Positions 1 to 64,000 of a DNA stretch of 64,000 nucleotides are shown here, piece after piece. This DNA comes from Arthrobacter sp. ERGS1:01 (GTDB taxonomy: Bacteria; Actinomycetota; Actinomycetes; Actinomycetales; Micrococcaceae), in contig NZ_CP012479.1 in assembly GCF_001281315.1 (NCBI RefSeq), forward strand, positions 62,001 through 126,000, read 5' to 3'. Position numbers and translations under genes: made by a program. The notes under the pieces are model-generated. The model saw nothing but the letters and a program-made list of their open reading frames with translations. It ran no database searches and was not told the DNA's origin. Every line of letters starts with the position of its first letter. Positions within the stretch are counted from its first letter, which is position 1.

Positions 1-1072
1 ATCGCTCGAGAGAAGCGCGGAGGTAGCTGCGGACTGCGTGGGCCAGGTCGACGTCGGCGGCAGTGATGAGCGCGCCCGTCTCGATCATGACGCGCGTGCC
101 GGCAAGGTACCGGGGTGCGTTCTCGCGCAGCATGGTGCGGTGGTGGTGGGCGGATTCGGAAAGCGAGATGGCAAGGCTCGCCGGGAGCACCATGTCCAGT
201 TCGGGCAGCCCCAGCTCCACAATTTGGAAACCCAGTCCGGCCAAGGTGCTCAGGGCGCGTTCGACGACGTCGAGCACGCCCGGCGTGACACCCCAGGTTT
301 TCCACATAGCCCGGTCGACTCCCAGACGAACGGGCAAGCCCCGGTCCTTGCCGTCCGTCGCGACGGGGCGAAGGCGCTCCAACGTGGCGTCCTCCGCCAT
401 GCCGCCCAGCAGAACCGCGCAGTCCTCCACGTTCCGGGCAATTGGGCCGACGTGATCCAGGGTGTGGCTGACGTTGAGCACCCCTGATCCGGAGACCAGG
501 CTCAGAGTCGGCTTGAGCCCGACGAGCCCATTGACGCACGCCGGATTCCGCACCGAGCCTCCCGTGTCCGTGCCGAGTGCCCCGGCAACGCTGCCCACAG
601 CCACCGCGACGCCCGAGCCCACGCTTGAACCGCCTGCGTATCTCTCCGGGTCCCACGGATTCCGCGTGGGCGGCGTTCCCTGCCCGAACGCGAATTCGTG
701 TGTCTGAAGCTTTCCGAGGATGACCGCGCCGTTTTGGCGAAGGCGCCGGACCACCCCGGCGTCTCTGGTCGCGATACGCCCGCGAAGCGCGGCTGAGCCG
801 CCTTCTGCCGGCAAGCCGGCCACGTCGATCACATCCTTCACTCCCAGCGGGATGCCCAGGAGGGGCTGTCTGGAACCGTGTTTTACGGCGAGGTCGGCTT
901 TCCGGGCAGCAGCCCGGGCACCAGCTGCGTCAACATGGGCCCACGCTCGCGCATAATCTTCGGTCTCCTCCACCCGCCCAATCACGGAGTCGAGTAGCTC
1001 GATGGACGACAACTCTCCGCTGCGAATTTTGGCGGCAGCCTCGGCGACGCCCAGCTCCCACGCTTCAGTCAT
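1..1072 (-). CDS. Amidase signature family hydrolase (AtzE/GatA-like), C-terminus outside window
   Basis: About 357 codons are present; the reading frame runs off the left edge. It hydrolyses an amide, probably a ring-opened intermediate of the island's substrate. The Ser-cisSer-Lys triad can be read: Lys in PLGVKDVIDVAG near residue 77, the GGSSVGSGVAVA glycine-serine loop near 150, and the nucleophile serine in TDTGGSVRNPA near 172. The start ATG overlaps the stop region of the 70-residue gene upstream by 8 bases, so translation is probably coupled. It is the last visible gene of an operon starting at 2647. The family is certain; the substrate is unknown. Confidence 0.9.
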   Translation of the reverse strand, partial: MTEAWELGVAEAAAKIRSGELSSIELLDSVIGRVEETEDYARAWAHVDAAGARAAARKADLAVKHGSRQPLLGIPLGVKDVIDVAGLPAEGGSAALRGRIATRDAGVVRRLRQNGAVILGKLQTHEFAFGQGTPPTRNPWDPERYAGGSSVGSGVAVAVGSVAGALGTDTGGSVRNPACVNGLVGLKPTLSLVSGSGVLNVSHTLDHVGPIARNVEDCAVLLGGMAEDATLERLRPVATDGKDRGLPVRLGVDRAMWKTWGVTPGVLDVVERALSTLAGLGFQIVELGLPELDMVLPASLAISLSESAHHHRTMLRENAPRYLAGTRVMIETGALITAADVDLAHAVRSYLRASLER

Positions 1073-1277
1073 TGTCGCCGCCCGTTTCGATGCCGTTGAC
1101 AGCAGCAAAAGCCTCCCGGAGCTCGTCCATTCCGGCGCGAAAGTCGCCAAATGCCAGGGCAACAGCCGGTTCGTCCACTTGGGCAAGATCGTCGCCGACG
1201 AGGTCGGCGACGGCGCCGAATTGCTCCGGAGTCAGCCCCCTGACGGTGCGCGCGCAGCCGGTCTCGTTGGCCGTCAT
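1065..1277 (-). CDS. Small 70-aa protein between amidohydrolase and amidase, possible AtzG-like partner
   Basis: This acidic 70-residue protein has no signal peptide or membrane segment. Its start overlaps the stop of the upstream amidohydrolase by 4 bases (ATGA) and its end overlaps the amidase start by 8 bases, which argues that it is a real, coupled gene. In the cyanuric acid pathway the amidase AtzE needs a small partner, AtzG (DUF4089), encoded next to it. Position, size and acidic helical character fit that role. I cannot show sequence homology by eye, so the AtzG comparison is an inference from context. Confidence 0.65.
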   Translation of the reverse strand: MTANETGCARTVRGLTPEQFGAVADLVGDDLAQVDEPAVALAFGDFRAGMDELREAFAAVNGIETGGDND

Positions 1278-2647
1278 CGCCTGGCTCCCACCATGAGTTG
1301 CCCGTCGCGGACCACGGCTGTGCCGTCGACGAAGACGTGGCTCACTGCGCGGAAATCGTCGGCCCGCGTCACAACGACGTCGGCGATGAGGCCCCGGCGC
1401 AGTTCCCCCCGCTCCGGCGCAATGCCGGGAATGGCTTCTGCAACAGCGGAGGTCACCATAGCGACAGCGTCGCCGAGCGGCCTGTGCCCCCGGGTCACCA
1501 AATCCTGGACTGCGGAAATGAGTTCGTCATGGTCGCCGCCGTGACCGTAGTCGGTGCCCAGCACATCCACCAGTCCGGGCGCCGAGAGCAGGGAGTCCCA
1601 ATGGTCGCGCGTGGCTACCGTCTTTTGGCGGTGCAGGAGGTCAAAGACCGAGGCCTCGGCCAACCATCCGCGGTCCCGACCCAGGGTGGCGAGTTCCAGG
1701 GCTTCCGCGGGCGTGTGGGACGTGTGGTTCACATGGGCGGCAATGATCCGCGCAGCCGTCCCGTGGGTCTGTTCCATCAGCTCCCGCATGACGCGAGCGG
1801 TCGCGGAGGCGCTGTGGATGATCGCAGGCACGCCGAATTGCGACGCGGCACGGACGCCCTCGCGGATCCCTTCGACGGCGGGCGCGACGGACGGCATGAC
1901 GGTATCCGCCACGATCCGGCTAAGTTCCGGCAGCTCCAGCCGTCCGCCCAGACCCGCCGCGTCGATAGCCGCCTGGAGGAGCTCCGTGTCCGATGTGGTG
2001 GCATCGAGGAATCGACCCAGCACTGCTTCCTTGAGCTGGCGGGCCTGGTCCTGGGTGATTCGTACGCCGGTTCGATTCTCCAATGCGGCGGGAAGATAGA
2101 CGAGGTCCTGGCCGCCGCCGCCAAGGGTTTGACCGCCGCCCAGCTCCCCGATGGCGACCGCACCGTCGGACAACATCTGTTCAACGCTGAGTTCGGCCTC
2201 CAGCCCCGTCAACCCGCCGCCGTCGGCCTTCCGGGCCGCAAGGAGCGCCGACGGCAGATGGGTTGTGGCTCCGCGGACGTTGACGGCATGGCGCCGGTCA
2301 GCCTCGCGAACATGATCCATGGTGGCAAATCCGCACAGATTGAGCACCGTTGTGGTTCCGGCCAGCAACTGCCGGTCGAGGTTGCTTAGCCACCGGGCGT
2401 CGTCAAGGGCGGGTGCGCCGCTGGGAAACAGCGGACCCGGAGTCACCCCGTGGGTGTGGCAGTTGATCAGCCCGGGCATCACGATGGCTCCCGCTGCGTC
2501 GATGATCTCGCCATCGAAAGAAGCAGCCGGGTCCCAATGATTTAGCACGTCTGCGATGCGGCCAGCGGCGAGCACCACGGCACCGCCGGGCAGCGGGTCT
2601 GCGCCGGAGCCGGTAACGACCGTTCCGCCGCGAATAAGCGTGGACAT
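1274..2647 (-). CDS. Metal-dependent amidohydrolase (TIM-barrel, deaminase/imidazolonepropionase type)
   Basis: The 457-residue protein has the amidohydrolase layout: an N-terminal beta-sandwich segment, the metal-binding motif CHTHGV near residue 63, further barrel histidines (IIHSASA, AAHVNHTSH), and the late aspartate motif GTDYGHGGDHD near 365. The C-terminus (GLIADVVVTRADDFRAVSHVFVDGTAVVRDGQ) is the usual returning sandwich strand. It probably hydrolyses a C-N bond in a ring or an imine. It heads the operon with the small protein and amidase. The PuuE-like gene at 2760 diverges from it across a 112-base promoter region that holds operator-like repeats. Confidence 0.88.
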   Translation of the reverse strand: MSTLIRGGTVVTGSGADPLPGGAVVLAAGRIADVLNHWDPAASFDGEIIDAAGAIVMPGLINCHTHGVTPGPLFPSGAPALDDARWLSNLDRQLLAGTTTVLNLCGFATMDHVREADRRHAVNVRGATTHLPSALLAARKADGGGLTGLEAELSVEQMLSDGAVAIGELGGGQTLGGGGQDLVYLPAALENRTGVRITQDQARQLKEAVLGRFLDATTSDTELLQAAIDAAGLGGRLELPELSRIVADTVMPSVAPAVEGIREGVRAASQFGVPAIIHSASATARVMRELMEQTHGTAARIIAAHVNHTSHTPAEALELATLGRDRGWLAEASVFDLLHRQKTVATRDHWDSLLSAPGLVDVLGTDYGHGGDHDELISAVQDLVTRGHRPLGDAVAMVTSAVAEAIPGIAPERGELRRGLIADVVVTRADDFRAVSHVFVDGTAVVRDGQLMVGARR

Positions 2648-2666
2648 TGCCCTCCCAGTGGACTAG

Positions 2667-2699
2667 TTTCATGATATCGAAGTTTCTTCACTATAGCCT
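2667..2699 (+). promoter_or_regulatory. Tandem operator-like sites in the 2647/2760 divergent promoter region
   Basis: Two 14-mers related to the island motif lie 19 bases apart: TTTCATGATATCGA (2667-2680) and CTTCACTATAGCCT (2686-2699). The first matches the site at 7251 in 12 of 14 positions. The second overlaps a minus-strand TATAGT box (2690-2695) that could serve the amidohydrolase operon. These look like regulator sites controlling both divergent units. This is by-eye pattern matching. Confidence 0.5.
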
Positions 2700-2759
2700 T
2701 CGCGACGGTTTGCGGGAAGGCTGTTCGGGAAACACCGCGTACGGACCGGGAGGAAACCC

Positions 2760-3674
2760 ATGAGGTCGGAACAGCCGGCACCCCGCGATTTCATCGGCTA
2801 CGGTGAGCGCCCGCCAATCTTTTCCTGGCCGGGCGGCGCGCGCGTGGCTGTCTCCCTTGTTATCAACGTTGAGGAGGGTGCCGAGCGCAGCGTCGCGAGG
2901 GGGCACCAGATGGATGACCTTGGCGCCCACTGGGTGCCCGGGAGCCGGGCAGTCGGGGTGCGGAAGCCTACCCTTGAGTCCGCCTTCGACTACGGTGCGC
3001 GCACAGGCTTTTGGAGGCTCATGCGCGTCCTCGACCGCCACCAAGTGAAGGCGACCGCGTTTTGTTGCGCCGTGGCGCTGCAGGAAAACCCGGACCTTGC
3101 TTCCGCACTGGTTGGGCGCGGCCATGAGATAGCGGACCACGGCTATCACTGGGATACCCATGCCGGGCGCGACGTCGACGACGAGCGGCGGCTCATTGTT
3201 TCGTCCCGTGACGCAATAGCGGCGGTAACGGGCGTGCGGCCCACGAGCTGGTACTCCCGGGACGGGCTCAATCCGGGGACGCGCGCCGCCCTGGCGGATG
3301 AAGGGTTCGACTATGAATCCAACAGTTTCAACGACGATCTTCCGCACTGGGGCGCCGACAACGACGGCACCCGGCTGCCCGTGCTGCCCTACGCGGGAGA
3401 CACCAACGATTCGGGATTACTGAGCCAGTTCCCCACCTCGGAAGCTTTTGCGCAGCACCTGATCGGGGGCTTTACGCTCCAGCTTGATGACCCGCGTCCC
3501 GGGCCGTCGGTCATGAGTGTGGGCCTCCACCCGAGGCTCATCGGCCGCCCTGCCTACGCCGCGGCATTGGACCGCTTCCTGGCGTATGCGCTGGGGCAGG
3601 GGGCCTGGGTCGCCACCCGATTGGAGATCGTGCGCGCGTGGGAGGAACGGACACGCGACGGGGCAACCGCCTGA
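2760..3674 (+). CDS. Polysaccharide deacetylase family protein, PuuE allantoinase-like (copy 1)
   Basis: The 304-residue protein opens with RDFIGYGERPP and SLVINVEEGAERS, the hallmark N-terminus of the PuuE-type metal-dependent allantoinase branch of the CE4 (NodB) superfamily. The metal-site segment GHEIADHGYHWDTH lies near residue 122, and the SVGLHPRLIGRP motif sits near the C-terminus. PuuE enzymes open the hydantoin ring of allantoin, so a cyclic ureide or imide is a sensible substrate. The gene is alone on the plus strand: it diverges from the amidohydrolase operon and converges with the gene ending at 3690. A paralogue is at 6295-7218. Confidence 0.88.
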   Translation: MRSEQPAPRDFIGYGERPPIFSWPGGARVAVSLVINVEEGAERSVARGHQMDDLGAHWVPGSRAVGVRKPTLESAFDYGARTGFWRLMRVLDRHQVKATAFCCAVALQENPDLASALVGRGHEIADHGYHWDTHAGRDVDDERRLIVSSRDAIAAVTGVRPTSWYSRDGLNPGTRAALADEGFDYESNSFNDDLPHWGADNDGTRLPVLPYAGDTNDSGLLSQFPTSEAFAQHLIGGFTLQLDDPRPGPSVMSVGLHPRLIGRPAYAAALDRFLAYALGQGAWVATRLEIVRAWEERTRDGATA

Positions 3675-3689
3675 ACAGCGGGGCGAACG

Positions 3690-4409
3690 TCAGACGGCTG
3701 CGAGCAATCGACCCCAGCCCGGGATGGGCGCAGATGTGCCCGCTAGGCGGAGAAGCTCCCACACCGTGGCCACGGCGCTGTCAATGACTGGAATACCGAA
3801 CTCGGCCTCAAACTCTTCCACGAGGTAGCCGGAGCGGAGATTGGTGCCAATGCAGACAACAGCCTCGGCGCCGTCAACAAACGCCGGTCGCATGAGGCTG
3901 GCAATCCGGTCCCTGTCCAGGCGGGCAATCTCGGGATTTGAAAGATCCAGCCCCGGAGTCGAAGTTGCGACCACCTGGATACCGCGACGCCCATATTCCT
4001 TGGCGATGAGCGGCGGGATGGTGGCAGGCCCTGGAAAGACGACGGCCACACGGGACAATCCGAGTGCCTCCAGGGCTGCAACGACTGCAAGGGACGCCGT
4101 GGTGGCCGGCGCCCCGGCGGAATCGGAAAGCTGTTCGCACAGCCGCCGGTCGGCGTCGAGCCCCACCCACGTGCCCGAGGTGCCGTGGAAGGCGACGGCC
4201 TCGGCGGACACATCGGACAAGAGCGCGGGTGCGTCGCCCAGGATGGAGGCGCCGATTGTGTCGCCGAGGCTCGGCGGGAGGCGAAAGCGGCTGTAGTGGA
4301 CGCCGACGTCGGGGCGCCCCGTGAGCATGGCGGCAGTGAGGGTCTCGGCGTTGGAATTCGACGACGGGACCAGCACGCCCAGGCGGAACGACGGCCCAGG
4401 CGCCGCCAT
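3690..4409 (-). CDS. Maleate cis-trans isomerase / Asp-Glu racemase superfamily protein, catalytic cysteines apparently absent
   Basis: The 239-residue protein starts with the family's substrate-binding motif VPSSNSNAET (residues 14-23) and has the two-domain racemase pattern, with ASLAVVAALEAL and PVIDSAVATVWELLR. In maleate isomerase and arylmalonate decarboxylase relatives, cysteines sit in the two active-site loops. Here the loops read FHGTSGT (Gly76) and CIGTNLRS (Gly188), with Cys186 displaced by two positions. It is the last gene of the long operon. Its start overlaps the regulator's stop by one base (TAATG). It may be a non-isomerising member such as a decarboxylase or binding protein. 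Confidence 0.8.
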   Translation of the reverse strand: MAAPGPSFRLGVLVPSSNSNAETLTAAMLTGRPDVGVHYSRFRLPPSLGDTIGASILGDAPALLSDVSAEAVAFHGTSGTWVGLDADRRLCEQLSDSAGAPATTASLAVVAALEALGLSRVAVVFPGPATIPPLIAKEYGRRGIQVVATSTPGLDLSNPEIARLDRDRIASLMRPAFVDGAEAVVCIGTNLRSGYLVEEFEAEFGIPVIDSAVATVWELLRLAGTSAPIPGWGRLLAAV

Positions 4410-5029
4410 TAGTGGGCCCGGCCCAGCGACGGCGGGGTTGAGATGGCAACCATGACGGCGGCCGAATCGGTCCGGTTATGCCACCAATGGGGGAGCGAGG
4501 AGTCGTAGGTCAGGCTGTCTCCGGCCTCGAGGGAGAACTCTTGACCGCCGACCGTAGCGACGAGCGAACCGGACTGGACGATCACGCATTCCTCACCCTC
4601 GTGCGAGTCGGAGGAATTTGCGCCGTCGAAGTGGGCCGGAATGGTCATGCTGACCACGCCGAGCTTCCGCTCGGTGTCCGGAACAATCAGTTCCATGACG
4701 ACGCCCTGTGACGGGACCTCAATCCGTCGCCGGTCGGCCTTGCGCACAAGCATGTTGTGCCGGTCCTCGGGCGGTTCGTTGAACATGGTTGCGAGCGGCA
4801 GGTCCAGTGAGCTGGCCAGGCGCAACAGTGTGGCGAATGACGGGTTGCCGATTCCCCGTTCAATCTGGCTGATCAGCCCGGCGCTGACGCCCGCGCGCTC
4901 GGCGAGGTCCTCAACGGTAAACCGGCCCACCCGGCGCTCCCGGATGGTCGCGCCAATCTTCGCAATCCAAAAATCGCGGTCCGTGGCGTCGCCATTGCCG
5001 TTGGCCGTGACGGTCGGAGATTCCCCCAT
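4409..5029 (-). CDS. XRE-family regulator with C-terminal cupin domain (PuuR-like architecture)
   Basis: The 206-residue protein has an N-terminal helix-turn-helix (FTVEDLAERAGVSAGLISQIERG, about residues 34-56) and a cupin ligand domain (SHEGEECVIVQSGSLVATVGG to the SLPHWWHN segment). This is the layout of PuuR/SutR-type regulators, which sense small metabolites. The ATG at 5029 follows an AAGGAG with 6-base spacing and is preferred; an upstream ATG at 5101 overlaps the aldolase stop (ATGA) and would add 24 residues. It is the only regulator inside the catabolic operon, so it is the natural candidate to bind the repeated promoter motif described elsewhere. Confidence 0.88.
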   Translation of the reverse strand: MGESPTVTANGNGDATDRDFWIAKIGATIRERRVGRFTVEDLAERAGVSAGLISQIERGIGNPSFATLLRLASSLDLPLATMFNEPPEDRHNMLVRKADRRRIEVPSQGVVMELIVPDTERKLGVVSMTIPAHFDGANSSDSHEGEECVIVQSGSLVATVGGQEFSLEAGDSLTYDSSLPHWWHNRTDSAAVMVAISTPPSLGRAH

Positions 5030-5097
5030 CCAGAGCTCCTTCGACGATTTTCGGGTGGCGTTCGCGTATCCGGGAACGTTGCCCATCGCTGTTGTCT

Positions 5098-5823
5098 TCA
5101 TGCGTTTCGTGAAGCCGCGTATGCGGCCAGGAGCGAGGCGAGCTCCCGCTCCCAGTAGATCACACAACGGTCCGCCCCGCGTGCGAAAGCTTCATCCGCC
5201 CGGGCCGAGCTCGGGGCGGGCAAACCGATGCTGTGCCCGGCGCCGCGCACCGTGTCCACGACGTGCTGCACCGCCTTGTCCACGGCGTTGCCGTCCGCGC
5301 GACCTGTTCGTTGGAGGTCGCTGAGCAGGTCGGTTGTTCCCAGCCATCCGCCGCCGAAAGCCTCCGAAGCGGCAAAGTCCGCGGCGTGGTCGACGGCGTC
5401 GACCGTTTCGAAAAGCACACTCAGCGCGGGCGGCTCGCCGAAGTCGGATCCGAACCCGGAAGCGAAGGAAACTTGCCGTGACCGCCGGCCTTCGGGCGCG
5501 TAGCGAACGGCCTCGGCCGCTCGTTCGAGCTCCTCGACATGGCGCAAATGGGGCAGGACCAGGGCCTGGGCGCCCGTGTTGGCATAGGCGACGAGGGTGT
5601 TGGCTTCCAGGTCCGGAACCCGGACGGACACGCGGACGCCGGTGCCGCGCAATTGCTGGACGGCGCCCGCGCATTGGTGGACCGTCAGGGACGTTTGCTC
5701 CGCGTCGAGAATTACGAAGTCCATGCCGGTGTGGGCGATGATGGCCAGCAGCGTTGGGGTGGGGTCTGCGGTCAGGAGCCCGACCTTTCGGCCCGACTCG
5801 CGTTCAATGGGGACTGTTGGCAT
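5098..5823 (-). CDS. HpcH/HpaI aldolase-citrate lyase family protein
   Basis: The 241-residue TIM-barrel protein resembles 2-oxo-acid aldolases of the HpcH/HpaI class II family. Visible signatures are MDFVILDAEQTSLT near residue 34 (metal/acid-base region), VRVPDLEANTLVAYANTGAQALVLPHLRHVEE, and FETVDAVDHAADFAAS. Such enzymes cleave 2-keto-4-hydroxy acids or similar, consistent with a late step after the ring nitrogens are removed. It sits between the cupin gene (52-base gap) and the XRE-cupin regulator. The typical Glu in the FETVDA motif (metal ligand region) is present. Confidence 0.85.
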   Translation of the reverse strand: MPTVPIERESGRKVGLLTADPTPTLLAIIAHTGMDFVILDAEQTSLTVHQCAGAVQQLRGTGVRVSVRVPDLEANTLVAYANTGAQALVLPHLRHVEELERAAEAVRYAPEGRRSRQVSFASGFGSDFGEPPALSVLFETVDAVDHAADFAASEAFGGGWLGTTDLLSDLQRTGRADGNAVDKAVQHVVDTVRGAGHSIGLPAPSSARADEAFARGADRCVIYWERELASLLAAYAASRNA

Positions 5824-5875
5824 GCTGCTCTCCTTGGTGGCATGGGTGTCGCTAGGCAGGTGGACACGGGTGGTA

Positions 5876-6298
5876 TCACTCGTCCTGGATGAATTCCCAG
5901 TCGGCGGGCTTGCTCACGCCCACCACGAGTTCAACCGGATCGTCCGTGTCATTCCAGATGCCGTGCCGAAGCCCGCGGGGAATGTAGATGCCATCGCCGG
6001 GCCGGGCACGGTGTTCCTCGTCACCAAGGTAGACAAGGGGTGTCCCGGAAATGACAACGTAGAACTCCGACGCGTCCGGGTGGTGATGGCACAGGTGACG
6101 CTGCCCGGCCAGGATCCGCCCCCAACTCACGCACAGGTCGTCCGAGTCGCTGAGCCCGCGGGAGATCAAGGTTGAGACCAGCCCTTCATCCCGCTGCCCG
6201 TTCAGGCCAATGGAACTAAGCTTCTCAAACCCCTGGTCATGGATGTTGTGGACAAGCCGGGATAGATCGGCGGCTCGCATGGTGTCCGGGGCGGTCAT
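5876..6298 (-). CDS. Single-domain cupin protein
   Basis: The 140-residue cupin has the first motif HLCHHHPDASEFYVVISG and a second motif PGDGIYIPRGLRHGIWN, with several histidines that could hold a metal. Its ATG at 6298 overlaps the stop of the deacetylase (ATGA), so translation is coupled. Possible roles are an isomerase, a dioxygenase or a ureidoglycolate-lyase-like step. The sequence does not decide between them. It lies between the PuuE-like and aldolase genes in the same operon. Confidence 0.82.
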   Translation of the reverse strand: MTAPDTMRAADLSRLVHNIHDQGFEKLSSIGLNGQRDEGLVSTLISRGLSDSDDLCVSWGRILAGQRHLCHHHPDASEFYVVISGTPLVYLGDEEHRARPGDGIYIPRGLRHGIWNDTDDPVELVVGVSKPADWEFIQDE

Positions 6299-7218
6299 GA
6301 CGCAACAGTTTCGAACAGGCCATTCTGGGTCTCCGCCGGGCCGTTCTCCAGCCACCAACGTGCGATCTGTTCGCGCGTGGCGAACCATACTCCGTGCTGG
6401 GCCAGTGCGTATTCGATGAACTGTCGGACGCCGAAAGCGACGCTGGGGCGGCCGCCAATGCGAAGGTGGATGCCCACGGACATCATCTTTGGCACGGTCT
6501 CGCCCTCAAGCAACAGGCAGTCCAGGGTGTCCTTGAGGACGCTGAAGAATTCGGCCCCGGTGCCGAGGCTGCCACCACCCCAAAACCTGCCGTCGTTCGT
6601 GTCTCCGGAGTAGGGCACCACCAGGTGCCGGGCCGGGCCTGCCTGGACAAAGTACGGCAGGTCGTCCGCATAGGAGTTGGAGTCGTAGAGGAATCCTTCC
6701 TCGGCGAGTATGGCCCGGGTGTTCTCCGTGATGTCGTCGCGGACGTACCAGCCCACGGGCGTGACGCCGGCGGCGGCCTGGATCGCGGCCTTGGCTGCCC
6801 GGATCTCGGCACGCTCTTCTTCCGGGGACATGCCGACCATTCCGCGCCAGCGGTAGCCGTGACCGCAGATCTCGTGCCCGTCGCGGGCAATCGCCAATGC
6901 GGCGTCGGGGTGCTTTTCGAGGGCCTCGCCACACGCCATGAAAGTTGCCGGCACCTCATACTGGCGGAACATGTTCAGAAAGCGCCACAGGCCCACGCGT
7001 GGCCCGTATTCGAAGAACGACTCCTTCATGAGGTTTCTTCGCGAGGGGTCCGAGGACCACCCCCCGAAGATCACGATGTCCTCGTCCGAGTCGTCGCCCG
7101 CCGCGATGGATCGTTCCGCGCCCTCTTCGTAGTTGACGACGAGGGAGACGGCGACCTTCGCGCCACCGGGCCATCCAACCACAGGCGGGTTTTCCCCGTA
7201 TCCGATGAGGTCTCGCAT
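6295..7218 (-). CDS. Polysaccharide deacetylase family protein, PuuE allantoinase-like (copy 2)
   Basis: The 307-residue protein begins MRDLIGYGENPP and has SLVVNYEEGAERS, GHEICGHGYRWRGM and the VGIHLRIGGRP motif, so it belongs to the same PuuE-like CE4 group as the gene at 2760. The chosen ATG at 7218 follows GAGGAG with 7-base spacing; an upstream extension to 7284 would run into a clear promoter. The two copies differ in the first metal-site segment (ADHGYHWDTH versus CGHGYRWRGM), which suggests different substrates rather than simple redundancy. It is the first gene of the sub-operon that ends with the regulator and the maleate-isomerase-like gene. Confidence 0.88.
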   Translation of the reverse strand: MRDLIGYGENPPVVGWPGGAKVAVSLVVNYEEGAERSIAAGDDSDEDIVIFGGWSSDPSRRNLMKESFFEYGPRVGLWRFLNMFRQYEVPATFMACGEALEKHPDAALAIARDGHEICGHGYRWRGMVGMSPEEERAEIRAAKAAIQAAAGVTPVGWYVRDDITENTRAILAEEGFLYDSNSYADDLPYFVQAGPARHLVVPYSGDTNDGRFWGGGSLGTGAEFFSVLKDTLDCLLLEGETVPKMMSVGIHLRIGGRPSVAFGVRQFIEYALAQHGVWFATREQIARWWLENGPAETQNGLFETVAS

Positions 7219-7250
7219 TGTCTCACTCCTCGTGGTTCTCAGTTGATGAT

Positions 7251-7283
7251 TTTCATTATATTGATCTTGCTTCATTTTATCCA
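7251..7283 (-). promoter_or_regulatory. Promoter with overlapping tandem operator-like sites upstream of PuuE-like copy 2
   Basis: On the minus strand a perfect TATAAT (7255-7260) is preceded, with a 17-base spacer, by TGGATA (7278-7283), a 4/6 match to TTGACA. A copy of the island motif, TTTCATTATATTGA (7251-7264), covers the -10 box, and a weaker copy (7270-7283) lies 19 bases away over the -35. On the minus strand the core reads AATATAATGAAAA, close to the PuuR operator AAAATATAATGAACA as I recall it. A repressor bound here would block the promoter. Confidence 0.65.
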
Positions 7284-8086
7284 CGTCGCGCGTCTTCGTA
7301 GACTTTTCGATGGGCGGCCAGGGAGGTCCGGAGCATGCCGTCCACGTCGTCGATCAGGTTCCCGTGGGCCGGCCCGATAAACGCAGTCGGCAGCTTGTTG
7401 AGGACATCCTCGATGGCCTGGAAGGCGGAACTGACGTCGACGAACTTGGTCCAGTACAGGGCCCGCCCCGTTCCGTAAGCGGCCTGCTCCACCGACGGCG
7501 GCACGGGCATCTCCCCCGAAAGGAGCCGGCATTGTCCGGGACGGTGCGCAGGCTCATCCTCGCCGTCCGGATCGGGCGTTTCGTGGATGAATGAGAAACC
7601 GTCGGAGACGAACAAGATGCCGGCTCCGTCGTCGTGCCCCCAAAGCGTATTTTCCAGGTCCCGGATATGGGCGGGCAGGAACCTAAAGGTCCTGTCGCCA
7701 AGATCAATCATGTCGCCTGGGCGTTTCGCATCGAAGCGGTCGGAAAACTCGGGGAAATGCATGAAATAGTCCCGGGTGTCCCCGACGACTCGCGCCTTCG
7801 GATAGCGCTGCAGCAGCGCCGGCAGGTTTCCCGCATGGGGAATCTCGGGATGGGTGGGGAAGATGTAGTCCAGCGTCCTGCCGGCAAGTGCGCCATCCAG
7901 CTGGGCCAAAACCCTGTCCACGTGGGCAGGATCGCCCGTGTCTACGAGAATTGAGGCGCCGGACCCAACCACCAGGTAGGACGAGACATGGTAGTGGACC
8001 TCTTCGCCCTGGGAATAGGCGGACAAGCACCCGCCCAGCCAATATGCACCGTTGGCAACGCGGCGCGCAGTCGTGTCATCGTTCAT
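7277..8086 (-). CDS. Metallo-beta-lactamase-fold protein, ligand-complete member (pair 1, B type)
   Basis: The 269-residue protein resembles the oxygen-binding diiron (flavodiiron/ODP-like) branch of the MBL fold. It has SILVDTGDP, then THPEIPHAGNLP with His79, Glu81 and His84 (the H-x-E-x-x-H form), a possible further ligand His140 in FLPAHIRDLENTLW, Asp162 in VSDGF, and His241 in IGPAHGN. The usual Asp of HxExDH is a proline. Its start overlaps the stop of the A-type partner by 4 bases, so the two are probably made in equal amount. There is no flavodoxin domain, so it is probably a hydrolase rather than an NO/O2 reductase. Confidence 0.82.
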   Translation of the reverse strand: MNDDTTARRVANGAYWLGGCLSAYSQGEEVHYHVSSYLVVGSGASILVDTGDPAHVDRVLAQLDGALAGRTLDYIFPTHPEIPHAGNLPALLQRYPKARVVGDTRDYFMHFPEFSDRFDAKRPGDMIDLGDRTFRFLPAHIRDLENTLWGHDDGAGILFVSDGFSFIHETPDPDGEDEPAHRPGQCRLLSGEMPVPPSVEQAAYGTGRALYWTKFVDVSSAFQAIEDVLNKLPTAFIGPAHGNLIDDVDGMLRTSLAAHRKVYEDARRG

Positions 8087-8844
8087 CGTGCGCCCACTTC
8101 CTCAAGGCAAACAGCGAGCAGTTCGGCTTCCCGCCTACACGCATCGGCCCCCGTGACGGGCCACCCGTAACCGGGCCCAATGGCCGCTACGCTGCGCTCG
8201 CGAACAATTTGACGGACATCCGCCGCGATGGAATGGGTGTCGGCGTCGCCAAACCAACGGAACTTGTGCAGCCCGGCCATTGGATCTGCCGAAGCGGTGT
8301 CCTCGACTGGGGGAGCCAAGTGCGTGAATGCATCCGAGGTCAAGAGGGCGCCCGAGGCGGGATCAAACACCCACAGTGTTGGCAACAGGCGCAGCAGCGG
8401 TGAAATGAAGTGCAAGGTGATGCCCTCGCGCACCTCCACCTCCCGCCAGGTTCCCGGTTCAACCGCGATTCTCTGCACGGACGCCGTCGAACGGGGCACC
8501 GTGATGCCGCCCGTGTACCAAACCGTGTCGATGCGACGGTGTTCCTCGATGGCTGGAATGTTCAGGCAGCACTCCATCTCAGTTCGCGTAAGAACAATTG
8601 ACAGCGGCTCATCAGTCTCCAGCAACTCGTCCAACTGCGCGAGGATTTCCGCCTCGTGCAGGCGAATGCCGGTGTCCACGAGAACGGCGCCGTGATCGCC
8701 CTTGATGAGATAGGCGCTCACAGGCTCCCGCCGTCGCACTCCGGGAGGGCACCAGCTGGTGCCCTCATCAAGGAGGATCTCCCCGCCCAGGCGGTGGACG
8801 CGGCCGGTCAAATTTGCGGGCCGGGTGGTTGCTGGAATGTTCAT
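8083..8844 (-). CDS. Metallo-beta-lactamase-fold protein lacking most metal ligands (pair 1, A type)
   Basis: The 253-residue protein keeps the fold markers AVLVDTGIRLHEAEIL and LLTSDAFTH, but the metal motif reads LTRTEMECCLN: Arg87 for the first His, Glu89 kept, Cys92 for the second His. The position of the later His is Leu, and the C-terminal HGN is YGW. It is therefore probably non-catalytic or uses a different site. The ATG at 8844 follows GGGAG with 7-base spacing, 19 bases after the isochorismatase-like gene. It overlaps the ligand-complete partner downstream by 4 bases. The same A-B order recurs at 12101-12949/11275-12090. Confidence 0.8.
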   Translation of the reverse strand: MNIPATTRPANLTGRVHRLGGEILLDEGTSWCPPGVRRREPVSAYLIKGDHGAVLVDTGIRLHEAEILAQLDELLETDEPLSIVLTRTEMECCLNIPAIEEHRRIDTVWYTGGITVPRSTASVQRIAVEPGTWREVEVREGITLHFISPLLRLLPTLWVFDPASGALLTSDAFTHLAPPVEDTASADPMAGLHKFRWFGDADTHSIAADVRQIVRERSVAAIGPGYGWPVTGADACRREAELLAVCLEEVGAR

Positions 8845-8863
8845 TACCGGACTCCCACGCGAC

Positions 8864-9529
8864 TCAGGCGGCGTCCCAGACAGCGATGGCGTCGTCAACG
8901 CTGCAGACATCGTGACGGGCGCGCATGACCGTGAGGGATGCATCGTGGATGGTTGAGTCGTAGGCACCCACGGCATCTTCGAGAAGCACGGCATAAAAGT
9001 CGTTATGCACAGCATCGCGCAGCGTCGCCTCGACGCAACCGCCGGTGGACACGCCCACGAGAGCGACGGACTCTATTCCCTGGCTTCGCAAAAGAAGCCC
9101 GAGTTCGGTGGCAACAAAGGCGCTGGGCCGCCGCTTGGTAATAATGGACTCGCCCTCGATCGGAAGGCATTCCACGCAGAACTCGGTGCCCGGATCATCC
9201 TTGACGCTCAGTTTCCCGAGGTCGATGGGGCGGCCGTTAGCGGCCGTGTACAGCGCTCGCAGCCAGGCAGCCGGCGAGCTTGCACCGTCGGGCAGGTTCT
9301 CAACCCGGATGTGGAACACCGGCACCCCGTTCCGCCGGGCGGCCGCAATGGCCTGGCCGCAGCGGGCCCGGACTTGGGGCATCATGCCCAGATCGTGTCC
9401 CGAGTCCCCAATCGCACCGCCGGGGAAAACTGCACCCTTTTGCATATCGATGACTACGAGCCCGGTAGTTGCCGGATCGAGCAGCTCGCCAAGGGTGTCA
9501 CGGACTTGTTTTCCGCAGATTTCGATCAT
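8864..9529 (-). CDS. Isochorismatase-family cysteine hydrolase (amidase)
   Basis: The 221-residue protein carries the catalytic triad of the isochorismatase/nicotinamidase superfamily: Asp28 in VVIDMQKG, Lys132 in TKRRPSAF, and Cys165 in STGGCVEATLRDA. Members with these residues hydrolyse amides or N-carbamoyl groups, such as nicotinamide, maleamate, N-carbamoylsarcosine or ureidoacrylate. Release of ammonia from a carbamoylated or amide intermediate fits this operon. With a maleate-isomerase-like gene in the same operon, a maleamate-type substrate is one option. It lies between the solute-binding protein and the first MBL pair. Confidence 0.9.
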   Translation of the reverse strand: MIEICGKQVRDTLGELLDPATTGLVVIDMQKGAVFPGGAIGDSGHDLGMMPQVRARCGQAIAAARRNGVPVFHIRVENLPDGASSPAAWLRALYTAANGRPIDLGKLSVKDDPGTEFCVECLPIEGESIITKRRPSAFVATELGLLLRSQGIESVALVGVSTGGCVEATLRDAVHNDFYAVLLEDAVGAYDSTIHDASLTVMRARHDVCSVDDAIAVWDAA

Positions 9530-9597
9530 GATGACCTTCTTTGTAGTCGAGGTCCCGGTGCCGGCAAAGTGCCGGCACCGGGAGGGTTGGGGCTGGG

Positions 9598-11181
9598 TCA
9601 GCTACCCAACGCGTTGAAGTACACCTGGCCGTTTGACAAAGGGGTGGCCCCGGTGATGCCCGCCTTCGTGGCCATCATTCCGCGAGTCTCGACGAGCGAG
9701 AGGATCGGGGCACCGGCATCGACGACGGCGGTCATTTCCTTGATCAGTTCGGTGCGCTTGGCCGTCTGGTCCTGCGGAGTCGCCGCAAGCTGCGTACGGA
9801 TCTGGTCGAACTTCGGGCTGCTCCACCCCGTGGTGTTGCTCGGGGCGTTGCCTGCGTAGTACGCGAAACTGTAGAAGGCCGGGTCGGCGATGACAATCGG
9901 TTCCGAATAGAGAACGGCCTCATACCGGCCCTGGAGGAGCGCAGTGGAGAAGTCGGTCGGGCTGGCGATGTTCTGCAGGGTGACGTTAATGCCGACCTCG
10001 CTGAGCATGGACTGGACCAGCACGGAGGACTTGTTTGCCACCGGTCCGGGGCGGGTTGCACTGTAGCTCAGTGACAAATTAAAGCCCTTTGCGTACCCTG
10101 CCTCGGCCAGCAGCTTCTTCGCTCCGGCGATGTCGAATTTGTAGGTGGCTGATGGATCACCGCCAGGGAAAGTGGACTGCGAGGCCTTTCCATACCCGGC
10201 GTAGGCTCCCTTGACCAGGGCGTTCCGATCAATCGCCATTGAAATGGCTTGCCGGACACGGACGTCGGAGAGTGGTCCTGTCTTGGTGTTGAACATCAAC
10301 GTGTCACGGGTTGAGCTCGGGCAGTTGATCACGGATACGCCAGGGGACGTTTCCAGCGACGAGTACTGGTCGTACTCGAAACCATTGGCCACCTGGGCTT
10401 CGCCGGACTGGATGAGCTGGCTTCGGGTGGACGTGTTCGGCACGGCCTTGACCACGACCCGCTTGACCGAACCGCGCGTGCCCTCCCATTTGGGATCGGC
10501 GGTGACTGTCAGCGAAATACCAGGAGTGAATTCCTCAAGGTCCCATCCGCTGTAGTCGGCCAAGTTCTTCGACAGCCAGTTATTCGCCGTGGGATCCGCC
10601 GCTGTCACGTGCTTCTTCGCTTCGATGCTGTCGTGGATGTAGAACAGGTTGTTTTGCAGCGACTCGATGCTGAAGGACGTCAGGTTGGTCGTGTTGAGTT
10701 CGATGGTCCTGTCGTCGATGATCTTCGCCAGGTTCTTGACGTCGAAGCCGCTGCTGGACAGTGTCCCCTTCATGACCGGCTGGCGGACCATCCCGATCTG
10801 CAGGCTCCACAGTACGTCCTCCGCGGAGAGCGTATGGCCGAACTGGCTCGTCAGCTTCTTGAGCTTGACGATAATCCCCTTCTTGTCCGGTGCGACGGTG
10901 GCGCTTTCGGCAAGCCGGCCGTTGACCTCCGTGGTGGGTTGGCCGCACGGATTGCCGGCCGTGGCGGTGGTCTTGTATTGCAGCAGTTGCGAGCCAAGTC
11001 CGCTGAGCACCACATGCGAGGCGCTTCCGCCCCAGGGTGCCGGCGTGAGGCTGTCGGGCAGGGAACTGACTGCGATGACAACGCTGTCATTCGTGGCTGC
11101 AGGGGCATCGCCGCTGCAGCCGGTCAGGGAAACGGCCAGGACAGCAACCAGGCCGGCGGAAAATAAATGCAAGGGTTTCAT
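9598..11181 (-). CDS. ABC transporter solute-binding lipoprotein, family 5 (Dpp/Opp type)
   Basis: The 527-residue protein has a lipoprotein signal peptide ending in the lipobox LTGC (Cys22), followed by the long two-lobed family 5 pattern. Recognisable parts are DSLTPAPWGG, LSAEDVLWSLQIG, SDVRVRQAISMAIDRNALVKGAYAG and AKKLLAEAGYAKGFNLSLS. It captures a peptide- or opine-like solute outside the membrane for the permeases and ATPases at 12981-16606. Four kilobases of operon separate it from DppC, and two MBL genes lie between it and the permease DppB, which suggests later insertion of the MBL pair. Confidence 0.92.
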   Translation of the reverse strand: MKPLHLFSAGLVAVLAVSLTGCSGDAPAATNDSVVIAVSSLPDSLTPAPWGGSASHVVLSGLGSQLLQYKTTATAGNPCGQPTTEVNGRLAESATVAPDKKGIIVKLKKLTSQFGHTLSAEDVLWSLQIGMVRQPVMKGTLSSSGFDVKNLAKIIDDRTIELNTTNLTSFSIESLQNNLFYIHDSIEAKKHVTAADPTANNWLSKNLADYSGWDLEEFTPGISLTVTADPKWEGTRGSVKRVVVKAVPNTSTRSQLIQSGEAQVANGFEYDQYSSLETSPGVSVINCPSSTRDTLMFNTKTGPLSDVRVRQAISMAIDRNALVKGAYAGYGKASQSTFPGGDPSATYKFDIAGAKKLLAEAGYAKGFNLSLSYSATRPGPVANKSSVLVQSMLSEVGINVTLQNIASPTDFSTALLQGRYEAVLYSEPIVIADPAFYSFAYYAGNAPSNTTGWSSPKFDQIRTQLAATPQDQTAKRTELIKEMTAVVDAGAPILSLVETRGMMATKAGITGATPLSNGQVYFNALGS

Positions 11182-11274
11182 GATCCATACACCGGTTTCT
11201 ACGGGAAAGTCGGGAGCAAAGGACAGGGCGAAACGAAGGCTTCAATTCGCCAAAGGCCCAGACAGCGGGCGGTG

Positions 11275-12090
11275 TTAGTAGCGGTAGGCCTGCTTGTGGC
11301 CGGCCCGGATGACGGGTTCGACGTCTCCGATGTTGGTGATGACGTTGCCGTGGGTGGGGGCAACCGTTCGCACTCCGAGATCTGCAAAGGATTCCAGTAC
11401 GCGGTCATAGACACGGTCGGCATCGTTGACGAACCGCGCCCAGTACAGGGCGCTCCCCGTGAAGAACGCGGCGTTTTGCACCGTCACCGGCGAGGAGAGC
11501 TCGGTGGTGGTCAATCCGCATTCGCCGGGAAGGTGCACCGGATCCTCGTCGTCGAGTTCGGGGCGGTGCATGTAGCAAAATCCGTCGGCCGTGAACATTG
11601 TCCCGGCCTTGGGGACGAAGCCCCACTGGGTGTTCGGTAGGTCGCGGATCAGGGCCTCCGAGACGATGAATTCATAGCCGTCGCCAAGGTCGATCCGGTC
11701 GCCGGGAACGCGGGCGTGCAGGTTCGCCTCGATCTGCGGGTAGAACAGGTGGTAGTCGCGAACGTCGCCAATCACTTGCACATTGGGGTACTTCTGCACG
11801 ATTCGGGGCAGGTTCCCCGTGTGGGGGAGCTCGGGGTGGGTCGGGAAAACGTAGGCGAGTTCCCGGTCTCCCAAGAGTTCGTCCAGCTTCGCCGAAAGGA
11901 TTGGCCAGCTGGACGGGTTGCCTGTGTCCACGAGGAGGGATGCCGCCCCGCCCTGTACCAGGAACGTCGAGTTGTGCCCGTGGATGACCCTTCCGTCAAC
12001 GTGGAAGGGAAGGCAGGAACTCAGCCAGGTCACACCGTCGGCGACGGTGCGGGGGAGGTCGCTGCTCATTGTCTCAACCAGATCTTCCAT
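11275..12090 (-). CDS. Metallo-beta-lactamase-fold protein (pair 2, B type)
   Basis: The 271-residue protein is a paralogue of the B-type protein at 7277. It has SLLVDTGNPSS, the metal motif THPELPHTGNLP with His85, Glu87 and His90, Asp169 in FTADGF, and His247 in VAPTHGN. The counterpart of His140 of pair 1 is Leu148 (EALIRDLPNTQW), so its metal site may hold one metal or differ. The ATG at 12090 follows GGGAGGAACC; an internal ATG at 12069 has a poor ribosome site. It begins 10 bases after the A-type partner. Confidence 0.82.
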   Translation of the reverse strand: MEDLVETMSSDLPRTVADGVTWLSSCLPFHVDGRVIHGHNSTFLVQGGAASLLVDTGNPSSWPILSAKLDELLGDRELAYVFPTHPELPHTGNLPRIVQKYPNVQVIGDVRDYHLFYPQIEANLHARVPGDRIDLGDGYEFIVSEALIRDLPNTQWGFVPKAGTMFTADGFCYMHRPELDDEDPVHLPGECGLTTTELSSPVTVQNAAFFTGSALYWARFVNDADRVYDRVLESFADLGVRTVAPTHGNVITNIGDVEPVIRAGHKQAYRY

Positions 12091-12100
12091 GGTTCCTCCC

Positions 12101-12949
12101 TTACCTTGCCTGCGACACGAGGTCGGCGTGTTGTGAGCTCAACGCTGTAAGCATGAAGTCGAGATGGCGTCGCACCACGTCATGGCCGCGCAGCACGCAG
12201 CCCCGGGACGGTGCGATGATCTCGGGATCAAGCTCCTGGAATTTCGCGGACAGCCACTCGCGCAGCGGTTCGCAAGTGGCGCGGGGGACCCATTCGTACT
12301 TCGCGTAGAGATGGCCGGCCACCTGTTCGGGAGTTGTGGTGTCCGCTGTGGTGGAGTCAATAATGCGGGCCCCGTCCGGACGATCCATGACGCCATGGGT
12401 GAAGGTGTCCGAGGTGAAGAGCGTGCCGGTTGCGGCATCCCAACCCCAGAAGGTCATGAGGAGTCGCAGGAGCGGGGCCTCGATTTCCAGGATTCGTCCC
12501 GGGCCGATCTCGATGCTCGCGGCTCGGGCAAGGGAATCGCCCTCGCCCGAGCGTTCGGCATCGATCTGGTGCCGGCGGCCCCGAAGCGCCTCGCGGCTCA
12601 GATCCTCGAAGGCGTCGAAGGGATTGATGACGCCGCCCGTGAACAGTCGTTCCAGGTCAAAGCGGCTGGCGATCGGTTCGAGGTTTGAGACGCAGTCCAT
12701 TTCCGCCCGGGTGAAGAAGGCGGACAAGCGTCCGCCTTCGCCCACGAGGCCGGCGAGGTCGTTGAGGATTTCGGAGCTGTGGACAGCCAGGCCCGAATCG
12801 ATAAGAAGGCGTGAACTGCCTTCGGACAGTAGATAGCAGTTTGAGGGCTGGAAGCCGGTGGCGCCGGCAGGAACCCAGCTCACCCGGCCGTCAAGGGGGA
12901 TTGATCCACCCAGGACTATCAGCTCGTCATTCTTTAATTTAGTGAACAT
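12101..12949 (-). CDS. Metallo-beta-lactamase-fold protein lacking most metal ligands (pair 2, A type)
   Basis: The 282-residue protein parallels the A-type at 8083: RLLIDSGLAVHSSEIL, then FTRAEMDCVSN with Arg81, Glu83, Asp85 and Cys86 in place of H-x-E-x-D-H, PLLRLLMTFWGWD where a His is expected, Asp181 in FTSDTF, and SRG instead of HGN. The first codons (TTCACTAAATTAAAG) are unusually AT-rich and coincide with an operator-like site at 12932-12945. A promoter just upstream would place the transcription start at or next to the ATG, so the mRNA may be leaderless. Confidence 0.8.
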   Translation of the reverse strand: MFTKLKNDELIVLGGSIPLDGRVSWVPAGATGFQPSNCYLLSEGSSRLLIDSGLAVHSSEILNDLAGLVGEGGRLSAFFTRAEMDCVSNLEPIASRFDLERLFTGGVINPFDAFEDLSREALRGRRHQIDAERSGEGDSLARAASIEIGPGRILEIEAPLLRLLMTFWGWDAATGTLFTSDTFTHGVMDRPDGARIIDSTTADTTTPEQVAGHLYAKYEWVPRATCEPLREWLSAKFQELDPEIIAPSRGCVLRGHDVVRRHLDFMLTALSSQHADLVSQAR

Positions 12950-12984
12950 GTCTTCAATCTATTGATGGAGGGTTTGACTGTCAA
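12932..12984 (-). promoter_or_regulatory. Promoter with two operator-like sites upstream of MBL pair 2
   Basis: On the minus strand TTGACA (12979-12984), a 17-base spacer and TAGATT (12956-12961) form a good sigma-70-type promoter, 6 bases before the ATG at 12949. The motif copy CTTCAATCTATTGA (12952-12965) covers the -10, and a second copy, CTTTAATTTAGTGA (12932-12945), begins 20 bases further on, inside the first codons. The two lie on one face of the helix, which suits cooperative repressor binding. The -35 box overlaps the stop of the upstream permease gene. Confidence 0.68.
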
Positions 12985-14075
12985 GAGGTTTTTACGCTGT
13001 TATTTTCGCTGCTGTGCCCGGCCGCAGCCGTGGGCAAGACCTGACGACGGCGACCGCGCGGACGGATGGCCAGCTCGCGGGCCCGTGGGTCGAGCAAGGT
13101 GATGAGGGTGTCGAGGGCGACGTAGCCGAGCAGGCTCATGGCGCCCATGACGAGCACGAATCCCTGGATTACGGGCAAGTCGCCCTTCAGGACGCCGTCG
13201 AGCGACCAGCCGCCGATGCCCGGCCAGGAGAATACGCTTTCAATGATTGCCGAGCCGCTGAGGGCAGCGGCGAATAGCAGCACCATGTAGGTCATGAGTG
13301 AGGCCCTGACGTCACTAAGTGCATATCGGTACACCTGCATCGGTCGCAGTCCGCAGGCTCTCGCGAACTCGATTTGCGGCGAATTCAGGATTTGCAGGAG
13401 GCCGGTGCGAACAGTCTTGCCAAACGGTGCCGCGAAGAAGACACCGATCGTTATGACGGGCAGTGCCGCCCTGCTCATGACGGATGCGAGGATGGCCCAT
13501 TTGCCGCCAATGACCGCATCCACCAATAGCGACCCGGTGACAGTTGGTGGAGGGATGTCCGATGCTGAGATCATGCCCAGGGGTGCCGGTGCAATGTGCA
13601 GCTTCTGGTAAAAAATGAAGAGCAGTAGCAGGGCGAGGACGAATTCGGGCATTGCCATGAGTACGGAAACACCCACCGTAAACGTCTTGTCCGGGAGGCG
13701 GCCGCTGCGGTACGCGGCAAAGGTGCCGATCGCAACTCCGAACACGAGCGCAAGGAGGAGCCCAGGCACCAGGTAGACGAGCGTATTGGGCAGCCGTGTC
13801 CACAAATCCTGGCCCACGGAATTCCCGGTAAAGAAGGACTTGCCCAGATCGCCCCGCAGCACGTGGCCCATGTAGTCCAGATATCTTTCCCCAAATGGTT
13901 TATCGAGACCCAGCTGGGAGTTGATGCGTGCAATGTCGCTCGGTGTGGCGTATTCGCCCAGCAGGGCCACGGCCGGATCACCGGGCAAGAGTGAGACAAG
14001 GCCAAAGCTCAACGACATTAGGCCCAGGAGAAGGGCCGCCGCGATGGCCAGTCGCGACGCAATGTATCGAATCAT
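12981..14075 (-). CDS. ABC transporter permease, DppB/OppB family
   Basis: The 364-residue inner-membrane protein opens with MIRYIASRLAIAAALLLGLMSLSFGLVSLLPGDPA, the standard DppB first helix and periplasmic loop. Six membrane segments are apparent, with the cytoplasmic coupling segment EFARACGLRPMQVYRYALSDVRAS. It forms the channel with the DppC-like permease at 15719. The ATG overlaps the ATPase stop by 4 bases. Finding DppB last (order C-D-F-B) is unusual; dpp operons normally start with the binding protein and DppB. Confidence 0.92.
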   Translation of the reverse strand: MIRYIASRLAIAAALLLGLMSLSFGLVSLLPGDPAVALLGEYATPSDIARINSQLGLDKPFGERYLDYMGHVLRGDLGKSFFTGNSVGQDLWTRLPNTLVYLVPGLLLALVFGVAIGTFAAYRSGRLPDKTFTVGVSVLMAMPEFVLALLLLFIFYQKLHIAPAPLGMISASDIPPPTVTGSLLVDAVIGGKWAILASVMSRAALPVITIGVFFAAPFGKTVRTGLLQILNSPQIEFARACGLRPMQVYRYALSDVRASLMTYMVLLFAAALSGSAIIESVFSWPGIGGWSLDGVLKGDLPVIQGFVLVMGAMSLLGYVALDTLITLLDPRARELAIRPRGRRRQVLPTAAAGHSSENNSVKTS

Positions 14076-14908
14076 GCGGTCACCACCTTGGGGGGAATGA
14101 GTGGGTCGGGGTCGGCGACATCGCCTGGTGGGATGTAGCTCAGTGGCGGCATCGCGGCCGCCAGGAGCTTTTGTGTGTACGGTTCCCGTGAATCATTGAG
14201 GACGTCATGGGCCGTCCCGACTTCGATGAACCGGCCCCTGTGCATGACGGCGACCTGTGAGCAAAAATGCCGGACCGTGTCGATGTCGTGGGAGATGAAG
14301 ACGTACGTGAGGCCGCGGGCCCGCTGCAATTCGGAGAGCATCCGCAGTATTGAGGCGCGAATTGTCAGGTCGAGTGAAGATGTTGGCTCATCAAGGACCA
14401 CAATTGTCGGATCCGTCACGAGCGCCCTGGCGATCCCCACGCGTTGTTGCTGGCCGCCGCTGAGGTTGGCCGGACGCCTGTCGAGGAACTCTGCGGACAG
14501 GCCGACTTCCTCAAGCGTCCGGACCACCTTTTCCTGACGTTCGGACCTGGACTTGAACGTCCGGGCGACGATGAGCGGCTCTTCCACAATCTGGCGAATG
14601 CTCAGCCGTGGATTGAGCGAGGCGAATGGTTCCTGGAACACAATTTGCCAATGTTGGCGCTGCTTTCGCAGGGCCGCAGCCCCCAGTGCCCGGATGTCCT
14701 GCCCATCGAGCAGGATGGAACCCGAATCCGCCTCGTGGAGCCGCAGGAGGAGCCGTCCCAGCGTCGATTTGCCGGAGCCGCTTTCGCCGATGATCCCCAG
14801 GCAGGTGCCGGCTTCGACGGAGAAGGAGACGTTGTCAACGGCTGCGACCACCCGTCCGCCGGGAGCCTGGAATGTCTTGAAGAGATCCTTGACCTCGATT
14901 ATTGCCAT
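14072..14908 (-). CDS. ABC transporter ATP-binding protein, DppF/OppF family
   Basis: The 278-residue ATPase has Walker A GESGSGKST near residue 41, Q-loop VFQEPFASLNPRLS, signature LSGGQQQRVGIARAL and Walker B IVVLDEPTSSLD, then the switch histidine in FISHDID. The extra C-terminal segment (YTQKLLAAAMPP) is typical of oligopeptide-type ATPases. It powers import with the DppD-like partner, whose stop is one base upstream of this start. It overlaps the DppB start by 4 bases. Confidence 0.93.
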   Translation of the reverse strand: MAIIEVKDLFKTFQAPGGRVVAAVDNVSFSVEAGTCLGIIGESGSGKSTLGRLLLRLHEADSGSILLDGQDIRALGAAALRKQRQHWQIVFQEPFASLNPRLSIRQIVEEPLIVARTFKSRSERQEKVVRTLEEVGLSAEFLDRRPANLSGGQQQRVGIARALVTDPTIVVLDEPTSSLDLTIRASILRMLSELQRARGLTYVFISHDIDTVRHFCSQVAVMHRGRFIEVGTAHDVLNDSREPYTQKLLAAAMPPLSYIPPGDVADPDPLIPPKVVTA

Positions 14909-14909
14909 C

Positions 14910-15722
14910 TCAGGGCCTTCCGGATTCGACCAACGCGGTGGGGCGGACCACGGAACTGAGCAGCGAGGCGGTGTATTCGTGCCGGGGCTGGGTAAAGACC
15001 TCGGATACAGGGCCCTGCTCGACGATCTCCCCGTGATACATCACGAGTACCCGCTGGCAGTATTCGGCCACGACACCGAGGTCATGGGTGACGATCATCA
15101 TCGATCGCCCGCATTCGACGGTGAGCCGGCGAAGCGTGTCGAGGACCTGGCGCTGCACAGTGAGGTCAAGTGCCGTGGTTGGTTCGTCGGCAATGACGAG
15201 CCGGGGGTTGAGATAGAGCGCCATCGCGATGACAACGCGTTGGGCCATGCCCCCGCTGAGCTCGTGGGCGTAGCCGCGCAGGACCCGGTCCGGTTCGTTG
15301 ACTCCAGTGGCATCAAGGAGATCGAGTGCGCGTTCGCGCGAAGCGGCGTTCACAGGCACCCCGTGGGCCTTGGCGATGTTGGCGAACTGCTTCTCGATCC
15401 GCACCACCGGATTCAGGGCGCTGAAGGGGTTCTGCGCGACGAATCCGATGTCACGGCCGCGGATTTCGCGGATGTCGCGTTCGCGCAACTGGAGCAGGTT
15501 CTTCCCTTCAAAGTCAACGCTGCCGGAGGCCACGCGTCCGGGCGGCACGAGCAATCGCGTCACCGAGCGGACGATGGTCGACTTCCCCGATCCCGATTCC
15601 CCGACAATGCCCACGATCTCGTTGCTTCCGACGTCGAAGGAGATGCCGTGAAGGGCCCGGACTACGCCGCTGCGGGTAGTGAATTCCGTGACAAGGTCGC
15701 GAACCCTCAGGCCGTCGTTCAT
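14910..15722 (-). CDS. ABC transporter ATP-binding protein, DppD/OppD family
   Basis: The 270-residue ATPase has Walker A GESGSGKST, Q-loop VAQNPFSALNPVV, signature LSGGMAQRVVIAMAL, Walker B LVIADEPTTALD and the C-terminal FTQPRHEYTASLLSS peptide-transporter extension. The ATG at 15722 overlaps the DppC stop (ATGA) and is preferred over an upstream in-frame start. With DppF it forms the heterodimeric motor of the importer. Confidence 0.93.
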   Translation of the reverse strand: MNDGLRVRDLVTEFTTRSGVVRALHGISFDVGSNEIVGIVGESGSGKSTIVRSVTRLLVPPGRVASGSVDFEGKNLLQLRERDIREIRGRDIGFVAQNPFSALNPVVRIEKQFANIAKAHGVPVNAASRERALDLLDATGVNEPDRVLRGYAHELSGGMAQRVVIAMALYLNPRLVIADEPTTALDLTVQRQVLDTLRRLTVECGRSMMIVTHDLGVVAEYCQRVLVMYHGEIVEQGPVSEVFTQPRHEYTASLLSSVVRPTALVESGRP

Positions 15723-16606
15723 GCTGCACGCTCCACTCGTTCGATCCGGTTTTCCAAGGCGCCCGCCAGTATGTTGAAGGAGCCGATGGCTAAGAGCATC
15801 GCAAGGGCAGGAAAGGTCGAAGCCCACCAGTCGCCGCGGATCAGCATGCTGAACCCATCAGCGATCATTCCGCCCCAGCTCGGTTGGGGCGGCTTTGAGC
15901 CGACGCCCAGGAAATTGAGGGCGGCAATGGTCCCGAGCGCATTTGCGGCCGTGAGTGTTGCCTGAACCAATACGACGCCATAGGCGTTGCGGAAGATGTG
16001 GTTGAACGCCACCCGCAGCGGTGAGCAGCCGGTGGCGATGGCCGCTTCGACATAGCGGGTGGAGCGCAGTGAAAGAGCCGCAGCGCGGGAGAGCCGCACG
16101 AACCTAGGGGCGCCAACCACGGCAAGAGCCAGGATGACGTCGAGCGGCGAACCGCCCATGAGCTGGATGCCGACGACGGCGATGACGATTGTTGGAAGCG
16201 CGGCAAAAGCGTCAACGATCCGCATCAGCACGTCGCCAACCCTCCCGCTCGTGGCAAAGAGCCCTATTGGAACACCGACGACGAGAGCCAGGGCCGTTGC
16301 CCCGAGGGCAATCGGGAGATCCAGCTTGGCTGCCTCGATGGTCCGTGAGAAAACGTCCATTCCGTTGCCGTCGGTGCCGAACCAGTAGCTCGCGTTCGGT
16401 GCGATGGCCAGGGCGTTGGGATCGGGCCGCAGCGGGTTGTGCGGGTAGTGCAGGAACAGTGCCAGCAGCGGCAGGCCGATGATGATGGCTGCGGCAAGGG
16501 CGGTCATGAAGTTGCTTGACCGGGCGGCCACTTTGGCCCTTCCCCGCCCGGCCCAGCCGGATGCACGCAAACCTGGTGATGTTCGGGGGAGGCCCTGGAC
16601 GCTCAT
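15719..16606 (-). CDS. ABC transporter permease, DppC/OppC family
   Basis: The 295-residue inner-membrane protein has an N-terminal cytoplasmic tail, a first helix (TALAAAIIIGLPLLALF), the periplasmic segment YWFGTDGNGMDVFSRTIEAAK characteristic of DppC, and the coupling motif EAAIATGCSPLRVAFNHIFRNA. The ATG at 16606 overlaps the stop of a 24-codon upstream ORF (ATGA), so translation is probably coupled to it. It is the first long gene of the importer operon. Confidence 0.92.
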   Translation of the reverse strand: MSVQGLPRTSPGLRASGWAGRGRAKVAARSSNFMTALAAAIIIGLPLLALFLHYPHNPLRPDPNALAIAPNASYWFGTDGNGMDVFSRTIEAAKLDLPIALGATALALVVGVPIGLFATSGRVGDVLMRIVDAFAALPTIVIAVVGIQLMGGSPLDVILALAVVGAPRFVRLSRAAALSLRSTRYVEAAIATGCSPLRVAFNHIFRNAYGVVLVQATLTAANALGTIAALNFLGVGSKPPQPSWGGMIADGFSMLIRGDWWASTFPALAMLLAIGSFNILAGALENRIERVERAA

Positions 16607-16677
16607 GACACCCCCTGGGCGGGCCGGCCGGTCACGCCGTCGTACCGGATCCGGTAGAAGTCCAACGGTTGGGACAT
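16603..16677 (-). CDS. 24-codon leader ORF coupled to the DppC-like permease
   Basis: The ATG at 16677 follows AAGGAGGAGGAACCTCTT, a strong purine-rich ribosome site. The frame encodes MSQPLDFYRIRYDGVTGRPA plus four residues and ends in a TGA that overlaps the permease ATG. The permease start has no good Shine-Dalgarno of its own, so translation probably enters through this ORF. I do not recognise the peptide. It could be a coupling leader or the remnant N-terminus of a lost gene. Confidence 0.55.
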   Translation of the reverse strand: MSQPLDFYRIRYDGVTGRPAQGVS

Positions 16678-16955
16678 AAGAGGTTCCTCCTCCTTGACTG
16701 TGGCAGGTCATATCTGAATCAAAGAATCGTCACTTTATTGAAGCCATGGCCTCGAGCTTTTGGAAAGGGAGTACACCTTCGAATTACTCGCGAGTAATCT
16801 CAGGCTGAAAAAATGCCCACATTCCGCGCTTGTGTTCGATGGATCATTTTCCATCCCGGTTGATTCAGCCATTGACATCGCTTCAAACGATCTTCAATAT
16901 AGTGATACATACCCTACGTTGTTGAAGTTGAACTTGGAAGAGGACTGAGATAAAG
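16678..16955. promoter_or_regulatory. Divergent control region between the importer operon and the aminotransferase operon
   Basis: This 278-base region holds two nearly identical 14-mers in opposite orientation: CTTCAATAAAGTGA on the minus strand (16730-16743) and CTTCAATATAGTGA on the plus strand (16893-16906), matching in 13 of 14 positions. TTGACA at 16873-16878 is followed by TATAGT (16899-16904, 20-base spacing) or CAATAT (16896-16901, 17-base spacing), a candidate plus-strand promoter overlapped by the motif. The region is AT-rich compared with its surroundings. The paired sites suggest one regulator controls both directions. Confidence 0.6.
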
Positions 16956-17930
16956 ATGTCGACGTTTTATGAAGAAGCTGCCCTGACCCGTACAGAAACC
17001 GTGGGGTCACAGCCGAAAGTCCAGTACCTTTTGCACGATGGGGAGCTCGTGAACTACGACGACGCCCGACTCCATGTGTTGAGCACAACCCTCAAATACG
17101 GGGTTGGCGTGTTCGAAGGCTTCCGCGCCTACTGGAGCGAGGACGACCAGGAGCTCTATGCTTTCAGGGTTGCCGACCACATGCGTCGGCTCGTCGATTC
17201 GATGCGCGTCGTGGAGATTGACGGCCCACAAGACATTGGCGCCCTGTCGGAGCAGTTGCTGGGGCTCGTGCGGGCCAACAACCTGCGCGGAAACCTTCAC
17301 ATGCGGGCCCAGGTCTTCGTGGATTCCGCCGACGGCAAACCGGAGGACAAAGGGCCCGCAACCGTCTTCATGGCCGCGATCCCCATGGGGAACTACTTCG
17401 GGTCCACCGGTCTGGACGTGCAGATCAGCAGCTGGGCCAGGCTCTCGGACCGGTCCATGCCGCCAAGAATCAAATCGATCGCCAATTATCAGAACGGCCG
17501 TCTGGCGATGCTCGAGGCGCGACGCAACGGCTATGACGCGGCGCTTCTCATGACCGAATCGGGACACGTCGCAGAGGGTGCCGGCTACAACGTTTTCATG
17601 GTGCGGAAGGGCCGGCTTTGCACGCCGCCGAGCACGGACAGCATCCTTGAAGGAATCACCCGTGACACGGTGCTGCATCTGGCCCGCACCGAATTGGGGC
17701 TCGACGTCGACATCAGGCCGATTGACCGGACCGAACTGTATTCGGCCGATGAAATCTTCGTGTGCGGGAGCGCCGCCGAGGTCAACCACGTGACGGCCGT
17801 GGACCGGACCCCGATCGGAGCCGGCGGTGTGGGCGAGGTGACTGCGAGGCTCCAGCAACTTTACCGGCAGGCAGTGGTGGGCCGGGTCGCGGCCGACCAG
17901 AACTGGACCCTCCCGGTCTACGGCGGCTAG
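16956..17930 (+). CDS. Class IV aminotransferase (branched-chain aminotransferase/IlvE-like)
   Basis: The 324-residue PLP enzyme shows the fold type IV markers: YGVGVFEGFRAY near residue 50, the Schiff-base lysine in PRIKSIANYQNGRL near 172, and the EGAGYNVFMVRKG motif near 207, followed by ILEGITRDTVLHLA. The family transfers amino groups to or from branched-chain or D-amino acids. Placed first in an operon with formamidase and hydantoinase genes, it probably handles the amino acid formed when the ring is opened, not housekeeping valine/leucine synthesis. The formamidase follows after 4 bases. Confidence 0.9.
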   Translation: MSTFYEEAALTRTETVGSQPKVQYLLHDGELVNYDDARLHVLSTTLKYGVGVFEGFRAYWSEDDQELYAFRVADHMRRLVDSMRVVEIDGPQDIGALSEQLLGLVRANNLRGNLHMRAQVFVDSADGKPEDKGPATVFMAAIPMGNYFGSTGLDVQISSWARLSDRSMPPRIKSIANYQNGRLAMLEARRNGYDAALLMTESGHVAEGAGYNVFMVRKGRLCTPPSTDSILEGITRDTVLHLARTELGLDVDIRPIDRTELYSADEIFVCGSAAEVNHVTAVDRTPIGAGGVGEVTARLQQLYRQAVVGRVAADQNWTLPVYGG

Positions 17931-17934
17931 CGGC

Positions 17935-18852
17935 ATGAGCGTCACCGTGAAGGCCAAACAGCTTCCGCACTCCGGCTTCGAACACGCCTCAAACATTTAC
18001 ACGGCCTCAAGCGCGGCGGTGCTTGAGGTGGGTCAGGGCGAACAATTTTCCCTCGATGCAAGGAGCCTGCTCACCGGTGGTCATTTCGAGGCCGGACACT
18101 ACGAGTTGTGCTCCATTCCGGTCACCGGGCCGGTCCTGGTCCGCGGCGTCCTCCCAGGGGACACCCTGCGCGTGGACATCCACGAGATTCGAATTGCGGA
18201 CCGGGGCGCCATGCTCACCCAACCTGGGCGGGGCGGGTTTGGCGAGCCCCTTCGCAGCCACGGCCACCTGGTTGACATCATCGATGGCGAAGTCCGGTTC
18301 GGCGACGGAATCACCATTCGCGCCCGGCCCATGATCGGCAAATTGGGGGTGGCCCCGCGCGACGGCGAGCCAAGCTCGAGCACCGTGGGAACATTCGGCG
18401 GCAACATGGACTGCAATGACATCACCGCCGGATCCGCCGTGATCCTCCCCGTCCAGGTGGCGGGTGCGCGGCTCTTTGCCGGCGACCTCCATGCGGCCCA
18501 GGGCGACGGCGAATGCTCGCTCACGGGGGTCGAAGTCGAAGGCACCGTGGTACTTTCGTGCCGGGTTCTCCCCGGCGCCACGCCGCCCCGGCCCGTCGTC
18601 CTTTCCGGCGGAAGGGTCATCGCCATCGGCGACGGCGACGACCTTGATGAAGCGGCCCGCAACGCCCTTGACGATTTGCTGGCCCTGGTGGTGACAGACC
18701 GCGGCTGGCCCCGCGAACGTGCCGCGATGCTCCTCAGTGCAGCAGCGGACGTTTCCGTCTCCCAGCTGGTCAACGCACGGGCCACCGTCAAGGCGAGCCT
18801 CGAAGCACGCCATTTCCTCAATCCCCCTTATTCTCCCCGTTCCATTTCCTAA
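17935..18852 (+). CDS. Acetamidase/formamidase family amidohydrolase
   Basis: The 305-residue protein has the conserved blocks of the FmdA/AmdA family: TGPVLVRGVLPGDTLRV, GTFGGNMDCNDITAGSAVILPV and ARLFAGDLHAAQGDGE, which include the zinc-binding region. These enzymes cleave short-chain amides such as formamide to acid and ammonia. It lies 4 bases after the aminotransferase and 14 bases before the hydantoinase, so it is a clear operon member. It would supply nitrogen from a small amide released by the pathway. Confidence 0.9.
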   Translation: MSVTVKAKQLPHSGFEHASNIYTASSAAVLEVGQGEQFSLDARSLLTGGHFEAGHYELCSIPVTGPVLVRGVLPGDTLRVDIHEIRIADRGAMLTQPGRGGFGEPLRSHGHLVDIIDGEVRFGDGITIRARPMIGKLGVAPRDGEPSSSTVGTFGGNMDCNDITAGSAVILPVQVAGARLFAGDLHAAQGDGECSLTGVEVEGTVVLSCRVLPGATPPRPVVLSGGRVIAIGDGDDLDEAARNALDDLLALVVTDRGWPRERAAMLLSAAADVSVSQLVNARATVKASLEARHFLNPPYSPRSIS

Positions 18853-18866
18853 ACACGGAGGCCTCC

Positions 18867-20291
18867 ATGCTTGATCTTCTGCTCACCAACGGCATTGTCG
18901 TCACGCCCTCGGGCCCGTTCCGGCTCGACATCGGGATCGCCGGCGGCACCATAGTTTCCCTGAGGTCCACGGACGCCGGCGTCCCGGATGAGGCGCGCCG
19001 GACCGTGGACTTGCGCGGGCAGCTGGTGGTGCCCGGCGGCGTCGACCCCCATGTCCACACCAACAGCGTCCTGCCCACGGCCGCGGAAAGCGGCATCAAG
19101 TGCTTCGGCCCGGACCGGGTCAGCGAAGGGGCCATCTATGGCGGCACCACCACCCTGGTGGACTTCGCGCACTGGCAACCAGGTGACGAGCTGTCCGAAT
19201 CCTTCGCCCGCAAGTCCGGCGAATGGGCGGGGAACACGTTCACGGACTACGCGCTCCACGGCACATTCAAGGAACCGGAGATCCCGTTTGAGGTCTTGGA
19301 ACAGATCCCGGATGCCGTGGCCGCCGGCCACGGCAGCTACAAGGTCTGGATGACCAATACGACTCCCACGCGCCCGCGCCAGAAGACCGACCTCGGCAAC
19401 ATGTGGGGGATCATGGAGCAGACGGCGAAGGCCGGAGCAATGCTGGCAGTCCACGCAGAGGACGATGACATCGTCATGTACTCGTACCGCAAGCTCATCC
19501 ACCAGGGCAAGACCGGCCTGGAGTACATGCACCACGCCCACAACAACCTGTCCGAGAAGCTCTCCTTCCAACGCGCCATCACCTTGGCCGAGCATGTCGG
19601 CGCCCCGATCTACCTCATGCATGTGAGCGCACGTGAAGGGGTCGACGCGATACGTGAAGCCCGTGGCCGAGGCTTGCCGGTATACGGCGAAATTCTTCCG
19701 CACTACGCCTACTTCACGGCCGAGGACTACCGTCAGGAAAACGGTGCGATCTACCACACCTACCCGTCCCTGAAGTCGGCCGATGACAGGGACTCGATGT
19801 GGGAATCGCTCCTGGGCGGATCATTGAGCACGCTGGCAACCGACGGCGTGTGCACGGACCTCGACGTCAAGACGCGAGGCAAGACGATCCTTGACGCAAC
19901 AGGTGGCCACGCGGGCGTCGAAATGCGCATGGCCGTGGCCTACACGGAGGGCGTGGCGAAACGCGGGCTGGACCTCACCCGCTTCGTGGACATCACCTCG
20001 GCGAACGCGGCCAAAATCCTGGGCCTCTATCCAACCAAGGGTGCCATCTCCATCGGAAGCGACGCTGACCTTGCGGTCCTGGATACGACGGCGGAACGCA
20101 CCATCACCGCCTCCGAACTGCACGAAGCCGACTACACGCCCTGGGAGGGGTACCGCGTCGCCGCCTGGCCCAGCATGACCGTCCTGCGCGGCCGGATCGT
20201 GGTGGAGGACCGCGAACTCAAGACCGGGCCCTTCGGCACCATGCTCAAGCAGCGCGTCTCAAGCGACGTTCGGAACCGGCCTGCCTGCTGA
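18867..20291 (+). CDS. Hydantoinase/dihydropyrimidinase family cyclic amidohydrolase
   Basis: The 474-residue enzyme has the binuclear-zinc ligands of D-hydantoinases: His62 and His64 in DPHVH, the carboxylated lysine Lys159 in SYKVWMT, histidines in AVHAEDDD and YLMHVSAREG, and the aspartate in LATDGVC. The C-terminal WEGYRVAAWPSMTVLRGRIVVED is typical of the family. It opens cyclic diamides such as hydantoins or dihydropyrimidines to N-carbamoyl acids, and is the strongest hint about the substrate class of the island. A carbamoylase candidate is at 25885. Confidence 0.93.
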   Translation: MLDLLLTNGIVVTPSGPFRLDIGIAGGTIVSLRSTDAGVPDEARRTVDLRGQLVVPGGVDPHVHTNSVLPTAAESGIKCFGPDRVSEGAIYGGTTTLVDFAHWQPGDELSESFARKSGEWAGNTFTDYALHGTFKEPEIPFEVLEQIPDAVAAGHGSYKVWMTNTTPTRPRQKTDLGNMWGIMEQTAKAGAMLAVHAEDDDIVMYSYRKLIHQGKTGLEYMHHAHNNLSEKLSFQRAITLAEHVGAPIYLMHVSAREGVDAIREARGRGLPVYGEILPHYAYFTAEDYRQENGAIYHTYPSLKSADDRDSMWESLLGGSLSTLATDGVCTDLDVKTRGKTILDATGGHAGVEMRMAVAYTEGVAKRGLDLTRFVDITSANAAKILGLYPTKGAISIGSDADLAVLDTTAERTITASELHEADYTPWEGYRVAAWPSMTVLRGRIVVEDRELKTGPFGTMLKQRVSSDVRNRPAC

Positions 20292-20334
20292 CGCCGAGTC
20301 AAAGACACAGTGGATACCAATCGAGGGAGATCCA

Positions 20335-20535
20335 ATGTCACTACATGAATTAGCAACGACCGATTCAACAAACCTGACGAGTGAGTCCACATCGTCCGGG
20401 CTGACGCTGAGATTGTTGGGATCAGCTTGCGCGCATTGTTCCAAGCAGTGTGTAGCAAAGGCTCGCGATACCGAACGGAATGCGGTGGCGGGCACCAGAG
20501 AAGCGAGTCCCGGAGGGGAAGGAAACAACCAATAA
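20335..20535 (+). CDS. 66-aa Ser/Thr- and Cys-containing peptide, candidate exported or RiPP-type precursor
   Basis: The ATG follows GAGGGAGA with good spacing, so this small frame is likely translated. Residues 1-20 are Thr/Ser-rich (LHELATTDSTNLTSESTSSG). Residues 21-40 hold a short hydrophobic run and three cysteines (LRLLGSACAHCSKQCV). The rest is polar. Codons such as TTA, TTG and AGA differ from the GC-rich neighbours. Two half-ABC exporters follow on the same strand. That order resembles AmfS/RamS precursor genes with AmfA/AmfB-type transporters, but no lanthipeptide synthetase or other tailoring enzyme is present here. Function is not established. Confidence 0.5.
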   Translation: MSLHELATTDSTNLTSESTSSGLTLRLLGSACAHCSKQCVAKARDTERNAVAGTREASPGGEGNNQ

Positions 20536-20575
20536 GTGGGGGGTGATCGGCTAGAATCCGGAAGGCCCCCGCCGA

Positions 20576-20591
20576 GCCGTAACGTTGCGGC
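20576..20591. repeat. Short palindrome between peptide gene and ABC exporter
   Basis: GCCGTAACGTTGCGGC is a 16-base near-perfect palindrome with one mismatched pair, followed by GTTTTGG. It could be an operator for the exporter genes or a weak attenuating hairpin that sets the peptide:exporter ratio. Downstream, TAAAGT a few bases before the exporter ATG could be a -10 box. Confidence 0.35.
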
Positions 20592-20621
20592 GTTTTGGCC
20601 CACGGTAAATAAAGTAGGGTA

Positions 20622-22505
20622 ATGCGCTTTATTGGGGAATTCTGGGAGAAAATGTGGCAATCGGCGGCGGCCCGCTGTGAGCTGATCGCACTGTTGAAGA
20701 TGGACCGTTGGCGGAGCCTGATGCTGGCCCTGTTGAGCACGGTCACGGCGATCGCACCTGGCGCCACCGCACTCGCCACCGGCTGGTTGGCCTCGGTTCT
20801 GACCAGGCCGTCCGAGGTGACATTTGCGGCGGTCACGGGGCCCTTGACCGCGCTCGCCGCGCTTCTGATAGCCCAGGAAGTGGCCCAGACGCTCAGGTTC
20901 TCACTGGCTACGGGCATCTCCGCCGTCATTGACGCGGCGATCCGGTCCCGCGTTCGGCTTGGCTTCCAGGATTCCGAACTCTCCATGATCGAATCTGCGG
21001 CCTATGGCGACAACGCCTCCCGGGCTTCGGAACTGGCCAACCTGAACGGCTTCGTCCGGTCACCTGGCCAAGCCGCCACCCAACAATTGATGTTCATCTT
21101 TCGGATCGCCGCGATCGTCAGCAGCGCCGCCGTCGTCGCTCACTTTTCCTGGTGGCTGGCCATGGGGATGGTGGCCGCGGGACTCGTGACGAGGTCCTTT
21201 GCCCTGCGCAGCTTCATGCAGCTGGGGCAGATCCGCGACGGCCGGGAGATGCACCGCCGCCGGGCTGATTATTGGGCCGACCTCGGCACCGACCCCGGGG
21301 CCGGCAAGGAGGTCCGCATGTTTGGCCTTGGCAGCTGGGTGGCGGGGCGCCGCCGCGACGAGATGGGCCACTACCTGCGGGACGTCACCGAAGCCCGGAA
21401 ATCCATGTTCCGGGTGAACTGGATCCTCGCGGTGCCGCGCACCCTAGCTGCGGCGGCGGCACTGCTGCTGCCGGGACTCGCGGTGGCCAACGGTGAGGTG
21501 GGCATCTCCGTCATGGTCCAGACGTTCGTGGCGGGACTCGCCGTACTGTCCTACAGCCACCTGGGCTCCGAGGCGATGCAAATCTCCTTTGGCCTGAAGG
21601 CTCTGGCCGCCATGAACAAGATGACCGATTCCTTCGGGCCGAGCACCGCCACCCAGGCCACGGAAGCCGAGCCAGAAACCGCAACGGCGAGGAACGGCGT
21701 CGTCGTCCGGGGCATCTCCTACACGTACCCGCAGGGGGCGCGGGAGGTGTTCAAGGATTTCTCCCTGACCATCCAGCACCACCAGGTCCTGGCCGTGGTG
21801 GGCCGGAACGGCATCGGCAAGACAACGCTCATCAAGCTGCTCACCGGCCTCTACCGGCCGGACTCCGGAGCGATCCTGGCCGGAGGCAGCCGGCTGGACG
21901 GCCCCGCCCGGGCCCGGTGGCAGCGGCGCTGTGCCGTCGTCTTCCAGGACTTCAACCGGTATCCGATGTCCCTGGCGGACAACGTGGCCATGGAGGCACC
22001 CGAACACCGGGCCGATGCCGACGGGATCATGACGGCGCTGGGACGGGCCAATGCGCGCCACCTCGTCGAGGCCCTGCCCAACGGCCTGGACACCATCCTG
22101 AGCCGGCAACGATCCGGCGGGACCGACTTGTCCGGCGGCCAATGGCAGAAGATTGCGCTGGCGCGTGCGCTGTTTGCCGTGGCCCATGGACGGGACTTCC
22201 TGGTCCTGGACGAACCGACCGCCCAGCTGGATGTCCAGGCTGAGGCGGACTTCTACGAAAACCTGGTCGAGGCGGTGCGCGGCCGGGCCACCGTGGTGCT
22301 GATTTCCCACAGGCTTTCCACCGTCCGTCCCGCCGACCGCATCGTGGTCCTGGACGCCGGCGGAGTGGCCGAGGACGGCACCCATGACGAACTGATGGAC
22401 GACGGCGGCAACTACGCGGCCGCCTTCGCCCTCCAGGCCCACCGGTTCACCGCGGAGGCGCCGGCCGACACCGAATCCGCAAAGCAGAGGTCCTCCAATG
22501 TCTGA
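20622..22505 (+). CDS. ABC exporter half-transporter (membrane domain plus ATPase), first of pair
   Basis: The 627-residue protein has an N-terminal membrane domain with about five or six helices (for example TVTAIAPGATALATGWLASVL, AATQQLMFIFRIAAIVSSAAVVAHF) and a C-terminal ATPase with Walker A GRNGIGKTT, signature DLSGGQWQKIALARAL, Walker B FLVLDEPTAQLD and switch His in LISHRLST. There is no C39 peptidase domain. The LSGGQWQ signature is common in peptide-antibiotic exporters. The start at 20622 has a weak ribosome site; an internal ATG at 20652 with GGGAG is an alternative. Its 3' end overlaps the second exporter gene by 8 bases. Confidence 0.87.
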   Translation: MRFIGEFWEKMWQSAAARCELIALLKMDRWRSLMLALLSTVTAIAPGATALATGWLASVLTRPSEVTFAAVTGPLTALAALLIAQEVAQTLRFSLATGISAVIDAAIRSRVRLGFQDSELSMIESAAYGDNASRASELANLNGFVRSPGQAATQQLMFIFRIAAIVSSAAVVAHFSWWLAMGMVAAGLVTRSFALRSFMQLGQIRDGREMHRRRADYWADLGTDPGAGKEVRMFGLGSWVAGRRRDEMGHYLRDVTEARKSMFRVNWILAVPRTLAAAAALLLPGLAVANGEVGISVMVQTFVAGLAVLSYSHLGSEAMQISFGLKALAAMNKMTDSFGPSTATQATEAEPETATARNGVVVRGISYTYPQGAREVFKDFSLTIQHHQVLAVVGRNGIGKTTLIKLLTGLYRPDSGAILAGGSRLDGPARARWQRRCAVVFQDFNRYPMSLADNVAMEAPEHRADADGIMTALGRANARHLVEALPNGLDTILSRQRSGGTDLSGGQWQKIALARALFAVAHGRDFLVLDEPTAQLDVQAEADFYENLVEAVRGRATVVLISHRLSTVRPADRIVVLDAGGVAEDGTHDELMDDGGNYAAAFALQAHRFTAEAPADTESAKQRSSNV

Positions 22506-24303
22506 AAAGAACACCGCAGCGCACCAGCCGGCATCCCGCCGTCTGTGGAGCGTCACCCTGCACATCCTGGGGCTTGGCTGGCGCGTGGACAAACGGTCCA
22601 CGGTGATTATCCTGGTGCTCATTGGCGTGGGGGCGTTCCTGAACAGCCTCGCCGCCCTGTCGCAACGCTGGATCGTGGACGCCGCCGGCGCCAACATTGT
22701 CAGCGGCGTGGTGATGGCCGCCCTGGTGGGTGGCGCAGTGGTGGGTCTGGGCGGTGCCGCCGACTGGATCCAGCGTTACCGCCAGGGCCACCTGATCGAC
22801 CTGGTGGAAGTGAGCGTCAATGACGAAATCCTCCAGACCGCCGGCAGCATCCCCACGCTCGCCCACCTGGAACGCTCCGACTATCTGGACAAGGTGGCCC
22901 TGCTGCGCCGCTCCGTCCGCGACCTGAGCAGCGGCTGGTGGGCCGCGGCGTCGGCAGCCGGCGCCCTGGTCAGCGTTGCCATGTCCGTGATCCTGCTCAT
23001 GCGGGTCCATCCCCTCCTGGGCTTGCTTGCCCCCGTGGCACTGGTTCCGCTGTGGGCAGCCCGCAAATCTCACGTTTTCGAGGCCGCCGCACGCACCAAG
23101 ACCGCGGAGTCAGAGCGGTATGAGGCCGCGCTCCACCGGCTGTTGCTGGATCCGGGCGCCGCCAAGGAAATACAGCTCTCGGGCTCGGCGACGCTCCTTG
23201 ACGACGCCGCGCGCCAGGCCTCTGCGCACGTCATCCGGACCCGTGCGCAGGCCAGGACCAAGGCCAGCCTGCTCAACCTGCTGGCCTGGTCCAGCTACGC
23301 CGCCGCGTACATCGGCGCCCTTGTGCTGCTCGCGCACCTGGTATTGGAGGGGCGGGCCAACATCGGCGACGTCATGCTGTTGATCACCCTTGCCTCCACC
23401 CTTCGCTACCAGATCTGGGCCATCGTGGAGGAATACACGCGCATTGCCGAAGCCCGGCTGGCCACCGAACACTATCTGTGGCTCATGGACTACGCGGAAC
23501 TGCAGCGGCACCGCGGAACCCATCCGGTACCGGAAACCATGCTCCAAGGAATATCGTTCACCGACGTCAGCTTCAGCTACCCCGGGACGGATGTGCAGGT
23601 CCTCTCCGGCATCAACCTGGACTTCCCGGCCGGTTCCACCGTCGCGTTGGTGGGCGTCAACGGCGCCGGAAAAACCACGCTGGTCAAGCTCCTGACCGGG
23701 ATGTACACGCCGGACACCGGCAGCATCACGGTGGACGGGCGCAGCCTGGATGATCTGCACTTGGCCGACTGGCGGTCCCGGACATCGGGCGCCTTCCAGG
23801 ACTTCGTGAACTTCCAGCTGCCCGTCGGCACGGCCATCGGCGTCGGCGACCTGCCCAACAGCACGGACACCGGGGCCATATCCGCCGCGGCCAGGGCATC
23901 CGGGGCGGACGCCGTCGTCGAACGGCTTGCGGACGGCTACGAAACCCAGCTGGGGCTTGACCACGACGGCGTCCAACTGTCCCAGGGCCAGGCCCAGAAG
24001 GTGGCGCTTGCCAGGGGACTCATGCGCGGAAATCCGCTGCTGCGCGTGCTTGACGAGCCGACGGCCGCGCTGGATCCCCAATCCGAGGACGAGCTGTACC
24101 GGCGATTCGTGGACCAGGCCACCGGCGTCGACGGGATGGTGACGATCTTGGTCTCCCACCGCTTCTCCACGGTGCGGATGGCCGATGAAATCGTGGTGAT
24201 CTCCAGGGGTACGGTTGCCGAACGGGGGACCCATGCGGAGCTGATGGGCAACGACAGCGACTACGCCCGCCTGTATCTCGCCCAGGCCAGCGGGTACACC
24301 TAG
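22498..24303 (+). CDS. ABC exporter half-transporter (membrane domain plus ATPase), second of pair
   Basis: The 601-residue protein has membrane segments (STVIILVLIGVGAFLNSLAAL, VSGVVMAALVGGAVVGLGGA, SVAMSVILLMRVHPLLGLLAPVALVPLW) and an ATPase with Walker A GVNGAGKTT, Walker B RVLDEPTAALD and His in LVSHRFST. Its signature is degenerate (QLSQGQAQKVALARG, Gln in place of the first Gly), so one of the two ATP sites of the heterodimer is probably weak, as in other asymmetric exporters. Overlap with the upstream gene supports an obligate heterodimer. Confidence 0.87.
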   Translation: MSEKNTAAHQPASRRLWSVTLHILGLGWRVDKRSTVIILVLIGVGAFLNSLAALSQRWIVDAAGANIVSGVVMAALVGGAVVGLGGAADWIQRYRQGHLIDLVEVSVNDEILQTAGSIPTLAHLERSDYLDKVALLRRSVRDLSSGWWAAASAAGALVSVAMSVILLMRVHPLLGLLAPVALVPLWAARKSHVFEAAARTKTAESERYEAALHRLLLDPGAAKEIQLSGSATLLDDAARQASAHVIRTRAQARTKASLLNLLAWSSYAAAYIGALVLLAHLVLEGRANIGDVMLLITLASTLRYQIWAIVEEYTRIAEARLATEHYLWLMDYAELQRHRGTHPVPETMLQGISFTDVSFSYPGTDVQVLSGINLDFPAGSTVALVGVNGAGKTTLVKLLTGMYTPDTGSITVDGRSLDDLHLADWRSRTSGAFQDFVNFQLPVGTAIGVGDLPNSTDTGAISAAARASGADAVVERLADGYETQLGLDHDGVQLSQGQAQKVALARGLMRGNPLLRVLDEPTAALDPQSEDELYRRFVDQATGVDGMVTILVSHRFSTVRMADEIVVISRGTVAERGTHAELMGNDSDYARLYLAQASGYT

Positions 24304-24434
24304 GCGGGTTGCAGCTCAGCTCCCTGTCCTCTTGCTCCGAGATGTTCCCGCGCCAATTCCGGGCCCTGCCTCAGTGTCCCGTATGCCTTGGCCGCCGGAC
24401 TCGTCAGTGGCGTCGGCCCCGCGGTGAACACAAC

Positions 24435-24473
24435 GCCACGCCGGCCCGGGAATGGTTCCCGGGCCGGCGTGGC
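24435..24473. terminator. 18-bp perfect stem hairpin between convergent genes
   Basis: Two arms of 18 bases (24435-24452 and 24456-24473; GCCACGCCGGCCCGGGAA and its complement) pair perfectly around a 3-base loop TGG. It lies between the exporter gene ending at 24303 and the MFS gene ending at 24493, so it can end transcription from both sides. There is no U-tract, as is common in actinobacteria. Confidence 0.75.
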
Positions 24474-24492
24474 CGTGGCGCTAAGTGCGGTG

Positions 24493-25836
24493 CTAGATGG
24501 TGAAGCTGGCGTCGTCGTTCAAGTCCACTTCCTTGGTTTCGGGGCCCATCGTGGCCCCGATCCAGACCAGGATGCCCGCGAAGCAAATCATTGCCGCAAC
24601 TGCCACTCGGTCGGGCATGAAGTTGCCCAAGGCCTGGATGTAGAAGGCATAGAAGGCGGGGAGGATGACGGCGAGGCTGTAGCCGACACCATAGCCGCTG
24701 GCCCGGATGCTGGCGGGGAACCGTTCGCAGAGGTACGCACCCACCGGGGCGAAGACGCAGAGGCTGGTGACCTGCACCAGGACGGCCAGGAGTCCCGCCA
24801 GGACGACGTTGCTGGCGCCGACGGTCATGGTGGCGATATACAGCAGCGGGGCGACGACCGTGACGAGCACGGCGTACCAGCGGTAGAAAGTCCGGCGGCC
24901 GATTTTTTGCGACAGGATTCCCGAAGCAACGAAGGCACACGCCGTCACGAGCGGGGCAATGGTCATGATGATGCTGACGGTTTGGTCCGGGATGTGCGCA
25001 TCGGACTTCAGCCGGCCCGTCAGCACGGCGTTGCTCAGGTTGCTCAGGATCCACATGCCGGTCATCAGGATGAAGATCTGCACCAGGCTGCGGCGGTGGA
25101 CGCCGCTGAACAGGGACTTGATCGGGTTCTCCGCCTTGGCCACGTTTTCGGTGCCCGGAGCGTCGTGGACGTTCTTGCGGTAGTAGAAGAACAGGAACGT
25201 TGCCAGCACCGCGCCGAGCACGAACGGGATCCGCCAACCCCAGACTGCGTACGCGGAGTCGTGCCCGGCCGAGGGAATGAAGGAGAGCAGGATGAACGTG
25301 ATGAAGGCCAGACTGACGTTGGCGACGGAGGCCATCGAGGTGATCATGCCGCTCAGCGGGCCGCGGCGCTTCTTGGGCGCCCACTCCATGGCCAGGGGGA
25401 TCGCGACGGAGTATTCACCGCCCAGGAAGAAGCCGCCGATGAACCGCAGGCTGATCAGGAGGACCAGGCCAAGGTGCCCCGCGGTTTCAAAGCCGGGCAG
25501 GACTGCCATGAGCAGGGTGGCCGCGCCGAAGCCGGCGATCGCGATCAGCGTGGTGAGCTGGCGGTTCGTTTTGTCCGCGATGTGCCCGAAGAAGGCCGCG
25601 CCCAGCGGCCGCGCCACCAGGGTGGAAACGAAGATCAGCGAGCTGAAGAGGGCCACGGTCTCCGGCGGCGTGTTGGCGCCGTTGAAGTAGGCCATGGCCG
25701 GGGCCAGGGTGATGATCGGCAAAAAGATGTCAAACTGGTCGACGAAGTAGCCGAAGATGCCGCCGCGGAGTGCCCCGCGGCGTTGCTTTTCCAGCGTTGC
25801 TTCATTTGTCATTGGAGTTTCCAATTGTGTTTGCAT
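24493..25836 (-). CDS. MFS transporter, metabolite:H+ symporter type
   Basis: The 447-residue protein has about 12 membrane segments and the family motif in loop 2-3 (FGHIADKTNRQLTT). The start GALRGGIFGYFVDQFDIFLPII and the GGEYSVAIPLAMEWAPKKRRG segment are typical of the MHS group, which imports organic acids and ureides. The ATG follows AGGAAG with 6-base spacing. It is the last gene of the ureide operon (29350 to 24493) and probably takes up allantoin, hydantoin or a carbamoyl acid. Confidence 0.88.
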   Translation of the reverse strand: MQTQLETPMTNEATLEKQRRGALRGGIFGYFVDQFDIFLPIITLAPAMAYFNGANTPPETVALFSSLIFVSTLVARPLGAAFFGHIADKTNRQLTTLIAIAGFGAATLLMAVLPGFETAGHLGLVLLISLRFIGGFFLGGEYSVAIPLAMEWAPKKRRGPLSGMITSMASVANVSLAFITFILLSFIPSAGHDSAYAVWGWRIPFVLGAVLATFLFFYYRKNVHDAPGTENVAKAENPIKSLFSGVHRRSLVQIFILMTGMWILSNLSNAVLTGRLKSDAHIPDQTVSIIMTIAPLVTACAFVASGILSQKIGRRTFYRWYAVLVTVVAPLLYIATMTVGASNVVLAGLLAVLVQVTSLCVFAPVGAYLCERFPASIRASGYGVGYSLAVILPAFYAFYIQALGNFMPDRVAVAAMICFAGILVWIGATMGPETKEVDLNDDASFTI

Positions 25837-25884
25837 GTGGTGCTTCCTGAATTATGCCCGTCATTGGGCGGTTAAGGGTGCGTG

Positions 25885-27141
25885 CTAGGCCAGGTCGAGG
25901 CGCCGGATGGTGTTGGCGAGGACGTGGACGCCGTTGCTGAGCTGGACCTGGTCGGTGAACTCGTCCGGGCAGTGGCTGCGGCCGGCCTGCGAGGGGACGA
26001 AGATCATGCCCATGGGGCCGAGGTGTGCCATGTGGGCGGCATCGTGCCCCGCGCCGCTGGGTACGGCTTCCCAGCTGTATCCGAGGTCATCGGATGCGGC
26101 TGCGACTGTGTCTTGCATGGTTTGTGCCGCGGGGACCGGTTCCTGGTCGTTGAGGAGGTCGATGGCAACGTCGACCCCGCGCCGGGCCGCGTCCACCGCG
26201 ATCTTTTCTGCGATGCTCCGCCGCGCCCCGCTGAGCCAGCCGGGGTCGATGCTGCGGATCTCCGCCCAAATGGTGGCCGAGTCCGGCACGACATTGAACG
26301 CGCCGTGGCCCGTGGCAATCCGACCGGTGGTGCTGACCCCGTGGACGGGCGCTCCGCAGCCAACACGCTCAACTGTCAGGATGGCTTCGGCCGCGGCCAG
26401 GAGGGCGTCCGCCCGCTGGTCCATGGGCGTGGTACCCGCGTGGTCGGCGCGCCCCGTGAAGGCGGCCATGACCCGTTCGATGCCGGCGATCGAGGTGACG
26501 ACGCCAATTTGGCTGCCGCTGCGTTCGAGCATGGGCCCCTGCTCGACGTGGAGCTCGATGTAGGACTTGATGTCCCGCGGGTTCCACGCCATGGACACCG
26601 CCTGGTTGGGGTCCGCGCCGAAATCCGCGATGGCCTGGCCCATGGAGCGGCCGGTGGCGTCCTGCCGGGAGAGGTGGGCGGGATCGAGTACGCCGGCAAC
26701 AGCACGCGAACCGACACAGCTGACGCCGAACCCGTTGGCTTCCTCACCGAGGAAGTCCATGACGATCAGGTCGCTGGTCAGGCGGGTACCCGACTCCTGC
26801 AGGATCCGCGCCGCCTCAATGGCGCCCAGGACGCCGACGATGCCGTCGAAGCGGCCGCCGGAGTGCACGGTGTCGGTGTGCGAGCCGGTCACAATGGCCG
26901 GGGCGTTGGGGTTGGTGCCGGGCAGCCGGCCAACAATGTTTCCGGCTCCGTCAATGTGGGCCTGGAGCCCGGCGTCGCGCATGCGGTTCAGCGTCCAGGA
27001 ACGCGAGGCCTTGTACGGATCGGAAAAGACCTCGCGCGTCCAGCCGGGGCTGTCCTGGTCGGTGATGGTTGCCAGGTCCATGATGTCGGACCAGAGCCGC
27101 TCGGCGTCGGGCCGTAGCAGGGCTGAATCAGCGTTGTTCAT
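25885..27141 (-). CDS. M20-family amidohydrolase: N-carbamoyl-L-amino acid hydrolase / allantoate amidohydrolase
   Basis: The 418-residue enzyme has metal ligands in GSHTDTVHSGGRFDG, the GEEANGFG acidic pair, the HVEQG motif and the C-terminal SHCPDEF. The lid domain holds GRADHAGTTPMDQRADAL. These blocks are shared by HyuC carbamoylases and AllC allantoate amidohydrolases, which remove the carbamoyl/ureido group after ring opening. Next to an allantoinase gene, allantoate is the likely substrate. It could also complete hydantoin breakdown begun by the enzyme at 18867. Confidence 0.92.
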   Translation of the reverse strand: MNNADSALLRPDAERLWSDIMDLATITDQDSPGWTREVFSDPYKASRSWTLNRMRDAGLQAHIDGAGNIVGRLPGTNPNAPAIVTGSHTDTVHSGGRFDGIVGVLGAIEAARILQESGTRLTSDLIVMDFLGEEANGFGVSCVGSRAVAGVLDPAHLSRQDATGRSMGQAIADFGADPNQAVSMAWNPRDIKSYIELHVEQGPMLERSGSQIGVVTSIAGIERVMAAFTGRADHAGTTPMDQRADALLAAAEAILTVERVGCGAPVHGVSTTGRIATGHGAFNVVPDSATIWAEIRSIDPGWLSGARRSIAEKIAVDAARRGVDVAIDLLNDQEPVPAAQTMQDTVAAASDDLGYSWEAVPSGAGHDAAHMAHLGPMGMIFVPSQAGRSHCPDEFTDQVQLSNGVHVLANTIRRLDLA

Positions 27142-27196
27142 GAGAATTCCATTTCTAAAGAGTCGGTGGGGATCGGTGGCCGGCGTGAGCTGTGGC

Positions 27197-27964
27197 CTAC
27201 CAGCCTTCCTCGGTCATCCATGCGGCCGCGCCGGCGGCCGAGTCCAGTTCGCGGCCAAGCTCCGCCGCGGCCTGGCAGACATGCTCGATGACGTCGTCGA
27301 GCGTCTGCCCGTTCAAGCGCTGCTGGCGGCCGGCCACGCTGAGGGCGCAGATGCAGTGGCCGTTGCGAAACACCGGGGCAGCCACGGCCACCATGAACGG
27401 GTCCACCTCGCCCTCGCTCACCGAGAATCCGTTGGAGCGGATGGCGGGCAGGGTGATTTTCAGGCGACTGGCATCGGGGGTCATCGCGGTGAACCGGCGC
27501 ATGGTGCCCTCCTCGACGGCGGTGAGGACGTCCGCCGGGGCGTAGGCGAGCAGGGCGGTGGCGCTGGCGCCGGCATGCAGCGGCCGGACCGAGCCCCTGT
27601 AAAAAGACAAGGCGTCCGCCCGCCGCGGCGAGATGCGCTCCAGGCACAATGCCGCCATCTGGACCCGCACGGTCAACATCACCGTCTCCCCGGTTTGCTG
27701 GCACAGCCTGCTCAGCGCCGGCGCCGCGACCTCCACTAGGTGCTGTTTCTCGCTTTGCTCATCCCGGCTCGAAACGCGGACGCCCGGGTAGTAGTAGCCG
27801 TCCAGCTCATACAGGTAGTCGGTTTCGCGAAACAGCTTGATGTACCGGTAGGCGGACGAACTGGGAATGTCCAGGGCCGCGGCGATCTCGTCGACCCGCA
27901 TGCGGCCGTGGTCCGCGATCATGGTCAGGATTTTCAGGCCCCGGTTCAGCGATGACAGGCTCAT
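27197..27964 (-). CDS. IclR-family transcriptional regulator
   Basis: The 255-residue protein has an N-terminal winged helix-turn-helix (LNRGLKILTMIADHGRMRVDEIAAALDIPSSSAYRYIKLFRET) and the IclR effector domain (LHAGASATALLAYAP, VSEGEVDPFMVAVAAPVFRNGHCICALSVAG). It sits between the allantoinase and carbamoylase genes and probably controls them in response to a ureide or glyoxylate-type effector, as AllR does. The 54-base gap to the next gene has room for little more than a ribosome site. Confidence 0.92.
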   Translation of the reverse strand: MSLSSLNRGLKILTMIADHGRMRVDEIAAALDIPSSSAYRYIKLFRETDYLYELDGYYYPGVRVSSRDEQSEKQHLVEVAAPALSRLCQQTGETVMLTVRVQMAALCLERISPRRADALSFYRGSVRPLHAGASATALLAYAPADVLTAVEEGTMRRFTAMTPDASRLKITLPAIRSNGFSVSEGEVDPFMVAVAAPVFRNGHCICALSVAGRQQRLNGQTLDDVIEHVCQAAAELGRELDSAAGAAAWMTEEGW

Positions 27965-27994
27965 GGTGGTTCCTTCGTGCCGGTGTGGGGGCGG

Positions 27995-29350
27995 TTAGGA
28001 CGGCTCGACGACGGCGCCGCGGCCCAGCGAGCCCAGCAACTGCGTTCCGTCCCAGACCACAGAACCGCGGGAAATCGTGGTGGTCACCCGGCCGGAGGTC
28101 TTCATGCCCTGGTAGGGTGTCCAGCCGGCGTTCGAGAACATGTCCTCGGCGTCGATATTCCACGAGGCCTGGGGATCAAAAACGGCGATATCGGCGTCGA
28201 AACCGACCTCGATGCTGCCCTTGACGTGGCCCACGCCAAACCGGGCGGCCGGCGCGGACGTCAAGGAGGCGACGGCGGCGTTGAAGGCCTCGGTGCCGCG
28301 CGTGAGAGCCCCGGACAAGGTGATGGCCATGGAGGTCTGTACACCGGGCGCGCCGGAGTGGTTGGCGAAGATGCCTTCGTGGTCCTTGTATTCCGTGGGC
28401 CATGGGGCGTGGTCCGAGGAGACAATGTCGATCTTCCCCTGGGCCAGGCGGGACCACATGCCGTCACGGTCGGCGGCCTTGCGCAACGGAGGATTAATCT
28501 TCAACCGGCCCTGCTGGGCGTCGTGGTCGTCCTCGGTGAACGTCAGGTAATGCGGGCAGGTCTCGAGGGTGACATCGAGGCCCTGTTCGCGGTACCAGTT
28601 GACCAGGTCCACCGAACGGGGCAGGCTCAGGTGGCACAGGTGCAGTTTCGCGGACTGCTCGAAGGCGATTTCGAGGGCGGTCAGCACGCCCATGGTCTCG
28701 CTGACCGGCGGACGGCTGCGCACGTGCGCCTTGGGATCGAATGGATTGGCCGCTTTTTCGAGGGCAAGCATCGCCTGGACGATTTCATTGTTTTCCGCAT
28801 GGACGGCAACCGTGCGCCCGGCGCCGCCCGTCGCGGCCATCACGTTCCTCAGTTCGGCGTCGTCAATGCGTGGGAACCGGGCCGGATCGGTGTTAAAGAG
28901 CGACACCTTGAACCCCACGGCGCCGGCGTCGCTGATTGATTCCGCAGCCCGCCACCCGCCCTCGGGTGCCAGGGTGCCCATGAGTGCGACGTCGACGAAG
29001 GCGTCGTTCTCGACCAGTTCCCTTTTTTCCTTGATGCGCTGGACCGTGTTGATGGGACCAGCCAGGTCGAAGGGCATCTCCACGATGGTGGTCACGCCGC
29101 CGGCCGCCGCGGACCTGGTGGAGGCGGCCACCCCCTCGCCCGGGTGGGACAGTGAATGCACGTGCGCGTCAACCATGCCCGGGACAAGGTAGGCGTTGCC
29201 GACGTCAATCTTGCGCACGGCCTCGGTGGTTGCGGAAGGGTCCGCGATCGCCGTGATCCTGCCATTGGCGATGTGGACCTCTTGCCGGAGCCAAGATTCG
29301 CCGCGTTGTACGAGCCCCGTCACGGCGAGGTCAAGTCTTGATGTGTTCAT
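27995..29350 (-). CDS. Allantoinase/dihydroorotase-type cyclic amidohydrolase
   Basis: The protein of about 451 residues has zinc ligands VDAHVH near residue 61, the carboxylated lysine in VGFKVSLF, AVHAENNE, LCHLS and the aspartate in SSDHAPW. The pattern and length match AllB allantoinase, which opens allantoin to allantoate. The ATG at 29350 is preferred over a GTG at 29356. It heads the ureide operon with the IclR, M20 and MFS genes. A dihydropyrimidinase-like role cannot be excluded. Confidence 0.9.
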   Translation of the reverse strand: MNTSRLDLAVTGLVQRGESWLRQEVHIANGRITAIADPSATTEAVRKIDVGNAYLVPGMVDAHVHSLSHPGEGVAASTRSAAAGGVTTIVEMPFDLAGPINTVQRIKEKRELVENDAFVDVALMGTLAPEGGWRAAESISDAGAVGFKVSLFNTDPARFPRIDDAELRNVMAATGGAGRTVAVHAENNEIVQAMLALEKAANPFDPKAHVRSRPPVSETMGVLTALEIAFEQSAKLHLCHLSLPRSVDLVNWYREQGLDVTLETCPHYLTFTEDDHDAQQGRLKINPPLRKAADRDGMWSRLAQGKIDIVSSDHAPWPTEYKDHEGIFANHSGAPGVQTSMAITLSGALTRGTEAFNAAVASLTSAPAARFGVGHVKGSIEVGFDADIAVFDPQASWNIDAEDMFSNAGWTPYQGMKTSGRVTTTISRGSVVWDGTQLLGSLGRGAVVEPS

Positions 29351-29580
29351 GAGCACAGCATCTCAATGTACGGGGAAAGTGAAAATCCTTTTCCCGCAGA
29401 TTGAGAATAGATGGGCGTGGGTTGGAGGCGGCTGCAGCGCCGCAACGGCGTGTCAGGGGAAACTGCACCGTCCCCGACACATTCCCGGGTGCGCCCAAGA
29501 TGGCGGAGTAACATGCCAGTCACGGGGCCAATGGGGCCTCGCCCCGAATCGGACGTATTCATGGAACAGGTGGTGGTCTT

Positions 29581-30909
29581 GTGGCTTGGACACAGGTATC
29601 GGACGTTGCGCAGCTCAATGAAGCGCTGGCCTCCGGCGCCGGACAGATCGAAGTCTCCGGAACGTTGAAGGGGATGCCGTCGGTGATGCTGCCGCCCGGG
29701 GTGGCACTGCGCGGCGGCGAACTCGTCTTCGGTGGCAAGGGGCTGCGGCTGACCAGCAACAACACGGTGGAAAACGTCACCGTGCGCACCTCTGTGCAGG
29801 AACTGGCCATCTACAACGACTCCACCGTGGCCGACCTGGGCACGCTCAAACTCAGCAACGTCACCAGCTACGGCCAGGTCTACCTGTGCGCCCAGGGCAG
29901 TGTCCGGGCCGGGCGGATCGAGGCCGACGGCGTGCACGTCGCCGAGGCCGACACCCGCGGACGGGCCGACAGGCCCACGGGATTCGGCGTTGAAGCGCTC
30001 CAGGGTGCCTTCACCGTCTGGAACCGACAACCCGATGCCGCCGTGGTCCTCACCGCCAAGTTGGAAAACATCTCCGCCGGCAGCGCCGACACCCCGGTCC
30101 ACGGCGGTGGCGTGTTCGTGGGCGGCCACGGCAATACGGCCGGCATGGCCGACGGCGGCTCCGTCACGCTGGAACTCCTTAGCACCGGCAATGTCTTCTC
30201 CGACGGCGGGATCGCCCCCGGAACCCCCGACGTAATCAGCGGCGGGGTGTTCATCATCAGCGGCGCCAACGCGGCCGACGTCGTCAATCTCGGGACGACC
30301 ACCACCTACGGCCAGAACGACATGGTGCTCGACAACTGGGGTGCCGTGCAGAACTGGACCGCCAAGGCGAAGGTCACCTCGCACGGGCCCAGCGGGATCG
30401 GCTTCGTCAACTTTGGCGACATCGGCGTCCTCACGGTGGAGGCCCCCATCGAGACCACGGGGCTGGGCGCACGCGGCTTCAACGTCTACGACGGCTCCCT
30501 GAACGAGGCCGTCTTCGACTCCATCACCACCACCGGCGACGGATCCGTGGGCGTGCAGGTGAGCCGCGAATTGCCCAAGCTGACCATCAAGGGCAGCCTG
30601 TCGACCACCGGCGGCACCGGCGAAAGCCTCGTCAAGGGCGTGCTGATGCCGCTCGCGGCCATCGCCCTGAGCGTGAAGCCCGGCGGCCGGATCGGCGAAG
30701 CGAGCATCGGTGCGGACATCTCCACCGCCGGCGACGGGCTGGCCACCGTGGATCTTGAGGGGCCCCTGGGATCGCTGTCCGTGGGCGGCAAGATCATCGC
30801 CGGCGGTGCGGGCGCATCCGCCGTGCGGCTTGCCGGGACCCCGGGACCCAGCCTTGACGGGCTGACCCTGGAGGCCCCGAACGGCCAGGGGCTCGTCACC
30901 GAACTCTAA
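29581..30909 (+). CDS. Hypothetical protein with right-handed beta-helix-like repeats
   Basis: The 442-residue protein has no signal peptide or membrane segment. From about residue 20 to the end it consists of short beta-strand repeats rich in Gly, Val, Asn and Thr (LTSNNTVENVTVRTSVQELAIYNDSTV, GSLSTTGGTGES, LSVGGKIIAGG), like a parallel beta-helix. The GTG at 29581 has no good Shine-Dalgarno, so the true start is uncertain. It is a single gene between the ureide operon and a convergent acetyltransferase. I do not recognise a catalytic motif; a carbohydrate- or surface-related function is only a guess. Confidence 0.7.
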   Translation: MAWTQVSDVAQLNEALASGAGQIEVSGTLKGMPSVMLPPGVALRGGELVFGGKGLRLTSNNTVENVTVRTSVQELAIYNDSTVADLGTLKLSNVTSYGQVYLCAQGSVRAGRIEADGVHVAEADTRGRADRPTGFGVEALQGAFTVWNRQPDAAVVLTAKLENISAGSADTPVHGGGVFVGGHGNTAGMADGGSVTLELLSTGNVFSDGGIAPGTPDVISGGVFIISGANAADVVNLGTTTTYGQNDMVLDNWGAVQNWTAKAKVTSHGPSGIGFVNFGDIGVLTVEAPIETTGLGARGFNVYDGSLNEAVFDSITTTGDGSVGVQVSRELPKLTIKGSLSTTGGTGESLVKGVLMPLAAIALSVKPGGRIGEASIGADISTAGDGLATVDLEGPLGSLSVGGKIIAGGAGASAVRLAGTPGPSLDGLTLEAPNGQGLVTEL

Positions 30910-30949
30910 GGGCCTGCGATATCCGCACGACGGCGGCAGTACGACGACC

Positions 30950-30974
30950 GCGCCCGTCCCGATGGGGCGGGCGC
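30950..30974. terminator. Hairpin between convergent genes
   Basis: GCGCCCGTCCC (30950-30960) pairs with GGGGCGGGCGC (30964-30974) across a GAT loop, with one G-U pair. It lies between the beta-helix gene (ends 30909) and the GNAT gene (ends 30999) and probably terminates both. Confidence 0.65.
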
Positions 30975-30998
30975 CGCGAGCGTGTGGTTGCGGTGCAG

Positions 30999-31517
30999 CT
31001 AGTTGGCGTCGATCCAGTAGCGGCGCTTGCCGTTGCGGCTGTCCTCGTGCACTCCGCCATTCTTTTCGATCGTGGCCCGGGAACCGGCGTTGTCCTCGTC
31101 GCAGGTCACCAGGACCCGTTCGATCCCGATCCCGGCGGCCAGCGGCAGGGCATCGGCCAGGGCCTTGGCCGCGTGTCCGCGCCGGCGTGCGGACGGGCGG
31201 ACGCTGTAGCCGATGTGGCCGCCCTCGTTGAGCAGGAAATCGTTGAGTTCGTGCCGGATGGCGAGGCTGCCCAGGAACGTGGAACCGTCAACGATCCACA
31301 AGTACGTGCACGGGACGTAGCCCGGTTTCCGCGGGGTGTCGGGGAGGGCGTCGGCCACAAGGGCCGCGGTGAACGCCTCAAACGCGGGCAGGCTGTCCAG
31401 GCTGGCGAGCTCCACATTCTCGGCACCGGCGCCGTCGATGTGGACGCCGTCGAACTCGGTTGCGGCATCCAGCCAGGAGCGGTGGAACGAAGGGCTGGGG
31501 GTGATGAGCTGAGCCAT
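30999..31517 (-). CDS. GNAT-family N-acetyltransferase
   Basis: The 172-residue protein has the acetyl-CoA binding pattern of GNAT enzymes: strand 4 GGHIGYSVRPSARRRGHAAKALADAL (the R-x-x-G-x-A loop) and the late VLVTCDEDNAGSRATIEKNGG. Relatives modify small molecules or protein N-termini. It is a single gene, divergent from the gene at 31603. Substrate unknown. Confidence 0.88.
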   Translation of the reverse strand: MAQLITPSPSFHRSWLDAATEFDGVHIDGAGAENVELASLDSLPAFEAFTAALVADALPDTPRKPGYVPCTYLWIVDGSTFLGSLAIRHELNDFLLNEGGHIGYSVRPSARRRGHAAKALADALPLAAGIGIERVLVTCDEDNAGSRATIEKNGGVHEDSRNGKRRYWIDAN

Positions 31518-31602
31518 CGTACGATCCTAGCCGACCGTCCAAGGTTCAAATTCCATTGGCTAAACCGCGTCACGATCCGCCTCCGGCCGGTACTCATTAG
31601 TT

Positions 31603-32358
31603 ATGACAACTAAATTTGGGGGATCCGGGGCCGATGGCCAAACCCCGGGCGGGCCGGTGCCCGCAGTGGTGCAGGAATGGCAGCGCGCAAGCGTGCGCAT
31701 GGGGTGGCGGATGCCCGAAGATTGGCTGGTCCCGGAGGCGGCCGCCGTCGCCGGAGCCGTCGACAACCCCGCCGCGCTCGCCGCCGCGGCAAGGGCGCTT
31801 GGCGGGATGCGCGGCCGCCAGGGCGTGGGCATCGCCGAAACCATGACCGACCTCCTGGCCCTCTTCGAATCGCTCGAGCGGCCCATCGACCCCGACGCCA
31901 TGACGGAACTGGCGGTGGGGTGGGTCGAAAGCCTTGAGGACGCCGCGCCGGCGTCGTGCACGGATGTCCTGACCGGGCTCGCCAGCCCCGCCCATTTTCA
32001 GCGCGCGGTCCACGAGGCAGCCATGGCCGGCCTCTCCGGGGGCAAGGTGGTGGGCGCCATTGAGTTCGCGCGCAATCCCGGGGGAGTGCGGCTCAGTTGG
32101 GCGTTGCTGGCCGAGATCGGCGTGGCGGCCAGGGCTACGCTGCCCGGCGCCGACATGGCGTTCCTGTCCGGCGTTGACGTGCTCCAATTCCTCATGGAGG
32201 ACACGCCGGAACACCACGCGCTGGCCGCCACGTGCCAGCGCGAATTGCAGGCCCTTCGCAATGGTGCCCTGGGGCCCGCATCCATGACGTTCCGCCCGGC
32301 TCCCGTCACGGGCCTGCAGTACCTTGAATTCCTGTCCGTCGTGAGGTCGCAGGGCTGA
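31603..32358 (+). CDS. Hypothetical protein with degenerate GGDEF-like N-half
   Basis: The 251-residue soluble protein contains DVLTGLASPAHFQRAVHEA near residue 119, which resembles the D-x-LTGL-x-N/S-x-x-x-F start of GGDEF domains. No GG[D/E]EF signature or metal-binding aspartates follow, so it is unlikely to make cyclic-di-GMP. The rest is Ala-rich and helical. There is no clear Shine-Dalgarno before the ATG, so the message may be leaderless. Related non-catalytic GGDEF-like proteins act as sensors or scaffolds; nothing more specific is visible. Confidence 0.6.
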   Translation: MTTKFGGSGADGQTPGGPVPAVVQEWQRASVRMGWRMPEDWLVPEAAAVAGAVDNPAALAAAARALGGMRGRQGVGIAETMTDLLALFESLERPIDPDAMTELAVGWVESLEDAAPASCTDVLTGLASPAHFQRAVHEAAMAGLSGGKVVGAIEFARNPGGVRLSWALLAEIGVAARATLPGADMAFLSGVDVLQFLMEDTPEHHALAATCQRELQALRNGALGPASMTFRPAPVTGLQYLEFLSVVRSQG

Positions 32359-32420
32359 CTCCCAGCCTGGGAGGAAAATTAGTTCTGGACAAATTAATTT
32401 GTCGGTGAGATGCTTGTTGC

Positions 32421-33050
32421 ATGTTGAACGTGGCAGTGATCGAGGATGCGGCGGCGGCGGAAGCCTCGCTGGATCCCATTCGGGCGCTTTTGCTGGCTGA
32501 ATTGCGCCACCCCGCCTCGGCCGCCACCGTGGCGGGCCGGATCGGGCTTCCGCGCCAAAAGGTGAACTATCACTTGAAGGCGCTGGAAAAGCACGGCCTG
32601 GTGGTCTTGGTGGAGGAGCGCCGCAAGGGCAACGTCACCGAACGGATCATGGGATCGGCGGCGGAATCGTTCGTGATTTCCCCGGCAGCCCTGCCCGGCG
32701 TGGCCCCCGACCCGGCGCTCGCACCCGACAGGCTCTCGGCCCGCTGGATGCTGGCCGTCGCCGCAAAACTGGTCAAGGACATCGGCACCCTCATTACCGG
32801 CGCCGATCGGGCCAACCAGCCGCTGGCAACGTTCGCCCTGGACGGGGAGCTGACGTTCGCCAACCCCGCGGACAGGGCAGCCTTCGTCGGCGAACTTGCC
32901 GCAACCATGGGCGCGCTGATGGAGAAGTACCACAGCGACAACCCGGACGTCGGCCGGAAACACCGGATCGTCGTCGCACTTCATCCCAGCGTCAAGGCGC
33001 CGGAAAACCAACAAACTGCCGGTTCGCCCGGCCACCTAGAGGAGCAGTGA
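32421..33050 (+). CDS. ArsR-type winged-helix regulator with C-terminal extension
   Basis: The 209-residue protein has a winged helix-turn-helix (LDPIRALLLAELRHPASAATVAGRIGLPRQKVNYHLKALEKHGLVVLVEERRKGN) like ArsR/Rv2887-type repressors, followed by a helical region of about 120 residues that may bind a ligand. It is translationally joined to an SRPBCC gene (TGATG overlap). Such ArsR/AHSA1 pairs are common in actinobacteria, where the regulator controls its partner. Confidence 0.87.
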   Translation: MLNVAVIEDAAAAEASLDPIRALLLAELRHPASAATVAGRIGLPRQKVNYHLKALEKHGLVVLVEERRKGNVTERIMGSAAESFVISPAALPGVAPDPALAPDRLSARWMLAVAAKLVKDIGTLITGADRANQPLATFALDGELTFANPADRAAFVGELAATMGALMEKYHSDNPDVGRKHRIVVALHPSVKAPENQQTAGSPGHLEEQ

Positions 33051-33757
33051 TGGGCAAGGAATTCAAGATCGTCCACGAATCGGAGATCGACGGCACACCC
33101 CAGCAGGTCTTTGACGCCGCCACCCTGGGCAACTCCGGCTGGATGTGGCCCATGGAAATCGAGCCGAAGCTCGGCGGCGCCGGCCCCTTCGGCAGCAGCG
33201 TCACCGTGTGGGAGCCGCCGCACCGCTTCGCCAACCACATGGACGGCGAGGACGGCTTCTTCAACACCCTCGAATACGAGATCACGGAACGCCCGGGCGG
33301 AAAATCCTGGCTGCGCTACGTGCACAGTGGCATGTTCATGGACAACTGGGACAGCCAGTACGACGGCGCCGCCAAGCACACGGCGTTCTACCAGCACACG
33401 CTGGGCCAGTATGTGAAGTACTTCTCCGGCAAGCAGGCGGCCTTCGCCGACGTCCAGGGCCCCGCGGCCTCGGGAGCGGCGGACGCCTTTGCGACGGTCA
33501 AGTCGGCACTCGGTGCCACCAAGGCGGGGGAGAGCGTCACGGTCACGATTCCCGGCCTCGGCGCCGAGGAGGCCGTGGTGGACTACGTCAGCGAGCACTT
33601 CCTGGGGCTGCGGACAGCCGATGCCATGTACCGGTTCTTTGGCCGGAACGCCTTCGGCGCCGTGGTGGGCATGACCATCCACCTGTTCGCCGACGGGGCC
33701 GACGCCGATGCCGCCGGCGCCGCGTGGGGCGCCTGGCTCAACGGGCTGTACGCCTAG
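33050..33757 (+). CDS. SRPBCC (START/AHSA1-like) domain protein
   Basis: The 235-residue protein fits the AHSA1/SRPBCC fold: FKIVHESEIDGTPQQVFDAATLGNSGWMWPM at the start, WEPPHRFANHMDGEDGFFNTLEYEITERPGGKSWLRYVHSG in the middle, and a second half after residue 140 with VTIPGLGAEEAVVDYVSEHFLGLRT. The ATG at 33050 follows GAGGAG with 5-base spacing and overlaps the regulator stop by one base. It binds a hydrophobic ligand or aids detoxification; the ligand is unknown. Confidence 0.87.
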   Translation: MGKEFKIVHESEIDGTPQQVFDAATLGNSGWMWPMEIEPKLGGAGPFGSSVTVWEPPHRFANHMDGEDGFFNTLEYEITERPGGKSWLRYVHSGMFMDNWDSQYDGAAKHTAFYQHTLGQYVKYFSGKQAAFADVQGPAASGAADAFATVKSALGATKAGESVTVTIPGLGAEEAVVDYVSEHFLGLRTADAMYRFFGRNAFGAVVGMTIHLFADGADADAAGAAWGAWLNGLYA

Positions 33758-33781
33758 GGCGACTGCGCGCACCTCGCCGAC

Positions 33782-33840
33782 AACGGTGCCAACTCGCGAG
33801 AACGGTAGTCGTCCCACCGTTTTCGCGAGTTGGCACCGTT
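33782..33840. terminator. 25-bp inverted repeat, strong hairpin after the SRPBCC gene
   Basis: Arms 33782-33806 and 33816-33840 pair in 24 of 25 positions around a 9-base loop (AACGGTGCCAACTCGCGAGA... and its complement). It follows the SRPBCC gene by 25 bases and precedes the peptidase gene. It is unusually long for a plain terminator and may belong to an interspersed palindrome family. Confidence 0.7.
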
Positions 33841-33884
33841 CTCGCATTTCCGGGCCCGCGCGGCGCGGGGGATAGGCTCACTGC

Positions 33885-35381
33885 ATGGCCGAAAATACCG
33901 CAAAGCCCGCAAGCTCAGCCCCAGTTGAAAACGCCCCTGCCGGACCGGAGGCCGGTGCCGCGCCCGAAGCCACCGACGACTTCGCCACCCGGTCCCACAC
34001 CCTGCCCTCCGGGCGGGGTTATGCGAGCACGGCCGGGCGGCTGGTGCTGCGGCAGGAAGCGGCCGAAAACGGTAAGTCTGCAGGGTTCAAGGCCAAGGCC
34101 GAGATCTTCCTGGTCAGCTACGTGTTGGACCCCGCGCCCGGTGCGCCGGACCGTCCCGTCGTGTTTGCGTTCAACGGCGGACCCGGCTCCTCCAGCGTGT
34201 GGCTCCACCTAGGCCTGCTGGGGCCGCGACGGGTGGACAGCGGCGACGTTGGCGCTCTCACTCCGCCACCGTTCGCCCTGGTGGACAACCCGAACACGAT
34301 CCTGGAGCACGCCGACCTGGTGCTGATCGACCCCGTCAACACCGGATTCTCCCGCGTGGTGGACGGCGGCACGGCCGACGAATTCCACGCGTTCGTTGAG
34401 GACCGGGACCTGGTGGCGGAGGTCATCCGGCTCTGGACCACGCGCAACAACCGCTGGCTGAGCCCCAAATACCTGGTGGGCGAGTCCTATGGGACGCTGC
34501 GCGCCGTGGCCGTGGCAGCCCGTCTCTTTGACGCCCACGGGATGGCGATCAACGGGCTGGGGCTGATCTCCACGGTGCTGAACCTGTCCACCCTGGATTT
34601 CCAGCCCGGCAATGACACGCCCTACGCCCTGCATATCCCCACCTACGCTGCGATCGCCCACTTCCACGGCCGCCACCCGGGCCGCGACGTGGCCGACGTC
34701 GTGGCCGAGGCCGAAGAGTTTGCGGGACGGGAGTATGGCCATGCCCTCACCCAGGGTGCGCGCATGGACAAGGCCGAGCTGGCCGGCGTCGTGCGGCGCC
34801 TCAGCGAGCTGACGACGCTCGGTGAGGACTTCATCCGGCAGGCAAACCTGCGCTGGGACTATTCGGAGTTCTCCGCCGAACTGCTCCGGGCGGAGGGGTT
34901 GACGGTGGGCCGGATCGACGGCCGTTTCACGCAGCGCCACCTGCGCGGGCAGGCGTCGGTGAATTGGGATGACCCGTCCATGGCGGCCATCACCGGCCCG
35001 TTCGCGGCCGCCATCAACCACTATGTGCGCGCCGAGCTGGGCTATGAGAACGACCTACCGTACGAGGTGCTCACCGGCCGCGTCCAGCCCTGGAGTTACA
35101 AAACTTTCGAGGGGGCGCCGGTGGATGTCACGGCCGATCTTGAGCGGCTGCTGAACTACAACCCGGCGCTGCGCGTACACGTGGATTACGGCTACCACGA
35201 CGGCGCCACGCCCCACTTCGCCGCCGAATACGTGTGGGCGCACCTGAACATTTCAGACGACGCCCGCGGCCGGTTCACCCACCACTACCACCAGGCCGGG
35301 CACATGATGTACCTGAAGGACGAATGCCGGGAGGACCAGCTGGCGGCGCTCGCCGAATTCGTGGCGCCGCGGGGTTCCTGA
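33885..35381 (+). CDS. Serine carboxypeptidase-like protein, peptidase family S10
   Basis: The 498-residue protein has the S10 oxyanion motif FNGGPGSSS near residue 88, the nucleophile serine in VGESYGT near 203, the aspartate in HVDYGYHDGATPHFAAEY near 430, and the histidine in QAGHMMYL near 472. There is no signal peptide; the Ala/Pro-rich N-terminus is not hydrophobic enough, so it is probably cytoplasmic, as is usual for bacterial S10 proteins. It would trim C-terminal residues from peptides. It is a single gene flanked by hairpins. Confidence 0.93.
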   Translation: MAENTAKPASSAPVENAPAGPEAGAAPEATDDFATRSHTLPSGRGYASTAGRLVLRQEAAENGKSAGFKAKAEIFLVSYVLDPAPGAPDRPVVFAFNGGPGSSSVWLHLGLLGPRRVDSGDVGALTPPPFALVDNPNTILEHADLVLIDPVNTGFSRVVDGGTADEFHAFVEDRDLVAEVIRLWTTRNNRWLSPKYLVGESYGTLRAVAVAARLFDAHGMAINGLGLISTVLNLSTLDFQPGNDTPYALHIPTYAAIAHFHGRHPGRDVADVVAEAEEFAGREYGHALTQGARMDKAELAGVVRRLSELTTLGEDFIRQANLRWDYSEFSAELLRAEGLTVGRIDGRFTQRHLRGQASVNWDDPSMAAITGPFAAAINHYVRAELGYENDLPYEVLTGRVQPWSYKTFEGAPVDVTADLERLLNYNPALRVHVDYGYHDGATPHFAAEYVWAHLNISDDARGRFTHHYHQAGHMMYLKDECREDQLAALAEFVAPRGS

Positions 35382-35400
35382 GGCCTCCCGGCCGCCCGGC

Positions 35401-36696
35401 CTAGCTGCCCAGGATCAGCGGTCCCCAGCCGCCCCTGCCGATGACCGCGGCGGGGCCGAAGGTGTTCTTCGCGATCGGATAGTGCCGCAGGTCCCCGTTG
35501 GCGGTCCGGGCCAGCAGGCCCTCCGCGTTGGTGCCGAGATGGTTGGTGATGCCCTGGATGTGGGTGAATGAACCCCAGCCCGTCCCAACCACCCGGCGGC
35601 TTTCACTGACAAAGCCGCCCGTGCCGGTGCCGCGGTAGAGCAGGAGCTGGCCGGCGGCGTTGCGGGCCACGATGTCCTGGCGCTGGTCTCCGTCAAAGTC
35701 CACGGCGCTGATCTTCAGCGAGCCCCAGCCGGTGCCGATCCGAACCTTGGCGCCAAAATTGGTGCCGTTGGTGTTCGGGTAAAGGAACAGTTCTCCCGTG
35801 CCCCGGTACTTCGCAATGACCGACGGGAACTTGTCCGCGGTGCGCCACTTGGACACGACGATGTCCATGCCCGTCCAGCCCCTGCCGATGACTTGGGCGG
35901 CCTTGAGGGTTCCGTTGGCCTGGCCGTAGCTCACCGTGAGGTCGCCGTTCTTCCACATGGCCAGCACGTCCGTTATGCCGTCTGCGTTGTAGTCGGCAAG
36001 GTCCAGTTGCTGCACGCCGGACCAGCCGGCGGAGACGAACGTGCGCTGCCACAGGTCCCCGCCCTGGGCCGAGGCATAGATGAACAGGTTGCCGGCGGGG
36101 TCGATCGCGGCCACATCGCCGGCCCTGGCCACGGGCGGTGCCGGGGGCTGGGGCTGGTTCTTCCGGGATTCGGGGTAGCCGGCCAGGTTGGCCACGGCGA
36201 TCGTCATGCCGCTCCAGCCGGCCTTGGTGGTTTTGACGTAGCCGATGCCGATGTCGGTGGCCTGTTTGTCCATCAGGGCCGCGCGGTGGCCGGGTGAGCC
36301 CATCCACCAGTCCACGACCTGCTGGGCGGTGTTGTTGATGCCGATGATCTCGGAGAACCAGTCGTAGCCCTTGGGCAGGATCGACTTGCCGTAATCGGAA
36401 CGGTGCGGGTTGGGCATGATGTCGATGCCCTTGTTGACGCGGTCATTGAGGGTGGCGGCCCACTGCTGCGAACCGGTGGACATGGCCGTGTTGATGACCA
36501 GCGGGCCGGCGCCGTTGGCGGCGCGGTAGGCGTTGGCCTGCTCGAGGATCTTGGCCAGGAACGGATCGCTCACTGCCGGAGCTGCGGGGGCTGCCGGAGC
36601 GGCCTGGGCTGGGGCGGCCTGGGCGGGAGCAAGGCCCCCCGTGAGGAGGGTCGCCGTCATGGCAAGTGCCACGAACAGTCCGGATAGCTTTCGCAT
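35401..36696 (-). CDS. Secreted CAP-domain (SCP/PR1) protein with FG-GAP/VCBS repeats
   Basis: The 431-residue protein has a signal peptide cleaved near AQA-AP (residue 28) and an Ala/Pro linker. Its CAP domain (residues about 45-175) has ANAYRAANGAGPLVIN, DWWMGSPGHRAALMDKQATDIGIGYV and the cavity histidine HRA. The C-terminal half holds several FG-GAP/VCBS-like repeats (ADYNADGITDVLAM, AVDFDGDQRQDIVARNAAGQLLLYRG). The ATG follows AAGGAA with 7-base spacing. It is exported to the cell surface or medium; the molecular activity of bacterial CAP proteins is mostly unknown. Confidence 0.9.
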   Translation of the reverse strand: MRKLSGLFVALAMTATLLTGGLAPAQAAPAQAAPAAPAAPAVSDPFLAKILEQANAYRAANGAGPLVINTAMSTGSQQWAATLNDRVNKGIDIMPNPHRSDYGKSILPKGYDWFSEIIGINNTAQQVVDWWMGSPGHRAALMDKQATDIGIGYVKTTKAGWSGMTIAVANLAGYPESRKNQPQPPAPPVARAGDVAAIDPAGNLFIYASAQGGDLWQRTFVSAGWSGVQQLDLADYNADGITDVLAMWKNGDLTVSYGQANGTLKAAQVIGRGWTGMDIVVSKWRTADKFPSVIAKYRGTGELFLYPNTNGTNFGAKVRIGTGWGSLKISAVDFDGDQRQDIVARNAAGQLLLYRGTGTGGFVSESRRVVGTGWGSFTHIQGITNHLGTNAEGLLARTANGDLRHYPIAKNTFGPAAVIGRGGWGPLILGS

Positions 36697-37010
36697 GTAA
36701 CTTTCCTTGCGTTAAGAATGGTGGTGCGGAGTGCGGGCACAGTTGCTCCCCATCGTAGCCGCCGTCGTCGGCGCCGCGAGGGCCCCGACAAGCCCGGGCG
36801 CGCCCACGGCCGGCAAGGATCGAAAAGTGCCGGCGGAATATCCGGGCCCCACCGGGGTGGCGGGGCATAATGGGAAAAGTAAAGCAAAGGGGCTTTCGGC
36901 ATGGCAGTTGTGGCACGGATTGGCTGGGGCACATGCCCGCGCAGCCGGTGCCGGCGCCCGGGTGCCGTCCGCGAGCCCGCCGCCGCGCATGGAAAAGGAC
37001 ACTTACCGCC
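36697..37010. other. Intergenic region between CAP protein and aldehyde dehydrogenase genes
   Basis: This 314-base GC-rich gap separates two divergent genes. I see ribosome sites at both ends and a CATAAT box near 36865 that could be a -10 for the dehydrogenase operon. No RNA gene, strong inverted repeat or credible small gene is apparent. Confidence 0.5.
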
Positions 37011-38525
37011 ATGACCGAAGAATTCCCCAGCACTGCCCTTGCCGGAGCCGATTACCCCGTCAAGGACCATCCCATGTGGATAGGTGGCGAGCCGGTGGCC
37101 TCCGATGGCGGCGCCTGGCGCGACGTCCACAACCCGGCCCGCCGCGAAAGCGTCATTGGCCGGGTGCCCGCCGGGACGGTGGGGGATGTGGAGCGGTCCG
37201 TGGCCGCGGCCCGGGCGGCGTACCCCGCATGGCGCTCCCAGCATTTCACCGGCCGCACGAAGGCGTTGCTGGCCATCGCCGACGAGCTGGAGCAGCGCAC
37301 CGAGGAATTTGCCCGGCTCACGGCACTGGATACCGGCAACGCGCTGCGCACCCAGGCCCGCCCCGAGGCCACCACCATGGTGGCCATGTTCCGCTACTTT
37401 GCCGGCATCGCCGGGGAGGTCAAGGGCACCACGCTGCCGGCCGGCGACGACCAACTCCAATACACGCGGCTCGAACCGCTGGGCGTGGTGGCGTGCATCC
37501 TGCCCTGGAACTCCCCGCTCATGATCGCTGCCTTCAAGATCCCGGCCGCGCTCGCCGCCGGGAACACCGTCATAATGAAGGCCGCCGACGACGCCCCGCT
37601 CACCATCTTGCTGCTGGCGGAAGTCTGCAACCATCACGTGCCGGCCGGCGTCGTCAATGCCTTGACTGGGCGCGGGGCCGTGATTGGCGACGCCCTCGCC
37701 ACCCATCCCGGCGTGGACAAGATCTCCTTCACCGGTTCCACCGAGGTGGGGCGCTCGGTGGGTGCGCAGGCCGGCGGCCGGCTTGCCCACATGTCCCTGG
37801 AACTGGGCGGGAAAAACCCCTCGGTGGTGTTCCCCGACGCCGTGGACGAGGAATTGATCGACGGGTTGCTGCTGGCCTCCCGCTTCCTTCGGCAGGGCCA
37901 AAGCTGCACGGCCGGGTCCCGGCTGTACCTGCACGAGGACATTTACGACGAGGTGCTCGAAAGGCTCACCGCCAAGCTCGGCGCCCTGAAAGTGGGCGAT
38001 CCGCTGGAGGAGTCCACGGATATGGGCGCCATCATCAACCTCAAACAACACACCCAGATCAGCCAATACCTCGACGAGGGCCGGGCCACCCCCGGCATGA
38101 CGGCCGTGCTGGGCGGGCACGCCCCCACCGAGGGTGCACTGACCGAGGGCTACTACCACCTGCCCACCATTTTCGGGGGCGGTCGCAACGACTTCCGGCT
38201 GGCGCGGGAGGAGATCTTTGGCCCGGTGCTCGTGGCCATCCCGTGGCGGGACACGGCCGAGGTCATCGCCATGGCGAACGACACCAACTACGGCCTGGCC
38301 GCGTTTGTGTGGAGCCACAACCTCGACGACGCGTTGAACACCGCGCACGGGATCGACGCCGGTTGGGTGCAGGTCAACCAGGGCGGCGGGCAGGTGGTGG
38401 GGCAGTCGTACGGCGGCTACAAGCAAAGCGGCATGGGCCGGGAGGTGTCCCTGGAGGGCATGCTGGAAGGCTTCACCCAAACCAAGCAGATCAACGTGAA
38501 ACTGCGCGGCGTCTCCCGTGGCTGA
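37011..38525 (+). CDS. NAD(P)-dependent aldehyde dehydrogenase
   Basis: The 504-residue enzyme has LPWNSPLMIAAFKIPAALAAGNTVIMKAADDAPLT for cofactor binding, the FTGSTEVGRSV loop, general base Glu in LELGGKNPS and the catalytic cysteine in GQSCTAGSR, and ends with GGYKQSGMGREVSLEGMLEGFTQTK. The ATG at 37011 is preferred to an upstream frame that has no domain match. It oxidises an aldehyde to the acid that the CoA-transferase next door may activate. The downstream gene overlaps its end by 8 bases. Confidence 0.92.
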   Translation: MTEEFPSTALAGADYPVKDHPMWIGGEPVASDGGAWRDVHNPARRESVIGRVPAGTVGDVERSVAAARAAYPAWRSQHFTGRTKALLAIADELEQRTEEFARLTALDTGNALRTQARPEATTMVAMFRYFAGIAGEVKGTTLPAGDDQLQYTRLEPLGVVACILPWNSPLMIAAFKIPAALAAGNTVIMKAADDAPLTILLLAEVCNHHVPAGVVNALTGRGAVIGDALATHPGVDKISFTGSTEVGRSVGAQAGGRLAHMSLELGGKNPSVVFPDAVDEELIDGLLLASRFLRQGQSCTAGSRLYLHEDIYDEVLERLTAKLGALKVGDPLEESTDMGAIINLKQHTQISQYLDEGRATPGMTAVLGGHAPTEGALTEGYYHLPTIFGGGRNDFRLAREEIFGPVLVAIPWRDTAEVIAMANDTNYGLAAFVWSHNLDDALNTAHGIDAGWVQVNQGGGQVVGQSYGGYKQSGMGREVSLEGMLEGFTQTKQINVKLRGVSRG

Positions 38526-39771
38526 GGAGAATGCTGCCCTGCCGCTGGACGGATCCCTGCCGCTGGCGGGGATCCGAGTCCTTGACTTGAGCCGCGCCCT
38601 GGCCGGGCCCTACGCGACCGCATTGCTCAGCGACCTGGGGGCGGAGGTCATCAAGGCCGAGTCCATCAAGGGCGGCGATTCCAGCCGGGGCTGGCCACCC
38701 TTCGAGGACGATCACAGCCTCTATTTTGACTCGGTCAACCGCGGCAAGGCGTCCATCGCGATCGACTATTACACTCCGGCCGGCAGGGAACTGTTGTGGA
38801 CGCTGGCACTGGGCGCCGACGTCGTGGTGGAAAACTTCCGCCCCGGCGTCCTCGCCACCATGGGCCTTGACCCGGACGCCCTGCGCGTGGCCAAGCCGGG
38901 GATCATCATCGCCTCCGTCAGCGGCTTTGGCGCCACGGGGCCGCTGAGCCACGCGCCGGGCCTGGACCAGGTGGCGCAGGGCATGACGGGGCTCATGTCC
39001 GTCACGGGTTCCGATGCCGGGCACATGTTCCGGGTGGGCGTGCCGATCGTGGACCTGGTGTCGGGCATCAACACCGCGCTGGGCATCGCCGCGGCCCTGG
39101 TGGGGCGGGCCCGCACGGGCACGGGGATGGAGGTGGCGACGTCGTTGTTGGAAACGGGGCTGGCGCTCTCCGCCTTCCAGGGCCAGCAGTTCCTCAGCAC
39201 GGGGGTGGTGCCCGAGCCGCAGGGCAACACGCACCCGGCACTTTCGCCGTACGGGGTGTTCGCCACGGCGGACATTCCCCTCATCATCGCGGTGGGCAAC
39301 GAAAAACAGTGGCGCCAACTCTGCGTGCTGCTGGGCGCCGCGGAACTGGCGGACCGTCCCGGCTATGCCACCAGCAATCTGCGCCATTCCAATGAGCCGG
39401 CGCTGAAGGCCGAACTCGAGGGACTGCTGTCCGGGCGCACGGCCGCGCAGTGGCTGCCGCTGCTGCGCGGAGCGGCCATCCCGGCCGGGCCCATCTACAA
39501 CTACGAACAAGCCTTCGCCGACGAACAAGTCCGGGCCCTGGACCTGGTGGAAACCGTGCAACGCAACGACGGCACGGCCCTGCCCCTGGTGCGCGGCCCC
39601 ATCTCCATCAACCGCACGGCGCCCACAATCCGCAAGGCCCCGCCCGTGCTGGGCGAGGACACCCTGGCCGTGTTGGAGGGCCTGGAACTCAGCCCGGAAC
39701 AGATCGCCGGGCTGCTCGACGCCGGCGTGGTGCTGGCCGCGCCGCCGGCGTCCACCGGCGGCGTGCCATGA
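38518..39771 (+). CDS. Family III CoA-transferase (CaiB/BaiF)
   Basis: The 417-residue protein starts at GTG 38518, inside the end of the dehydrogenase gene. Family III features are LPLAGIRVLDLSRALAGPYATALLSDLGAEVIKAE, VNRGKASIAIDYYTPAGRELLWTL and the catalytic aspartate in VGVPIVDLVSGINTALGIAAAL near residue 178. It moves CoA between acids. With an aldehyde dehydrogenase upstream and an enoyl-CoA hydratase downstream it suggests side-chain or carnitine-like degradation. Confidence 0.92.
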   Translation: MAEENAALPLDGSLPLAGIRVLDLSRALAGPYATALLSDLGAEVIKAESIKGGDSSRGWPPFEDDHSLYFDSVNRGKASIAIDYYTPAGRELLWTLALGADVVVENFRPGVLATMGLDPDALRVAKPGIIIASVSGFGATGPLSHAPGLDQVAQGMTGLMSVTGSDAGHMFRVGVPIVDLVSGINTALGIAAALVGRARTGTGMEVATSLLETGLALSAFQGQQFLSTGVVPEPQGNTHPALSPYGVFATADIPLIIAVGNEKQWRQLCVLLGAAELADRPGYATSNLRHSNEPALKAELEGLLSGRTAAQWLPLLRGAAIPAGPIYNYEQAFADEQVRALDLVETVQRNDGTALPLVRGPISINRTAPTIRKAPPVLGEDTLAVLEGLELSPEQIAGLLDAGVVLAAPPASTGGVP

Positions 39772-40634
39772 GCGACGGCACGCTGCGCGTCGACATTGAC
39801 GGCGCCACGGCAACCCTCATCCTGGACAATCCCGCCATGCGCAACGCCGTCACGGAGGCCATGTGGCAGCAATTCGAGGCGGTGCTGGAACACCTTGACG
39901 CGAACGACGCCGTCAAGGTGCTGGTGGTGCGCGGGGCGGGGACGCACTTTTCCGCCGGCGCCGACATCTCCGCGGTGCAACGGATCCTGCATGATCCGGC
40001 CACGGGCCACAACGACGGCGGCGACATCACCATCGCCGAGGAGGCGCTGGCCCGCTTCCGCAAACCCACCATCGCCGCAATCGACGGCTATTGCGTGGGC
40101 GGCGGCTGGCAGATTGCCGGCGCCTGCGACATCCGGCTCGCCTCCGAAAACGCGACCTTCGGCATCACCCCGGCTCGGATCGGCATTGTCTACCCGCTCT
40201 CCGGGATCCGGCGCCTGGTGCAGCTGGTGGGCCCGGCCACGGCAAAATACCTGCTGTTCAGCGGCGACTTCATCAACGCCGCCGACGGCGTCCGCCTGGG
40301 CCTTGCCACGAAGATGCTGGGCATCGCCACGTTTTGGGAGGACGTTGCCGCCTTCGCCAACCATTTGGGCCGGCGCTCGCAGTTCTCCATCCAGTCCCAA
40401 AAGGACCTCATCAACACGATCAGCGGCGGGGCACCCGAGGCGGCGTTGGCGGAGCGGAACGCGTACTGGCAGCGCGAGATGGCCGCGGCCGAGGACCCGC
40501 GCATTGGCATTGCGGCGTTCCTGGCCAAGGAGGCGCCGCAGTTCAGCTGGCTGCGGCCGTCCGCGCAGCCGGCGGCCGGGGCGGACGAGCCGGATTGGTC
40601 CAGCGGGCCCGGCCCGGATTCTCATCTGCCCTGA
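39768..40634 (+). CDS. Enoyl-CoA hydratase/isomerase (crotonase) family protein
   Basis: The 288-residue crotonase has the first oxyanion segment HFSAGADISAV near residue 64 and the second FRKPTIAAIDGYCVGGGWQIAGACDIRLASENATFG near 96-131, then ITPARIGIVYPLSG. Instead of the usual catalytic Glu pair, the second position is not obvious, so hydratase versus isomerase activity is open. The ATG overlaps the CoA-transferase stop by 4 bases, so it is coupled. It ends the three-gene operon. Confidence 0.9.
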   Translation: MSDGTLRVDIDGATATLILDNPAMRNAVTEAMWQQFEAVLEHLDANDAVKVLVVRGAGTHFSAGADISAVQRILHDPATGHNDGGDITIAEEALARFRKPTIAAIDGYCVGGGWQIAGACDIRLASENATFGITPARIGIVYPLSGIRRLVQLVGPATAKYLLFSGDFINAADGVRLGLATKMLGIATFWEDVAAFANHLGRRSQFSIQSQKDLINTISGGAPEAALAERNAYWQREMAAAEDPRIGIAAFLAKEAPQFSWLRPSAQPAAGADEPDWSSGPGPDSHLP

Positions 40635-40679
40635 GCAGAACACCGGCGCGCGGCACCCCTGGCGTGGTTACTGTGGAGC

Positions 40680-41096
40680 ATGTCACAGATAGCCAGCCTT
40701 CATCCGCTGCCGGCGCCGCGCGCCGACGGGTCCGTGCCACGGACGGAAACGCCCGAACCGTTGTGGCGGGAGGTCCTCGGCCGGCGGTTGCGCCGGCTCC
40801 GGCTGCACCGCGCGGAAACCCTGGTGGAAACGGCGCAAACGGCCGGCATCTCCCCGCAATACCTCTCCGAGATTGAGCGCGGTCGCAAGGAACCGTCCAG
40901 CGAGATGATCGCCGCCGTTGCCGGGGCACTCGGCAGCAATCTGCTGGAATTGACCGAACAAGTCACCGCCGAGCTGCGGCACGGCCGCCGTCTGCTGGTT
41001 CTCGAATCGGTCCCGGCCCTCGGGGTTCCGCAGTCCGCCGGCCCGGCCCGGCAGGCCTCCTGGACCTCGCAGGTCTCGCTGTCGCTCGCCGCTTAG
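40680..41096 (+). CDS. XRE-family regulator, ClgR-like
   Basis: The 138-residue protein has one helix-turn-helix: GRRLRRLRLHRAETLVETAQTAGISPQYLSEIERGRKEPSSEMIAAVAGALG. The core PQYLSEIERGRKEPSSE is nearly the recognition region of ClgR, the actinobacterial activator of clp protease genes. It converges on two clpP genes, which strengthens that reading. A short Ser/Ala-rich tail follows the domain. It may control the adjacent clpP pair or be a second, specialised ClgR. Confidence 0.82.
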   Translation: MSQIASLHPLPAPRADGSVPRTETPEPLWREVLGRRLRRLRLHRAETLVETAQTAGISPQYLSEIERGRKEPSSEMIAAVAGALGSNLLELTEQVTAELRHGRRLLVLESVPALGVPQSAGPARQASWTSQVSLSLAA

Positions 41097-41142
41097 CCGG
41101 GCCGGCTGGGTAGCCGGGCCGGCCGCACAAGCCGGCGACCGG

Positions 41143-41174
41143 CGTCGTCGGCCCCCTGCAGAAGACCGACGACG
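41143..41174. terminator. Hairpin between ClgR-like and clpP genes
   Basis: CGTCGTCGG (41143-41151) pairs with CCGACGACG (41166-41174) across a 14-base loop, between two convergent genes. It is a plausible bidirectional terminator. Confidence 0.55.
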
Positions 41175-41182
41175 GCGGGCGC

Positions 41183-41803
41183 TCAGGCCGTGCGGGCCAA
41201 CTCGGGCCGGGTCCGGGCGCGCTTGCCCAGGACCTCATCGATCAATCCGTACTCGAGCGCGGCCGCCGGCGTGAAGATCCGGTCCCGGTCGGTGTCCCGG
41301 CGCAGCGTTTCCACGGACTGGCCGGTGTGGACGGAAAGGATCTCCTCCAGTTCGGCCCGGATCCGCACCACCTCGTCGGCCTGCAGGATCAAATCGGGGA
41401 TGGTGCCCCGGCCCTGCGCGGCAGGCTGGTGCAGGACCACCCGCGTGTGCGGCAAGACGGCCCGCCGACCGGGTTCACCGGCAGCCAACAGCACGGCTCC
41501 GGCGGCCATCGCCTGGCCCACGCAGGTGGTGGCGACGGGCGACTGGATGTACATCATGGTGTCGTAGATGGCCAGCATGGAGGTCATGTCGCCGCCCTCG
41601 CAGTTGATGTAGAGGTTGATTTCGCGGTCCGGGCTCGCCGCCTCCAGATGGAGAAGCTGGGCGATCAGCGCGTTGGCAACGCCCGGATCGATGGCCGTGC
41701 CCAGGTACACGATCCGCTCGGTTAGAAGGTGTGAATAGACGTCCATGATCCGTTCGCCGCGGGCGTCCGAGGTAATGACGTTGGGAATCGTGTAGCCGCT
41801 CAT
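41183..41803 (-). CDS. ClpP-like protein lacking the catalytic serine (ClpR-type)
   Basis: The 206-residue protein has the full ClpP fold: NLYINCEGGDMTSMLAIYDTMMYIQSPV, LPHTRVVLHQPAAQG with His125, and RRDTDRDRIFTPAAALEYGLIDEV with Asp170. The serine motif, normally GQAASMGA, is GQAMAAGA, so position 100 is Ala (codon GCC) instead of the nucleophile Ser. It should fold and assemble but not cleave peptide bonds. Its ATG overlaps the stop of the second clpP by 4 bases, so the two subunits are probably made together. Confidence 0.9.
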   Translation of the reverse strand: MSGYTIPNVITSDARGERIMDVYSHLLTERIVYLGTAIDPGVANALIAQLLHLEAASPDREINLYINCEGGDMTSMLAIYDTMMYIQSPVATTCVGQAMAAGAVLLAAGEPGRRAVLPHTRVVLHQPAAQGRGTIPDLILQADEVVRIRAELEEILSVHTGQSVETLRRDTDRDRIFTPAAALEYGLIDEVLGKRARTRPELARTA

Positions 41804-42414
41804 GCCTGCACCCCCAGGCCCACCCGGCGGTGCCGGGACGGCGTGATCTGCTCGAAGCGCTCCACGATCCCGTCGATGAAGCCGTACTCCCGGGCTTCGA
41901 CGGCCGTGTACCAGCGGTCGTGCAGGGAGTCGTCAAAGATGCGCTGCAACGGCTGGCCGGTGTCCTCGGCGATGATGCCCAGCACGGTGTCCCGGGTTTG
42001 CCGGAGGTCGTTGGCCTGGACCTCCACCTCCACGGCCGAGCCGCCAATCCCGGCGGAGCCCTGGTGCATCAGCACCCGTGCGTGCGGCAGCGCAAAGCGC
42101 TTGCCCGGGGTGCCGCCGGAGAGCAGGAACTGCCCGGCGCTGCAGGCCAGGCCCAGGACCAGGGTGGAGACGTCGCATGGCACCAGGCGCATCAAGTCGT
42201 GCAGGGCCAACATGGCCGGCACCGACCCGCCGGGTGAGTGGATCCACAGCGCAATGTCCGTGGAGGCGTCATCGGTGGCCAACGCCATCAGCTGGGCCGC
42301 GAGCAGCGTCCCGTTGTCGTCGTCGAGCACGCCGTCGAGGACCAGGATCCGCTTTGCCAGCAGCTGCTCCCGGGCCAACGCGGTAAAGACCGGTTGCTTG
42401 TAGTTTTCATCCAT
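41800..42414 (-). CDS. ClpP-type serine protease subunit, active
   Basis: The 204-residue protein (ATG at 42414) has IALWIHSPGGSVPAMLALHDLMRLVPCDVSTLVLGLACSAGQFLLSGG with the nucleophile Ser92, PHARVLMHQG with His117, and DDSLHDRWYTAVEAREYGFIDGI with Asp162. The serine motif is GLACSAG instead of GQAASMG, a divergent form. An N-terminal extension to 42549 is possible but has no ClpP-like sequence. Together with the serine-less neighbour it probably forms a mixed tetradecamer fed by a Clp ATPase encoded elsewhere. Confidence 0.9.
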   Translation of the reverse strand: MDENYKQPVFTALAREQLLAKRILVLDGVLDDDNGTLLAAQLMALATDDASTDIALWIHSPGGSVPAMLALHDLMRLVPCDVSTLVLGLACSAGQFLLSGGTPGKRFALPHARVLMHQGSAGIGGSAVEVEVQANDLRQTRDTVLGIIAEDTGQPLQRIFDDSLHDRWYTAVEAREYGFIDGIVERFEQITPSRHRRVGLGVQA

Positions 42415-42520
42415 GCCACCAGCCTGTGCCGGATGCCTTGTGGTGTCAGCAATTCCCTGCCTGCAGCAGATCTGCCGCAGGCGGCGGGCCTTCCCAACCA
42501 GGTAGCTGCCCCTTAACGAA

Positions 42521-42588
42521 CTGTGTTGCAGTAGTTGCACATCATTCAACTGATTTCGGTTGTTTGGCGTGTAACTACTGCAACACAG
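42521..42588. repeat. 20-bp inverted repeat between ABC and clpP genes
   Basis: CTGTGTTGCAGTAGTTGCAC (42521-42540) and the complement at 42569-42588 match in 19 of 20 positions with a 28-base loop. It lies just upstream of the clpP operon and 185 bases of gene-free DNA surround it. It can be an operator, a structured leader or an interspersed palindrome. Confidence 0.6.
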
Positions 42589-42599
42589 ATGGCGAGGGG

Positions 42600-43277
42600 C
42601 TAGTTTTCGTCCTCGGTGATCTTGCCGCGGGCCAGCCGGAAGCGGCGCTCCGTCTGCCGGGCCAGGGCTTGATCGTGGGTGACCACCAGGATCGTCGTCT
42701 TCTTCTCGTGGGCCAGTTGGCGCAACAGGGCGATGATCAGTTCGCCCGTCTCGTCGTCGAGGTTGCCCGTGGGCTCATCGGCAAGGATCAGCTTCGGGTT
42801 GTTGGCCAGGGCCCGGGCAATCGCCACACGCTGCTGCATGCCGCCGGAAAGCCGGTTGGCCTTGCGCTGGTGCATCTCCTCCGTCAGGCCCACCTGGTCC
42901 AACAGCTCCGCGGCACGCTTGCTGCGCTCACCGTGGGACAGGCCGGCAAACTCCATGGGCAGCATGACGTTTTCCTTGGCCGAGAGGTTCGGGATCAGGT
43001 TGTACGCCTGGAAGACAAACCCGATGTCGTCCCGGCGGTAGGCCGTCAACTTCCTGTCCGGCAGCTTGGAAATGTTCACGTCGTCGACGATCACATCACC
43101 CGAGGTGGCCTTGTCCAGGGCGCCCAGGAGGGACAACAGCGTGCTCTTGCCGCTGCCGCTCTTGCCAAGGATGGCGGCAAAGGTGCCCTGCTCCAGGCTG
43201 AAGCTCACGCCGTTGACGGGCTTGATGGTCCGGTCGCCGGAATTGAAGGTCTTGACGACCTCATTGACTGTCAGCAT
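42600..43277 (-). CDS. ABC transporter ATP-binding protein, MacB/LolD type
   Basis: The 225-residue ATPase has Walker A GKSGSGKST near residue 38, Q-loop FVFQAYNLIPNLSAKENVMLPME, signature LSGGMQQRVAIARAL and Walker B LILADEPTGNLD, the pattern of LolD/MacB-class ATPases. It works with the permease encoded upstream (4-base gap). Such pairs export peptides or lipoproteins or act in envelope stress. Confidence 0.93.
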   Translation of the reverse strand: MLTVNEVVKTFNSGDRTIKPVNGVSFSLEQGTFAAILGKSGSGKSTLLSLLGALDKATSGDVIVDDVNISKLPDRKLTAYRRDDIGFVFQAYNLIPNLSAKENVMLPMEFAGLSHGERSKRAAELLDQVGLTEEMHQRKANRLSGGMQQRVAIARALANNPKLILADEPTGNLDDETGELIIALLRQLAHEKKTTILVVTHDQALARQTERRFRLARGKITEDEN

Positions 43278-43281
43278 GGTC

Positions 43282-44763
43282 TTACTCTCCTCGCAGGACT
43301 TCGATGGGGCGGACCTTGGCGGTCAGCAGGGCCGGGATGAGCGCGCCGATGGCCGCAATGGCCAGGATGCCGACGGCGCCCAGGACCAGCGTCTGCCAGC
43401 CAATCGAGGTGCTGATGGTGCCGATCAGCTGGTTGGCGCCGGCAAATGCGCCACGGGTCCGGGTGAACCCGCCCCCGCCGAAACCGCCGCCACCGAATCC
43501 GCCTGCGCCACGCGCCGCACCGGCGGCCGCACTGGTGGTGCCGGTGTTGCCGGCAACGAGTGCGCTGACGATCGGGTTGCTGCTGAACGCCGCCACGATG
43601 GCGCCAACCACGGTGCCCAGGACCACCAGGACCATGGCCTCAAGGACGAACTGGACCCCGATGGTGCGGTTGGAGGCGCCAATGGCCTTCAGGACGCCAA
43701 TTTCACGGCGCCGTTCACGGACCACCATGATCATGATCAACAGCACGATCAGGCCCGCCGTCACGAGGGAGGCGATGAACGCGATGAGCGAGATGTTCGC
43801 AACACTCCCCAGCGAGATGATGGCGCTCTGCAGATTGGCCGAGCCCGCGGTGACATCGACGTTGGAGGCGCCCAATGCCGAGGTCAGGGCCGTCTGGGTG
43901 GAGGCGACGTTGTCGATGCTGTTCACGACGACGGTCAGGCTGCTCAACTGGCCCGCCTGGGACGTGAGGGTCTGTGTGGCCGCCAGCGGGAGGTAGATGG
44001 CGTTGTTGTCGAACGCGTCCCCGGCGTCAAAAATGCCGGCGACCTTCATGGTCCGGTCCTGAACGGTGAACGTTGAGCCCACCTTCAGGGAGTTCTTCGT
44101 GGCCAGCGTGGTGCCGACCAGTGCCTGCGTTGAATTGGCCGCGAAATCGCTCAGCTGGGCACCGGTGGTGACGTTGATGGCCGCGCCGGTGGCCGTGGTC
44201 GAGGTGGAAACGCCGGTGGCCTCGATCGGGATGCTGAACGTGCGGGTGGGGGTGGTGGTTCCGGAGTCCGAGCTGCTGTTGCCGTTGCTGTTGTTGCGCT
44301 GGCCGATGGACCCCGGCGCCACGGCCGATTCCAGGCTGGTGGTTCCGCTGGTGCCAAATCCGCCGAAGCCGCCACGGCCCGGTTCGGTGCTGGAATTGCC
44401 GCCCGAACCGGTGGACCCGTTCGATCCGGAGGAGGAGCTGGAGCTGCTGGCCGTGGCCGAATTGGCCAGCCGCACAGTGAGCGTCCCGGTCACCGAGGAG
44501 ACGTTGGCGACGCCCTGGGCCTTGGTGAGGTCCGCCGTCGTCAGCGGATTACCGCCGCCGAGGCCGCCACGGGAGCCGGCAGGATTGACCGTCAGATTGT
44601 TGCCGACGGATGCTTTGAGGGAGTCCACCTTGGCACCGACGGCCTGGTTGGCCACCAGCATGGCCAGTGCCAAACCGATGGCCACCGCCAGGATGACCAC
44701 CACGGCGCCGCTGCGCACCTTGTTTCGGAACGCGTTACCCACGCTCCGTGAAACGACACTCAT
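43282..44763 (-). CDS. ABC transporter permease, FtsX/MacB type with low-complexity periplasmic domain
   Basis: The 493-residue protein has an N-terminal helix (SGAVVVILAVAIGLALAMLVA), a large external domain, and three C-terminal helices in the FtsX pattern (ISLIAFIASLVTAGLIVLLIMIMVVRERRREIGVLKAIGASNRTIGVQFVLEA). The external part contains a Ser/Gly/Asn-rich stretch near residues 113-175, and the second loop a Gly/Phe/Arg-rich stretch (GAGGFGGGGFGGGGFTRTRG), both unusual. It is partner to the ATPase at 42600. Confidence 0.9.
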   Translation of the reverse strand: MSVVSRSVGNAFRNKVRSGAVVVILAVAIGLALAMLVANQAVGAKVDSLKASVGNNLTVNPAGSRGGLGGGNPLTTADLTKAQGVANVSSVTGTLTVRLANSATASSSSSSSGSNGSTGSGGNSSTEPGRGGFGGFGTSGTTSLESAVAPGSIGQRNNSNGNSSSDSGTTTPTRTFSIPIEATGVSTSTTATGAAINVTTGAQLSDFAANSTQALVGTTLATKNSLKVGSTFTVQDRTMKVAGIFDAGDAFDNNAIYLPLAATQTLTSQAGQLSSLTVVVNSIDNVASTQTALTSALGASNVDVTAGSANLQSAIISLGSVANISLIAFIASLVTAGLIVLLIMIMVVRERRREIGVLKAIGASNRTIGVQFVLEAMVLVVLGTVVGAIVAAFSSNPIVSALVAGNTGTTSAAAGAARGAGGFGGGGFGGGGFTRTRGAFAGANQLIGTISTSIGWQTLVLGAVGILAIAAIGALIPALLTAKVRPIEVLRGE

Positions 44764-44925
44764 GTCTTACTCCCTAGTGCTGTGACCACCCTCGCGGCGG
44801 CCGTCTGGGTTCAATCGTGAGCGCACCCGCAGGACGTTCATTATGGGTTGCCTGTGTGCGGGCTGTGAGATTCTTCCCCGGTAGAATGGAGTTAGCGAAT
44901 ACATGTCGACGTAATTGAGGGTCAC

Positions 44926-45999
44926 TTGCTGGAATTTACCGCCCGATTTGCCACCGCCGCAGAGATCGACCAGTGGGATACCTTGGTGGTCGCGAACCCC
45001 AACGGGGGCAACCTGCTCCAGTCCGAGGCCTTTGCCGCCGTGAAGAAAAATTACGGCTGGACCCCCCAATTCGTGGCGTTTGAGGGCCCGGATTACACCA
45101 GCTACAACCTGGTCCTGGAAAAATCCTTCCCCCTGCTGGGCAAGTTCTGGTACCTGATCAAGGGACCCGATGTAGCGGACGTGAGCCACATTCCCGCCAT
45201 GATGACGGCATTGCGCGCGTTTACCCGGGCGGCCCGGCTGAACGTGTTCGCCGTCAAGATCGAGCCCGACGTCGTCGCCTCCCCGGAGGCGCGCACCATC
45301 CTGGAGGGTGCCGGCCTGGTGAAGGTGGCGGACCTGCAGCCCAACGACAACACGGCCCTGCTGGACATCACCCCCGAACCTAACGAACTCCTGCGCAAAC
45401 TGCACTCGCGCGGGCGCAACGCCGTGCGCCGCGCCCAGCGCGAGGGTGTGGAAGTGGTCCGGATGGAACCCACCGAAGACACCATGCGGGCCCTGTACGA
45501 ACTGATGGAGGGCACCTTCGAGGCGAAAAAAGCCGGCCAGGCCCGTGAGTTCGACTACTTCCGCCAATTCTGGAGCGGGTTCTGCGACCGCGGCCAGGGC
45601 CAGTTCTACTTTGTCTACGAGAACGGGGTGCCCTCGGTGGGCGCGTTCGTCATCAACTACGGCGCCAAGGCCACGTACAAGGACGGCGGCTCGCTGCAAA
45701 AGCGCGCCCAGTACGGTGACTCGCACCTGATCCAATGGGCCGCCATCACCGACATGCAGGAACTCGGCGCCCGCCAGTACGACTTCTGCGGCACGCCGCC
45801 GTCGGACCGGCTCAAGGACCCCACCCACCCGCACCACGGCCTGGGCCTGTTCAAGACCAGCTTCACCAAGACCGTCACCGACTTTGTGGGCTGCTACGAC
45901 CTGCCGCTCAGCCCGGTGCGGTATAAATTGTGGACGGTCGCCGGCGAACGGCTGTTCCGGCAGCTGTACACCCGGCGCACCGGACAAAAGTTCTACTAG
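44926..45999 (+). CDS. FemAB-family aminoacyltransferase (peptidoglycan interpeptide bridge or related)
   Basis: The 357-residue protein consists of two GNAT-like halves typical of FemX/FemA: WDTLVVANPNGGNLLQSEAFAAVKKNYGW at the start, LHSRGRNAVRRAQREGVEVVRM in the middle, and the C-terminal YDFCGTPPSDRLKDPTHPHHGLGLFKTSFTKTVTDFVGCYDLPL. It adds an amino acid from tRNA to the peptidoglycan stem peptide. The TTG at 44926 follows GAGG with 5-base spacing and is the best start. It is divergent from the MacB-type pair. Confidence 0.9.
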   Translation: MLEFTARFATAAEIDQWDTLVVANPNGGNLLQSEAFAAVKKNYGWTPQFVAFEGPDYTSYNLVLEKSFPLLGKFWYLIKGPDVADVSHIPAMMTALRAFTRAARLNVFAVKIEPDVVASPEARTILEGAGLVKVADLQPNDNTALLDITPEPNELLRKLHSRGRNAVRRAQREGVEVVRMEPTEDTMRALYELMEGTFEAKKAGQAREFDYFRQFWSGFCDRGQGQFYFVYENGVPSVGAFVINYGAKATYKDGGSLQKRAQYGDSHLIQWAAITDMQELGARQYDFCGTPPSDRLKDPTHPHHGLGLFKTSFTKTVTDFVGCYDLPLSPVRYKLWTVAGERLFRQLYTRRTGQKFY

Positions 46000-46075
46000 A
46001 CACGCAACAGCCGCACGACGACGGCCCTACAGGGACGCCGCCGGGTGCGGCGGGGCCCGGCCCCAGGGAGAGCGG

Positions 46076-47728
46076 ATGAGCAGCAGTCCCCAGCACGGCA
46101 ATGGGCACGAAGGTAATGGGCAAGGTCCCGGCAAGACCGGCAACGGTGGCGCGGGCAACAGCAGCGCGGGCAAGGGTGATGCCGGGAACGGCCCTGCCGG
46201 TCGAGGCAACAGCGAACTCGAGGGCGTCGGCCAGGCGGCCCGGATGCCCAAACCCGCCCCGGGCCCCAAGCAGGCCACGGGCACTGCGCCGCCGGCCGGG
46301 ATGATCCCGCTGGTGCCCACCCCGCGCCCCAACAAGGCCGCCCGAAACGTCCTGCGCCGCCTGGTGCAGGGGGAGACCCCGCCCACGGCGCCCATGAACA
46401 TTGTGGAGCGGCTGGCCGGCAGCCCCTACGCCAACCCCATGATCCAGGTGGGGAAGGCCGACGAATCGGCCCGCAAGACCATCGACTTCGCACTGCGCCT
46501 GGCGGAGACCATGTTCCGCTACGGGGCGGGTGCCCTGGAGGTGGAAACGTCCATCATCGCCGTGACGGCCGCCTTTGGGTTGCGCAACATCGAGGTGGAC
46601 ATCACCAACCAGTCGGTCATCATCAACTACGCCCACCGCGACGGCGTACCCATCACCTTGCTGCGGGTGGTGCGGTCCTGGACCAACAACTACGCCGGGC
46701 TGGTGCAGGTGCACGAACTCGTGACCGACATCGTCACCGGCGGCGTGACCCGCTCCGAGGCGCACCGCCGCCTCGACACCGTCATCAAGCGGCCCAAGCC
46801 GTTCCCGCGCTGGATGGTGTCCCTCGCCGAGGCCGTGTTTGCCGCGGCCGTGGTGGGCGTGATCGGCGGTTCCGTCTTCGGCATGATCGTGGCCCTGCTG
46901 ACCATCCTGCTGGCCGGCCAGGTGGCCCGGGTGCTGGGCAAGTGGCGGGTTCCGGACTTCTTCGTCACGGCCATCAGTTCCTTCATCGTCACCGTGGTGG
47001 CCGTGGTCTGTTTCATCTTCCACGTTCCGCTGAGCCCGTCCCTGGTGGTGGCCGGCGGAATCCTGCTCATGCTGCCGTCGGGCCGGCTGGTCTCCGCCGT
47101 CCAGGATGCCATCAACGGCTTCCCGGTCACCGCGGCGGGCCGCTTCCTGTCCGCATTCCTGAGCTTTGGCGCCATTGTGGCCGGCATCGCCGTGGCCCTC
47201 GTGACGGCGGCGCTCTTTGGAACCAACCGGCTGGACGTGGCCGAACCCATCGCCGGATCCCTGCCGCTGCTGCTGGTGCTCCCGCTCGTGGCGTTGGCCA
47301 CCGTGGCCATCTGCATCGCCGAACAAACCGCCGTGCGCCTGGTGCTGCCCACCACGGTGGTGGCCCTCCTGGGCTACCTGGCCTACTTCGCGGGCCTGCA
47401 ATTGGGCCTGGGTGGTCGGTTCGCGCCGGCCCTGGCCGCCGTCATCATCGGCATCCTGGCCCGGGTGATCGCACTGCGGCTCGGCGCCCCGCAACTCGTG
47501 GTGGCCGTGCCGTCGATCATCTTCCTGCTCGTGGGCCTGTCGATCTTCCGCGCCATGTTCGTCATGACGCTCACGCCGGAGGACTCCGTGACCGGCGCCG
47601 TGGGCATCTTCAACGCCCTTGTGGTGATCCTGGCCGTGGCCGCCGGCGTGGTCCTGGGCGACAACATTGCCCGCCCGCTCACCCGCACCAACGGCCACAA
47701 GGACCGCCGGCGCAACCGGCGCCGCTAA
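46076..47728 (+). CDS. ThrE-type threonine/serine exporter family protein
   Basis: The 550-residue protein (ATG at 46076 after GGGAG) begins with a Gly/Asn-rich low-complexity tail of about 60 residues. An N-terminal DUF1212-like domain follows (RKTIDFALRLAETMFRYGAGALEVETSIIAVTAAFGLRNIEVDITNQS), then about ten membrane segments with the DUF3815-like C-half. ThrE exports threonine and serine. It lies 76 bases after the FemAB gene, perhaps in the same transcript. Confidence 0.88.
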   Translation: MSSSPQHGNGHEGNGQGPGKTGNGGAGNSSAGKGDAGNGPAGRGNSELEGVGQAARMPKPAPGPKQATGTAPPAGMIPLVPTPRPNKAARNVLRRLVQGETPPTAPMNIVERLAGSPYANPMIQVGKADESARKTIDFALRLAETMFRYGAGALEVETSIIAVTAAFGLRNIEVDITNQSVIINYAHRDGVPITLLRVVRSWTNNYAGLVQVHELVTDIVTGGVTRSEAHRRLDTVIKRPKPFPRWMVSLAEAVFAAAVVGVIGGSVFGMIVALLTILLAGQVARVLGKWRVPDFFVTAISSFIVTVVAVVCFIFHVPLSPSLVVAGGILLMLPSGRLVSAVQDAINGFPVTAAGRFLSAFLSFGAIVAGIAVALVTAALFGTNRLDVAEPIAGSLPLLLVLPLVALATVAICIAEQTAVRLVLPTTVVALLGYLAYFAGLQLGLGGRFAPALAAVIIGILARVIALRLGAPQLVVAVPSIIFLLVGLSIFRAMFVMTLTPEDSVTGAVGIFNALVVILAVAAGVVLGDNIARPLTRTNGHKDRRRNRRR

Positions 47729-47774
47729 CACATTCCGGCCTCTGCGACTTCCGAACGAAGGTCCGCGTGGCGGC

Positions 47775-48629
47775 TTAGAGGATCTTACCGATCGGCTGCT
47801 TCTTCTCCGCCTGGAAGTAGTCCTCGGTGCGGCCGTAGGCCCAGTAGCCGGACAGCGAAACCTGGCTGCGGGCCAGGCCGAACTGCTTGAACAAGACGTC
47901 GCGGAGCGCCTTCATGTACTCGCGTTCGCCGTGCACAAACGCGTCCACGACGCCGTCGGGCCGGGGGCCGTTGGCCACGGCCTCCACCAGGAGGGTGCTT
48001 TGCGCCGGGGTGGCGCCGGCCCGGAACAGCCACGTCAGCGTCACGCCGGAGGGCGCGGCGACCGGCTGGATGTCGGCCTCCGTGTCCACCTCGAGGTAGG
48101 CGTGCCCGACGGCGTCGGCCGGCAAGGCCTCGATGGCGGCGGCGATCGCGGGCAGTGCTGCCTCGTCGCCGGCGAACAGGTACCAGTCGGCGTCGGGGTT
48201 GGGCCGGTACGCGCCGCCCGGGCCGGAAAAGATGATCCGGTCGCCCGCTTGGGCGGCTGCGGCCCACGGCCCGGCCAGGCCGGAATCGCCGTGCAGCACA
48301 AAGTCGATCGCCAGCTCCTGCGCGGCCAGGTCCACCCAACGCACGGTGTAGGTGCGGGTGGAGGGCCACTGCTCGCGCGGCATCACCTCGCGCAGGGCAA
48401 ACACGTCCACCGGCTCGGCATAGTCCACGCCCGGCTGCAGGAAATGAATCTTCACATACATGTCGGTGGCGTCCTTGGGAACAAAGTCGGCCAGCCCGGC
48501 CCCGCCGGCAACAATGCGCACCATGTGCGGGCTGAGCCGTTCGGTGCGCACCACGTTGAGGGCGACCTGGGTGCGCGGCTTCACGGCCGGCGCAACAAAC
48601 GGTTCCTTGCTGGTGTCAGCGGGATTCAC
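47775..48629 (-). CDS. Siderophore-interacting protein (FAD-dependent ferric-siderophore reductase)
   Basis: The 284-residue protein has the SIP/ViuB layout: FAD-binding STRTYTVRWVD, then IIFSGPGGAYRP, WYLFAGDEAALPAIAAAIEALP, FVHGEREYMKALRDVLFKQFGL, and the C-terminal SLSGYWAYGRTEDYFQAEKK. It frees iron by reducing ferric siderophores. The GTG start at 48629 follows GGAG with 7-base spacing. An iron box lies 45 bases upstream, so expression should rise in low iron. Confidence 0.93.
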   Translation of the reverse strand: MNPADTSKEPFVAPAVKPRTQVALNVVRTERLSPHMVRIVAGGAGLADFVPKDATDMYVKIHFLQPGVDYAEPVDVFALREVMPREQWPSTRTYTVRWVDLAAQELAIDFVLHGDSGLAGPWAAAAQAGDRIIFSGPGGAYRPNPDADWYLFAGDEAALPAIAAAIEALPADAVGHAYLEVDTEADIQPVAAPSGVTLTWLFRAGATPAQSTLLVEAVANGPRPDGVVDAFVHGEREYMKALRDVLFKQFGLARSQVSLSGYWAYGRTEDYFQAEKKQPIGKIL

Positions 48630-48673
48630 TTTTTAACTCCTGGACGGTCGGGATGCCTGAAAAACGCGGCCAA

Positions 48674-48689
48674 GTTAGGCCTGCCTTAC
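48674..48689 (-). promoter_or_regulatory. DtxR/IdeR-type iron box
   Basis: GTTAGGCCTGCCTTAC closely matches the iron box core TTAGGCTAGCCTTA-type palindrome recognised by DtxR/IdeR, with half-sites TTAGGC and GCCTTA. It lies 45 bases upstream of the siderophore-interacting gene start, where a repressor would act. Confidence 0.72.
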
Positions 48690-48708
48690 AATATCAGCCC
48701 CGCGGGCA

Positions 48709-49485
48709 TCAGGCGGTCGGCAGAGCCCACTCGATCGGGGCGGCACCCTGCTCCGCCAACGCGGCGTTGACGCGGCTGAACGGGCGCGAGCCAAAGAAGC
48801 CGCGGGAGGCCGACAACGGGCTGGGGTGGGCCGACTCAATGACCGCCGTGCCCGCCAGCAGGGGAGCCAGCTTCTGTGCGTCCTTGCCCCACAAGACGCT
48901 CACCAGAGGCTGCTTCCTGGCCGCGACGGCCGCGATCACGGCGTCGGTCACCTCCTCCCACCCACGACGGCGGTGGGAGCCGGCCGCTCCAGGGGCCACG
49001 GTCAGGACCCTGTTGAGCAGCAGCACGCCCTGGCCGGACCAGGCGCTCAGATCTCCATGCGTTGCGGGGGCGATGCCCAGGTCCGATTGCAGTTCCTTGT
49101 AAATGTTCGCCAGGCTCCGCGGCAGCGGGCGGGTGGCCGCATCCACGGAGAAGGACAGCCCCACGGAGTGCCCGGGCGTGGGGTAGGGATCCTGGCCCAC
49201 CAACAGGACCTTCACGCCGGACAGCGGCGCCGCCAACGCACGCAGCACCCGGGTGGGCTCGGGCAGGAAGGATGTGCCGGCGTCGTACTCGCGGCGCAAC
49301 ATGGCGCCCAGCCCGCACAGCTTGTCCTCCAGCGGCGCCAGTTCCTGGGCCCAATCGGGGGCCAGCAACGACAGCGGGTCGGCGGCCAGGGTGTCCAGGG
49401 CGTGCAATTGGGCCGCATCCCACGGGGCGGGGGTGCCGGCGGCCGGGAAGTCAAAGAGGCTGGGGGTGGAATCCATGCCTTCCAT
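48709..49485 (-). CDS. ung: Uracil-DNA glycosylase, family 1
   Basis: The 258-residue enzyme has the catalytic GQDPYPTPGHSVGLSFSV near residue 97, the uracil-specificity ILLLNRVLTV segment, the LLVGQDP/HPSPLSASRGFFGSRPFSRVN block and ends as usual. It removes uracil from DNA. An ATG nine bases inside (49476) is an alternative start. It is divergent from DUF3263/LytR_C genes. Confidence 0.96.
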   Translation of the reverse strand: MEGMDSTPSLFDFPAAGTPAPWDAAQLHALDTLAADPLSLLAPDWAQELAPLEDKLCGLGAMLRREYDAGTSFLPEPTRVLRALAAPLSGVKVLLVGQDPYPTPGHSVGLSFSVDAATRPLPRSLANIYKELQSDLGIAPATHGDLSAWSGQGVLLLNRVLTVAPGAAGSHRRRGWEEVTDAVIAAVAARKQPLVSVLWGKDAQKLAPLLAGTAVIESAHPSPLSASRGFFGSRPFSRVNAALAEQGAAPIEWALPTA

Positions 49486-49555
49486 TCTCGGCCATGAAGC
49501 ACCCCAATGCTCCCTCCACAGGCCAGCCTGGAGGCGGCATTCTCAACAGGGCCGT

Positions 49556-49575
49556 GAATGACACTGCTGTCATTC
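49556..49575. promoter_or_regulatory. 20-bp palindrome upstream of DUF3263 gene
   Basis: GAATGACA (49556-49563) and TGTCATTC (49568-49575) form an 8-base inverted repeat with a CTGC centre, 71 bases before the GTG at 49647. It has the size of a dimeric repressor site. No regulator is assigned. Confidence 0.4.
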
Positions 49576-49646
49576 GCACCTATCATGGAAGATATGGGCC
49601 GGCCCGTTGGTGGGCATGGCCGTGCGGAAAACGAATGGAGTGTGTT

Positions 49647-49949
49647 GTGGCGCAATCAGCTGAGCCGATGCCGCATGCACAGGACCCGGAACCGGGCCCC
49701 GCAGCGGGGCTGAGCGAGCGGGACGAGCAGATGCTTGCCCTGGAACGGCAGTGGTGGAAGTACGCCGGCGCCAAGGAACAGGCCATTCGGGATATGTTCG
49801 ACCTGTCCGCCACGCACTACTACCAAGTACTCAACGCCTTGATCGACACGGAAGCCGCACTGGCCCATGACCCCATGCTGGTCAAACGGTTGCGTAGACT
49901 ACGTACGTCGCGTCAGAAAGCCCGAACCGCACGCCGGCTCGGCAACTGA
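49647..49949 (+). CDS. DUF3263 domain protein
   Basis: The 100-residue protein has the DUF3263 core LSERDEQMLALERQWWKYAGAKEQAIRDMFDLSATHYYQVLNALID, a predicted helix-turn-helix-like unit, followed by a basic tail. The GTG start follows GGAG with 6-base spacing. It precedes the LytR_C gene by 42 bases, a pair also seen near groEL2 in mycobacteria (Rv0430/Rv0431). Function not established. Confidence 0.87.
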   Translation: MAQSAEPMPHAQDPEPGPAAGLSERDEQMLALERQWWKYAGAKEQAIRDMFDLSATHYYQVLNALIDTEAALAHDPMLVKRLRRLRTSRQKARTARRLGN

Positions 49950-49991
49950 CCTACGCTCACACTGCCTCACTCCCAAGGACAGCACCGCACC

Positions 49992-50612
49992 ATGACTAAT
50001 TACCCGCGCGACGAATTCGACCGCGTCCCGGAAAACTCGGCCCGCCACGGCGTCCACCGCGCTTCCTTGGAGACCCCTCCGCGCAGCCTGGTGCCGTTGA
50101 TGGTGTTTGGGGTTGCGGCGTTGTGCATCGGCCTGCTGGCCTTTTTGATCGTGCCCAAGATCGGCAACCACAACACCCCCGTGACGCAGCAGGCCGTGGT
50201 GCACCAGAGCGCCACCGCATCCGCGTCGCCCAAGACGGCTGCCCCGACGACGACGCCGGCCCCCACCACCGCGCCGGCCACGCCGAAGGCGACGCCGACT
50301 CCGACGCCCAAGCCCACACCCACCCCGGCCTCCGTGGTGGACAAGACCGTCCCCGTTGCGATCTTCAACGCAACGGGCATTGGCGGCCTGGCCGCGAAGT
50401 ACACCGGCACCGTCACGGCAGACGGCTGGACCGTTTCGCAGGCTGCGAACTGGTCCGGGCAGCCGCAGGCCGCATCGGTCATCTTCTACGACGGCACGGC
50501 CCAGAAGGCCAACGCGCAGGCGCTGGGTGCGTCGCTTGGCATCGCCAACCTGGTGGACACTGCCGAACTCGGCGTGCCGCTGGCCGTGGTCCTGGGCCCG
50601 GGCGCCTTCTAG
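49992..50612 (+). CDS. Membrane-anchored LytR C-terminal domain protein
   Basis: The 206-residue protein has one membrane segment (SLVPLMVFGVAALCIGLLAFLIV, about residues 32-54), a Thr/Pro/Ala-rich linker, and a LytR_C domain (VPVAIFNATGIGGLAAKYTGTVTADGWTVSQAANWSG to PLAVVLGPGAF). The domain is associated with cell-wall polymer attachment enzymes. It is the second gene of the DUF3263 pair. Confidence 0.9.
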   Translation: MTNYPRDEFDRVPENSARHGVHRASLETPPRSLVPLMVFGVAALCIGLLAFLIVPKIGNHNTPVTQQAVVHQSATASASPKTAAPTTTPAPTTAPATPKATPTPTPKPTPTPASVVDKTVPVAIFNATGIGGLAAKYTGTVTADGWTVSQAANWSGQPQAASVIFYDGTAQKANAQALGASLGIANLVDTAELGVPLAVVLGPGAF

Positions 50613-50650
50613 GCCAGGTCCCGCCAAACTTTGCCGGGAGTTTTCAACCG

Positions 50651-50710
50651 GTGACCATATGACTGTGGCGAGCAAACCATCCGGTTTGCTCGCCACAGTC
50701 ATATGGTCAC
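50651..50710. terminator. 28-bp perfect inverted repeat between convergent genes
   Basis: Arms 50651-50678 and 50683-50710 pair perfectly over 28 bases with a 4-base loop ATCC; the core is CATATGACTGTGGCGAGCAA. It lies between the LytR_C gene (ends 50612) and the TM2 gene (ends 50744). It probably terminates both and is long and regular enough to be part of a dispersed palindrome family. Confidence 0.75.
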
Positions 50711-50743
50711 TCCATCGAAGTGCGCGGTGGGCCCGCGGCCGGG

Positions 50744-51298
50744 TCAGTCCTTGAGCGGAACGCCCTTGGCGTCCGTGCGGTAGTTCTCGTGGCCGACAAG
50801 GATCAGGATGCCCTCGATCAATCCCCAGATACCCATGAACGGTGCCAGGAAGCCGAGGCTGATGACCGAGACAAGCAACTGGATCAAGCCGTTGCGGGTG
50901 TTGCCAAGGTAGAAGTTGTGGATGCCCAGGCTGCCCAGGAGGATGCCCAGGATGCCGGCGACGATCTTGGACTTTTGCTCCACACCCGGCGCGACGGCGT
51001 ACGGCTGCCCCTGGTACGGCTGGCCTTGGTAGGGCTGACCCTGATAGGCCGGCGGCTGGCCCTGGTACTGCTGCTCGGGGTAGGCCGGCGGCTGGTAGGT
51101 GGCCGGTGCGGGCTGGCCATAGCCGGCGGTCGGAGCCGGCTGGCCGTAGGGATCGGCGGGGGCATCGGAGGGAACGGACGGGTAGGCGGGTGCTTCCGGG
51201 GCCGCCTGAGCCTCGGGAACCGGCTGGACCTCGGGGGCTGACGGGGCGGGCTGACCGTAGGGATCGGCGGGCTGCTCGGGGTTCTGGTTCTCACTCAC
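50744..51298 (-). CDS. TM2-domain membrane protein with Pro/Gln/Tyr-rich N-terminus
   Basis: The 184-residue protein has a low-complexity N-terminal region (repeats of YQGQP and PYGQPAP) and a C-terminal TM2 domain: KSKIVAGILGILLGSLGIHNFYLGNTRNGLIQLLVSVIS, then GIWGLIEGILILVG. The GTG at 51298 follows GAAGGAG with 5-base spacing. Function unknown; TM2 proteins occur widely as small envelope proteins. Confidence 0.88.
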   Translation of the reverse strand: MSENQNPEQPADPYGQPAPSAPEVQPVPEAQAAPEAPAYPSVPSDAPADPYGQPAPTAGYGQPAPATYQPPAYPEQQYQGQPPAYQGQPYQGQPYQGQPYAVAPGVEQKSKIVAGILGILLGSLGIHNFYLGNTRNGLIQLLVSVISLGFLAPFMGIWGLIEGILILVGHENYRTDAKGVPLKD

Positions 51299-51491
51299 GG
51301 TGACTCCTTCACTTGTACTGCTGACAAAATGAGCGGTGCACTCACTGCATATGCGCGGGCCGGAATACTACTCAAGTAACGCTAGTCCGATATGTGGGGC
51401 AGTGGAAGCGTCGAAACGCCCAACACGGCGTTTATGTCTCCCAAGTGCACCGCGCGCGGGCGTTCGCCAGCAGCCGATGCGGGTCCCCGCG

Positions 51492-51518
51492 CTTGCACTC
51501 TCGGGTGCCGAGTGCTAA
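51492..51518 (+). promoter_or_regulatory. CIRCE element 1 (HrcA operator)
   Basis: CTTGCACTC-N9-GAGTGCTAA: the right half-site is a perfect CIRCE arm, the left matches 7 of 9. HrcA binds such sites and represses groEL at normal temperature. Confidence 0.85.
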
Positions 51519-51526
51519 TTATTGAC

Positions 51527-51553
51527 TTAGCACTCTGAGGTGGTGACTGCTAG
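51527..51553 (+). promoter_or_regulatory. CIRCE element 2 (HrcA operator)
   Basis: TTAGCACTC-N9-GACTGCTAG: the left half-site is a perfect CIRCE arm and the right matches 7 of 9. It starts 9 bases after CIRCE 1. TTGACT in the space between could be a -35 element. Confidence 0.82.
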
Positions 51554-51623
51554 TTCCTAGCGAGCCGCCGCCGTCGGAGCCAAGAATTTTCCTCCAGTGG
51601 TGAGGATTCCTGCACGGACGTAA

Positions 51624-53342
<1,719 letters not shown>

Positions 53343-53372
53343 CCCACCCCGACTGCCTGGTCGAAACCAACT

Positions 53373-53407
53373 AAAGGCGCTCCTTCCATTGCGGGAGGGG
53401 CGCCTTT
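53373..53407 (+). terminator. Terminator after groEL
   Basis: AAAGGCGCTCC (53373-53383) pairs with GGGGCGCCTTT (53397-53407), with one G-U pair and a 13-base loop, ending in CCTTT. It follows the GroEL stop by about 30 bases. Confidence 0.78.
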
Positions 53408-53445
53408 GGCGTTTAAGTGTCGGTGGAGTCTGAAAGTATTGGGTT

Positions 53446-54453
53446 ATGACAATTGTTGCGGCCGCCGATGGTTCGGCGTTGGGTAATCCCGGACCTGCGG
53501 GTTGGGCTTGGTATGTTGACGACTCCTGTTGGCGGGCCGGCGGCTGGCCGCATGGAACCAACAACATGGGCGAGCTCATGGCCGTGCTGGACCTGTTCAA
53601 GTCCACGGCCCATGTGCCGGCGGAGCCGTTGCACATCCTGTGCGACAGCCAGTACGTCATCAACTGCATCACCAAATGGATGCCGGGCTGGAAGCGGAAG
53701 GGCTGGCGCAAGGCCGACGGCAAGCCCGTCCTCAACGTGGACCTGCTCAAGCAAATCGACGACGCCATTGTGGGCCGCACGTACAAGTTTGAATGGGTCA
53801 AGGGCCACGCCGGCCACCACCTCAACGAAGCCGCCGACGACCGCGCCCGCGACGCCGCCACCGCCTTCCAGGCCAAGCGCGCCCCCATCGAGGGCCCCGG
53901 CTTCCCGGGGGCCGGCAGTCCAAGCACGGCGGCTTCAAGCGCAGCGGCTCCAAGCACGGCGCCCGCTCAGGCAGCGCCCGCCGCTGCAGGGCCGAACGCC
54001 GGAGCCAAGCGTCCGCGTCCGGCCGCCGAGCCCGCCGAAGCCGAGCAGCTGGATTTGTTCTCGGCCTTCGCGGACGACGACGAAGCGGATCCCGCCTTTG
54101 CCTCCGAGGCTGATAGTGCCCTAGCCGTCATCGTGGCGCTGGAGCGTGAACTCATGGACCCCGAGGTGCGCGCCGATGAGGCAAAACTGGGTATGCTGCT
54201 GCACAAGGATTTCGCCGAGATTGGCGCCTCGGGGCGGCTCTGGGATCGCAAGGACATCATCGCCGAACTCGTCACGGCGGACGCCAACGAGGCCAGCCTT
54301 GAGGTCCTTGGCCTGGACAGCGTGGATGCCGACACCGCACTGCTGACCTATCGGAGCGTGGAAAGCCGCGGTAGCGTGTTGCGCAGCTCCCTGTGGCGCC
54401 GCGACAACGGCCGCTGGCAGGTTCGATTCCATCAGGGAACGCTCGAAGCCTAG
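53446..54453 (+). CDS. RNase HI fused to a C-terminal DUF4440/NTF2-like domain
   Basis: The 335-residue protein starts with an RNase HI domain (residues 1-145): AAADGSALGNPGPAGWAWYV, active-site Glu in NNMGELMAV, Asp in LCDSQYV, and the last Asp in AADDRARDAA. An Ala/Pro-rich linker (about 150-215) leads to a DUF4440/SnoaL-like NTF2 domain (VALERELMDPEVRADEAKLGMLLHKDFAEIGASGRLWDRKDIIAEL, then LWRRDNGRWQVRFHQG). The first domain cleaves RNA in RNA-DNA hybrids. The second is a small-molecule binding fold of unknown role here. Confidence 0.92.
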   Translation: MTIVAAADGSALGNPGPAGWAWYVDDSCWRAGGWPHGTNNMGELMAVLDLFKSTAHVPAEPLHILCDSQYVINCITKWMPGWKRKGWRKADGKPVLNVDLLKQIDDAIVGRTYKFEWVKGHAGHHLNEAADDRARDAATAFQAKRAPIEGPGFPGAGSPSTAASSAAAPSTAPAQAAPAAAGPNAGAKRPRPAAEPAEAEQLDLFSAFADDDEADPAFASEADSALAVIVALERELMDPEVRADEAKLGMLLHKDFAEIGASGRLWDRKDIIAELVTADANEASLEVLGLDSVDADTALLTYRSVESRGSVLRSSLWRRDNGRWQVRFHQGTLEA

Positions 54454-54467
54454 AGACGGCGTGCGCG

Positions 54468-54761
54468 TCAGCGGGCGGTAAACATCCGGGTGTTGGCCTC
54501 CTCCGCCTGGGCGTACTGGGTTGCGGCGGTGGACAATGCCGCGTTGATGCTTTCCAGCGACGCCTCCACCCGCAACTGCGTGGCATGCCATTCGGCCAGC
54601 AGCGCCTGGAAGTTGCTGGACGCCGTGCCCGTCCACGTGGTTTGCAGATCCGCCAGGTTGCGTTTCATGGCGTCGACCTCCATGCGGATGCGGTCCACGG
54701 AGCCTCTGACGGCGGTGCTTTTCAGGGCGAGGTCGTCGCTGTTGACATTGAACTGGGCCAT
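54468..54761 (-). CDS. WXG100-family protein (ESAT-6-like)
   Basis: The 97-residue helical-hairpin protein has the central W-x-G motif (TTWTGTASSNF, Trp near residue 43), the expected size, and no signal peptide. WXG100 proteins are substrates of ESX/type VII secretion. No type VII ATPase or membrane component is next to it, so it would use machinery encoded elsewhere. Confidence 0.9.
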   Translation of the reverse strand: MAQFNVNSDDLALKSTAVRGSVDRIRMEVDAMKRNLADLQTTWTGTASSNFQALLAEWHATQLRVEASLESINAALSTAATQYAQAEEANTRMFTAR

Positions 54762-54866
54762 GGCTTTGGCTCCCTTGCTGCCGGGTTGGATGTCCGTGAA
54801 GGGACACTTCCCACAGTAGGGGCGTCGCGGACGGCCGGCGGTGCCGCGGCCGCGAATGTGGACCCG

Positions 54867-56447
54867 TCAGGCGCGGGGGTCGCCTGTGGAGGAGTCGAGG
54901 CGCGACGTTGCCGAGCGCGGGGCTTGCGTGGGCAGCGGGGGCACCACCGTCTCGCCGGGCATCGCATCCTCGCCACCGGCGTCGTCCGGTTCCTGGAAGG
55001 GAAGCTCAATGACCATGGTGGCGCCGCCGCCGGGTGTCTGTTCGAGCCGGACGGTGCCGTCGTGGGAGGCCACAATGGCGGAGACGATGGCAAGGCCCAG
55101 CCCGCTGCCGCCGGTGTTGCGGTCGCGGGAGGAATCGGCCCGGTAGAACCGCTCAAAGATGCGCGGGGCCTCCTCCTCGGAGATGCCCGGTCCGTGGTCG
55201 CGAATCTTGATGACGGAGCTCTTGCCCCCGTCTCCGGTGCGCGTGCCCACCATGATCTCCACGGGTGTGCCGTCCGGCGTGTAGCGCAGCGCGTTGCCCA
55301 TCAAATTCGTCACGACCTGGCGCAGCTTGGCCTCGTCGCCGACCGTCGGCGCGGACCTTCCCGGCCCGTCGTCGAGCCCGACGACGGAGAAGGTGCGGTC
55401 GCGCGCGGACGCACGGGCGTCAAGCACGGCGTCGTGGCCGATGATCAGCAGGTCCACGGGCTTGAGCTGGAGCGGCCGCTGTTCGTCGATGCGGGCCAGC
55501 ATCAGCAGGTCCTCCACGAGCTCGCCCATGCGCTTGGCCTCGCTCTCGATGCGCCCCATGGCCGTGCCGACGGCGTCGGGGTTTGGCAGCGCCCCGTGCC
55601 GGTACAGTTCGGAGAAGCCCCGAATGGTGACCAGGGGCGTGCGGAGCTCATGGGAGGCGTCGGCGACGAATCGGCGCATGCGTTTCTCGGACGCCGTTTG
55701 TGCCGCGAAGGCGTGCTCAATGTGGGCCATCATGGTGTTGAGCGACCCGGAGAGCCGGCCCACCTCGGTGGCCGGGTTCTCGATGTCGACGCGGCGGGAG
55801 AGATCCCCGGCTGCAATGGCGGCAGCCGTCTTTTCCACCCGGCTCAGGGGGCGGAAGGATCGGGTGACGGTCCAGTAGGCGATCATGGTGCCCAGTGTGA
55901 CGGTCAGGATGGCGACGCCGGCGATCACGACGGCCAGCCGTTCCATGGTGCTGTTCAGGTTCTCGTAGGGCAGGCCCACCACTACGTACCCAAGGTACTC
56001 GGGCGAGCCACCCACCAGGTTGGGGCCTTCGAGCGTAAAGCTCTGCGGGGCGATGACGGTGATCCGCCACGGCGCCCCGCCGTCGGTGCTGGGCACCGTG
56101 AACTTCTTCCCGTTCAGGGCCTGGGCCTGGAGCATCGAATACATCGGATAGACGGGCTTGTCATCGCCCTGGCGGTTCTGGCTGGCCAGGGTGCTGTCGA
56201 GATAGTGGAAGCCCACGTAGTAGTCAAAGCCGAAGGGGGACTGCCCGGTAATTTGGGTGTCCACCGTGCCCCGCTGCACGATGGAGCGTTGGAACGTCGT
56301 GAGCTGCGAATCCATCTGGTCTTCCAGAAATGAGTGCAGCAGGATGAACGTCGTGGCCCCCAAGGCCAGCAGCGACAGGGTCAGCAGGGCGCTGATGATC
56401 GCCACCAGCTGGGAGCGCAGGGAGGCGTTTTTCCACAACGTAATCAA
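54867..56447 (-). CDS. Sensor histidine kinase
   Basis: The 526-residue kinase has two membrane segments around an extracellular sensor region (residues about 40-170), a HAMP domain (TVTRSFRPLSRVEKTAAAIAAGDLSRRVDIENPATEVG), HisKA with the phospho-acceptor in FVADASHELRTPL near residue 268, and a HATPase with the N-box NLMGNALRYTPDGTP, GPGISEEEAPRIFERFYRAD and GGSGLGLAIV. The TTG at 56447 is the likely start. It pairs with the response regulator 5 bases upstream. Confidence 0.93.
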   Translation of the reverse strand: MITLWKNASLRSQLVAIISALLTLSLLALGATTFILLHSFLEDQMDSQLTTFQRSIVQRGTVDTQITGQSPFGFDYYVGFHYLDSTLASQNRQGDDKPVYPMYSMLQAQALNGKKFTVPSTDGGAPWRITVIAPQSFTLEGPNLVGGSPEYLGYVVVGLPYENLNSTMERLAVVIAGVAILTVTLGTMIAYWTVTRSFRPLSRVEKTAAAIAAGDLSRRVDIENPATEVGRLSGSLNTMMAHIEHAFAAQTASEKRMRRFVADASHELRTPLVTIRGFSELYRHGALPNPDAVGTAMGRIESEAKRMGELVEDLLMLARIDEQRPLQLKPVDLLIIGHDAVLDARASARDRTFSVVGLDDGPGRSAPTVGDEAKLRQVVTNLMGNALRYTPDGTPVEIMVGTRTGDGGKSSVIKIRDHGPGISEEEAPRIFERFYRADSSRDRNTGGSGLGLAIVSAIVASHDGTVRLEQTPGGGATMVIELPFQEPDDAGGEDAMPGETVVPPLPTQAPRSATSRLDSSTGDPRA

Positions 56448-56452
56448 TGGTT

Positions 56453-57166
56453 TTAGCGCTTATCTGCCGTTCGCAGCACGTAGCCCACGCCGCGCTTGGT
56501 CTGGATCAGGGCGGGGAGGGCGGCGTCGGTGTCCACCTTGCGCCGCAGATAGGAGATGTAGGACTCCACGATGGAGGCATCGCCGTTGAAGTCGTACTCC
56601 CAGACGTGGTCAAGGATCTGGGCCTTGGACAGCACGCGGTTGGGATTGAGCATCAGGTAGCGCAGCAACTTGAACTCGGTGGGGGAGAGCTCCACGGTCT
56701 TGCCGGCGCGGCGCACCTCGTGGGCGTCGTCGTCGAGTTCGAGATCGGCGACGCGCAGTACGGCGTCGTCGTCCTCCATGGGCTGGGTTCGGCGCAGCAC
56801 GGCACGGATGCGGGCCACCACCTCGTCGAGGCTGAACGGCTTGGTCACGTAGTCGTCGCCGCCAACCGTCAGGCCGGTCACCTTGTCCTCGGTGTCATCG
56901 CGGGCGGTGAGGAAGAGGACGGGGAAGTGACGGCCCGCGGCGCGCAGCCGGCGCGTCACGGTGAATCCGTCCATGTCCGGGAGCATGACATCCAGTACGG
57001 CAAGGTCTGGGTTGTGCTCTTCAGCGGCAGCCAGGGCCTCTCGACCGTTGGCGGCTGCCACCACTTCAAACCCGGCGAACCGGAGCGAGGTGGAGAGCAA
57101 TTCGCGAATGTTGGGCTCGTCGTCAACAACGAGCAGCTTTGCTTCAGGTCCGGTCTTTTTCACCAT
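56453..57166 (-). CDS. OmpR/PhoB-family response regulator
   Basis: The 237-residue regulator has the receiver acidic pocket VVDDEPNIREL, phospho-acceptor Asp in VLDVMLPDMDGF near residue 59, the conserved Lys in YVTKPFSLDE, and a winged-helix domain (VELSPTEFKLLRYLMLNPNRVLSKAQILDHVWEYDFNGDASIVESYISYLRRKVD). The inverted repeat 20-35 bases upstream may be its own binding site. Confidence 0.95.
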   Translation of the reverse strand: MVKKTGPEAKLLVVDDEPNIRELLSTSLRFAGFEVVAAANGREALAAAEEHNPDLAVLDVMLPDMDGFTVTRRLRAAGRHFPVLFLTARDDTEDKVTGLTVGGDDYVTKPFSLDEVVARIRAVLRRTQPMEDDDAVLRVADLELDDDAHEVRRAGKTVELSPTEFKLLRYLMLNPNRVLSKAQILDHVWEYDFNGDASIVESYISYLRRKVDTDAALPALIQTKRGVGYVLRTADKR

Positions 57167-57185
57167 TTAAGTCTCCGACCATTGG

Positions 57186-57236
57186 CTGGGAATAAGCTGA
57201 CTATTCCGTGGATAAGTACTGTCAGCTTACGCCCAG
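57186..57236. promoter_or_regulatory. Inverted repeat upstream of the response regulator gene
   Basis: CTGGGAATAAGCTGAC (57186-57201) and GTCAGCTTACGCCCAG (57221-57236) are complementary in 14 of 16 positions with a 19-base spacer. Paired sites of this size and spacing just upstream of an OmpR-type gene are typical of autoregulation. The assignment is an inference from position. Confidence 0.5.
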
Positions 57237-57307
57237 ACATTTCCCAGCGGCTAGTACGGAACGTTGAATAGCTGCTGGTGGACGGCGGCGTGCGTGGTTG
57301 CCGGAGG

Positions 57308-58735
57308 CTATTTCTTCAAGAATGCCGCGTCTCCGGTCTTCAGGGCTTCGAGTGCGGGCATGCCCCGCCAGTGCTGACCGGCCTCCGTCAAGGCCGCGAG
57401 CAGTGCGGCAGCATGATGCCGTACTCCGGCCGGTTCCGTGACGGGATGAAGTTCAAAGGGGTCCGCGGCAAGGTCGAACAGTTCCGTGGTGAGCCCGCCG
57501 TCGGGGTGCAGGCGTGCAATGAACTTGCTGGTGGCCGTCCGCAGTCCGCGCACATCCACGTCCCGGCCGTCACGGGGGTAGTAGAAATACAAGGCCGACG
57601 GCGCACCGGCACCTCCCGTGTCCCCGGCGGAATTCGCCAGGAGGGACGCGGAGACATCAATGCCGTCCATCTGCCCGGGGACGCTGTCAGCAAATCCCAG
57701 CAGGCCCAAAATCGTGGGGGCGATGTCCACGCTGGAGAGCCCCGTGGTGGCGGAGGCTTCAAGGCGACCCGGCCAGCGGAGCACGAAGGGGATCCGCATG
57801 GACTCTTCATAGGGGACGTTTTTGTACAGCAGGTCGTGGCTGCCCATCTGCTGGCCGTGGTCGGAGGTAAAGACCACCACGGTGTCCCGGGCGAGCCCCA
57901 GGGTGTCCAGGGATGCCAACAATCGTCCGAGCTGCGCATCGATGGCATTGACGGCGGCGTAGTACAGCGGGGCGATGGCGGCGGCTTCGCTGCCGGCAGC
58001 GGAAGCCAGGTTGACGTTGGGCCGGTTGAGCAGCACCTGCGCCGGCACGTCCGCGTAGCCGGCGTCGTGGCCGGCCGGCAGCTGGTGGAACGGTTGGTGC
58101 GGCGGGTTCCAGGACACGGCCAGGGCGAAGGGGATGCCCTCGGATGACGGGCCGGCGGCTCGTTCCAGAAATTCCATCGCGATGTCCGTCTCATGGGCCG
58201 CGGACCAGCCGGTGACGTTGATGCGTTCGTGCCGTCCGGCGTCGCCCGTCCAGTAATGCGGAGTCAGGTGCTCGTCGCAACAGCCGTAGGAATACCAGAA
58301 ATCAAAACCATGCCGCCGCTCCGCGGGGGAATACGCATCCCAATAGCGGCCGTCCTCGAGCACCCCGGCGCCGTGGACGGCGTCGGCCGGGACGGGAGCC
58401 TCCAAATGCCACTTGCCGATGTACCCGGTTGCATAACCGGCGTCCCGCAGCACCGCAGCCCAGGACGGGGCATCGGGACGCAGCCCAACACCCCATTCGG
58501 CGGTTTCGGAATTCACGTTGTGGGTCACCCCGTTCGCCTCGGGGTACTGCCCGCTCATCATCATGGCCCGGTGCGGGCTGCATACGGGATAGTTGCTAAC
58601 GGCGTGGGCCAGGGAGACGCCGTCGGCCGCCAAGGCATCCAGAAAAGGTGTGGAAACGGGGTCGCCGCCCGGTTCCAGGCACATGGCCCGGAACTGGTCG
58701 GCGACGATGAACAGCAGGTTGGGGTGGCGTTTCAC
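57308..58735 (-). CDS. Sulfatase (formylglycine-dependent)
   Basis: The 475-residue protein (GTG 58735) has the sulfatase signature C-x-P-x-R as VCSPHRAMMMSGQ with Cys52, which would be converted to formylglycine, the metal-binding ADQFRA near the N-terminus, and late metal ligands in VVFTSDHGQQMGSHDLL. There is no signal peptide, so it acts in the cytoplasm on an imported sulfated molecule, consistent with the sugar ABC importer upstream. The GTG overlaps the permease stop. Confidence 0.9.
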   Translation of the reverse strand: MKRHPNLLFIVADQFRAMCLEPGGDPVSTPFLDALAADGVSLAHAVSNYPVCSPHRAMMMSGQYPEANGVTHNVNSETAEWGVGLRPDAPSWAAVLRDAGYATGYIGKWHLEAPVPADAVHGAGVLEDGRYWDAYSPAERRHGFDFWYSYGCCDEHLTPHYWTGDAGRHERINVTGWSAAHETDIAMEFLERAAGPSSEGIPFALAVSWNPPHQPFHQLPAGHDAGYADVPAQVLLNRPNVNLASAAGSEAAAIAPLYYAAVNAIDAQLGRLLASLDTLGLARDTVVVFTSDHGQQMGSHDLLYKNVPYEESMRIPFVLRWPGRLEASATTGLSSVDIAPTILGLLGFADSVPGQMDGIDVSASLLANSAGDTGGAGAPSALYFYYPRDGRDVDVRGLRTATSKFIARLHPDGGLTTELFDLAADPFELHPVTEPAGVRHHAAALLAALTEAGQHWRGMPALEALKTGDAAFLKK

Positions 58736-59657
58736 TTGCCCATGCCCAGGGTCAGCCCTTCGGTGAGGCGGCGGCCCAGCCACACATAGATGACCAGCAT
58801 GGGCAGGACGACGATGCACAGCCCGGCAAAGAGCCCGCCCCAGTCGGCGCCGGAGTAGGTCTGCTGCTGGACGAAGGAGATCAGCGCCACCGGAAGCGTG
58901 TACTTCTCTGTTGACTGGATCAATGTCAGGGCCAGCAGTGTTTCGTTCCAGTGCGCCACCACCTGTAGGACGAACGCCGTCAGGATGCCGCCCTTGGCCA
59001 GCGGCAGGGTGATCTGGACGAAGGTGCGCAGGGCGGAGGCGCCGTCGAGCGCGGCGGCCTCCTCCATCTCCATCGGCAGGCTGCGGAAGAACGCGGTCAG
59101 CAAGAACACCGTGAACGGCATGGACATGGCGATGTAGACGAGGTTCAGGCCGATCAGGCTGTCCGTCAGCTGGACCTTGTTGAGCATGACGAACAGGGGA
59201 TGAGGATCACCTGGGCCGGGATGCCCAAGCCCAGGATGAAATACAGGCTCAACCCGCCGGTCAGCCGGCTTTCCACGCGGCTGAGGTAGTAGGCCGCCGG
59301 GGCGGCGATAGCCACGCACAGGAACGACGACACAGCCGTGGTCACCACGCTGTTCAGGGTGGCCGTGGCAAAGTCGCTGACCGTCCAGGCCGTCACGAAG
59401 TTGCTGACGTCCAGCTTCTCGGGCATGCCCCAGGGGCTGGAGAGGATGGAGCGGGTGTCGCGGAACGCCTGCAGCACCATCCACAGCAACATGGCAATGC
59501 TGACGGCGACAACCGCCCACAACAGCACAATGCCGATGCTGCGCAGCACGTTGTTCTCCGCCCTCAGTGCGGGGCTGACTCCGCGCCGATTCCTGGGGCG
59601 GCGCTTGGGCTCCGGGGGCGGGGTCGCGGCGGGTTTGGGTCGGGTCAGGGTGGTCAT
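58732..59657 (-). pseudogene. Sugar ABC transporter permease (MalG-type), frameshifted
   Basis: Two overlapping frames together give a complete MalG-type permease. The first runs from ATG 59657 (after AAGGAAG) through SIGIVLLWAVVAVSIAMLLW and LGLGIPAQVILIP. The second continues from LFVMLNKVQLTDSLIGLNLVY with the EAA motif EEAAALDGASALRTFVQITLPLAKGG to the stop at 58732. One base is missing in the G-run at 59196-59199: five instead of four would restore the frame. The break may be a sequencing error or a real inactivation; the neighbours are intact. Confidence 0.85.
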
Positions 59658-59667
59658 GGCTGCTTCC

Positions 59668-60633
59668 TTAGAATTCAACGGCGTCACGTCGCATGGCCCG
59701 GCGCAAAAGCACCACCAGCACCGATACGAGGGCCAGGGAGATGATGGCGGAGGCCGTCGCGGCACCGTAGGCCGGTGTGGACTGGCCGGAGAACGCGGTC
59801 ACATAGGTGTACACGGCCGTGGTCCAGCTCTGGGTGGGCGGGATGCCGGCACCGCTGCTGCCGCCAAACACCCAGATGATCTCAAAGATCTTGATCGAGG
59901 AGATGGTCCACAGCACCGCGCAGGTGCCGAACACGTCCCAGGTCAGCGGCAGGATCACGTAACGCAGGCGTTGGAAGGCGGTGGCGCCGGCCAGGGCGCA
60001 GTCCTCGTAGTAGTAGGGCGGGATCCGGTCGACGCCGGCCATCAGGATGGTGGTGAAGTAGCCGGTGGTGGTGGCCACGAGTGTGGCCATGATGAGGGGG
60101 AAGATGTTGTCCTGGGACAGCCAGGCCGGCGGTTCCTGAATGCCGAGCGGTTTGAGCAGGGTGTTGACCATGCCGCCCGGGTTGAAGATGAAGCCGGCCA
60201 GCACGCCAAACACGAGGGCGTTGATCAGGTGCGGGAAGAAGATGACGTTGCGGACCACCTTTTTCCCGGCCATGTCCCGCAGCACCAGCGTCATGGCGAA
60301 CGCGAGGATGAAGATTGCGGCCCCCACCACGAAAAGCAGCAACAGCGTGTTGCCGAAGGACTTCATGAACAGTGGATCGTTGAAGACCTGGATGTAGTTC
60401 TTCACGCCGACAAATTTCATGGGGCCCGCACCGGCCCACTCGTGCAGGCTGATCCAGGCCGCCCCGATGGCCGGGACGATGAAAAGCACCGTGTAGATGA
60501 CGAAGGCCGGGCCCACAAACGGCACCAGGAGCTTGCGCCGCTGCCGGTCGATGCTGCTTCCGCCCTCCCCGGCCCGCGCCTTGGCGGACCGGGGCCGTTT
60601 GGCGGCGGTGTTGGGGATGGTGGGGGCGCTCAT
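59668..60633 (-). CDS. Sugar ABC transporter permease (MalF-type)
   Basis: The 321-residue inner-membrane protein has six membrane segments, the coupling motif EDCALAGATAFQRLRYVILPLTWD, and VRNVIFFPHLINALVFGVLAGFIFNP. Its start overlaps the solute-binding protein stop by one base. It forms the channel with the frameshifted MalG-type partner 10 bases downstream. Confidence 0.93.
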   Translation of the reverse strand: MSAPTIPNTAAKRPRSAKARAGEGGSSIDRQRRKLLVPFVGPAFVIYTVLFIVPAIGAAWISLHEWAGAGPMKFVGVKNYIQVFNDPLFMKSFGNTLLLLFVVGAAIFILAFAMTLVLRDMAGKKVVRNVIFFPHLINALVFGVLAGFIFNPGGMVNTLLKPLGIQEPPAWLSQDNIFPLIMATLVATTTGYFTTILMAGVDRIPPYYYEDCALAGATAFQRLRYVILPLTWDVFGTCAVLWTISSIKIFEIIWVFGGSSGAGIPPTQSWTTAVYTYVTAFSGQSTPAYGAATASAIISLALVSVLVVLLRRAMRRDAVEF

Positions 60634-61940
60634 CAGCTGTTGTTCTTCCAGTAGTCGATCTGTGCGGCCTTCATCTTGGCGACGAAGTCGTTCGCCGTGA
60701 TCTTGCCGAGGAACAGTTCGTCATCGATGGGCCACAGGATCTTTTCCACATAGCCGGGGGCCGTCACGCCGTCGTTTTGCAGGTAGATGTTCTTGGCACT
60801 GTCCAGGGCCTTCTTGATGGATGCCATCTCGGGGGCGGTGGCGGCGTCGGCCCGGATCGGCAGCACCTTGGCCTCGGTTCCGTAGGCGTCCTGGTACTTC
60901 TTTTTCAGCATGAACGCCGCAAACTTTTCGGCGGTTGCGGAGTTTTTGGCCTTGGCCGGCACGGCCCAGCCCACAAAGTCGGCCCGTGCGGAGCTTGGCT
61001 GGCCTGCGACCGAGGGGAAGGGGAAGGATGAGTATTTGAAGTCGGTGGCCGCGTAGGTGCCGGTTTCGGTGGGAATCCACGAACCGTTGAACAACAACTC
61101 GGCGCCGCCGTTGGCCCACACCTGCTGCTGGGCGGGCCACTTGCTGGCGTTGTAGCCCTTGATCAGGTAGCCGCCCCGGGCGATCTGCTCCACCTTCTTG
61201 GCGGCGTCAAGCACTGCCGGGGCGTCCCAGGCCGCGCCGGTCTTGTCGGCGGCAACCTTGGCAAAGGCACCGGGGCCCTCGGCCTTGATGAGGGCTGTCG
61301 TGAACCACATCGAGTTGTACCCGGCAATGTCGCCGTCGGCCGCCAACGGGGTCTGCCCCGCGGCCTTCTCCTTGTCCAGCAGGGCCACAAGATCGTCCCA
61401 GCTTGCCGGCGGGCTCGCGGCCAGCCCGGGATTCTTGGCGGCGTCGAACCAGATGCCGTCGGAGCTGAGGCTGTACGGCAGCATCCACGGCTGGCCGTCC
61501 TTGTCCTTGATATTGCTGACCTGGAGGTATTTGCCCGGGATCAGTTCCGAAACGGTTTTGCCGTCGACCTTCTGCGCGTATGCGTCGGCGAGGCCGTGCG
61601 CCTGGCCGGTGTCGCCGAGGACGGGGGCCAGCTTGGCGTAGGGGCCGTCGACGATGTCCGGGACGTTGTTGGTGTTTAGTGCCGGGACGAGCTTTTGGAC
61701 GTTGGAGCGGCCCTGCCACTGCACCTTGACGGTGGCACCGGTTTCCTTCTCGAAATCGGCAATGGCCCCGGCAATGACCTTTTGCTGGGGCTCACCCACC
61801 TTCCACATCGACCAATACGTGATTGTTCCGGCATCGGGACCGGACTTGCCGGCGTCCGCTCCGCTCCCGCAGGCGCTCAGGGCAAGCGTGGCCACGGCAA
61901 GCACCGCCAAAGCTTTGGAAAACTTAAAAGTAGAACTCAT
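60633..61940 (-). CDS. Sugar ABC transporter solute-binding lipoprotein (family 1)
   Basis: The 435-residue lipoprotein has a signal peptide with lipobox LSACGSG (Cys near residue 23), then TITYWSMWKVGEPQQKVIAGAIADFEKETGATVKVQWQGR and the WANGGAELLFNGSWIP strand typical of family 1. The ATG at 61940 follows AAGGGG with 8-base spacing and is preferred to a GTG at 61949. It is the first gene of the operon and binds a sugar or sulfated sugar. No ATPase is nearby, so it probably shares one encoded elsewhere. Confidence 0.93.
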   Translation of the reverse strand: MSSTFKFSKALAVLAVATLALSACGSGADAGKSGPDAGTITYWSMWKVGEPQQKVIAGAIADFEKETGATVKVQWQGRSNVQKLVPALNTNNVPDIVDGPYAKLAPVLGDTGQAHGLADAYAQKVDGKTVSELIPGKYLQVSNIKDKDGQPWMLPYSLSSDGIWFDAAKNPGLAASPPASWDDLVALLDKEKAAGQTPLAADGDIAGYNSMWFTTALIKAEGPGAFAKVAADKTGAAWDAPAVLDAAKKVEQIARGGYLIKGYNASKWPAQQQVWANGGAELLFNGSWIPTETGTYAATDFKYSSFPFPSVAGQPSSARADFVGWAVPAKAKNSATAEKFAAFMLKKKYQDAYGTEAKVLPIRADAATAPEMASIKKALDSAKNIYLQNDGVTAPGYVEKILWPIDDELFLGKITANDFVAKMKAAQIDYWKNNS

Positions 61941-62076
61941 CAAAGACACCCCTTGAATTGGTTGTGCCGCAGGTCACGGCCAGTGAGAAGACTCAAACAG
62001 CCGTAAAAGATAGGAATCAAGGAGTAGTCCGGTAAAGAATTCAGTGCAGGGTCGGCGCGGGCGGTGATGCAAGGAG

Positions 62077-62104
62077 AGTAATTTCCCATTCAACCTTTAT
62101 TACT
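62077..62104. promoter_or_regulatory. Possible operator between sugar operon and regulator gene
   Basis: AGTAAT (62077-62082) and ATTACT (62099-62104) form an inverted repeat with a 16-base spacer in an AT-rich stretch of the divergent promoter region. The arms are short, so this is only a candidate site for the adjacent regulator. Confidence 0.25.
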
Positions 62105-62151
62105 ACCTAATGGGCTTGCCACACTGTCCTCAATGCCTTCGAAAGGAAACC

Positions 62152-63291
62152 GTGGGGAAGCCACCAGCAGTTCGAAAGATCCGCGACGCCGATGCCCGTG
62201 ATTTGAAGTTCCGGGCGCTCGCCGCCGACATCCGCCGGGGCATTCAGGCCGGCACCTGGTCGGTGGGCGCGAAGCTGCCCACAGAGGCCCAGCTCGCCGA
62301 CGAAACGGGGTTGTCGCTGACCACTGTGCGACGCGCCTTTGACGACCTGGTCCAGGAGGGCCTGGTGGTGCGCCGGCAGGGCGCCGGGAGCTTTGTGGCC
62401 GCCCGGCAACAACCGCCCAAACGCACCCGGCTGACGGTCGGCGTGCTCCTGCCCGACACCCAGTTGTACTACCCGCGCGTCCTGCAGGGCATCGAGGAGA
62501 CCCTTTCCGCCCAGGACGTGGGCCTGCAGCTGGCCACCTACAACTACCAGCCCGAACGGGAGGATGCCAGTATACGGTTCCTCATCGACTCCGGCGTGGA
62601 CGGACTGATCCTGGTGCCCACCCTGACCGGGATTGCCGACCCCCAAAGCCGCGTGCGGGACCTGATGGCGCTCAACGTCCCCGTGGTGCTCCTTGAACGC
62701 AGTCTCATGGATCTGGGTCCGGGTGACCGCACCGAGCACGTGTGTTCGGACCATCAGGGCGGGGCGTACGACGCCGTCCAGCACCTTCACGGCCTGGGCC
62801 ACCAACGCGTCGCCCTGCTGACCCGCACCCAGACGCCCACGGAACCGGCCATTGTGGCCGGCTATGAGCGGGCCGCTGCCGACTTGGGGCTCACGCCGCT
62901 GATGATCCGGGCGGTCAAGGGAGATTGGGAGGCCGGTGCGGCCGAACACATGCTGGCCCAGTTGCGCGGTACGGGTGCAACGGCAGCCCTGGTTTTTGGC
63001 GACCGTGAGGCGACGCTGGTCGAGGCTGCGGCCCGGCGGGCCGGGTTGACGATCCCCGGCGACCTGGCCCTGGTCTCCTACGACGACGAACTGGCCGACC
63101 TTGCCGAAGTTCCCTTGACGGCGGTGGCCCCGGCCAAGCACCGGATGGGCCGCATGGCGGCCGAAGTGCTCCTCCGCCGGCTCGTCGAGGGCGATGACTG
63201 CCCCATCCACCAGGTCCGGCTGCGGCCCCGGCTCGTGGTGCGGGAATCTTGCGGCGCCAGACGGCGCGTGGCACACAACGAAAAGGAATGA
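62152..63291 (+). CDS. GntR/LacI-type hybrid transcriptional regulator (AraR-like)
   Basis: The 379-residue protein combines an N-terminal GntR winged helix (FRALAADIRRGIQAGTWSVGAKLPTEAQLADETGLSLTTVRRAFDDLVQEGLVVRRQGAGSF) with a LacI/periplasmic-binding effector domain (TVGVLLPDTQLYYPRVLQGIEETLSAQDVGLQLATYNYQ). This is the AraR layout, which senses a sugar. The GTG at 62152 follows AAGGAAACC; an ATG at 62110 has no ribosome site. It is divergent from the sugar/sulfatase operon, which it probably represses. Confidence 0.9.
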   Translation: MGKPPAVRKIRDADARDLKFRALAADIRRGIQAGTWSVGAKLPTEAQLADETGLSLTTVRRAFDDLVQEGLVVRRQGAGSFVAARQQPPKRTRLTVGVLLPDTQLYYPRVLQGIEETLSAQDVGLQLATYNYQPEREDASIRFLIDSGVDGLILVPTLTGIADPQSRVRDLMALNVPVVLLERSLMDLGPGDRTEHVCSDHQGGAYDAVQHLHGLGHQRVALLTRTQTPTEPAIVAGYERAAADLGLTPLMIRAVKGDWEAGAAEHMLAQLRGTGATAALVFGDREATLVEAAARRAGLTIPGDLALVSYDDELADLAEVPLTAVAPAKHRMGRMAAEVLLRRLVEGDDCPIHQVRLRPRLVVRESCGARRRVAHNEKE

Positions 63292-63297
63292 GGGACC

Positions 63298-64000
63298 ATG
63301 AGGCTTGGAATTATTGGGGCGGGCGCGGTGGCGCCGTTGCATGCGCACGGCACCGCCGTGCTGGACGGAATGGAATTGGCGGCCGTCTGTGACCTGAAGA
63401 TCGAGGTGGCCGCCGCCGTGGCCGCACCCTGGGGTGCCGCCGTCTACACCGACTATCGCCGGATGCTGGCGGACAGGGCCGTTGACGCCGTCGTGATCAA
63501 CACCCCGCACAGCCTGCACAAGGACATGGTGCTGGCGGCCGCGGCGCACGGCGTCCACGTGCTCGTGGAGAAGCCGATGGCGACAACCCTTGCCGACTGT
63601 GACGCCATGGAAGCCGCCTGCGCGGAGGCCGGCGTCGTGCTGGTTGTCGGAATGATCCAACACTTCATGGCCGAAAAGCTGGCTATCCGGTCGGCGCTGG
63701 AAACGGGCGAGCTAGGGAGGGTCCTCATGATCCACGATTACCGCAGCACCGACTACCGCCCCGGCACCCGGCCGGACTGGTTCTTCGACCCGGCCATTTC
63801 CGGCGGCGGCGCATTCATCAACATCGGCGCCCACTGCCTCGACCGGTCCCTGTGGCTCGGCGGCGCGCCGGCCGTGCGGATCGCCGCCCGCACGCTCAAC
63901 CGTTTCGGGGCGCCCGTGGAAACCGACGGGACCATGGAACTGGAACTGGCCAACGGCGTCCCGCTGCGCATCACGATCGTCTCCGACGCTCCGCGACACA
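63298..64000 (+). CDS. Gfo/Idh/MocA-family oxidoreductase, C-terminus outside window
   Basis: About 234 codons are present. The Rossmann start MRLGIIGAGAVAPLHAHG, the VVINTPHSLHKDMVLAAAAHGVHVLVEKPMATT segment with the conserved EKP motif, and GGGAFINIGAHCLDRSLWLGG are typical of NAD(P)-dependent sugar dehydrogenases such as inositol or glucose-fructose oxidoreductases. It starts 6 bases after the regulator stop, with GAGGGACC before the ATG. It probably oxidises the imported sugar. Confidence 0.9.
   Translation, partial: MRLGIIGAGAVAPLHAHGTAVLDGMELAAVCDLKIEVAAAVAAPWGAAVYTDYRRMLADRAVDAVVINTPHSLHKDMVLAAAAHGVHVLVEKPMATTLADCDAMEAACAEAGVVLVVGMIQHFMAEKLAIRSALETGELGRVLMIHDYRSTDYRPGTRPDWFFDPAISGGGAFINIGAHCLDRSLWLGGAPAVRIAARTLNRFGAPVETDGTMELELANGVPLRITIVSDAPRH

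Follow-up and report, generated by a model that had tools for sequence, protein, structure and literature searches.

Pairs of metallo-beta-lactamase (MBL) proteins in which one partner carries the metal ligands and the other lacks them have been described in two settings. In the cyanobacterial flavodiiron proteins Flv1/Flv3 and Flv2/Flv4, one partner has the canonical ligands and the other does not, and a heterodimer has been demonstrated for Flv2/Flv4, according to the relevant passages of PMC4390876. The site of Flv1B is described with two Arg among its residues in a passage of PMC6616624. The INTS9/INTS11 and CPSF100/CPSF73 pairs likewise combine a metal-less with an active MBL subunit, and the HxHxDH motif of INTS11 is changed to NYHC in INTS9 (passages of PMC7980224). 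These systems contradict an earlier note on the DNA analysed here, which knew of no described system of paired catalytic and pseudo-MBL subunits. Furthermore, a passage of PMC7666581 describes the oxygen-binding diiron protein ODP as an oxygen sensor that is linked to a chemoreceptor in Treponema denticola.

The window (the whole stretch of DNA that was analysed, 64,000 nucleotides) contains two pairs of MBL-fold genes, A1/B1 and A2/B2. The earlier note had placed two pairs in the same order here, and all four open reading frames (ORFs) were confirmed at its coordinates, on the minus strand and transcribed in the order A then B:

12101..12949, minus strand: A2, 282 aa, putatively metal-less MBL-fold partner
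12692..12712, minus strand: A2 motif TRAEMDC, residues 80-86, with Arg81 at the first metal His position (translation, alignments)
11275..12090, minus strand: B2, 271 aa, MBL-fold partner with ligand set (ORF)
11821..11841, minus strand: B2 motif THPELPH, residues 84-90 (translation)
8083..8844, minus strand: A1, 253 aa, putatively metal-less MBL-fold partner (ORF, homologue lengths)
8569..8589, minus strand: A1 motif TRTEMEC, residues 86-92 (translation)
7277..8086, minus strand: B1, 269 aa, MBL-fold partner with ligand set
7835..7855, minus strand: B1 motif THPEIPH, residues 78-84 (translation, alignment)

The A1 and B1 genes overlap by four bases (8083-8086). An upstream ATG would lengthen the A1 ORF to 9015; the start at 8844 is favoured because of the lengths of its relatives.

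B1 and B2 are stand-alone MBL domains of the flavodiiron/ODP branch. The MBL fold proposed for both partners was borne out by predicted structures of B1 and A2, which have the flavodiiron type of this fold; the folds nearest to theirs are those of flavodiiron proteins and ODP, and ODP chains appear in the match lists of both models. The Pfam Lactamase_B profile (cut-off 22.7 bits) matched B2 with 38.1 bits and A1 just under the cut-off with 21.1 bits. The Pfam ODP profile (PF19583, cut-off 27.2) matched B1 with 33.7 bits, B2 (17.4) and A1 (16.5) below the cut-off, and A2 not at all. Like ODP, B1 is an MBL domain of this branch that stands alone, and it passes the cut-off of the ODP profile. 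A chemoreceptor, as described for ODP, was absent from the annotated neighbours in 11 annotated stretches. None of the A and B proteins (253-282 aa) had a Pfam match to a flavodoxin domain. Identity was 43% between B1 and B2 (258 aligned positions) and 29% between A1 and A2 (259 aligned positions), whereas A and B of the same pair gave part-length matches of 31% (137 positions) and 24% (158 positions). Compared with each other, the family profiles of A and B matched with 99.9% probability (E 7.6e-31). A2 had no match in 50,697 phage records, which speaks against a phage origin.

In the tree, A formed one clade and B another (support 100/100). A1/B1 grouped with one pair of Amycolatopsis orientalis and A2/B2 with another; B2 grouped further with Rhizobium and a Bacillota bin. 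By their placement in the tree, the two pairs of the window are two different old lineages, and a recent tandem duplication of one pair is unsupported.

Residues at the metal site were counted in a combined alignment of 77 A rows and 82 B rows. HxHxDH is the motif of class B beta-lactamases. It is absent here: B has HxExPH, and A has motifs such as RxExDC or RxExEC. The B motif of the earlier note was indeed read in B1 and B2, but the ligand set around it departs from that of flavodiiron proteins. The position of a flavodiiron ligand Asp is Pro in 77 of the 82 B rows, and that of the later flavodiiron His is Asp (D143) in 81. As read from the alignment, B is thus itself non-canonical, and a site for two metals formed by H79, E81, H84, D143, D162 and H241 is plausible. 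H168, H181, C186 and E192 are also conserved in B. The ligand set, together with the missing flavodoxin domain, excludes a canonical flavodiiron protein.

The first metal His is replaced by Arg in all 77 A rows, an invariant feature of A, and the D143 column is deleted in all of them. Hence the Leu that the earlier note saw in A at the later His is an effect of register. The note's claim that A has lost the metal ligands is too strong, because three acidic residues of the site mostly persist. The Glu81 position holds Glu in 67 of the 77 rows, the Asp83 position holds Asp or Glu in 73, and the bridging Asp is present in every row. The Cys of the A motif (C86) is present in 50 rows and replaced in 27, and 25 rows retain His at the last His position.

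Each of the 48 distinct A genes at the sampled loci, mostly from close Micrococcales relatives, adjoined a B gene on the same strand, 43 in the order A-B and five in the order B-A. In 13 of the 48 the gene calls overlapped by exactly four bases, as in A1/B1. Coordinates gave additional pairs in G774 (2/2) and G100 (a second pair). Reciprocally, all five high-scoring B genes in 396 Actinomycetota genomes lay beside an A gene. Adjacency persisted despite changed neighbours and flipped order in Actinomycetota, Pseudomonadota, a Gemmatimonas bin and a Bacillota bin. The proposed check, whether proteins with the A motif always neighbour a B protein, thus came out in favour of the pairing, and solitary A homologues, which were looked for, did not occur among the sampled loci. 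Because A and B genes remain neighbours across many bacteria, the pairs are probably two-part enzymes.

A is under purifying selection. The ratio dN/dS was 0.02-0.14 for A2 (six comparisons) and 0.13-0.33 for A1 (five comparisons), and A1 was the fastest-evolving of seven genes in four of these five. The low ratios and the invariant substitution rule out decay or a pseudogene, and uphold the view of the earlier note that the substitution is maintained. Adjacency, selection and tree together argue that it did not arise by chance. Distances in A and B were correlated over 12 pairs (r 0.68, none of 5000 permutations as high), a correlation that shared ancestry alone gives.

The pairs sit in import-and-catabolism clusters, and that of the window includes genes resembling cyclic imidases and amidases:

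3690..4409, minus strand: protein of the arylmalonate-decarboxylase/maleate-isomerase superfamily (Pfam; 2xed, E 7.8e-12)
4409..5167, minus strand: HTH-cupin regulator (Pfam)
5098..5823, minus strand: HpcH/HpaI aldolase-family protein (Pfam)
5876..6388, minus strand: cupin-domain protein (Pfam)
6295..7284, minus strand: PuuE-like protein, a relative of allantoinase and cyclic imidase (NCBIfam 300.9 bits, cut-off 424.6; 3cl6, E 6.5e-79)
8864..9529, minus strand: isochorismatase-family, amidase-like protein, nearest to biuret hydrolase (Pfam; NCBIfam under cut-off; 6xjm, E 1.9e-29)
9598..11181, minus strand: substrate-binding protein of the peptide/nickel ABC family (NCBIfam under the cut-off of every named family; conserved neighbour)
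12981..16711, minus strand: ABC transporter with two permeases and two ATPases (ORFs, conserved neighbours; 14072-14908 by NCBIfam, the other three genes named by eye)
16956..20291, plus strand: divergent genes for a branched-chain-type aminotransferase, an FmdA-like and a dihydropyrimidinase-like protein (NCBIfam)

The gene for the substrate-binding protein lies between the two A-B pairs. The cluster is conserved in Arthrobacter, Sinomonas and Microbacterium, and the divergent genes are present in 15 of the 16 relatives that have the whole two-pair cluster. Elsewhere the neighbours of A-B vary between lineages, and their context does not reveal a shared chemistry. A pyruvate-type aldolase or CoA ester lyase was seen near some pairs (the window, Roseomonas haemaphysalidis, Agrobacterium, Rhizobium, both Halobaculum and Halalkalicoccus) and was absent from view near others; it was not counted as evidence.

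One partner with ligands, the other with ligands replaced, and genes that co-occur (48/48 A, 5/5 B) are features that A-B shares with the described pairs of active and metal-less MBL proteins. The Flv pairs, as far as the source passages go, are similar in belonging to the same MBL branch, in joining a ligand-bearing to a ligand-less partner and in having paired genes or operons. They differ in carrying flavodoxin and flavin-reductase domains and in reducing O2, whereas A and B consist of the MBL domain alone and are encoded in catabolic clusters, and B has different ligands (Pro, Asp). INTS9/INTS11 and CPSF100/CPSF73 share the division of roles, but they are eukaryotic RNA-processing MBL/beta-CASP nucleases with extra domains and, as far as searched, have no close sequence kinship to A-B. 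The open-access literature searched, by titles and the beginnings of abstracts, contained no description of these A-B pairs.

These comparisons bear on our preferred reading, to which we give a probability of roughly 45%: A and B form one heteromeric enzyme of two MBL-fold subunits, with a catalytic B and a metal-less A, probably a hydrolase. B alone would bind metal and carry out the chemistry. In A, the guanidinium of Arg81 would replace the metal cation among E83, D85 and D181 and so keep the fold, and A would stabilise B and help to shape its substrate pocket. The pairs are probably two-part enzymes that degrade small imported molecules. The substrate in the window would probably be a small cyclic imide, ureide or lactone-like molecule, handled jointly with the PuuE-like, isochorismatase-like and aldolase-like proteins, and the two pairs, being from different old lineages, probably catalyse two different steps. 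The cyclic-amide hydrolysis favoured by the earlier note has its sole basis in the neighbours, which differ at other A-B loci. In MBL hydrolases, an Asp orients the attacking water. Because B has Pro at that Asp, the classical hydrolytic mechanism is disfavoured.

Redox genes near some other pairs, and the possible ligands that A keeps (E83, D85, C86, D181), count against the preferred reading and favour two of its three rivals. The pair might instead be a heteromeric redox enzyme in which a di-iron site in B acts on O2, NO or an oxidisable substrate, with a separate reductase and with A in a structural or docking role, as in Flv1/Flv3. The closest folds agree with this, as do a ferredoxin and an NAD(P)/FAD oxidoreductase in Rhodococcus, an SDR in Agrobacterium, an FAD-binding oxidoreductase adjoining a Halocatena pair and a Rieske protein adjoining a pair of Natrinema zhouii. 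However, these redox neighbours vary by locus, B departs from the canonical set at two of its seven ligands, the flavodoxin domain is absent and the profiled genes of the window's operon included no recognised reductase. The last two observations make hydrolysis more likely than redox chemistry, and we regard a redox enzyme as unlikely. We rate lower still the idea that A and B act separately within one pathway, for example as an enzyme and as a sensor or ligand-binding protein, and are held together by co-transcription alone. Whole operons do travel together in Micrococcales relatives and the related ODP is a sensor (a passage of PMC7666581), but adjacency outlasts both neighbour change and order flip (5/48 B-A) and spans Actinomycetota, Pseudomonadota and the Gemmatimonas and Bacillota bins. 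The least likely of the three is that A has a new mode of metal binding, by E83, D85, C86 and D181, with both subunits active or sharing a site. The frequencies of Glu, Asp/Glu, Cys and Asp there (67, 73, 50 and 77 of 77 rows) are in its favour, whereas the replaced Cys in 27 rows, the invariant Arg in mid-motif and the universal deletion of the D143 column speak against it.

Seven adjacent MBL pairs from haloarchaea and Paracoccus seriniphilus add a further type. They resemble A-B in their adjacent genes and in the Pro and later Asp of B, but both partners keep the B-type ligand positions in all seven pairs read. Judged by these residues, paired MBL genes with a B-type ligand set in both partners are new here. 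Position 83 is Asp or Glu in A, like the flavodiiron Asp, whereas both B and the two-site pairs have Pro there; in the tree, the branching order of the three groups is open. Position 83 and the tree thus do not bear out that A simply descends from an archaeal-type partner with a site of its own; for the same reasons, the split of A may predate the Pro. Tentatively, and with the odds against it, the pairs might belong to one family of two-subunit HxExPH MBL enzymes that extends from haloarchaea to several bacterial phyla, with a site in both subunits in haloarchaea and Paracoccus and, in one bacterial lineage, an obligate metal-less partner with an invariant Arg in place of the metal. Such exchangeable catalytic units would have a new chemistry and would be reused in many small-molecule catabolic clusters.

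If the preferred reading is true, A-B would offer a prokaryotic and easily expressed case of a pseudoenzyme partner, with living relatives whose partners both have the ligand set, which would allow a direct comparison of two-site with one-site pairs. The reading would also correct the source labels 'flavorubredoxin' and 'MBL fold metallo-hydrolase' on A and B proteins, and point to a further step in the catabolic cluster of Arthrobacter, Sinomonas and Microbacterium. One protein, P0101 (476 aa), was considered as a possible fusion; read by eye, it showed one A-type domain and a long N-terminal stretch, and no B motif was seen in it.

Four open reading frames, encoding two pairs of metallo-beta-lactamase (MBL)-fold proteins A and B, had been claimed by the earlier note; all four are present at those positions, on the minus strand, within a cluster that includes:

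16711 down to 12981, minus strand, ABC permeases and ATPases (two permeases and one ATPase identified by eye)
12101-12949, minus strand, A2, first metal His replaced by Arg
11275-12090, minus strand, B2, with ligand set
9598-11181, minus strand, substrate-binding protein
8864-9529, minus strand, isochorismatase-family protein
8083-8844, minus strand, A1, first metal His replaced by Arg
7277-8086, minus strand, B1, with ligand set
6295-7284, minus strand, PuuE-like protein

Transcription runs from the ABC genes through A2, B2, the substrate-binding protein, the isochorismatase-family protein, A1, B1 (overlapping A1 by four bases) and the PuuE-like protein to a cupin, an HpaI-type aldolase, an HTH-cupin regulator and an arylmalonate-decarboxylase/maleate-isomerase superfamily protein. 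The last protein (3690-4409, minus strand) has Gly at both positions aligning with the catalytic cysteines of maleate isomerase 2xec (motifs HGTSG and CIGTNL). Among 12 aligned rows, HGTSG is the same in all 10 reaching it and CIGTNL in all four reaching it.

Scanning with profiles of both families placed A genes in 31 records: the window, five plasmid stretches from the A2 search, 23 loci that the A alignment brought up in a genome scan, and two further genomes. Matches above 150 bits were counted as A genes, and genes with identical last 120 residues were removed. All 48 distinct A genes adjoin a B gene on the same strand (43 in the order A-B, five B-A). Sixteen records (L005 and L012-L026) are Micrococcales relatives carrying the same cluster, and hence independent lineages are fewer than records. 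Two pairs in genome G774, the second in genome G100 and one on the Roseomonas marmotae plasmid NZ_CP061097 were located from coordinates alone. A survey of 396 Actinomycetota genomes, scoring up to six candidates per genome, returned five B genes of at least 275 bits, all adjoining A; the next match scored 105 bits. Matches to B1 covering at least 80% occurred in 14 plasmid records, and a second MBL gene adjoins the match in all 13 that were inspected or located by coordinates (match H13 left out). Of 396 genomes from the order to which the window belongs, only two (the window's genome and G774) have A at E 1e-14, so that the cluster is patchy. Coverage beyond Actinomycetota consists of the returns of the plasmid and genome scans.

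Metal sites were compared in an alignment of 77 A, 82 B, 14 paired haloarchaeal or Paracoccus and five flavodiiron rows, which contains some near-copies because database matches and proteins of fetched loci both entered. Numbered as in B1, position 79 carries His in 82/82 B and Arg in 77/77 A; position 84 is His in 82/82 B, and Cys (50/77) or Ser (13/77) in A; position 143 is Asp in 81/82 B, deleted in 77/77 A and His in all five flavodiiron rows; and position 241 is His in 81/82 B and 25/77 A. Position 81 is Glu in 81/82 B and 67/77 A, and position 162 is Asp in 81/82 B and 77/77 A. Position 83 is Pro in 77/82 B, Asp or Glu in 73/77 A and Asp in 5/5 flavodiiron rows. Further residues conserved in B are H168 and H181 (81/82 each), and C186 and E192 (80/82 each). 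These counts bear out the core point of the earlier note, that B keeps the ligands and A has lost them, except that the B site (HxExPH) is itself unusual and that A retains acidic residues around its invariant Arg. We infer that this Arg may take the place of the metal cation.

Pairing of an active with a metal-less MBL protein is already known as a kind. Flv2 pairs with Flv4 as a heterodimer, and neither Flv1 nor Flv2 has canonical ligands (PMC4390876); the putative ligand residues described for Flv1B include two Arg (PMC6616624); and INTS11 has a metal-less partner, INTS9 (PMC7980224). Unlike these, the A-B pairs are bare domains in catabolic clusters. The literature searches gave no description of this bare-domain form in catabolic clusters, of the HxExPH site or of the two-site relatives, adjacent MBL genes with B-type ligand positions in both partners.

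Such two-site pairs occur on haloarchaeal plasmids of Halalkalicoccus, Halobaculum (two), Halocatena and Natrinema (two), and in Paracoccus seriniphilus. Both partners of all seven have His79, Pro83, His84, Asp143, Asp162 and His241; position 81 is either Asp or Glu. These pairs (L084-L089 and L006) often adjoin tripartite tricarboxylate, TRAP or ABC transporters. In a tree that used 12 A-B pairs, A and B each form one clade (100/100 each), and the tree supports no particular branching order of A, B and the two-site groups. As Asp or Glu at position 83 makes A flavodiiron-like, unlike the two-site pairs, the A branch may predate the origin of Pro there. Loss of the ligands along the A branch is the likely reading.

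A1 and B1 cluster with a pair from Amycolatopsis orientalis DSM 43388, and A2 and B2 with a second pair of that strain, on a different contig (100/99 each). Hence, two old pair types are joined in one operon here, which suggests that they serve two steps. Distance matrices of A and B correlate over the 12 pairs (r 0.68; none of 5000 permutations equally high), in part through shared ancestry. Nei-Gojobori dN/dS between relatives was 0.02-0.14 for A2, 0.05-0.13 for B1 and 0.00-0.15 for B2 (six comparisons each), and 0.13-0.33 for A1 (five comparisons; the sixth was saturated). Seven genes were compared, and A1 shows the highest ratio in four of its five comparisons, yet it is clearly under constraint.

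When 31 loci were compared with the window's genes, both pairs occurred together with the isochorismatase-like, PuuE-like, HpaI-like and HTH-cupin genes in 16 (L005 and L012-L026); 15 of these also have divergent dihydropyrimidinase-like, FmdA-like and aminotransferase genes. In one of them, L026 (Arthrobacter sp. Hiyo8), A2, B1 and some neighbours are in pieces that are whole in relatives, through decay or sequencing errors. The PuuE-like protein matches PuuE allantoinase 3cl6 at E 6.5e-79, yet falls under the curated score for the PuuE name. One source likens HxnM, a cyclic imidase of fungal nicotinate breakdown, to an imidase of Pseudomonas putida, and names PuuE as the characterised protein most closely related to the structural homologue of HxnM (PMC9304392). 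The isochorismatase-family protein is closest to biuret hydrolase 6xjm, under curated scores. Elsewhere, A-B and two-site pairs accompany different transporters and enzymes. From these neighbours we propose, with modest confidence, that the A-B pair is a putative hydrolase of small cyclic molecules. A redox role is a rival reading, since redox enzymes are among the neighbours of some pairs at other loci.

An amidohydrolase-family protein (1274-2647, minus strand) and a second PuuE-like protein (2760-3674, plus strand) also recur near A-B pairs: both in loci L005 and L032, the PuuE-like protein in L025 and the amidohydrolase in L027. A separate set (24493-29356, minus strand) encodes ErtE, an N-carbamyl-L-glutamate amidohydrolase (539.4 bits against a cut-off of 520), together with an ErtD-like hydantoinase (440.1 bits, under the cut-off of 650) and a transporter of the MFS type; this combination suggests that hydantoin-propionate-type compounds are used.
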